Positions 1-22,137 of a stretch of 22,137 bases of DNA are shown in pieces. Origin of the DNA: a virus. A model generated the notes under the pieces. That model had not been told where the DNA came from, searched no databases, and was given only the letters and a program-made list of their open reading frames with translations. The DNA lies in the IMG/VR virus record IMGVR_UViG_3300032235_000224, positions 1 through 22,137 of that record; one strand, 5' to 3'. Numbering within the stretch: position 1 is the first letter of the stretch; every line of letters starts with the position of its first letter. Made by a program: the position numbers and the translations under genes.

Positions 1-36
1 GCTAACATTTACGCCAGGACTTAGTTGAAATGCCAT
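1..36 (-). CDS. 18: Tail sheath protein gp18, N-terminal fragment (cut by window edge)
   Basis: Only 12 codons are in the window. They read MAFQLSPGVNVS, which matches the N-terminus of T4-like tail sheath proteins, where an LSPG(V/I) motif follows the start directly. An AGGAGA ribosome binding site lies 6 bases before the ATG. The gene directly follows the large terminase, as gene 18 follows gene 17 in T4. A late-promoter-like AATAAATA box sits about 45 bases upstream of the start. The sheath protein forms the contractile tail cylinder and is highly expressed late, so its own late promoter fits. The call rests on a short peptide plus gene order. Confidence 0.8.
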   Translation of the reverse strand, partial: MAFQLSPGVNVS

Positions 37-80
37 TTTTTTCTCCTATGGATGCGAGAATATGAGTTATATTTTACACA

Positions 81-88
81 TATTTATT
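81..88 (-). promoter_or_regulatory. Late-promoter-like box (AATAAATA) before gp18
   Basis: On the minus strand this reads AATAAATA in the 64-base gap between the gp17 stop and the gp18 start. T4 late promoters have TATAAATA at -10, and T4-like cyanophages use a relaxed NATAAATA form. No -35 element is needed for this class. The position about 45 bases before the sheath gene fits. The surroundings are AT-rich, so chance occurrence is possible. Confidence 0.55.
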
Positions 89-100
89 AAATAACAGTTT

Positions 101-1768
101 TTAGAAATTCCTATTGTAATCGGAACTCCACATCCAAGCGTCTGGCACAAAACGTTCAATTTCTTCACTGTATTCATCACGACCGTCAAAGACAAATCCA
201 AACGGAGATAAATCTTGTTCCATGTCTTCTTCAGTTTTTTCTCTTAGTGACATAAGAGTGTTTATATTAGTGTAATCTTTAAAGTATTGCTGTTCGGAAA
301 GCCAAGCGAATAATACCAAACACATAACCAAGTCGTCGTGTTTACCGGACTCAGCCTCATAAGAATTACTTTTTCTCGAAAATGTAGAAAGTTCATTTAT
401 AGTATGAAAATCATTTATTAATAATTGATTACCTTCAATCAATAATTTTAGAATAGAACAACCAACAGATTTAACAACTTTGGTAGTTCTAATTCCTTTA
501 TCTTTTTTTCCTTTAGATATAGAATTGCCATTGCCACCAAACCCTAAAGTGATACGTTTACCGCTACGACCAGCATTTTCTGTAAACAAAATGTTTTCAT
601 AAGAAAAATCGTAGTGTAAGGTATGAGCTGTTTGCTCGCCGATGTCGTTTACTTCGACCAAAACATAAGAGTTATTATAAGCTTTGGCAATTCTGTGAAT
701 AACATCAGCATAATCTGCTGGGGTAACAGCATTGTTTCTATAAACAGCAACCTGTGTATAGGGCATTTTAGATACATCTATAACCTGGAAAGCTGAATAG
801 TCTAATCCTTTACCACGGCTAACGTCACACACCATCATATATATGCGATTTTCTTCTGGTGCTTTGTATTGAACCAACCCTTCACGTTCAACGATAGGAG
901 ACTGGTGAACCAGCTCTTTTAATTTCCAACCAGCAATAAGCGTTCCAGAGCTACCAAGGAATTCACAATTATACTCCTGATCGAACTTCTCTAAGTCAAA
1001 GTTCATAGCAGCTAGAGTATCTTCTCTCCACTTTTCGTCGCGACCTGGAACATCTTGCCAACGAACGAACATATGGTTGTAACCATTTCTATTTTCTCTG
1101 GCGTTTACCCAGATACTATAGAAGTGATTCAAACCATTCGGCGTAGAAACGAGAATAATTTTAGATTCTTTACCTGACGAAATAGTAGGATAAACTGAGG
1201 TGAAGAACTCATCCCATGTATCAATGAAGGCTGCTTCGTCGATAAACAGAAGGTTGATAGAGTAACCACGGATCGCGTCAGAGCTAGTAGCAGAGGCTAG
1301 AACTCTTGAATTATTTTCGAGCTCAAAAGAACCTTTGTTCCATTCTTTAACACCCTGTTGCAGCCACTTAGGTAGATGCTGATATGCCAACTGAATACGA
1401 CCTAGAATTTCTCTAGCCGTATCGCCCTTGTTAGCCAAAAGAGCAACAGTTTTTTCAGCGTGAAATATGATATACCAAAGAATAAATGCGCAGGTTGTAG
1501 TCGACTTACCAGCCTGACGAGCAGTAGTTACAATATTAAATCTACCGTTTGAGAAATTATATAACATTTGTTTCTGATAAGGGTAAAGCTTGAAATTAAC
1601 AAGACCATTATCAACGTTAATAATTTTCATATATGTTTCAGTAAAATATACTACGTCTTGAGAACAACGAATATATTCTTGAACTAGATCTGGTGTCCAA
1701 TCTATAGCCTGATTAGATCTTTTTAGATTCGCATTACCTTTATAACCACGTAGATCTATATTATCCAT
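101..1768 (-). CDS. 17: Terminase large subunit gp17 (TerL)
   Basis: This is the DNA-packaging motor ATPase and headful nuclease, 555 residues against about 610 in T4. The N-terminal ATPase domain shows a Walker A motif RQAGKST (residues 84-90), a Walker B with catalytic glutamate LLFIDE (173-178, E178) and the coupling motif STP (208-210). The C-terminal RNase H-like nuclease domain has the expected acidic residues: D315 in VCDVSRG, E372 in VEVND, and D478/D479 in KHDD, equivalent by position to T4 D401, E458 and D542. It docks on the portal with TerS and translocates DNA into the prohead. Its ATG overlaps the end of the small-subunit gene by 8 bases and has little Shine-Dalgarno sequence of its own, suggesting translational coupling. 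No key residue appears to be missing. Confidence 0.97.
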   Translation of the reverse strand: MDNIDLRGYKGNANLKRSNQAIDWTPDLVQEYIRCSQDVVYFTETYMKIINVDNGLVNFKLYPYQKQMLYNFSNGRFNIVTTARQAGKSTTTCAFILWYIIFHAEKTVALLANKGDTAREILGRIQLAYQHLPKWLQQGVKEWNKGSFELENNSRVLASATSSDAIRGYSINLLFIDEAAFIDTWDEFFTSVYPTISSGKESKIILVSTPNGLNHFYSIWVNARENRNGYNHMFVRWQDVPGRDEKWREDTLAAMNFDLEKFDQEYNCEFLGSSGTLIAGWKLKELVHQSPIVEREGLVQYKAPEENRIYMMVCDVSRGKGLDYSAFQVIDVSKMPYTQVAVYRNNAVTPADYADVIHRIAKAYNNSYVLVEVNDIGEQTAHTLHYDFSYENILFTENAGRSGKRITLGFGGNGNSISKGKKDKGIRTTKVVKSVGCSILKLLIEGNQLLINDFHTINELSTFSRKSNSYEAESGKHDDLVMCLVLFAWLSEQQYFKDYTNINTLMSLREKTEEDMEQDLSPFGFVFDGRDEYSEEIERFVPDAWMWSSDYNRNF

Positions 1769-2180
1769 TATCAGTCTTTAATTGTTGTATCATCTTTTGA
1801 AGCTCAGCTGTAGAGCCAACAAATAAATTGTTATTGATAGTTTTAGCCTTTTCGTTTATTGGGCTGTCTGCAGCATCTAATTCACGAATATCTTTTTGAA
1901 GCCCCATAAGATCTTTATTAGCTTGAAGCATAGTTTCCATCATCTTAGCAAGAACTTCAAAAGCTCTTGGATGCTGAGATTGAGTCGCTATCTGAGTAAG
2001 TTTGTGCATAGCATCTTGACCTTCTTCTATCATGGTCAAAATGTTTGCTCTTGCTGTTTCAAAGTCAGCTTTTGCACTATCATTATGAGCATCAGCTACA
2101 ATATTAGTAATCGTAGTTGTTGTTAAAGGGTTAATACCTAAAGCTCTGCCAATTGGATCATTATTAGATTGTTCACTCAT
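1761..2180 (-). CDS. 16: Terminase small subunit gp16 (TerS)
   Basis: This 139-residue protein lies directly before TerL, as gene 16 does in T4. Its central part (about residues 40-105) is largely helical and charged, with the pattern expected of the coiled-coil oligomerisation region. The C-terminal segment around NNLFVGSTAELQKMI resembles the T4 gp16 segment with FMGSPTEL. TerS forms a ring that recognises concatemeric DNA and regulates the TerL ATPase and nuclease. The start overlaps the gp15 stop by 4 bases (ATGA), and its own 3' end overlaps the TerL start by 8 bases, so 15-16-17 are coupled in translation. TerS proteins diverge quickly, so the call relies on position plus the C-terminal motif. 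Confidence 0.9.
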   Translation of the reverse strand: MSEQSNNDPIGRALGINPLTTTTITNIVADAHNDSAKADFETARANILTMIEEGQDAMHKLTQIATQSQHPRAFEVLAKMMETMLQANKDLMGLQKDIRELDAADSPINEKAKTINNNLFVGSTAELQKMIQQLKTDNG

Positions 2181-3040
2181 CCTATTTCATCTTCGTTGTA
2201 AACCATAGTGATGAAACCATAATCATCATCTATGTTGATTTCATTATAAGGTATAGTACCTAAATTCGTATTGGGTTGTCCATAATAATTTACAGCAACA
2301 CCATTTGCATTTAAACCTGGCTGAATAGTAATTTTCTCAATAATTTCAGTATTACCTACAGCGTCAATTAATCTACCATCTTCAACATTTGGAGCAAAGA
2401 AATTGACATTAATAAATTTGATAATACCACCGCTCTTAACTGGACCATATAGATAACCTTTAAGGGTTAGATCTAGTTCCCAAATTATAGCTCTACGTTC
2501 TTTAAAAGAGCCATCATATGTATCGTTATAACCAATGTTATTTAACACAATGGGAATGTCCATAGTTATTCCCATCTCTGGTATCAAATTAACAGTAGTA
2601 GTCCAATCTGGAGTAAAATACGGAAGTATCTGTTCTATAATCTTAGTTCCATCTTCAGCATTTTTAGCATAAATGAAAACTTTAAAATCTATATTATATG
2701 GAACTGGATTGTATTGATATTTGAGTTTATTAGAATCACTAGCATTTTTTACAGCTGATCTGCCAGTCGTTGGTAATTTTCTATCTCTATCATAAGTCAT
2801 TTTACCCATTTCAAAAGAAATGAAAGGTAAAGGAGCAGTCGCAGTTGGTCTATCAATAGCAGGGTCTTGAATTACACGTGCAAGCATCTTATCTTTTGGT
2901 GCATATGTAATAGGAACTTTTAATAAGCTAGTAACGTTATCGTTTTTATCAGTACGTGTAATTCGAATATTATTGAACAGTGTTCCTGTTAAAATAACAT
3001 ATTTACGGATTAAACTGAAATAGAACGGAGTGCCAAACAT
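2177..3040 (-). CDS. 15: Tail sheath stabiliser / tail completion protein gp15
   Basis: This 287-residue protein begins MFGTPFYFSLIRKY and continues with a segment like T4 gp15 (MFGYFYNSSFRRY..., 272 residues). Other shared features are VPITYA near residue 45, a QYNPVPYNIDFKVFIY stretch near residue 110, and EQILPYFTPDW near residue 135. In T4, gp15 forms a hexamer on top of the finished tail, stabilises the contracted or extended sheath and joins the neck. The start codon is fused to the gp14 stop as TAATG, and its stop overlaps the TerS start by 4 bases. Identity is supported both by motifs and by gene order. Confidence 0.93.
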   Translation of the reverse strand: MFGTPFYFSLIRKYVILTGTLFNNIRITRTDKNDNVTSLLKVPITYAPKDKMLARVIQDPAIDRPTATAPLPFISFEMGKMTYDRDRKLPTTGRSAVKNASDSNKLKYQYNPVPYNIDFKVFIYAKNAEDGTKIIEQILPYFTPDWTTTVNLIPEMGITMDIPIVLNNIGYNDTYDGSFKERRAIIWELDLTLKGYLYGPVKSGGIIKFINVNFFAPNVEDGRLIDAVGNTEIIEKITIQPGLNANGVAVNYYGQPNTNLGTIPYNEINIDDDYGFITMVYNEDEIG

Positions 3041-3762
3041 TATATGGTTCTTTCGCTAAATGGATCGTAGGCAGTAAAGTCTACAAAGAGATCTGATTCT
3101 CTCTGAATTTCGTCATTGTCTGCCAATGGTATCAGATTATCAACGCTTGAACCTTCAAGAACTAATAAATCTCCATCTTCAGTAAGTAGTGGTCCACCAT
3201 CTTCATCTTGAACAGTCCAATTATAGAAGTTAGTATCAAACCTTTTCTGAAGAATATCGATATCTGGTATCCCAGTATTCATTGTTTCGCCAGAATACTC
3301 GAATAATTCACAAGTCATTTCCCAAGTTTGAAGAGCGCCTAACTGATAAAACATTTCCTGTTTGTTGACATACTTAATCTGGAAACATTTTTTGTTCAAC
3401 GGGAAAAATATAAGATCGCCTTCGTTCGGTCTAACCTGAGTTGAAAATTGACCGACGTCTTCGTTAAACCTACGTTGAGCTACAGAGAAAATAACCTGAT
3501 CTCTAATTTCAAGTCCAAACTTAGACATGAAAGAACCATCGCCTTCAAAGCCATTTATATTTTTAATATAAATTTCTATAGAATACGCCTTTTCGTAACT
3601 TGATTGATCATCAGCTCCGTAAACGTCGTCATAATTGTTTAGCTTGCGAGGAATGTAAAACATATCCTCGCCGTATATACGAATAGATTCTATTATTAGG
3701 TCTTCAAGTAACTGCTGCTCTTGTGAAGATTGAAAGTTATTGAAAAAAAACGAGGTCGCGAT
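3040..3762 (-). CDS. 14: Neck protein gp14, apparently starting at an AUC codon
   Basis: The body of the protein (YYIPRK-like segment, VYGADD, IEIYIKN, GDGSFMSKFGLEIRDQ) matches the T4 gp14 neck protein. The first ATG in frame is at 3663, inside the conserved YGED-M-FYIPRK region, so starting there would remove about 33 conserved residues. The frame stays open upstream through SSQEQQLLEDLIIESIRIYG to an ATC at 3762-3760, followed by ATSFFFNN, typical of the N-terminus of this family. A strong GGGAGG lies 5 bases before that ATC, and a TGA stop in frame is 15 bases upstream of it. No ATG, GTG or TTG exists between this stop and 3663. With the AUC start the product is 240 residues (T4: 256). 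It joins the filled head to the tail together with gp13. A sequencing error at the third base of the start codon cannot be excluded. Confidence 0.85.
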   Translation of the reverse strand: MATSFFFNNFQSSQEQQLLEDLIIESIRIYGEDMFYIPRKLNNYDDVYGADDQSSYEKAYSIEIYIKNINGFEGDGSFMSKFGLEIRDQVIFSVAQRRFNEDVGQFSTQVRPNEGDLIFFPLNKKCFQIKYVNKQEMFYQLGALQTWEMTCELFEYSGETMNTGIPDIDILQKRFDTNFYNWTVQDEDGGPLLTEDGDLLVLEGSSVDNLIPLADNDEIQRESDLFVDFTAYDPFSERTI

Positions 3763-3767
3763 TTTAA

Positions 3768-3773
3768 CCTCCC
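3768..3773 (-). promoter_or_regulatory. Strong ribosome binding site that fixes the unusual gp14 start
   Basis: The minus strand reads GGGAGG, then 5 bases (TTAAA), then ATC and codons for ATSFFF. This is near-ideal Shine-Dalgarno spacing and is the main reason for placing the gp14 start at 3762 rather than at the ATG at 3663. There is no comparable site before 3663 (the bases there are coding and read GGCGAGGAT). Confidence 0.75.
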
Positions 3774-3785
3774 GTCAGTAAGGCG

Positions 3786-4466
3786 TTAAACGCATAAAAT
3801 TTTTTGTTTGCATTTTTCATTATGGTATCTCGCCACATTTCCTTTATTGCCTACGAAATTGCAATATGTGCATTTAATTTTCATATTATTTAGGGTTTTA
3901 AAGGCTGTAGTTTCTTTTATTTTGTTTTTGTGTTCTTTAGTCAATTTATGACCACGGTTTGCTGCTGCTGCCATTGCAAGAGCTTTAGAATTGTCCTTAC
4001 CTACATTTTTACCGATCATAGATTGACGACGTTTTTCACGAACTTCTAGTTCAGAAGATCTATTATCTCTAGTAGATAAACCAGCAAGATATTTTTCACG
4101 AACTTCAGGACGATACATTGCTTCTTTTGTTTTTTGAGAAATTTTTTCTGATATTGACAATTTTGTATTTTCGTCTGTGGTCCAGTGACCCCATTTATGT
4201 TTTCTCAAATTGTAATATTTTTTACCAAGATCTTTTTCTTCAATTAGAGACATCCATCGATGCTCTTCTTCGAACATTAGTTCTCTGTTAGAAATGTTAC
4301 TTGATAATATTTTACGTTTGAAATCAGCTGGTCTTCGTTTGTACGCCTTACGCATTCTATTTGAAGAACAGATATAACCATCAGTTTCAACACCCCAATG
4401 ACAACCTATATAATACATTTTACGTTTCTTATCAAACCAAATATAAACGAATCCATATTTATGCAT
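3786..4466 (-). CDS. GIY-YIG homing endonuclease with C-terminal zinc-finger-like motif
   Basis: This 226-residue protein has an N-terminal GIY-YIG nuclease domain: GFVYIW at 5-10 and YYIGCH at 18-23, followed by a basic stretch (RMRKAYKRR) and a glutamate-rich EEEH at 66-69 that should hold the metal-binding residue. The middle (about 100-185) is basic and carries NUMOD3-like repeats, for example around SISEKISQKTKEAM and RGHKLTKEHKNKI, which bind DNA in phage homing enzymes. The end has CxxC-x12-HxxxC (C199, C202, H215, C219), a likely zinc finger. It sits between neck genes 13 and 14 and is not itself a virion gene. It has its own sigma70-like promoter and an AAGGAG site 5 bases before the ATG. 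It probably cuts a related genome lacking the insertion, near the 13/14 junction. There are no stops or frameshifts, so it may be active. Confidence 0.9.
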   Translation of the reverse strand: MHKYGFVYIWFDKKRKMYYIGCHWGVETDGYICSSNRMRKAYKRRPADFKRKILSSNISNRELMFEEEHRWMSLIEEKDLGKKYYNLRKHKWGHWTTDENTKLSISEKISQKTKEAMYRPEVREKYLAGLSTRDNRSSELEVREKRRQSMIGKNVGKDNSKALAMAAAANRGHKLTKEHKNKIKETTAFKTLNNMKIKCTYCNFVGNKGNVARYHNEKCKQKILCV

Positions 4467-4492
4467 AAAAGCTCCTTATAAAGTAAAAATAA

Positions 4493-4521
4493 ATTATACT
4501 ATATAAAGAGTATTTAGTAAA
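4493..4521 (-). promoter_or_regulatory. Sigma70-like promoter for the homing endonuclease
   Basis: In the gap between gp13 and the endonuclease the minus strand has TTTACT (4521-4516, 4 of 6 to TTGACA), a 17-base spacer, and a perfect TATAAT (4498-4493). It differs from the NATAAATA boxes elsewhere in the window. It suggests transcription by unmodified host RNA polymerase, independent of late structural genes, as is usual for mobile endonuclease genes. Confidence 0.6.
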
Positions 4522-4530
4522 ACAGTCGTC

Positions 4531-5271
4531 CTAACCTATCATATCCGTAGCTGGTAATGAATATGTAAAGATCATTTCCTTTTCAAGAACTTCTCTTTCG
4601 CCAGTAGCTTCATCGTAAATTTTTTGACCATTAAATGTCAAACCGCCTGGCATTTTCATACCATCAAACTTCTTAAGGTTTGTGCCCCACTGTTGCTTAA
4701 TTAAACAAGCAGCATAACGGAGCAGCCAACGATCAGACCAAGCATCAGTATAAGTTGTAGGATCGACAACCTCATAAGCTTCAACAATTATGTATTCGCC
4801 AGTATTGATACGATCCCAGTCCATGTCAATGTATAATTTATTAACATGACGATTATATCTTAGTGGTTGTTTACCGACCAAAATATACTCGAGAAACTGA
4901 ATGTGCTGCAAAGCCATATAATACGGAGTCATTGCGACAGATGTCAAAGTGTATAAGTCATTAAGAGCGATCTGATAACGAATATTGAATAGATTGTTAG
5001 TACCAAGAGCGGACCCAAGATCAAATATATTAATAACGCCAATGATATTTTCTGGCATTGTAATATATTTGTTGATTTTGTCTTGGTTAGTGACTTGATA
5101 CTTGTAATAAATTTTTTCTGAACCGTCGAAATGGTAGTCCCAATAGTATCGAAGAGCTTCATCGATCCTATCCTCTACCTGATCGTCATCGACGTTGATT
5201 TCGATAACAGGTTTACCTAATCGGCGTAAGCAATTTTCTTTAAAATCTGCTCTTGTAGTTGGTGATGCCAT
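4531..5271 (-). CDS. 13: Neck protein gp13
   Basis: This 246-residue protein starts MASPTTRADFKENCLRRLGK and continues with PVIEINVDDDQVEDRIDEAL, a signature of the gp13 head-completion proteins of T4-like cyanophages. It is shorter than the 309-residue T4 gp13. The central part carries the expected aromatic-rich segment (around residues 110-165, including DMDWDRINTGEYIIVEAYE), and the end has WLLRYAACLIKQQWGTNLKKF. It acts with gp14 after packaging to seal the portal vertex and give the docking surface for the tail. The ATG has an AGAGGA site upstream and a GATAAATA box about 23 bases before the start. In an uninterrupted genome gp14 would follow directly, but here the endonuclease gene lies between them. 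Confidence 0.94.
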   Translation of the reverse strand: MASPTTRADFKENCLRRLGKPVIEINVDDDQVEDRIDEALRYYWDYHFDGSEKIYYKYQVTNQDKINKYITMPENIIGVINIFDLGSALGTNNLFNIRYQIALNDLYTLTSVAMTPYYMALQHIQFLEYILVGKQPLRYNRHVNKLYIDMDWDRINTGEYIIVEAYEVVDPTTYTDAWSDRWLLRYAACLIKQQWGTNLKKFDGMKMPGGLTFNGQKIYDEATGEREVLEKEMIFTYSLPATDMIG

Positions 5272-5293
5272 TGGTGGTTCCTCTTTTTATTAC

Positions 5294-5301
5294 TATTTAT
5301 C
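5294..5301 (-). promoter_or_regulatory. Late-promoter-like box (GATAAATA) before gp13
   Basis: Minus-strand GATAAATA overlaps the TAA stop of the preceding glycine-rich gene and lies 23 bases before the gp13 ATG. It fits the relaxed NATAAATA late box of T4-like phages and would give the neck, tail and terminase genes their own late start. Confidence 0.6.
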
Positions 5302-6217
5302 TTATAACCCATACACGAACTTCGCCACGAGCACCGTTTACTACTGAAGCGGTTGTAGAAATAACTCCGCCTCCTCCTCCCGGAACAGTAGGTCCAACTG
5401 TAGTATTTCCACCTGTGCCTCCAAAAATAGAAATTCCTGAAAGAGATCCTCCGCCAGCGCCACCGAATATAGAATTTCCTCCTCTACCAAGATTACCACC
5501 ACCACCGCCACCATAAATTGAAGCACCACCAGTCCCAGTTGCAGTGTTAGTACCCCAAGTAGTTCCGCCTCCACCACCAAAAGTAGAAACGCCTCCACCA
5601 CGTGCGTCGTTTACACCGTTTGCGCCACCTAAAGGCGCTCCTCCGTTAACTGATCCATTAACACTACCACCTACTCCTAAAACTCCACCACCACCGCCTC
5701 CATCATCTTGACCGCCTCCTCCGGCTGGACAACCACCACCTCCATATACTATATAAGATCCAAATAGAGTATTTCCTCCATTAGCGCCTGCACCACCAAT
5801 AGTTGAACCTGTACCACCTAAACCTACTGTAACAGAAACTGTGTTTGTGAGAGAAGAAAGAGGAGTTGTGAAGGTAAGAAATGCTCCTCCACCGCCACCA
5901 CCGCTGCCAGCGCCAGCCGCAGTACCACCACCACCACCAGCCCACATCATAATAAATGCTGAAGAATTAGCATCTATACCAGCTGGTTTTGTCCATGTTC
6001 CATTTGCAGTAAATATTTGAACATTAGCTATACTACCAGATATACCACCAGCAAAAGGAACTCCCCCAATATTAAGTAAAGGAGTAAAAATAGATTGAGA
6101 ATTTACGATTGAATTACCAACAGTTATTTGGGTGGTGTTAACAGAAACTACACCAGTAGTAACAGTTGAAGATGTGATAGAATTTACTGTAGCGTTAGAA
6201 ATTGATAAGCTTGACAT
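5297..6217 (-). CDS. Glycine-rich tail fibre-like adhesin (paralogue A)
   Basis: This 306-residue protein has two parts. Residues 1 to about 62 are Ser/Thr/Asn/Val-rich with VNTTQITVGNSIVNS, the same beta-repeat style (VNTT.I.VGN..VNS) seen in the 773-residue fibre protein. From about residue 67, VQIFTANGTWTKPAG begins a glycine-rich domain that continues with long GGGGG tracts to the end, closing with GARGEVRVWVIR. Such domains occur at the tips of phage tail fibres, and the polyglycine composition recalls the gp38-type adhesins of T-even phages, where receptor binding is carried by glycine-rich loops. It is the last of three tandem paralogues, starting one base after the previous stop. Its 3' end shares an exact 24-base match with the neighbour. 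Attachment as a fibre tip is inferred, not shown. Confidence 0.75.
   Translation of the reverse strand: MSSLSISNATVNSITSSTVTTGVVSVNTTQITVGNSIVNSQSIFTPLLNIGGVPFAGGISGSIANVQIFTANGTWTKPAGIDANSSAFIMMWAGGGGGTAAGAGSGGGGGGAFLTFTTPLSSLTNTVSVTVGLGGTGSTIGGAGANGGNTLFGSYIVYGGGGCPAGGGGQDDGGGGGGVLGVGGSVNGSVNGGAPLGGANGVNDARGGGVSTFGGGGGTTWGTNTATGTGGASIYGGGGGGNLGRGGNSIFGGAGGGSLSGISIFGGTGGNTTVGPTVPGGGGGVISTTASVVNGARGEVRVWVIR
5307..5330 (-). repeat. 24-base direct repeat, copy 1 (3' end of paralogue A)
   Basis: These bases are identical to 6235-6258, 928 bases away. They encode the last residues RGEVRVWV of the glycine-rich protein. The flanking coding sequence is similar but not identical, so this is a stretch of high identity between paralogues, suggesting recent duplication or gene conversion. 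Confidence 0.85.
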
Positions 6218-6218
6218 T

Positions 6219-7160
6219 TTACGTTACCTTAGTTACCCATACACGAACTTCGCCACGACCACCATTCATCGCTGTAATATTTGTAGGATTACTAACTCCT
6301 AATGTAGCACCTCCACCAGCAGGACTTAATGCAGAAACAGAACTATTACCGCCTCTACCAGCAAATATAGAGTTACCACTAACTCCTGAAAAAGTGCCAC
6401 CACCACCGCCATATATAGAATTGCCGCCTCGACCAGAAGAAGCAGCAGCGCCACCACCACCGCCATATACAGAATCTCCACCATTGCCACCTGCAGAAGT
6501 GCCTCCACCACCACCTCCAAATGTCGAATCACCTCCTGTAGCTCCAGCAGCTCCTCCTAAAGGCGAGCCGCCGATGCTACTTGCTCCTGAAGCAAACCAT
6601 CCAGCTCCAGCTCCACCTGCTGATAATCCTGATTGACCACCATATGCTGAAATAGAAAACGATGAATTCGACCAAAATACACTATTTCCACCAAATGTTG
6701 ACGCAGAAGAACTATTACCACCTAAACCTGCAGATCCAACAAAAACATTGCAAATAGCATTACATTCACCAGCAAGTTTATTTACAATAACACAAGATCC
6801 ACCACCACCAGCCCCTGCTAGGTTTGGAGATGCACTAGAATACCCACCGCCTCCACCGCCCCATAACATAATGGTTATAATATCATTAGCATTTGTTCCT
6901 GCTGGTTTTGTCCATGTTGTCCAACCGGGAGTTGTAAATGTTTGATAATTTGTGTTTCCACCATAAACAGTAATTGTACTGATAGTTGTACCGTTTAGAG
7001 TTATCAAGTTGGCAGATACTGCGGTAGAATTTACTAAAGTTTGAGAAATAGAATTGCCAACTAAAATAGCAGTAGAATTAATGACTACGTTCGAACCTAC
7101 TCTAATAGTATTTGCTGATATTGAATCTGAAACTAGTGATGTTGCGTTTACTGTTGACAT
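6219..7160 (-). CDS. Glycine-rich tail fibre-like adhesin (paralogue B)
   Basis: This 313-residue protein has the same architecture as its neighbours. The N-terminal 70 or so residues have the GSNVVINSTAILVGNSI repeat style. A junction follows with FTTPGWTTWTKPAGTNAND (about residues 74-92), then a glycine-rich domain with repeated FGGGGGG and YGGGGG units, and a closing GGRGEVRVWVTKVT. The repeated SVYGGGGG / SIYGGGGG / SIFAGRGG units suggest stacked polyglycine-type strands. The start codon is fused to the stop of the upstream paralogue as TAATG, so translation is coupled. A role as a receptor-binding fibre tip is an inference from composition and from the fibre cluster around it. Confidence 0.75.
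   Translation of the reverse strand: MSTVNATSLVSDSISANTIRVGSNVVINSTAILVGNSISQTLVNSTAVSANLITLNGTTISTITVYGGNTNYQTFTTPGWTTWTKPAGTNANDIITIMLWGGGGGGYSSASPNLAGAGGGGSCVIVNKLAGECNAICNVFVGSAGLGGNSSSASTFGGNSVFWSNSSFSISAYGGQSGLSAGGAGAGWFASGASSIGGSPLGGAAGATGGDSTFGGGGGGTSAGGNGGDSVYGGGGGAAASSGRGGNSIYGGGGGTFSGVSGNSIFAGRGGNSSVSALSPAGGGATLGVSNPTNITAMNGGRGEVRVWVTKVT
6235..6258 (-). repeat. 24-base direct repeat, copy 2 (3' end of paralogue B)
   Basis: Identical to 5307-5330 and located at the same place in the paralogous gene. The third paralogue (stop at 7160) encodes a similar end, RGEIRVYTL, but has diverged at the DNA level. Confidence 0.85.
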
Positions 7161-8071
7161 TATGGTACAATCCTTAATGTATAAACTCTAATTTCTCCTC
7201 GACCGCCAGCGCCTCCACCAGAAGTGTTGGCACCACCACCACCGCCAGGAGCATTACCATTTATTGAAGCAACTAAGTTTTGTGTTTCTCCTCCAGCCCC
7301 ACCGTAAACAGAAGATCCTCTTGGAAACCCACCACCACCCCCACCATATATTGAAGCGCCTCCACCTGCAGTAACATTGTAAGAGCCTCCGCCACCTCCA
7401 TAAACGGAACTTCCTGCAGTTGTATTTGTAGTATTTGCACCAGCTCCGCCACCAAATGTTGAAAATGCACCAGCGGTATTACCACCTAGCGGTCCACCAC
7501 CAGAAGTTGATGTTCCGGAAGAAAACCAACCACCACCGCCTGGACCACCAGTTGCTGTACCGTATTGTGTGCTATTGGCACCACCACCACCATAAACTAT
7601 AAATGTATTACTGTTAAACCCAGAAAACGCTCCAGGATTTCCTGTAGCACCACCCGTACCTCCTGCACCAACATATAAAGAAACAGAGCTGCCTAATTGG
7701 TTTGTCATATAATAAGCAAAGGCAAATCCACCACCTCCTGCACCACTTATGAAAGAAGCATTGCCTATACCTCCTCCGCCACCACCCCACATATGCACAA
7801 TAACAAGTTCATTGCCTGTAGTAGCCCAAGAAGGTTTAGTCCAAGTTCCATCACCGACAGTTGTAAATATTTGTGTATTAGTCGCTTCAACATTAAAAGA
7901 ACTAAAAGATGTTCCGTTTACAGTAACAGACGATACATTACTCACATTTCTCAATTGTGTGTTACCAACAGATAAAGAGGCTGTATTAATGATCGTATTA
8001 CCCACATTAATTTGTGAGTTCGCTGTTAATGTGTTGTTAGATTGAAGTGACGAAACTTGTAATATTGACAT
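7160..8071 (-). CDS. Glycine-rich tail fibre-like adhesin (paralogue C)
   Basis: This 303-residue protein is the first of the three tandem paralogues. The N-terminal region (1-60) has NSQINVGNTIINTASLSVGN, the fibre beta-repeat style. TQIFTTVGDGTWTKPSW (about 67-83) marks the start of the glycine-rich domain, with motifs such as HMWGGGGGG, SSVYGGGGG, ASIYGGGGGG and a closing RGEIRVYTLRIVP. It has its own AATAAATA box upstream and an AAGG site before the ATG, so a late transcript probably starts here and covers paralogues C, B and A. The TctC-like gene immediately upstream is separated by 40 bases. The exact function is unknown; a fibre-tip adhesin is the best reading. Confidence 0.75.
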   Translation of the reverse strand: MSILQVSSLQSNNTLTANSQINVGNTIINTASLSVGNTQLRNVSNVSSVTVNGTSFSSFNVEATNTQIFTTVGDGTWTKPSWATTGNELVIVHMWGGGGGGIGNASFISGAGGGGFAFAYYMTNQLGSSVSLYVGAGGTGGATGNPGAFSGFNSNTFIVYGGGGANSTQYGTATGGPGGGGWFSSGTSTSGGGPLGGNTAGAFSTFGGGAGANTTNTTAGSSVYGGGGGSYNVTAGGGASIYGGGGGGFPRGSSVYGGAGGETQNLVASINGNAPGGGGGANTSGGGAGGRGEIRVYTLRIVP

Positions 8072-8093
8072 TTATAACCTTAATTTTTAATTT

Positions 8094-8101
8094 TATTTAT
8101 T
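8094..8101 (-). promoter_or_regulatory. Late-promoter-like box (AATAAATA) before paralogue C
   Basis: Minus-strand AATAAATA lies in the 40-base gap between the TctC-like gene and glycine-rich paralogue C, 23 bases before the ATG. The spacing is the same as for the GATAAATA box before gp13 and matches a late start. Confidence 0.5.
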
Positions 8102-8117
8102 TAACTATTAGTTAAAT
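8099..8117. repeat. 19-base perfect AT-rich palindrome at the end of the TctC-like gene
   Basis: The sequence is ATTTAACTA-T-TAGTTAAAT, 9 bases on each side of one central base. It spans the stop codon of the TctC-like gene and touches the AATAAATA box. As RNA it could form an 8-pair hairpin with a 3-base loop. There is no T-run after it on the minus strand, so it is not a classical terminator. It could be an operator or an mRNA-end hairpin, or chance in AT-rich DNA. Confidence 0.5.
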
Positions 8118-9032
8118 TGGATTTCTGTCCTCTTTTTCTTCAGAAATTCTTTTTAAAATTTCTTGTTCTCTAACACAAGTACGTGGCATAAAGTTTCTCT
8201 TAATAATTCCTTCGTCTAGATCAGAGTTATTGCACAATTTAAAAATTAAAGGAGAAAGAGCCTTTATCAATTTAACATCGTTTTTCGGTATAGCAAAAAC
8301 TGATAAAGACTCATATGTTAATTCTTCAACACCCAATTCTTTCGCAGTAGGTATATTTGGTAAAGAAGGAGCTCGTGTTTCATTTAATATAGCAATAGGT
8401 CTCAACGATGGTAAATCGACAATATTTCTTATCGTATAATCAATTTCTCCACTCAATAGTGCCTGAGCTATCTCATTAGGCTGACGATAGTCCAAAAATA
8501 TAGTTTTATTCCTCAAGTTAAATTTATTAGAAAATAATTTACCCAAATAAAGACTAGATGTCGAAGAAACATTATTACCATTAAAAACTTTATCTTTTTT
8601 TTGTAAATTTTTAACAAACTCTTCAAAATTTTTAGCATCATTATTAGGCGAAACTAAAACAGCAAAAATTCCTGTGCTAACACCACTAACAAAATAAAAG
8701 TCGTTTTCGCTCCAATTTTTTTGTTTTTCACCATTTCTAGTTACAAATGTTGTCGTAAATGTTGATATAGGTCCGAACCAAAGAATACTTCTGCCAGCTC
8801 TAGAATATTCTAAAGAACTAACTACAGCAGTTTCGCCATTAGCTCCAGGAATATGTGTGTATCTTAATCTATATTCTGATTGCATTTCGTTAAGTGCACG
8901 AATAGCATGTACTGCATTTTGGGAAATAGCAGTAGAATTATTATATCTGCTAATAACATCTACATTTTCAAACGCAAAACTGCTGCTGATTGACAACAAA
9001 CTAATAAACAAATAAGTCAAAATAAATTTCAT
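8112..9032 (-). CDS. TctC/Bug-family periplasmic substrate-binding protein with signal peptide
   Basis: This 306-residue protein begins with a clear signal peptide, MKFILTYLFISLLSISSSFA, with likely cleavage after A20. The mature part matches the tripartite tricarboxylate transporter receptor family: IPGANGE at 61-67 (family GAGG-like loop), DFYFVSGVSTGIFAVLVSP near 111-129, LLSGEIDY at 192-199 (family LLGGQVD), and RAPSLPNIPTAKELGV at 220-235 (family R.P.LPDVPT..E.G). In bacteria these proteins capture carboxylates or other small organic molecules in the periplasm and hand them to TctA/TctB. No TctA or TctB is in this window. The start was moved from a TTG at 9053 to the ATG at 9032, which has AGAGGA upstream and begins the signal peptide directly. 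It lies inside the fibre cluster and uses the same AT-rich codons. It may be an auxiliary metabolic gene comparable in logic to phage PstS. The ligand is unknown. Confidence 0.85.
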   Translation of the reverse strand: MKFILTYLFISLLSISSSFAFENVDVISRYNNSTAISQNAVHAIRALNEMQSEYRLRYTHIPGANGETAVVSSLEYSRAGRSILWFGPISTFTTTFVTRNGEKQKNWSENDFYFVSGVSTGIFAVLVSPNNDAKNFEEFVKNLQKKDKVFNGNNVSSTSSLYLGKLFSNKFNLRNKTIFLDYRQPNEIAQALLSGEIDYTIRNIVDLPSLRPIAILNETRAPSLPNIPTAKELGVEELTYESLSVFAIPKNDVKLIKALSPLIFKLCNNSDLDEGIIKRNFMPRTCVREQEILKRISEEKEDRNPI

Positions 9033-9049
9033 TTTAATAAAATCCTCTA

Positions 9050-9268
9050 TCAATTAAAACCAAAGCTCATAAATGATGCCATCATTGCTGGACCACCATC
9101 TAAAGAATCGTAAGTAATTACAATCACACCTTGCGCCCCTTGACCGTTTTGAGCGTATATTAAACTAGCAGATCCACCACCACCGCCATAATTACCACCT
9201 GAACCTGCATAATAAACTTGTGGTGGAGGAGGTGGATCTGGGTCTGGTGGGGGAGGAGGTGAAGTCAT
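9050..9268 (-). CDS. Mini glycine-rich protein with polyproline N-terminus
   Basis: Only 72 residues: a proline/aspartate run at 4-16 (PPPPPDPDPPPPP), then YYAGSGGNYGGGGGSA, then GAQGVIVITY and a short tail ending FMSFGFN. The last two parts resemble the C-terminal end of glycine-rich tail fibre proteins, where GxxGxVVITY closes the domain. It therefore looks like a detached fibre-tip fragment with a proline linker, either a small separate protein or a remnant of a larger gene. It has AAGG upstream of its ATG. It starts 17 bases after the preceding glycine-rich gene and ends 17 bases before the TctC-like ATG. The open frame and usable start argue that it is expressed. Confidence 0.6.
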   Translation of the reverse strand: MTSPPPPPDPDPPPPPQVYYAGSGGNYGGGGGSASLIYAQNGQGAQGVIVITYDSLDGGPAMMASFMSFGFN

Positions 9269-9285
9269 GCTATAATACCTTTCTA

Positions 9286-10347
9286 TTAAACATCAGAGTA
9301 ATACGAACCAGCACCACCGCCACCAGATCCAACTATAGTAATAGTAGATGGAACATATTCTTTTCTAGTAGTAGTTGTGCTGTAATTTGTAACAGTAGAA
9401 ACTGTTGTCCAGTTAACGTTATCTGAAGAAACATCAAGTGTCCAAGAAACTGGATCTCTATTTGACACATCTTCTGCAGTTGCCCAAGCATAACCATTAA
9501 ATGTTTTTGCCGAACCTAAATCAATAGTAAAGTTCCAGGGAGAAGTTGTCACACCAGTATAATACTTAGAGTTTAAATTACCATCAATCAAATTATTCGC
9601 CCCTTGTTCTGCAATACTAGCTGCTCTTGAAGATGTAATTGTAGAACCTGCCATATTTAAGACAGTATTAGAATTTATCAGTATAAACTCTGAAGCTTGC
9701 ATATCACTACCCGGAGAACGCAAAGCTGTAACAGACCATCTAACATATCTGAATGTTTGAGAGCTAATTGAAAACCCTACAACGTTAGAAGATAGATCTA
9801 AACCAGCGCCAGCAACTTGGCTTGATCTTCCTTGAGAACTGACTGCAACGCCTCCACCACCACCAGCATTGTTAGCGGCTCGGCCACCATTAGCATGGGC
9901 TTGAACTGTCATCGTACCGTTAAACCCGTTAGCACCATTGCCTGCTGGTCCACCAGCACCACCACCGCCGCCACGTTGAACACCACCGTTACCACCAGAA
10001 AATTTAATAGTGCCAACAGAAGAAGCAGCTGAACCACCAGGAGCACGTGCTCCTGAAGAAGTGGCTCGACTACCGCCAACAGCTGTTAACGTTGAAGCAT
10101 TTGCAAACTGAGTCGTACCACCATCAGTATTAACTGCACCGCCTGCACCTATGGTTATAGCTATAGTTTGCCCAGGAGTAGCTGTAAAATTATTTATTCT
10201 TGAATAAGCTCCACCACCGCCACCACCAGTTAAGTGCCAACCACCGCCCCCACCGCCAATCGCTTCAATACGGTTGTTAGAAGAGTTCCAATCGAAGGGT
10301 ACAACCCAAGTTGTACCAGAAGTTATAACTATAGTTTTTTGAGGCAT
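9286..10347 (-). CDS. Glycine-rich fibre protein with F5/8C (discoidin)-like domain near the C-terminus
   Basis: 353 residues. Positions 1-30 (MPQKTIVITSGTTWVVPFDW) open a glycine-rich domain covering about 30-183. At about 199-333 there is a discoidin-like (F5/8 type C) carbohydrate-binding domain: FRYVRWSVTALRSPGSDMQ, an ASEFILI strand, NLIDGNLNSKYYTG, WNFTIDLGSAKTFNGYAW and SWTLDVSSDNVNWTTV. All are typical of this fold, where the loops grip sugars. A short STITIVGSGGGGAGSYYSDV then returns to the glycine-rich style. The discoidin domain thus seems to be inserted near the end of a glycine-rich tip protein. It probably binds host surface glycans. It starts 3 bases after the stop of the upstream small gene. 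Confidence 0.8.
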   Translation of the reverse strand: MPQKTIVITSGTTWVVPFDWNSSNNRIEAIGGGGGGWHLTGGGGGGAYSRINNFTATPGQTIAITIGAGGAVNTDGGTTQFANASTLTAVGGSRATSSGARAPGGSAASSVGTIKFSGGNGGVQRGGGGGAGGPAGNGANGFNGTMTVQAHANGGRAANNAGGGGGVAVSSQGRSSQVAGAGLDLSSNVVGFSISSQTFRYVRWSVTALRSPGSDMQASEFILINSNTVLNMAGSTITSSRAASIAEQGANNLIDGNLNSKYYTGVTTSPWNFTIDLGSAKTFNGYAWATAEDVSNRDPVSWTLDVSSDNVNWTTVSTVTNYSTTTTRKEYVPSTITIVGSGGGGAGSYYSDV

Positions 10348-10350
10348 TAT

Positions 10351-10593
10351 TTACACCCTAGTAAATATTAAATTGTCTTCGTCTGGATTACTACTATGAT
10401 ATCCTTTTTCCGGATTCCATTTAGTTTTATTGATTTGTATTATACTAATCATCTTATATAAACCATGATAAGAATAAAATGGTTCTGGCATAGGAACGAG
10501 ATAATACCCTTCTATCGTATCATTTTCACTGCACATAATTATATTTTCAACAATTTCAGTTTCTTTATTGACTACTGCGTATCTATCAGTCAT
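10351..10593 (-). CDS. Small protein of the fibre cluster, unknown function
   Basis: The chosen start at 10593 gives 80 residues beginning MTDRYAVVNKETEIVENIIM. A GGAAGG site lies 8 bases before it, and the overlap with the upstream PP-loop gene is 8 bases. An earlier ATG at 10620 would overlap by 35 bases and add nine residues. The N-terminus (YAVVN.ET.IVENII) resembles a recurrent small protein found next to phage tail fibre genes, where such proteins are often fibre assembly helpers. The rest is acidic and tyrosine-rich, with WNPEKGY near residue 60. I do not recognise a defined family with certainty. The position between two fibre-related genes is the best clue. Confidence 0.6.
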   Translation of the reverse strand: MTDRYAVVNKETEIVENIIMCSENDTIEGYYLVPMPEPFYSYHGLYKMISIIQINKTKWNPEKGYHSSNPDEDNLIFTRV

Positions 10594-11464
10594 CAACCAA
10601 ACCTTCCCAAACTCCGACATTGTTTCTTAATCTAATAGACTCTCTAGAAGTGCTAAGGAAATAATCTATCACTTCTTGTTTATTTTCAAAATTAGGGTGT
10701 TTAAACATGTGAAGTGGTGGTTTTCTGCCTGTTTCTAAATATATCCAATATTTTACAGGCGCCATTAATTCTCCACCACCATATTCGTAAGCTGTTTGTA
10801 TTCTATATTTATCTATTTCTTCGGGTGTTTTACCAGATTCTAACATATTGTTTATATGAATGTTCCACAAACACTTATGACATATATTACAAGGAACTAA
10901 ATTGTTTTGGTTATCTTTAAAAGGGAAAGAACAACTAAAAGTTTTTTCTAAAATGTGTTTTGGTAATTGGGTTATAGCGTGAGCTTTAGAATAATTTTGT
11001 ACATAGTCGTGAGTAGCTAATGGGTTCCAAAGCTCTCCCCTCGTAATCAATTTATTAAATAATCTTTCGCCAGCTATCGAAACAGGAGAACGATCGTAAT
11101 TCTTTAATATTTTTTGACCTGCTTGTTCCCAGCTATGACCTGTAACTATTCTATCAAAAATATTATTGTTCAAATAAGGAGCGGCGAAATTGATAAAAAA
11201 TGTATAGAAGGAATTCAATTCATCAGTAATTTCGCTCTTATTACATTTTTTCATAATAAAATTGAAATTTCTTATCTTTTTCAATTCTTCTACCAAAATT
11301 AGACATTTTTCGTATAAGAAAAGGTCTCCTTGGAAAAGCATTCCTTCACGATCTGGAACATAGAGAAATACACAGGTTAGCTCGTCGTCTGTTTCTGTTA
11401 ATAATTTCCAAGCTATATACGTAGAATCTATGCCACCACTAAATGCTAACAGAGATCTTTTCAT
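10586..11464 (-). CDS. PP-loop ATPase, QueC-like (7-cyano-7-deazaguanine synthase family)
   Basis: 292 residues from the ATG at 11464; a TTG one codon earlier is less likely. The N-terminus has the PP-loop LLAFSGGIDSTYIAW (SGGIDS at 9-14), which binds ATP for adenylation. A later SCSFP...CNICHKC arrangement (C178, C192, C195, C198) matches the zinc site of QueC (a cysteine, then CxxCxxC). QueC makes preQ0, a precursor of queuosine and of 7-deazaguanine DNA modifications in some phages. This protein is longer than typical QueC (about 220-230) and I cannot find the family's usual SGYPDCR-like segment, so its substrate may differ. No other queuosine gene is in the window. Its start is fused to the preceding fibre gene stop (TGATG), and it lies within the fibre cluster. 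Confidence 0.75.
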   Translation of the reverse strand: MKRSLLAFSGGIDSTYIAWKLLTETDDELTCVFLYVPDREGMLFQGDLFLYEKCLILVEELKKIRNFNFIMKKCNKSEITDELNSFYTFFINFAAPYLNNNIFDRIVTGHSWEQAGQKILKNYDRSPVSIAGERLFNKLITRGELWNPLATHDYVQNYSKAHAITQLPKHILEKTFSCSFPFKDNQNNLVPCNICHKCLWNIHINNMLESGKTPEEIDKYRIQTAYEYGGGELMAPVKYWIYLETGRKPPLHMFKHPNFENKQEVIDYFLSTSRESIRLRNNVGVWEGLVDD

Positions 11465-11913
11465 CAAACGGAACCATCAATAATAACAGAGTTAGCAGCA
11501 TGCTCAAATACAGAAAGCGAAGCCCAGCGCTGTGAAAGCGTGTAGTTACCACTACGAGAATTTAATGTTACGCCAGCTGCATTACTAACGACAACGTTTC
11601 CAGTATTAATCATATAAACCATACATCTGAAACCTACAGGCAGATCTGCTGGAACTGTGATAGTTGTCGCGGCAGTATTAGAAACTGTGAGTACAGAACC
11701 GCTGTCAGCATTTGTTAATGTATAGTTAGTTGTTAAAGCTCTAACGAACAAATTAGAACTGGTAATGCTACCGTTAACTGACATGTTAGTTGAATTAACC
11801 GTGGTTAAGTTGGTGCCGCCAGCAACGATTATGTAAGAATTAGATCCGGCAAATTGAATTCTGTTATTACCAGTAGATTCAAGATGAATGTTTGCAACTA
11901 ATAATGTACTCAT
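11464..11913 (-). CDS. Short tail fibre-like protein
   Basis: 149 residues without glycine tracts. The start MSTLLVANIHLESTGNNRIQ follows the MSTL.V..I pattern of the other fibre genes here. The second half, NYTLTNADSGSVLTVSNTAA, then TTITVPADLPVGF, a VYMINTGNVVVSNAAGVTL strand pattern and an ending with SVIIDGSV, matches a common phage fibre C-terminal domain (beta structure with an xTVP..LP.G core). It is preceded by AGAGGA at good distance from the ATG. The gene directly follows the XkdW-like small protein gene (16-base gap), a pairing often seen for fibre proteins and small helpers. Confidence 0.7.
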   Translation of the reverse strand: MSTLLVANIHLESTGNNRIQFAGSNSYIIVAGGTNLTTVNSTNMSVNGSITSSNLFVRALTTNYTLTNADSGSVLTVSNTAATTITVPADLPVGFRCMVYMINTGNVVVSNAAGVTLNSRSGNYTLSQRWASLSVFEHAANSVIIDGSV

Positions 11914-11929
11914 ATTATCCTCTTAATTA

Positions 11930-12247
11930 TTACATGATAGGTTTTGGTATATTGTTTTTGACATTTTGTATTCTTTCTTTCCAACCTTCAATGCCATGAT
12001 CGAAAATCATTTGCAATTGTTGTTCAGCTGTTGGATAATGTTTTAGTCTTTCAATTCTATAGTCATAAAACGGAGAAAAAGAAGCGTATTTATCAGCCAT
12101 GATCAATTCTTCTTCCGTTGGCTTGGGATAAAACAAATCTTCCCAAATTATATGTTCATATTTCCAACCGCCTTCAGGAATAGTTTCTTGAGAAAGTTTC
12201 CATTTAGCTTGTGGTAAAATAAACATAATAGCTGCGATATAATCCAT
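11930..12247 (-). CDS. XkdW-like small tail-associated protein
   Basis: 105 residues. The first part has a LPQAKWKLSQETIPEGGWKY segment and a PKPTEEELI stretch. The end reads YDYRIERLKHYPTAEQQLQM, then IFDHGIEGWKERIQNVKNNIPKP. This closely follows a widespread phage small protein pattern (R...YP...QLDMI...G...W...I..VK...P.P) found beside tail fibre genes and annotated XkdW-like or tail-assembly-associated. It carries no membrane or signal sequence. The ATG has an AGGGA site upstream. A helper or chaperone role in fibre assembly is plausible but not demonstrated by sequence. Confidence 0.75.
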   Translation of the reverse strand: MDYIAAIMFILPQAKWKLSQETIPEGGWKYEHIIWEDLFYPKPTEEELIMADKYASFSPFYDYRIERLKHYPTAEQQLQMIFDHGIEGWKERIQNVKNNIPKPIM

Positions 12248-12259
12248 TTTATTCCCTAG

Positions 12260-13441
12260 TTAGTAGTATAAAATTACGTAACCATGACCGCCATGACCGC
12301 CTTCATCAGCGCCTTTAGCATATCGTTCAGTAGAACTGTTTGATAAATCTGGGTCATTATAAAAAGGTGGAATAAACTGTTGACCTGTATATGTAGCTCC
12401 CATTATAACACCAGAACGTATAAAACCTGAACCACCACCGCCACCACCCATACTATTGGTGCCATAACCTCCTGCGCCACCACCAAAATATCCACCTCCA
12501 CCACCGCCTGAATACGGAGCGGCATTAGTACCTGATCCACCTTGAAAAGATGCACCTGAACCACCAGTATTGATAGTACCAGTTCCACCAGCACCGCCAG
12601 CAGCTTGTGTTCCACCTTTGCCGTTATTGTTGTTACCGTTAATTGAGTTTACTACTCCACATTCTCCAATAAGACCTCCGCCAGCGCCTCCGCTATTTAA
12701 ATCATAGCTGTTGACAGATCCTCCTCCGCCTCCACCACCAGCTACTATAACAAAGCTATTCGATTGAGATGGAACTCTGATAGAAGAAGAACCACCCCCA
12801 GAACCTCCATATCTATTGTCTGTGCCTGAAACAGAAGCTCTGCCTCCATCCGGATAAGCATTAGTAGAACCTGGTACTGCTAATCCTCTTCCACCAACTC
12901 TAATTGATATGGTTTCGCCTGGAACAACTGGAATAATTCCGTGACTGAATCCACCAGCACCACCTAGAGATCCTTGTCTCCAACCACCATAAGAGCCACC
13001 ACCTCCACCACCTCCCCACATCTTAACAAAAATATAATTAACGCCTGCAGGAACTACTAAGCTTTGATCAGCTCCAGTATGTGTGTAATTGTATCTAGTT
13101 TTATTAATAGGTGTGATTATACCATTTTCTAGTTCGAAATCGAACCCATATACAGTAAATATTTGTCTTCTGTTTGTAGTATCTAATTTAAATTCTAAGT
13201 TAGAATCGCTTGATAATAATCTATTACCTGTAATTCTTCCGCCTGTAACAGCTAAATTAGCGGATAAAGTAATGTCACCGTTAGCAGCACTTGATAAAGC
13301 GTTTGTAGTAGAATTACTTTGAATAAGAAACCCACCACCAGATTGAACTGTCAAGGAACCTGCATTTGTATTACCAGTAGTCAACGCAAGGTTCGTTGTA
13401 CCATTAGACGTATTGATTATTCCTACTGTTAATGTACTCAT
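12260..13441 (-). CDS. Glycine-rich tail fibre-like adhesin with MSTL-type N-terminal module
   Basis: 393 residues from the ATG at 13441, chosen over one at 13474 because an AAGGAC site precedes it and because MSTLTVGIINTSNGTTNLAL matches the start of the neighbouring fibre gene. Residues 1 to about 65 share a module with that neighbour (TSNGTTNL, GN..AG.L.VQ..GG...QSNSTTNA). A linker with QIFTVYGFDFELENG follows, then a glycine-rich domain from about 128 (NYIFVKMWGGGGGGG) to near 350, and a closing EGGHGGHGYVILYY. The middle alternates YSGGGGGGYFGGGAGGYG and similar units. It is the longest of the glycine-rich set. A receptor-binding tip role is inferred from composition and from its fibre-like N-terminal module. 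Confidence 0.78.
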   Translation of the reverse strand: MSTLTVGIINTSNGTTNLALTTGNTNAGSLTVQSGGGFLIQSNSTTNALSSAANGDITLSANLAVTGGRITGNRLLSSDSNLEFKLDTTNRRQIFTVYGFDFELENGIITPINKTRYNYTHTGADQSLVVPAGVNYIFVKMWGGGGGGGSYGGWRQGSLGGAGGFSHGIIPVVPGETISIRVGGRGLAVPGSTNAYPDGGRASVSGTDNRYGGSGGGSSSIRVPSQSNSFVIVAGGGGGGGSVNSYDLNSGGAGGGLIGECGVVNSINGNNNNGKGGTQAAGGAGGTGTINTGGSGASFQGGSGTNAAPYSGGGGGGYFGGGAGGYGTNSMGGGGGGSGFIRSGVIMGATYTGQQFIPPFYNDPDLSNSSTERYAKGADEGGHGGHGYVILYY

Positions 13442-13455
13442 AATATATGTCCTTT

Positions 13456-14046
13456 TTAAGTGATACTTGGCCAACCAGCAGAAAAATCGATTGTTTGTAA
13501 CACTACAATAGTAGAAGTATCTATCAAATTATAATATTCGGCTTCTTTATTAAAGCATAGCTGCACGTGATCTCTAACACTATTAACAACCTCTAATGCT
13601 TGGTTGGCGTTTAAAGTAACAAATTTGTTCTCTAAAGTTTTCCAAGTTATAGACCAAGTTTCTACGTTTGATTGAGAAACATCAACAGCCACTGCTACAT
13701 ATTTAGTTTGGGATTCGCGATCGGTTGAGTAAACGTTATTTGATACAGTAATACCACCAACTTCAACTTCGTATCTTTTACTAGTAACAGATCTCTTCAA
13801 TAATTCTCTAGGCAATAAAGAAGAAACCCAAGTTTGCGACCAAACATTATTGCTTAAAGTAGGCTGCGATTCAGTATATTCCCAACCAACATTAGCTACT
13901 GGTTTACTTGTAGGTTGAATATAAACGTATTCATCACCATTTATGATTCCACCTTGCCAATTTTCTGGAAACCCAACATTAGTGTGTTCTAAGGATGGAA
14001 ACGCTGGATAATTTATTATTGTGTTTGATGATATTTTTGCATACAT
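13456..14046 (-). CDS. DUF4376-like tail fibre-associated protein
   Basis: 196 residues. The central and C-terminal part (about 83-180) has the DUF4376 pattern: LKRSVTSKRYEVEVGGITV, STDRESQTKYVAV, ITWKTLENKFVTLNANQAL and RDHVQLCFNKEAEYYNLI. DUF4376 domains are common in phage proteins near tail fibres, often in tail fibre assembly or tail collar proteins. The N-terminal 80 residues (tryptophan- and proline-rich, with PENWQGGIINGDEYVYIQ) are not familiar. It begins 7 bases after the stop of the glycine-rich gene and ends 14 bases before the next ATG. It is probably not an adhesin itself but a structural or helper part. Confidence 0.75.
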   Translation of the reverse strand: MYAKISSNTIINYPAFPSLEHTNVGFPENWQGGIINGDEYVYIQPTSKPVANVGWEYTESQPTLSNNVWSQTWVSSLLPRELLKRSVTSKRYEVEVGGITVSNNVYSTDRESQTKYVAVAVDVSQSNVETWSITWKTLENKFVTLNANQALEVVNSVRDHVQLCFNKEAEYYNLIDTSTIVVLQTIDFSAGWPSIT

Positions 14047-14053
14047 AGGTTTC

Positions 14054-14758
14054 TTAACTCCAAGATATTACTATTCTTCCAACAGCACCATTGCCTGCAT
14101 TTACTCCAGGAGACCAATCTGTTGCACCACCAGCACCCCCAGGAGCAGAACCATCTCTAGGTTGATTGTTGTTACCGTCACCACCATTTCCTCCAGCTCC
14201 ACCAAAGGTAGAAGTACCGCCTGTGCCTGAACCAAAATCGTTGGTATTACCACCACCGCCACCCCCAGCATAAGTTACTGAAGCGCCATTATTCGGTCCT
14301 AAACCACCAGCACCACCACTTTCTGAAATAGTTAAATTAAATCCGGATCTACTGAAAGTAGGGGTAAAGGTGTTAGAAGAACCACCTGCAACAAGCTGAC
14401 TGTTGCCACCTCTTCCTCCTGTAACACCAACAGTATTACCGAATTGCGTAAACCCTCCTGCTGATGAAGCTGTAGAAGAACCACTTCCTCTTAAACCACC
14501 ATTACCTATAACTAGATATTCATTAGTTCCCGGAGTTAAAACACCAGGGTTTAAAGTATATCTTGCGTAATTGCCACCAGTACCACCAAATGCTTGTGCA
14601 GCACCATTAAAAGAAGTGCCTCCGCCTCCTCCACCGCCCCACATTTCAATAGTTAAGATGTTATATCTTGGAACAGTAAAGGTATTAGCACCAGCAGCAG
14701 TATAAGAAACGTTACCACCACCTACTCCAGCTTGTATCATCATATCATGATGTAACAT
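14054..14758 (-). CDS. Glycine-rich fibre-tip-like protein
   Basis: 234 residues, glycine-rich almost from the start. MLHHDMMIQAG is followed by VSYTAAGANTFTVPRYNILT, a beta-type opening like that of the other tip domains (the FTVP and EMWGGGGGGG pairing). Glycine tracts and FGG/YAGG units follow, ending GAVGRIVISWS. It has no fibre-like N-terminal module, unlike the neighbours, so it could be a separate tip protein that sits on the product of the gene just upstream, in the manner of gp38 on gp37. Its ATG follows the upstream stop directly (TAAATG), so translation is coupled to that gene. The pairing of a module-bearing short fibre and a bare tip is an inference from the layout. Confidence 0.72.
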   Translation of the reverse strand: MLHHDMMIQAGVGGGNVSYTAAGANTFTVPRYNILTIEMWGGGGGGGTSFNGAAQAFGGTGGNYARYTLNPGVLTPGTNEYLVIGNGGLRGSGSSTASSAGGFTQFGNTVGVTGGRGGNSQLVAGGSSNTFTPTFSRSGFNLTISESGGAGGLGPNNGASVTYAGGGGGGNTNDFGSGTGGTSTFGGAGGNGGDGNNNQPRDGSAPGGAGGATDWSPGVNAGNGAVGRIVISWS

Positions 14759-15295
14759 TTATCTCAAGTCCCTACCTGTTTGCATACCTCTCCAATTAGT
14801 TCCACCATCGTCTGTAAATAATACATAGACATCATTATTAGTTGAAGGAGAAGGAGCAGTAGCTCCTGACCATTTTACTGACGATGGCCAAGACAAAGTG
14901 TTACCACCAGCTCCGTTAGAGAATCTTAGCGTAACTGAATAAGCAAAGCTAGCTGGGATGCTACTAAAATAAACATTTTGAGCCGAAGAATTTGCGACAA
15001 CCACAAAATAGTTACCAGAAGCGCAATTGATATTGTGATTATTTCCTGCGGATAATGTTGAAGATTTTACGACGTAGTTACCGTCGATATGAAGTTCCGC
15101 TATAGGAGAAGTATTACCAATGCCAACATTACCAGAAGCGGAAACGAAAATTGCATTAGTCGTAGAATTACTTTGAAAAAGTAATCCTCCATCAGTTTGA
15201 ACGACTAATCTGCCTGCATCGTTATTGCCACTAGCTACAGATAAATTTACTGTGCCGTTAGCTGTTCTAATTGTTGTTACTGAAAGTGTACTCAT
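14759..15295 (-). CDS. Short tail fibre-like protein with MSTL-type N-terminal module
   Basis: 178 residues. The N-terminus MSTLSVTTIRTANGTVNLSV and the following GN..AGRLVVQTDGG and QSNSTTNA repeat the module of the 393-residue glycine-rich gene, followed by NVGIGNTSPIAELHIDG, the GIG.TSP motif seen in the large fibre. The second half is different: a beta-rich domain with NINCASGNYFVVVANSSAQN and an ending with SSVKWSGATAP, NNDVYVLFTDDGGTNWRG, a common phage fibre C-terminal pattern. The start is fused to the stop of the 773-residue fibre gene as TAATG, and the stop is directly followed by the next ATG. Confidence 0.75.
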   Translation of the reverse strand: MSTLSVTTIRTANGTVNLSVASGNNDAGRLVVQTDGGLLFQSNSTTNAIFVSASGNVGIGNTSPIAELHIDGNYVVKSSTLSAGNNHNINCASGNYFVVVANSSAQNVYFSSIPASFAYSVTLRFSNGAGGNTLSWPSSVKWSGATAPSPSTNNDVYVLFTDDGGTNWRGMQTGRDLR

Positions 15296-17616
15296 TAGAT
15301 AATTACCGCCCTTCCATTTTCTTCAATAGTTAGTGTGAATCCTTCTTGGACTGTAATTGGACCTGCTGTTAAAGCGTTTTCTCCAGCTGAAATTGTTATA
15401 TTGTTAGATTGAGTATTAGAATTTATACGATAAAGATTGTTTATATTGTTAGCATTACCGAAAGTGCCTCTATTACCTTTATAGTAGCCACCGCCTGAAG
15501 CGACAGCACCATTAACATACAAACCAGTTGAATTTACAACAGCGTTTTGAGAAGAATTACCAATGGATAACGTAGTTTGATTTATGACTACGTTGGATAT
15601 AGAGTTACCAACAAAATAAGCAGAAGTATTGATCGATAAATTAGATCCAAGACTTATTGTGCCAGTAAATGTTGGCGAAGCTTTTGGAGCAAGAACGTTT
15701 ACTGCGTTACTGTAAGCACTTGCTGCTGAAGTGTTAGCAGTAATCGCAGCATCATATGCAGTTTTAACTGATGCAGGAGTTGCAGCAGTTGTTGTACTTG
15801 TCGAAGAAACTGAATCTGTTAACTGAACTATACCAGCACCAGAAGTTGTTCCAGCGTTTAATCTAGAGTTATTAACAGTTCCAGAAGTGAGATTGTTTGC
15901 ATTAGCAGCAATTGCAATCGCGTTAGTATAAGCTGTTCCTGCAGTAGTATCACTGTAACTTCTCAAATCAGAAGCAGTGTTTCCACCAAGAGTCGAGGCG
16001 TTGATGCTAGTAATAGAAGAACCATTACCAGAAATATTTACTGCTACAATGTTGTTAGCAAAAACATTTCTCCATCTTAAACCTGTAAGACCAATATCCC
16101 AGCTATTGTTCGCTGAAGGTATGAGACCTACGTTATATTCCCAAGTATTCGATGCAAATGTATATCGCATAGAAGCGCCAGAAACATCAACAGTTAATCC
16201 AGCACCATCTGTAGCAGCAGCTGTTGCAGAACCTTTTGCTACTGTAATATTTTTGTCTGCTACATCAAGATTTGTTACGTTAGCATACATTGTTGTGCCA
16301 GTAACAATCAAATTGCCGCTAATTGTTACGTTAGCATTTACTGCAACAGGACCGCTAAATGTAGCTCCAGAAAGAGTAGCATAGTTCGTTAAGTTAGAAG
16401 ATAATTGTGTTGATGTTACATAAGAAGAATTGATATGAACACCAGTCGCATTAACAACTAAACCTGTGTTACCAAGAACGTTAATACCAGCTGATGTAAC
16501 TGAAATACCATTAGCACCAGCAGCAGCAATAGCGTCTGCCGTAACAGAAATACCATTACCAGATCCAACGTTTAATGTAACATCGCCAGAAGTTCCACCT
16601 CCTGTTAAACCGTTACCAGCTTCTACGCCAGTAATATCTGCAGTTAAAGTGACCCAATAAGCATTCGCAGCGCCACCAGAAGTCAATACTTGACCAGCAG
16701 AACCTACGCCACCATTAGCATTAACTTGACCACCAAGAGTTAACAAAGTAGAAGTAACTACAGTATTTCCTACGTCTACTGCAGTAGAATTTATAAAATT
16801 GTTCGAACCTACAGCAATAGTAGTAGTATTAACTACTGAAATGCCAGAAGATAATCCTAAAGCATTAACGTTAGTAGTTGCTGTAGAGTTAGCAACTTGC
16901 AATAAAGAAGAAGTTTTTGTAGAATTAACTGTAGAATTACCAACAAAAACAGTAGAAGAATTAGTGAAAACGTTAGCGCCAACAGAAATTTGGGTTGTAT
17001 TAACTACTGAAATACCAGAAGATAAACCTAAAGCATTAACGTTAGTAGTTGCTGTAGAGTTAGCGACTTGAAATAGAGAAGATGTATGCGAAGCATTAAT
17101 AGTATTATTGCCAACGAATACAATAGTTGTATTTTGTACTGAACCACCAGTTCCGGAACCTGTAGCGCCAGTGGTAAATGATGAAGCATTAACAGAACCA
17201 GTGGCTAAAATACTGGTTGTTCCAGGAGTTATTTGTACGTTACCTGTAGAATTGGCAACAGATAAACTTGAAGATGTTTGTGTTGTAGTACCATTACCAA
17301 CAGCAATTGAACCAGTATTAGCAATAGTAACTGTAGGCGAAGTTGTCGAATTGCCTGTCCAAGTTAAACTTGTAGCAGTTAAAGCTATATTAGATCCAAG
17401 AAAACTTATGCCAGTAGCATTAACAACAGTATTAACGGTACTGTTTCCGAAAATTAAATTGCTAGATGTGATTCTATTATTCGATGTGCTGTTTCCGATA
17501 AAAACAGCAGAGGTATTCAGTACAAGATTAGAACCAAGGGCTACTTGTGTAGAGTTAGCTGTGAATGTGGTATTTACTACCAAGCCATTCTTTACTACGA
17601 AATCGTTATCTGCCAT
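15295..17616 (-). CDS. Large tail fibre-like structural protein (773 residues)
   Basis: The N-terminus MADNDFVVKNGLVVNTTFTA and the many VNTT.I.VGN..VNST units (about 10-290) are typical of large tail proteins of marine T4-like phages. Residues 179-290 hold a 57-residue repeat in two copies. Then come GQVLTSGGAANAYW (308-321), GNGLTGGGTSGDVTL, a LIPSANNSWDIGLTGLRWRN segment (498-517), and a phage tail fibre repeat AGIVQLTDSVSS...AATPASVKTAYD (594-622). The end, ISAGENALTAGPITVQEGFT then GRAVII, is a usual fibre terminus. The protein is low in cysteine and charged residues, as beta-structured fibres are. An exact TATAAATA box is 30 bases upstream of the ATG. Which fibre it forms is unknown. 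Confidence 0.85.
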   Translation of the reverse strand: MADNDFVVKNGLVVNTTFTANSTQVALGSNLVLNTSAVFIGNSTSNNRITSSNLIFGNSTVNTVVNATGISFLGSNIALTATSLTWTGNSTTSPTVTIANTGSIAVGNGTTTQTSSSLSVANSTGNVQITPGTTSILATGSVNASSFTTGATGSGTGGSVQNTTIVFVGNNTINASHTSSLFQVANSTATTNVNALGLSSGISVVNTTQISVGANVFTNSSTVFVGNSTVNSTKTSSLLQVANSTATTNVNALGLSSGISVVNTTTIAVGSNNFINSTAVDVGNTVVTSTLLTLGGQVNANGGVGSAGQVLTSGGAANAYWVTLTADITGVEAGNGLTGGGTSGDVTLNVGSGNGISVTADAIAAAGANGISVTSAGINVLGNTGLVVNATGVHINSSYVTSTQLSSNLTNYATLSGATFSGPVAVNANVTISGNLIVTGTTMYANVTNLDVADKNITVAKGSATAAATDGAGLTVDVSGASMRYTFASNTWEYNVGLIPSANNSWDIGLTGLRWRNVFANNIVAVNISGNGSSITSINASTLGGNTASDLRSYSDTTAGTAYTNAIAIAANANNLTSGTVNNSRLNAGTTSGAGIVQLTDSVSSTSTTTAATPASVKTAYDAAITANTSAASAYSNAVNVLAPKASPTFTGTISLGSNLSINTSAYFVGNSISNVVINQTTLSIGNSSQNAVVNSTGLYVNGAVASGGGYYKGNRGTFGNANNINNLYRINSNTQSNNITISAGENALTAGPITVQEGFTLTIEENGRAVII
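16741..17082 (-). repeat. Two-copy 171-base tandem repeat inside the 773-residue fibre gene
   Basis: Two units of 57 codons (residues 179-235 and 236-292). The first half of each unit (SS-L-QVANSTATTNVNALGL then SSGIS) is nearly identical at DNA level, with only a few changes between about 16826-16898 and 16997-17069. The second half is similar but more diverged. Recent tandem duplication is likely, and copy number may vary between related phages. Confidence 0.85.
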
Positions 17617-17645
17617 TGGTTCCCTTTCCCCTAATTAGGCTTTGT

Positions 17646-17653
17646 TATTTATA
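17646..17653 (-). promoter_or_regulatory. Late promoter box (exact TATAAATA) before the 773-residue fibre gene
   Basis: Exact T4 late promoter consensus TATAAATA on the minus strand, in the 40-base gap before the fibre gene ATG at 17616. It ends 29 bases before the ATG. A purine-rich GGGGAAAGGGAA ribosome binding region lies between. This is the best late-promoter candidate in the window. Confidence 0.75.
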
Positions 17654-17656
17654 TAT

Positions 17657-17827
17657 TTAGTCCGGCGGAGGACCGACATCTCTCGGCTGAGAAGTACGAG
17701 CCTGATCTTGCGCTTGTTTTTGAATATCATTGATCAATGCAAAAACTGTTTCATATGGCATTCTACCTAAAGCAGCAACAATAATGTTTATTTGTTCAGG
17801 TGTAAATTCAAACTTAAATTTATTCAT
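17657..17827 (-). CDS. Small conserved phage protein near tail fibre genes
   Basis: 56 residues from the ATG at 17827: MNKFKFEFTPEQINIIVAAL, then GRMPYETVFALINDIQKQAQ. A start 15 bases earlier is possible, but AAAGGA lies 6 bases before this ATG and within that alternative extension. The pattern (FxFTxEQxNxIxxALGxxPYExxxxLIxxIQxQ) matches a frequent small phage protein of unknown role, two short helices with a proline-rich tail ending GPPPD. It lies between two larger fibre genes. No catalytic motif is seen. A structural helper role is only a guess. Confidence 0.7.
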   Translation of the reverse strand: MNKFKFEFTPEQINIIVAALGRMPYETVFALINDIQKQAQDQARTSQPRDVGPPPD

Positions 17828-17851
17828 TTCAATTCCTTTCATTTTAATAAA

Positions 17852-18202
17852 TTATGTATTTGCAGTTATAGTATTAGAATCTGTCCATGGAAGAGGCTTT
17901 TCTATTACAGGATTTCTTTTTAATTTTATTTGTTCTTCAATTCGACTATCTATATGTGATTGATCTGTAATTGAATCTTGTATCCATCCAATAACTATAT
18001 CTTGTGTTAGTTGATCGTATGGTACAAAATTTTCAGGATCTAATGTTGAAGATGAGAGTGGAGTTGCTCCTGAAAACGAACCTTCGTTTCCATCTTCATC
18101 AACACCTGTTTTAACCCAATATGTCTGAATAACCACATTTTGTAAATCTGTAGTATCAACAACTTTCATTGATGTTACTTTCCATGAATATGTTATTTCC
18201 AT
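17852..18202 (-). CDS. Small conserved protein of T4-like phages, unknown function
   Basis: 116 residues. The N-terminus ITYSWKVTSMKVVDTTDLQN and the next strands, VVIQTYWVKTGVDEDGNEG, suggest a beta domain (about 1-60). The part around FVPYDQLTQDIVIGWIQDSI leads into a charged helix (IDSRIEEQIKLKRNP), ending with KPLPW. This combination (W...G.DE.GN..., PYxQLTxxxVIGWI, IxxQIxxKxNPxxxxKPLPW) recurs in T4-like marine phages beside fibre genes. Its function is not established, to my knowledge. It starts behind an AGAGGG site and an AATAAATA box. Confidence 0.75.
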   Translation of the reverse strand: MEITYSWKVTSMKVVDTTDLQNVVIQTYWVKTGVDEDGNEGSFSGATPLSSSTLDPENFVPYDQLTQDIVIGWIQDSITDQSHIDSRIEEQIKLKRNPVIEKPLPWTDSNTITANT

Positions 18203-18221
18203 AATTCCCTCTTTTTATATA

Positions 18222-18229
18222 TATTTATT
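18222..18229 (-). promoter_or_regulatory. Late-promoter-like box (AATAAATA) before the 116-residue gene
   Basis: Minus-strand AATAAATA overlaps the stop codon of the large fibre gene and lies 19 bases before the next ATG. It agrees with the relaxed NATAAATA form but sits in a run of alternating A and T, so chance is a real alternative. Confidence 0.45.
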
Positions 18230-21200
18230 AAACAATAATTAGTCTAGAGCCAGTTGCAATTACTAGACTATTTCCGCTGCTTACTGTATACGGTCCAACA
18301 ATTAAAGTGTTTAACGATGCATTAGTTTGTAAAACACCTGACGTTAAAGCTTGTGGGTTTGAGTAACCAGAGAATGATGTAACAGTAGTATTAGCAAAAG
18401 TTGAATTACCAAAGGTGGTATTAGAATTGAACGTATGTGTGTTGGTCCATGTAAACTGTGCTGCGGTATTTACTGTAGCTGTTACTGTTGACCAGTAAGT
18501 TGCTGTACCGTTAGAAGTTAGAACTTGACCAGCAGTTCCAACACCACCGTTAGCAGAAATAGAACCAATAACTAAATTATTTAGAACAGATGTAGAAGCT
18601 GGATCAACATAAAACGCTGTATTGTTGTTATCATAGAATATATTCGCAAACAAGCTCGCCATATAGACATTACGATAGTCTGTGCTAGTTGTTGATTGCG
18701 CTCTAATTCTAATGTGACCATCAGAATACATTTTAATAGCAGCGGCGGCGATGTTACTCCAATGAAAGTATATACTAGGAGCATAATCAGAGCCTGTTTG
18801 AGTGTTTGTTACTCCATTGACTTCGCGAATTTCTATAGAGTTATTCCAAACATCATTTGTTATAGCCGAAGGAAAAATTCTTGTATGTCTTAGATGAGAA
18901 GTACCAGCAGGATCAAGATAATATCCTGTATCGCCAGAATCATAAAAGATCGGAGCTCTAAAATCTGATATAGCAGTACCAGTTCTACCAATAACACAAT
19001 CATTATTAGTAAGATTTACAATAAATGGCCATTGACCGTCAACTTGAGTCCATGATGTGCTGTCGTTTCCACCACGGAGAATATAGAACAGATTGCTGTT
19101 CACGTGGATCATAGCAGAGTTATGATCTGTATCTCTAAAGTAAATTGTTGGCGAAGCACTTCTCATAACCATAGTTCCAGCAGACCAATATGCATTGGTA
19201 TCTGAAGAACTATAGAAAAAAGGAGCTCGCCAATCAGTAGTTGCTAATCCAGTGCCCACAACATGCAATTTTTGTGTAGGAGCAGTATTACCGATGCCCA
19301 CGTTGCCGGAGGCGTCGATGCGCATACGCTCTTGGTTATTGGTATAAACAACAAGAGGATGATTTGAAAATGTGCCAACGATACCCGCAGCACCCCCAGA
19401 CGTTGAGACAAAGCGATTATCGACCGTTCCGTCTATTGTGCCCAACTGAGCAAACGTGCCGGACACTCGCAGGTTAATGTCTGGCGACGACGTTCCGATA
19501 CCGACGCGACCAGCATTGTCGATGCGCATACGTTCTATATTATTAGTCAAAAAGACCATTTGCATATTTTGAAGAGCGTTCAAGTATACAGCAGGAGCTT
19601 CCGTTTGAACTCTAAAATATTCAGTGTTATTGACAGAATATGAAGTTATGGCTCCTGTACTAGGTCCATTGATAGTTACCCATCGATAACCACCGAAACT
19701 GAGTGGAGAAGACGTACCAATACCAACATCACCACTAGAAACAAAATATGCAGCTGTACCAATTGAAGCTACGTTAGTAGTAGTTGTTAAATTTGCAGAT
19801 GTAAGAGCGCCACCAATTACAACATTGCCAGATACGTTTGCTGTTCCAACAACTTGTAACTTAGCGTTTGGAGATGTTGTGCCAATACCAACATCAGATT
19901 GAATCAAGAATCTTTGTGTACCAACAGAAATTGTAGAAGATGCAGCGCCCGGATCAGTTGTTATAGTTGACGAATCTGTCCAAGTACATGTATATTGATT
20001 ACCCAATTCAACTGTATAAAAAGAACCATTGCCATTATAAGCTACTGCTTGATAAAAATAAATATCAAAGGAAGTTGCAGAAACACCAGCAGCGTTTGAT
20101 ACAACTTTAACATTATATGCTGCACCATCAGCATTTGTTTCATAAAATGTAGCTTCACCAGCAAATCCATTACCATCAACTGTAACACCATTACTGGTTT
20201 TAAAGTGAATGTATATTTCAGATTGTTGAGCTGGTAACGCATTATAACCAGCAGAAGTTACAATTTTAATGAAGATATGATTTCCGCCTTGACCAGCAGT
20301 GAATGTGCCAAGCTTGATCCAAGAAGCAGTAGCAAGAACATTTGGTAAAGTGAATGTATAGTTTGCGTTTCTTGCTCTTAAAACATTCAGAACAGAAGTT
20401 GAAGCAGGATCTGTATAATAGTTAGTATCATTTACATCATAAAATATAGGAGATCTGATAGATGTTCCATTGAATAAGAATGCACCTGCTCTATTGATTG
20501 ATAACGCAGTTCCTATGTATGAACCAGCATCATTAAAAGTATTGATAAAGAAATTAGAACCAGCACTTGAACCTGATTCAGCAACGTTATCGATACCCAT
20601 ATCAAATCTATTAGAACCAGAAGTACGCCAACTCATATATGAGAAATTATTAGCAGCTCTATCAAAACGAATAGCATCATTGATAGAATCTAAAGTTATT
20701 CTATTCATCACAGACGTGCCAGCCGGATTTGTATAATAAGCTGTATTGTCTGAGTCGTAGTATATTGGACCTCTGTAATCGGTGTTGGTGATAACTGAAC
20801 CGTACATTCTAACAATACGACCAGTAGCAGCCGCAGTTTGTGTACCAACGATATTCAATCCGGTGGCAAATAAACCTGCACCTATTTTACCATCATTAAC
20901 ATCTGTTTGGTTAGCAGAACCAAATCTAATAAAAATACTTTCAGTTATATCTTTACTGACATCTGTTCTTAAATAATTAGCTGCTGCAACAGTACCAAGG
21001 AAAGAAGCGTTGTTAGCAGATATAGTACCGATATAAGTTGCATTAACAAACGTACCAGTAGCATTAGCGACGATGCCAGTATTTGCTAGTACAGATACAG
21101 TTCCAGTTGAAGTAATCGTTCCACCAGTAAGACCATTACCAGTTGCAACAGAAGTTACAGTTCCTCCGCTACTGTCATCAGCAGCCCAATAAGTTGCTGA

Positions 21201-22137
21201 CCCATTAGAGTGCAACACTTGACCAGCAGTTCCAAACGAGCCGTTAGAGGATAACCCTACAGATCCTAATACTACGTTTCCAGTAAATGTTGTTATTCCA
21301 GCAATTGAAACGTTACCAGATACGTTAGCAGTACCAGTAACTTGAAGTCTAGCATTTGGATTTGTATTTCCAATACCAAAGTTACCACTATTTAATATAG
21401 TAGCATACTCGAAAAATGTATTCTGTGATGTATTCGCACCAGGATAAGCACCAATTCTTACTGCAACTGTATCGGATCTTCTACCGTAAAGCGCTGTTGC
21501 CCAAGCTAAACTTTGGCCAGATCCTGTATCTCCATGATGTAGATCTACACCAAATGCATTATCTGTCCATAATTTTATACCAGCATTTCTAACGTTATTA
21601 GCAGTTGATGCACCACTTTGTAATAAAATATTACCTTGTACTTGTAACTTTTCTACAGGTGTTGTGTTTCCAATACCTAAATTACCATTAGTGACAAAGT
21701 ATGAAGCAGTACCAATAGTAAATGTATTAGTTACTGAAGAATTAGCATAGATTGCAGAGTTGGCGCCACCGCTATATGATGTTGAATTGATGGTTGCATA
21801 AACGCTAGTATTACCAAGTCGAACAGTATTGGTCCAAAAATTTGCTATATTGAACGAAGTATTTGCGGTGTCAATAAAGATAGACTCATCTGGTTCAGGG
21901 TCATAACCATCAAATATTTTCCAATAACCATCAGAAGCATCTCTGAAAATACCAGTATGGTGATAAGTACCATCATTATATCCAGCAGCAATACCAATAT
22001 CTGGGTTGATATCAGTTTTACCTCTGGCTGAACCACCAGAAACATATGAAGCTGTATTTGTATTAGCTACAGTAAATGTTGTTGCATCAGCAGCAAAAAT
22101 GTTTTGATACGTGCCATTATAAGATGTTGGGTTAACA
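18228..22137 (-). CDS. Very large tail fibre-like protein, C-terminal part (N-terminus outside the window)
   Basis: The frame is open from the window edge to the stop at 18228, about 1300 codons. A TTG at 21218 is not the start, since the frame continues upstream as NGSFGTAGQVLHSNGSATYW. Near the edge is a segment (INPDIGIAAGYNDGTYHHTG, then IFRDASDGYWKIFDGYDPEP and DESIFIDTANTSF) found in large tail proteins of T4-like marine phages. Further on are six GIG(T/N)(S/T).P..(K/N)L.V motifs and five units of the type (APIFYD..DT.YY.DPA.TS.L) spread along the protein, at roughly 20690-20777, 20375-20465, 19185-19240, 18885-18975 and 18566-18645. It ends with GPYTVSSGNSLVIATGSRLI, as fibre proteins do. 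No peptidase S74 chaperone domain was seen. It is probably a long tail fibre or a side structure. The base composition is uneven, with a GC-rich block at 19291-19530. Confidence 0.85.
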   Translation of the reverse strand, partial: VNPTSYNGTYQNIFAADATTFTVANTNTASYVSGGSARGKTDINPDIGIAAGYNDGTYHHTGIFRDASDGYWKIFDGYDPEPDESIFIDTANTSFNIANFWTNTVRLGNTSVYATINSTSYSGGANSAIYANSSVTNTFTIGTASYFVTNGNLGIGNTTPVEKLQVQGNILLQSGASTANNVRNAGIKLWTDNAFGVDLHHGDTGSGQSLAWATALYGRRSDTVAVRIGAYPGANTSQNTFFEYATILNSGNFGIGNTNPNARLQVTGTANVSGNVSIAGITTFTGNVVLGSVGLSSNGSFGTAGQVLHSNGSATYWAADDSSGGTVTSVATGNGLTGGTITSTGTVSVLANTGIVANATGTFVNATYIGTISANNASFLGTVAAANYLRTDVSKDITESIFIRFGSANQTDVNDGKIGAGLFATGLNIVGTQTAAATGRIVRMYGSVITNTDYRGPIYYDSDNTAYYTNPAGTSVMNRITLDSINDAIRFDRAANNFSYMSWRTSGSNRFDMGIDNVAESGSSAGSNFFINTFNDAGSYIGTALSINRAGAFLFNGTSIRSPIFYDVNDTNYYTDPASTSVLNVLRARNANYTFTLPNVLATASWIKLGTFTAGQGGNHIFIKIVTSAGYNALPAQQSEIYIHFKTSNGVTVDGNGFAGEATFYETNADGAAYNVKVVSNAAGVSATSFDIYFYQAVAYNGNGSFYTVELGNQYTCTWTDSSTITTDPGAASSTISVGTQRFLIQSDVGIGTTSPNAKLQVVGTANVSGNVVIGGALTSANLTTTTNVASIGTAAYFVSSGDVGIGTSSPLSFGGYRWVTINGPSTGAITSYSVNNTEYFRVQTEAPAVYLNALQNMQMVFLTNNIERMRIDNAGRVGIGTSSPDINLRVSGTFAQLGTIDGTVDNRFVSTSGGAAGIVGTFSNHPLVVYTNNQERMRIDASGNVGIGNTAPTQKLHVVGTGLATTDWRAPFFYSSSDTNAYWSAGTMVMRSASPTIYFRDTDHNSAMIHVNSNLFYILRGGNDSTSWTQVDGQWPFIVNLTNNDCVIGRTGTAISDFRAPIFYDSGDTGYYLDPAGTSHLRHTRIFPSAITNDVWNNSIEIREVNGVTNTQTGSDYAPSIYFHWSNIAAAAIKMYSDGHIRIRAQSTTSTDYRNVYMASLFANIFYDNNNTAFYVDPASTSVLNNLVIGSISANGGVGTAGQVLTSNGTATYWSTVTATVNTAAQFTWTNTHTFNSNTTFGNSTFANTTVTSFSGYSNPQALTSGVLQTNASLNTLIVGPYTVSSGNSLVIATGSRLIIV
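19314..19328 (-). repeat. 15-base direct repeat, copy 1, in the large fibre gene
   Basis: GTCGATGCGCATACG on the plus strand, identical to 19518-19532, 204 bases (68 codons) away and in the same frame. Both copies encode the segment RMRID before a GIG.TSP-type motif. It is one of the repeated structural units, here with exact DNA identity inside a GC-rich block. Confidence 0.8.
19518..19532 (-). repeat. 15-base direct repeat, copy 2, in the large fibre gene
   Basis: Identical to 19314-19328. The distance of 68 codons keeps the frame, so recombination between the copies would remove or add one structural unit without breaking the gene. Confidence 0.8.

Follow-up and report, generated by a model that had tools for sequence, protein, structure and literature searches.

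Why does a single phage locus carry seven glycine-rich, adhesin-like genes, and would their products serve as interchangeable alternatives or act in combination? In the usual view, each phage fibre tip is a single protein, and a change of host is made by swapping that protein. The window considered here, meaning the whole 22,137-nt stretch of IMG/VR record IMGVR_UViG_3300032235_000224, comes from a T4-like phage, and an earlier note had read from it seven such genes, an unusual number for one locus. Both observations are borne out. All seven open reading frames (G1–G7) are present on the minus strand at 5297–14758, in a tail-fibre locus upstream of gp13–gp17, with glycine contents of 18–31% compared with mostly 3–15% for the other genes of related loci. 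Six of the seven are full-length, G4 being the exception, and counting by domains gives a total of six to seven. Among 33 related loci in which the sequence upstream of gp13 spans 9 kb or more, the number of glycine-rich genes ranges from zero to four, with a mode of one, against seven in the window.

The array is two things: an ordered trio, G3-G2-G1 (8071–5297), and the phage-specific single genes G4–G7. The trio comprises G3 (7160–8071; 303 residues, 27% glycine, ending RGEIRVYTLR), G2 (6219–7160; 313 residues, 24% glycine) and G1 (5297–6217; 306 residues, 31% glycine, ending RGEVRVWVIR), which occupy slots A, B and C, respectively, and each combines an N-terminal VGN module with a glycine-rich domain. 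In profile searches, the Gly_rich_2 family (PF21722) exceeds its curated cut-off in G2, G3 (1.5e-10), G5 (1.3e-7) and G7 (7.5e-11), and G1 lies just below it (22.8 bits, cut-off 24.3 bits). G6 alone matches the ALK/LTK-like glycine-rich domain (ALK_LTK_GRD, PF12810; 55.5 bits, cut-off 24.5; 1.1e-14). Tail and fibre PHROGs are also matched in the locus; an NCBIfam search and a comparison of the A1 profile with PDB sequences gave no match. These assignments support G1–G3 and G5–G7 as predicted proteins of the tail-fibre-tip type, and the adhesin-like character proposed earlier gains support from domain families and a G2 fold that match distal receptor-binding tips. The same matches speak against a reading in which some of the glycine-rich proteins are chaperones, decoys or remnants, with G4 a decaying fragment and G5 and G7 assembly factors. 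Matches to phrog_863 ("tail fiber assembly") and the partial domain of G4 are in its favor, but trio members have an overall dN/dS of 0.21–0.26 in a related pair, indicative of purifying selection, and we consider this reading very improbable.

Residues 67–313 of the G2 model match the Bxb1 tail tip (9d93) with a Z-score of 16.9 over 182 residues at 30% identity, the Pam3 fibre (7ypx) with a Z-score of 12.8 over 181 residues, and the ALK glycine-rich domain with a Z-score of about 7, whereas unrelated entries in the same search score 3.5 or less. The monomer model is confident over most of the glycine-rich domain, with pLDDT values below 50 at residues 1–68, the N-terminal shaft. The prediction demonstrates a Pam3/Bxb1-type beta-sandwich and glycine-rich tip fold in G2, which the other members would share by homology. 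The closing strands, which the earlier note had described as related, correspond to the beta strand with which the glycine-rich domain ends (residues 304–310 in the G2 model). This domain of G2 contains exactly three cysteines, as in all 12 B-slot members. A model of G7, built with six relatives, had a mean pLDDT of 44 and was left out of the fold searches.

A fibre-type N-terminal module had been ascribed to several of the seven; it is found in G1–G3 and G6, and G4, G5 and G7 lack it. The VGN-repeat module of G1–G3 is common to a large 773-residue fibre (F773; 15295–17616), which also carries a Phage_fiber_2 repeat, and the module of G6 (12260–13441; 393 residues, 25% glycine) is common to a small 178-residue tail-fibre protein (F178; 14759–15295; phrog_9017, 5.3e-14); both fibre genes lie on the minus strand.

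Eight other lineages carry the whole trio, likewise upstream of gp13, which encodes the head-tail adaptor (4531–5271 on the minus strand of the window; phrog_211, 1.5e-42) and is a conserved anchor downstream of the three genes. The same A-B-C order is found in the window, L088, L090, L092, the L096 group, L094/L110, L112, L103 and L107; the trio was mostly found by searches seeded with its own members, and its absence elsewhere is unevenly measured. Phylogenetic analysis places the A slot in one clade (100/99) and likewise the B slot (98/95), demonstrating that slot position equals orthology; the C slot forms a single clade in only 21% of bootstraps, and the tree otherwise needs two label changes, the minimum. 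Leave-one-out slot profiles place 33 of 34 members correctly. The junctions are tight: the A and B genes share a single base in the window, L094/L110, L112, L103 and L107 (in the window the start of G2 overlaps the stop of G3, TAATG), and B and C are 1–4 bases apart in most trio loci, with G1 starting one base after the G2 stop in the window. No family-assigned member was found alone; L097 has one related protein, by itself. No trio homologues were found in phage isolates, nor did tblastn of G3, G5, G6, the TctC-like protein and relatives of the trio match any, which is weak evidence of absence because the low-complexity filter of tblastn hides large parts of such proteins.

That the trio is ordered and orthologous across nine lineages, with no assigned member alone, fits combined tips better than alternative ones. 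Of the earlier proposal of "alternative or combined tips", the second half is the better fit, and the picture of one array of interchangeable alternatives is not supported as stated. We favor, with a probability of roughly 0.6, a tail-fibre/adhesin locus whose trio encodes three different trimeric receptor-binding tips that are produced and act as one set, which may take the form of a branched complex. Each of G3, G2 and G1 would have an N-terminal module for docking and shaft and, beyond it, a beta-sandwich bearing the distal glycine-rich domain, and each tip, by analogy with Pam3, would be a homotrimer. The three tips would sit together on the tail, docked in branched or serial fashion through different but homologous N-terminal modules, and distal loops on the glycine lattice would touch the host surface, supplemented in some C slots by added carbohydrate-binding domains (PA14, GLEYA).

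The fixed three-gene set, its order and coupling could also describe the three chains of a single fibre tip, as in C1q, where A, B and C chains together form one head. Such a heterotrimer would present three receptor faces per tip, and we regard it as possible but doubtful. The absence of lone family-assigned members is compatible with it, as is the alignment of A, B and C end to end, N-terminal modules included. The module spans about 67–98 residues when it has no inserted extra domain, and no member of any slot has a shorter shaft than its counterpart in the window, where 67, 73 and 67 residues precede a Q-x-F-T motif. However, inserted domains differ in size between the slots of one phage in L094, L088 and L107, and relatives of solved structure, Pam3 gp24 among them, form homotrimers (PMC9608196). 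The A, B and C distance matrices also correlate only weakly with each other in a mirror-tree co-evolution test (r 0.18–0.29, not significant), which may reflect either saturated or independently exchanged slots. An obligate heterotrimeric tip that allows the loops of one chain to be exchanged at a time seems similarly doubtful. If a heterotrimer did form, one phage would present three distinct receptor faces.

Exchange of a single tip is seen directly. Between the close relatives L093 and L096, the B tip (residues 125–312) has a dS of 2.3 versus 0.21 in the adjacent N-terminal part, and identities of 58% and 96%, respectively, while the neighboring A and C are 93% and 98% identical. The B tip was thus replaced by recombination; positive selection was rejected as the source of its divergence, since dS rises along with dN. 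Together with short near-identical DNA blocks shared among paralogues, this supports the tip swapping suggested earlier, and the replacement stays within the slot, whose N-terminal part is left intact. The cassette itself seems to be mobile as one block, with single tips still replaceable: between L096 and L111, A and C have dS values of 0.27 and 0.41 compared with 0.98 for gp13, and close relatives, L004 and L061 among them, lack the trio. Single swaps, related N-terminal modules and a number of extra tips that varies among phages would all suit independent adhesins that compete for one attachment site, giving particles of differing specificity. The trio nevertheless keeps its members, order and slot identity in a locus of otherwise fast turnover, and replacement respects the slot, making independent tips improbable. 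Under the favored reading of three tips used together, the set staying whole while single tips are exchanged would allow host recognition to be retuned without loss of assembly.

G5 (with G4), G6 and G7 are probably extra, phage-specific tips that belong, broadly, to the fold family of the trio. G5 (9286–10347; 353 residues, 18% glycine) matches PF21722 positions 4–180 and lacks the C-terminal end, followed by a galactose-binding-like F5/8 type C domain (PF00754, 1.5e-9). Directly after it lies G4 (9050–9268; 72 residues, 19% glycine), which has a proline-rich start and matches only positions 192–225, below the cut-off. The two therefore look like one split domain, with G4 probably the detached end of G5; a simple read-through fusion is ruled out by an in-frame TGA upstream of the G4 ATG. 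G7 (14054–14758; 234 residues, 29% glycine) is a free Gly_rich_2 protein.

The genes interspersed at 5297–14758 that are not glycine-rich, all on the minus strand, include a TctC-like periplasmic solute-binding protein directly upstream of the trio (8112–9029; PF03401, 2.7e-9, over cut-off) with an apparent signal peptide; its frame opens with TTG at 9053, and the ATG at 9029 is preferred as the start. Two TctC-like genes flank the trio in L103, and scans of viral contigs and genome contigs found no relatives of the TctC-like gene. Further upstream are an 89-residue ORF (10351–10620; phrog_18617, function unknown), a PP-loop/QueC-like protein outside the fibre set (10586–11467; phrog_1550, 2.8e-9, residues 1–36 only) with no relatives in a scan of viral contigs, the small fibre protein F149 (11464–11913), which has homologues in trio loci, a 105-residue ORF (11930–12247; phrog_9114, function unknown) and a DUF4376 tail-fibre-type protein (13456–14046; phrog_10508, 4.2e-24). 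The exact T4 late-promoter motif TATAAATA occurs at a single site, 17646, below chance expectation, and sites resembling sigma-70 promoters or terminators are no more frequent or rarer than chance predicts.

In this group of T4-like environmental phages, the constant trio of diverged tips, always in one order, suggests that some phages carry three different host-touching tips rather than one. If the tips act together, adsorption would need or offer several contacts at once, which would matter for the evolution of receptor-binding sets and for host prediction from fibre genes. The slot profiles offer an easy means of detecting the cassette, and the matched pair L093/L096 amounts to a natural experiment: among the three trio members, essentially one tip alone differs.

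Among known systems, the closest match to the G2 fold is the tail-tip chain Qa of mycobacteriophage Bxb1 (PDB 9D93), compared by structure match alone; unlike the trio phage, Bxb1 is a siphophage with one tail-tip protein. Cyanophage Pam3, also a myophage, has in gp24 a trimeric receptor-binding fibre (PDB 7YPX/7YFW) with a TNF-like beta-sandwich, a variable glycine-rich distal domain and an N-terminal docking part, but it is a single-gene homotrimer whose docking domain is helical, and a chaperone, gp25, is encoded separately (PMC9608196). The gp38 adhesins of T2, S16 and PP01 likewise place glycine-rich motifs around hypervariable loops at the fibre tip, and gp38, which caps a gp37 trimer, reportedly combines a PGII sandwich and a beta-helix domain (PMC12892980). 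G7 resembles T-even gp38 in its position directly after the fibre genes. Membership of the gp38 family, with which the seven had been linked, is not supported: a family search with E up to 1 gave no gp38 family for any of them, and the fold matches of the G2 model are to Bxb1, Pam3 and ALK domains. S16 gp38 (6F45, PGII sandwich) is not among the listed G2 fold matches, an absence that says nothing about fold. Melnitz, a T4-like OM43 myophage (MZ577098), has a genome encoding roughly four Gly_rich_2 proteins; the A, B and C profiles match no ORF of its 41.6-kb stretch (L083). In haloarchaeal viruses, glycine-rich adhesins have been implicated as the determinant of host range, and in Hafunaviridae the glycine-rich fibre protein lies in a hypervariable region, where changes follow host range; unlike the trio, these belong to archaeal viruses and are described as one adhesin gene and a small gene (PMC8651126). 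The tailspikes TSP1–4 of CBA120 are enzymatic beta-helix proteins, four in number, with no glycine-rich fold, and no sequence relation to the trio is expected. They assemble through their N-terminal domains as a branched complex (PMC8825819), in which several receptor-binding proteins of one phage are used together, as may, by analogy, be the case for the trio.

The 22,137-base record is a fragment of a virus. Its minus strand encodes two large fibres (1302 and 773 aa), along with small fibre genes and the glycine-rich genes. They are followed by gp13 (the head–tail adaptor), a homing-type ORF judged GIY-YIG-like by eye without a Pfam match, gp14, gp15, gp16 and gp17, with gp15 and gp16 named from position and homology among related loci. 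Fibre, neck and terminase genes follow one another as in T4-like phages. Among cultured phages, the closest terminases (those of Sinorhizobium phages phiN3 and phiM12, OM43 and SAR11 myophages, and cyanophages) show 47–57% identity to that of the window, and the collection searched therefore holds no close isolate. In a related locus (L020, 14159–16857), the terminase large subunit is apparently in two ORFs with another ORF between them, perhaps reflecting an intron or homing insertion. The middle of the window's fibre locus is occupied by a gene for a QueC-like PP-loop protein (10586–11467, minus strand) with SGGIDS near its start and CxxC-type cysteines; only its residues 1–36 align to phrog_1550, and scans of viral contigs yielded no relatives.

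All seven glycine-rich ORFs (G1–G7) that an earlier note placed at 5297–14758 (minus strand) are real and correctly located. Their number, which that note called striking, is indeed unusual: the equivalent span holds 0–4 such genes, with a mode of one, in 33 related loci with ≥9 kb available upstream of gp13, some of them fetched for carrying genes of the trio described below, which biases the comparison upward, not downward. Six of the seven are full-length. G4 (9050–9268, minus strand) is a partial domain that looks like an end split off from G5 (9286–10347, minus strand), which contains an F5/8 type C domain. At their junction (9050–9288, minus strand) lies a proline-rich stretch (PPPPPDPDPPPPP); its complement would be translated into glycine repeats, perhaps reflecting a small local inversion. 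Judged from family profiles, which also underlie the assignment of G7, G6 consists of a fibre-type N-terminal module and a glycine-rich domain of the ALK/LTK type.

G3, G2 and G1 (8071–5297) form a conserved trio, here slots A, B and C, upstream of gp13. The first clue was a relative of G3 in locus L088, within three successive glycine-rich genes before gp13. Mainly through trio-seeded searches, complete runs were located in L088, L090, L092, the L093/L096/L111/L113 and L094/L109/L110 groups, L095/L112, L103 and L106/L107, and partial runs, both truncated by the contig end, in L102 and L104. Gene order is identical in every run. Five lineages (the window, L094/L110, L112, L103 and L107) have a one-base overlap between A and B, and B and C are 1–4 bases apart in most trio loci. 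In a tree of 34 glycine-rich domains, A (support 100/99) and B (98/95) each form one group and C comprises the rest, so that two changes of slot label, the lowest possible number, are enough; leave-locus-out profiles assigned 33 of 34 domains to the correct slot. An independent A-family scan turned up no A member that lacked B and C, and the single related protein of L097 matches no slot. The N-terminal modules of A, B and C are homologous to one another, indicating that the three genes are paralogues along their whole length and that their divergence predates that of these phages. A search of open-access papers found no description of such a trio, absence there not being proof.

Several other features accompany these genes. 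The B-slot glycine-rich domain has exactly three cysteines in all 12 members (e.g. window 6219–7160, minus strand), unconserved in A and C. In L092, a homing-type gene (9278–10000), 38% identical to window ORF 3786–4466, is inserted between A and B, with A, B and C still intact. Adjoining the trio in the window is a gene of the TctC type (tripartite tricarboxylate transporter receptor; 8112–9029, minus strand) whose product apparently bears a signal peptide and for which tblastn and pattern scans of phage isolates, viral contigs and genome contigs returned no relatives; two TctC-type genes lie next to the trio of L103 (149–1063, plus strand; 1051–1962, minus strand). Upstream of the L096 trio is a 2OG-Fe(II) oxygenase gene (6858–8063, minus strand), and Pelagibacter phage HTVC008M has similar oxygenase genes before gp13. 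Glycine-rich paralogues also occur as an unrelated tandem of three in L025 (1710–4831), where they are 48–51% identical to one another and are not orthologues of the trio genes, and as a tandem pair in L037; tandem tip sets thus probably arose more than once.

The cassette seems to be gained and lost as one unit, since it is missing from loci whose gp13 is equally close to that of the window (L004, 86% identity; L061, 84%; compared with 86% in cassette-bearing L096). Between L096 and L111, dS is lower for A (0.27) and C (0.41) than for gp13 (0.98), consistent with cassette transfer. Single tips are also exchanged. L096 and L093 share 94–97% DNA identity across most of the fibre locus, and between roughly codons 125 and 312 no DNA similarity can be detected in their B genes. 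At the protein level, B identity drops from 96% to 58% and recovers to 88% in the last strand, with A (93%) and C (98%) unaffected. This pattern identifies replacement of the B tip by recombination; the rise in B dS from 0.21 to 2.3 rules out fast point mutation. A 53-base block, ~91–94% identical between the A and B copies of these loci, may offer an exchange site. Across the trio, L094 and L110 are >99% identical in DNA; their A proteins differ by a glycine-rich insertion of 12 residues.

Confidence in the G2 model is high for most of residues 70–310 but not for the first 68. The model most resembles the Bxb1 tail tip (Z 16.9), followed by the Pam3 fibre (Z 12.8) and ALK/LTK glycine-rich domains (Z ~7), with the next at Z ≤3.5; most of the predicted viral proteins that it matches are labelled 'glycine-rich domain-containing' or minor tail protein. 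The C-slot members of L096 and L094 contain inserted PA14 and GLEYA domains, both of which are carbohydrate binders in other proteins. In Pam3, the domain matched by G2 lies at the distal end of a trimeric fibre, facing the receptor, and becomes more variable toward its end (PMC9608196). Taken together, the fold matches, the Pam3 precedent and the insertions make receptor-binding tips the likeliest function of A, B and C. Because the whole set and its order are conserved, we infer that they act as a set.

Such a set could also fit a single heterotrimeric tip built from A, B and C, which to our knowledge would be new. The inserted domains are unequal between slots and the relatives are homotrimeric, which together favour separate homotrimers. 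In the window, the shafts of A, B and C are all shortened together, a single post hoc case that mildly favours close packing of all three. Within-trio distances, from sequences near saturation, show no significant correlation, which is a clear prediction of neither arrangement. In the favoured homotrimeric arrangement, three tips would be docked together via their N-terminal modules, resembling the tailspike complex of CBA120 (PMC8825819).

Follow-up and report, generated by a model that had tools for sequence, protein, structure and literature searches.

The window, by which we mean the whole 22,137-base stretch of DNA analyzed here, from a virus of aquatic bacteria, carries on its minus strand, in order, terL, gp16, gp15, gp14, a homing-endonuclease-like ORF, gp13, and then glycine-rich and tail-type ORFs (Table 1). 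This gene order identifies the window as the late region of a T4-like myovirus. The homing-endonuclease-like ORF (positions 3786 to 4466; phrog_314) lies between gp13 and gp14 and is 96 to 98% identical in the related contigs L002, L021, and L039; since this exceeds the 83% identity of the adjoining gp14 in L021 and L039, the ORF appears to have spread recently. Beyond gp13, three successive glycine-rich ORFs of ~300 aa each (5297 to 8071) resemble paralogs and probably encode tail-fiber tips.

The gene under study follows these ORFs. Its frame runs from an ATG at 9032 to a stop at 8112 to 8114 with no internal stops, as the first-pass annotation had claimed of an uninterrupted ORF, and the ORF was confirmed as real, far above chance. 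A TTG lies in frame at 9053 and an AGGA stands ~10 nt 5′ of the ATG; a scan for the T4 late promoter (TATAAATA) found no site immediately 5′ of the gene. The N terminus, MKFILTYLFISLLSISSSFA/FE, scored as a good Sec signal in a composition heuristic, in agreement with the signal peptide of ~20 residues proposed from the sequence at first reading. The placement of the gene inside a tail-fiber or late cluster likewise held, given flanks made up of tail-type ORFs and T4-like gp13 to gp17. Among these flanking ORFs, the protein with the F5/8 type C domain is a candidate receptor-binding part.

TABLE 1 Features of the window, with the evidence for each
Feature	Positions	Strand	Evidence
T4-like gp13 (head-tail adaptor)	4531..5271	-	phrog_211, 147 bits; locus anchor in relatives
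Glycine-rich tail-fiber-type ORF	7160..8071	-	Directly downstream of TctC-like gene; composition
Type A TctC/Bug-like solute-binding protein	8112..9032	-	306 aa; Pfam, model, and fold matches; phage clade
Sec-type signal peptide coding region	8970..9032	-	Residues ~1 to 20; sequence and composition heuristic
Small glycine-rich ORF	9050..9268	-	Directly upstream of TctC-like gene, whose ATG lies 18 nt past its stop (18-nt gap)
Glycine-rich tail-type protein with F5/8 type C (galactose-binding-like) domain	9286..10347	-	PF00754 and PF21722 above cutoff; PHROG tail matches
QueC-like PP-loop ATPase (PPloop3 family)	10586..11467	-	293 aa; SGGIDS motif, C...CxxCxxC

Family, fold, and phage relatives of the TctC-like protein

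The window protein matched the Pfam TctC family (PF03401) at 37.3 bits (E = 2.9 × 10−9; cutoff, 27; residues 112 to 308) and had no match in PHROG or NCBIfam; together with several phage TctC-like members that fall under the Pfam cutoff, this amounts to an annotation gap. A profile of the window's kind, hereafter type A (16 full-length members), matched 11 solved TctC/Bug sequences in the PDB (best E = 1.3 × 10−13) and reached 99.8% in a profile-profile comparison with bacterial TctC. The AlphaFold2 model (pLDDT 82; pTM 0.77) is a two-domain type II structure whose first 17 PDB matches were TctC/Bug proteins only. On realignment, every listed TctC/Bug entry gave a Z score of 26.1 to 28.9 over 274 to 283 residues, compared to 15.4 for the next-best fold and ~15 or less for other binding proteins. 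The family-like blocks quoted in the first-pass annotation were also found in the protein. Thus, both the TctC/Bug identity and the periplasmic-binding fold claimed there stood up to the profile and structure checks, and we conclude that the window protein is, as predicted from profile and model, an exported TctC/Bug-type two-lobed solute-binding protein.

The nearest terL relatives of the window (78 to 100% identity) are uncultivated viral contigs, and gp13 is present in 61 related loci. In two of these contigs, L039 and L036, a type A protein is encoded upstream of gp13 and is only 26 and 21% identical to that of the window, respectively, although terL is 91 and 79% identical. Sequence change or turnover at the TctC locus on the gp13 side thus outpaces that of the structural genes by a wide margin. 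Identity between proteins of the same locus ranges from 20 to 36%, and a further type A protein, found in L088 via a DNA pattern, is 35% identical. L039, L036, and L049 also encode, on the opposite strand, a second kind of phage TctC-like protein (type B; 27 proteins), and an alignment of this kind retrieved 29 contigs, many with type A as well. The second type A copy of L111, at L111:10258-11004, is shorter than the others (248 aa), matched the profile in two pieces, and may be decaying.

Searches of viral contigs with a single sequence or with the first alignment returned few homologs, and 50,697 GenBank phage records held no convincing type A or B homolog (matches with E values of 0.2 to 1 were disregarded). 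In genome contigs, a narrow pattern scan gave five loci, none matching type A by tblastn, and no type A member on a bacterial chromosome was found.

The phylogeny against bacterial members, one of the checks proposed with the first-pass annotation, was run with eleven bacterial TctC proteins, all from plasmids. Type A formed one group, a separate phage clade (support, 100/99), as did type B (100/97), and the two joined different parts of bacterial TctC diversity. This topology suggests at least two acquisitions of TctC by phages, read from a tree with thin bacterial sampling and long branches. Export signals, called for both types by the composition heuristic alone, were predicted for every type A protein (16/16) and for 26/27 of type B. 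All 16 type A proteins carry a PGAxG-like block and a C-terminal cysteine pair (Cys267 and Cys286 in the window protein); type B has an AANYLYN block and lacks the pair. The structure prediction for type B was poor (pLDDT 61) and was left out of the analysis.

None of the 43 type A and B proteins carries the domain-1 pincer motif PFxAGGxxD; the bacterial proteins of the tree have GGxxD or something very close to it. In almost every TctC protein, this motif is what grips the carboxylate of the ligand (PMC5812351; PMC8556258); it is near universal with known exceptions, and Bug proteins with such substitutions have been noted in review (PMC5812351). Because the motif is missing throughout, the window protein is best classed by sequence as a divergent branch of the TctC superfamily, not a canonical TctC receptor. 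Pocket positions vary among type A proteins as well, and in view of both features the ligand or the function may differ.

Linkage of TctC-like genes to PP-loop ATPase genes

In the window, a PP-loop gene lies 1.5 kb upstream of the TctC-like gene, with two ORFs in between. Its product matched the PPloop3 profile at 204 bits and phrog_1550 (QueC-like) at 37 bits; the SGGIDS loop and the C...CxxCxxC cluster were seen in the alignment, and QueC and nitrile synthetase were weak PDB matches. Against Pfam QueC it reached 14.4 bits, under the cutoff of 22, and it is termed QueC-like only.

The association is closer in the relatives. For 11 of the 16 type A members, the gene directly 5′ encodes a ~400-aa PP-loop ATPase in the same orientation, and the two genes mostly overlap by 10 to 19 nt, suggesting translational coupling. 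The pair is present twice in L109, L111, and L115. In the T4-like relatives, type B is divergent from gp13, 22 to 60 nt away, and two 2OG-Fe(II) oxygenase genes come after it; in other tailed phages, it lies directly 3′ of a gene for a ~270-aa QueC-like PP-loop ATPase. Types A and B also occur together within the same phage.

The reverse test took 80 loci picked solely by the ~400-aa PP-loop family. A TctC-like gene lay within the flank in 51 of them and was adjacent in 47, in a scan whose seeds came from TctC-bearing loci and which included near-duplicates; across 1,000 gene-order shuffles of these loci, the count averaged 18.6 and never exceeded 28. Both gene orders were seen (36 pairs with the PP-loop gene first, 20 with the binding-protein gene first). 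No TctC-like gene was within reach in the remaining 29 loci, and among the more distant loci (L172 to L222) one was present in 22/51. Of 38 loci picked by the QueC-like family of the window (PPloop3), 20 had a TctC-like gene, adjacent in every case. Part of this linkage is accounted for by shared location in hypervariable islands, but the adjacency above shuffles is not. We conclude from these gene neighborhoods that the TctC-like genes of many phages are tightly linked to genes for predicted PP-loop ATPases.

At least seven sequence groups can be distinguished among the linked TctC-like proteins. Profile-profile comparison showed all of them to be homologous to bacterial TctC (98 to 100% probability), and in a wider, weakly resolved tree they do not form one clade. 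Some of these proteins, encoded by very large phages in contigs of 120 to 350 kb, keep the canonical GGxxD, with TctC scores as high as 143 bits. DctP-type (TRAP) binding proteins also occur in some PP-loop clusters. Because the pairing repeats with different receptors, the recurring unit is an acid-binding periplasmic protein with a PP-loop enzyme, which we take as the main functional clue. In two large phage contigs, DctP-family (TRAP) proteins (L175:6198-8141 and L187:6238-7176; 170 to 200 bits) lie between the PP-loop and TctC-like genes, so that two receptor families are arrayed in one island.

Genes for a fatty acid hydroxylase, Amidoligase_2, and a methyltransferase recur in the islands. 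The fatty acid hydroxylase (PF04116) was seen beside PP-loop genes at L036:1547-1966, L039:10-306, L049:8-436, and L107:10214-10657. Separately, ORFs for CsgG-like lipoproteins lie near gp13 at L103:4950-6877, L159:10363-11155, L161:9893-10696, and L164:10408-11185; they resemble the curli genes that methylophage Melnitz is reported to encode (PMC9004378).

Proposed role of the receptor and PP-loop pair

The best explanation, to which we give a probability of roughly 0.4, is that the window gene does not serve carbon uptake on its own but supplies half of a capture-and-activate module that spans two compartments. The TctC-like protein would be produced together with the T4-like late proteins and exported to the host periplasm, where during infection it would capture a small organic acid or some comparable amphiphilic metabolite. 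The captured compound would be handed to a host transporter for import. In the cytoplasm, the phage PP-loop enzyme (here 10586-11467, the proposed functional partner) would adenylate the carboxylate of the compound or of its product, and the activated carboxylate may then be used to form an amide, a nitrile, or a related group in a modification specific to the phage. N-type PP-loop enzymes, including QueC, asparagine synthetase, and NAD synthetase, activate carboxylates. This chemistry favors the capture-and-activate module, as do the fold, the export signals, the adjacency to PP-loop genes in both orders, the recurrence of DctP, and the presence of Amidoligase_2 in the clusters. It is weakened by the missing pincer motif of types A and B and the variable pocket positions within type A, by the lack of a TctA in 30 phage records, by the 1.5-kb gap in the window, and by the 29/80 loci without a TctC-like gene.

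The first-pass annotation had suggested that the phage may redirect host carbon uptake. The TctC/Bug identity and the phage setting in that interpretation were upheld; it missed the set of PP-loop-linked phage proteins, and with them the likely mechanism changes. Carbon uptake for the host is possible, as is a host TctAB partner, but the idea lost ground with the absence of PFxAGGxxD from 43/43 type A and B proteins and of a TctA membrane subunit from 30 phage records, many of them fragments. On this view, the window gene would be a nutritional auxiliary gene like pstS that boosts or retargets host TctAB for carbon or nitrogen, with the PP-loop neighbor incidental. Phage pstS is an accepted precedent (PMC6359870), most bacterial TctC proteins are orphans that use distant TctAB genes (PMC5812351; PMC8556258), and the Pfam and fold match of the window protein fits. 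What is looked for in an AMG of the PstS kind was found here: recurrence in independent phages, a host-type homolog, and a phage gene neighborhood. Nevertheless, the pincer motif is divergent in both types, and an incidental neighbor leaves the two-order adjacency and the DctP proteins in the same clusters unexplained. We regard this explanation as unlikely.

A periplasmic effector without transport, namely, a decoy, signal modulator, or superinfection-exclusion protein on a binding-protein scaffold, is quite improbable. BctC does act on BctDE as a signal modulator, and TctC proteins can have signaling roles (PMC5812351). Loss of the canonical ligand loop, divergence fast enough to leave 20 to 36% identity within one locus, the cysteine pair conserved in 16/16 type A proteins, and the co-occurrence of types A and B within the same phage would all suit such an effector. 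However, other phage groups keep the canonical motif beside the same PP-loop family, and a decoy needs no cytoplasmic enzyme partner.

We consider it very improbable that the binding protein serves a pathway modifying tail fibers or surfaces by helping to deliver a substituent for fibers, lipids, or glycans. The gene does lie between fiber genes in the window, in other phages TctC-like genes adjoin c17, a small ORF that recurs in the tail region, and the clusters are rich in enzymes (2OG-Fe(II) oxygenases, fatty acid hydroxylase, methyltransferase, and radical SAM); yet the signal peptide would part the protein from fibers assembled in the cytoplasm, and the jumbo-phage clusters are not evidently at fiber genes. 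An assembly chimera of host tctC with phage DNA was rejected as having a negligible chance: we found no evidence supporting it, the flanks are phage tail-type ORFs, and homologs form a phage-only clade in many independent contigs, several at the same locus beside gp13 to gp17, which sustains the original view that the gene is phage encoded.

The capture-and-activate module can also be read more broadly. Several kinds of phage (T4-like, other tailed, and very large) may repeatedly have assembled a scavenging and biosynthesis route from a receptor, TctC-like and sometimes DctP-like, and a PP-loop enzyme; we hold this extension to be doubtful. In either form, the PP-loop enzyme and the receptor make a concrete, testable pair. 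If the proposal is true, the auxiliary-gene concept widens from a boost in uptake to the capture of precursors for phage-specific chemistry.

Comparison with known systems

Phage Bug-like proteins are already on record. Five proteins of uncultured Caudovirales in BFVD/UniProt (A0A6J5LDG7, A0A6J5M1T7, A0A6J5L7K0, A0A6J5T247, and A0A6J5T9X7), named "Bordetella uptake protein" or PBP2_Bug_TTT, share the fold of the window protein at 13 to 26% identity; A0A6J5LDG7 may be type A. Their names are automatic, and we found no study of them. Earlier hints of phage-borne transporter parts are a tctA-like gene on SUP05 viral contigs, known from a domain hit only (eLife 2014, PMC4164917), and "tricarboxylate transport" genes in a norB/nirK myovirus island, known from a supplementary-table annotation (ISME J 2020, PMC8115048). 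The former is a membrane part, unlike the binding protein of the window, and neither report covers the solute-binding family or the PP-loop linkage. In the open-licence literature, neither the phage TctC families nor their PP-loop link turned up, and the module appears undescribed there.

What is known of phage-encoded nutrient receptors comes mainly from PstS, a receptor for phosphate. The proteins described here belong to another receptor superfamily, which is present in numerous aquatic phages, appears to have been acquired repeatedly, and is associated with a specific class of ATP-using enzymes; this pattern points to an organic-acid economy of infection overlooked by standard annotation. 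The comparison with phage PstS drawn in the first-pass annotation holds insofar as the PstS of T4-like cyanophages is also a periplasmic nutrient receptor in a T4-like phage without a membrane transporter. The receptor families are unrelated, however, the ligand class is different, and PstS is not known to be linked to a PP-loop enzyme.

With QueC and the N-type PP-loop ATPases, the window enzyme has the SGGxDS loop and the C...CxxCxxC cluster in common; unlike QueC, it falls under the Pfam cutoffs and neighbors a binding protein rather than a known deazaguanine gene. The closest known counterparts of the window protein are the bacterial TctC/Bug solute-binding proteins (PF03401; BugD, Bug27, TphC, MatC, and AdpC), with which it shares the fold, full-length profile homology, a signal peptide, the PGAxG block, and orphan genomic status. 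In contrast to these proteins, types A and B are encoded by phages, are without PFxAGGxxD, and are linked to PP-loop genes rather than to TctAB, and type A has an extra conserved C-terminal cysteine pair.
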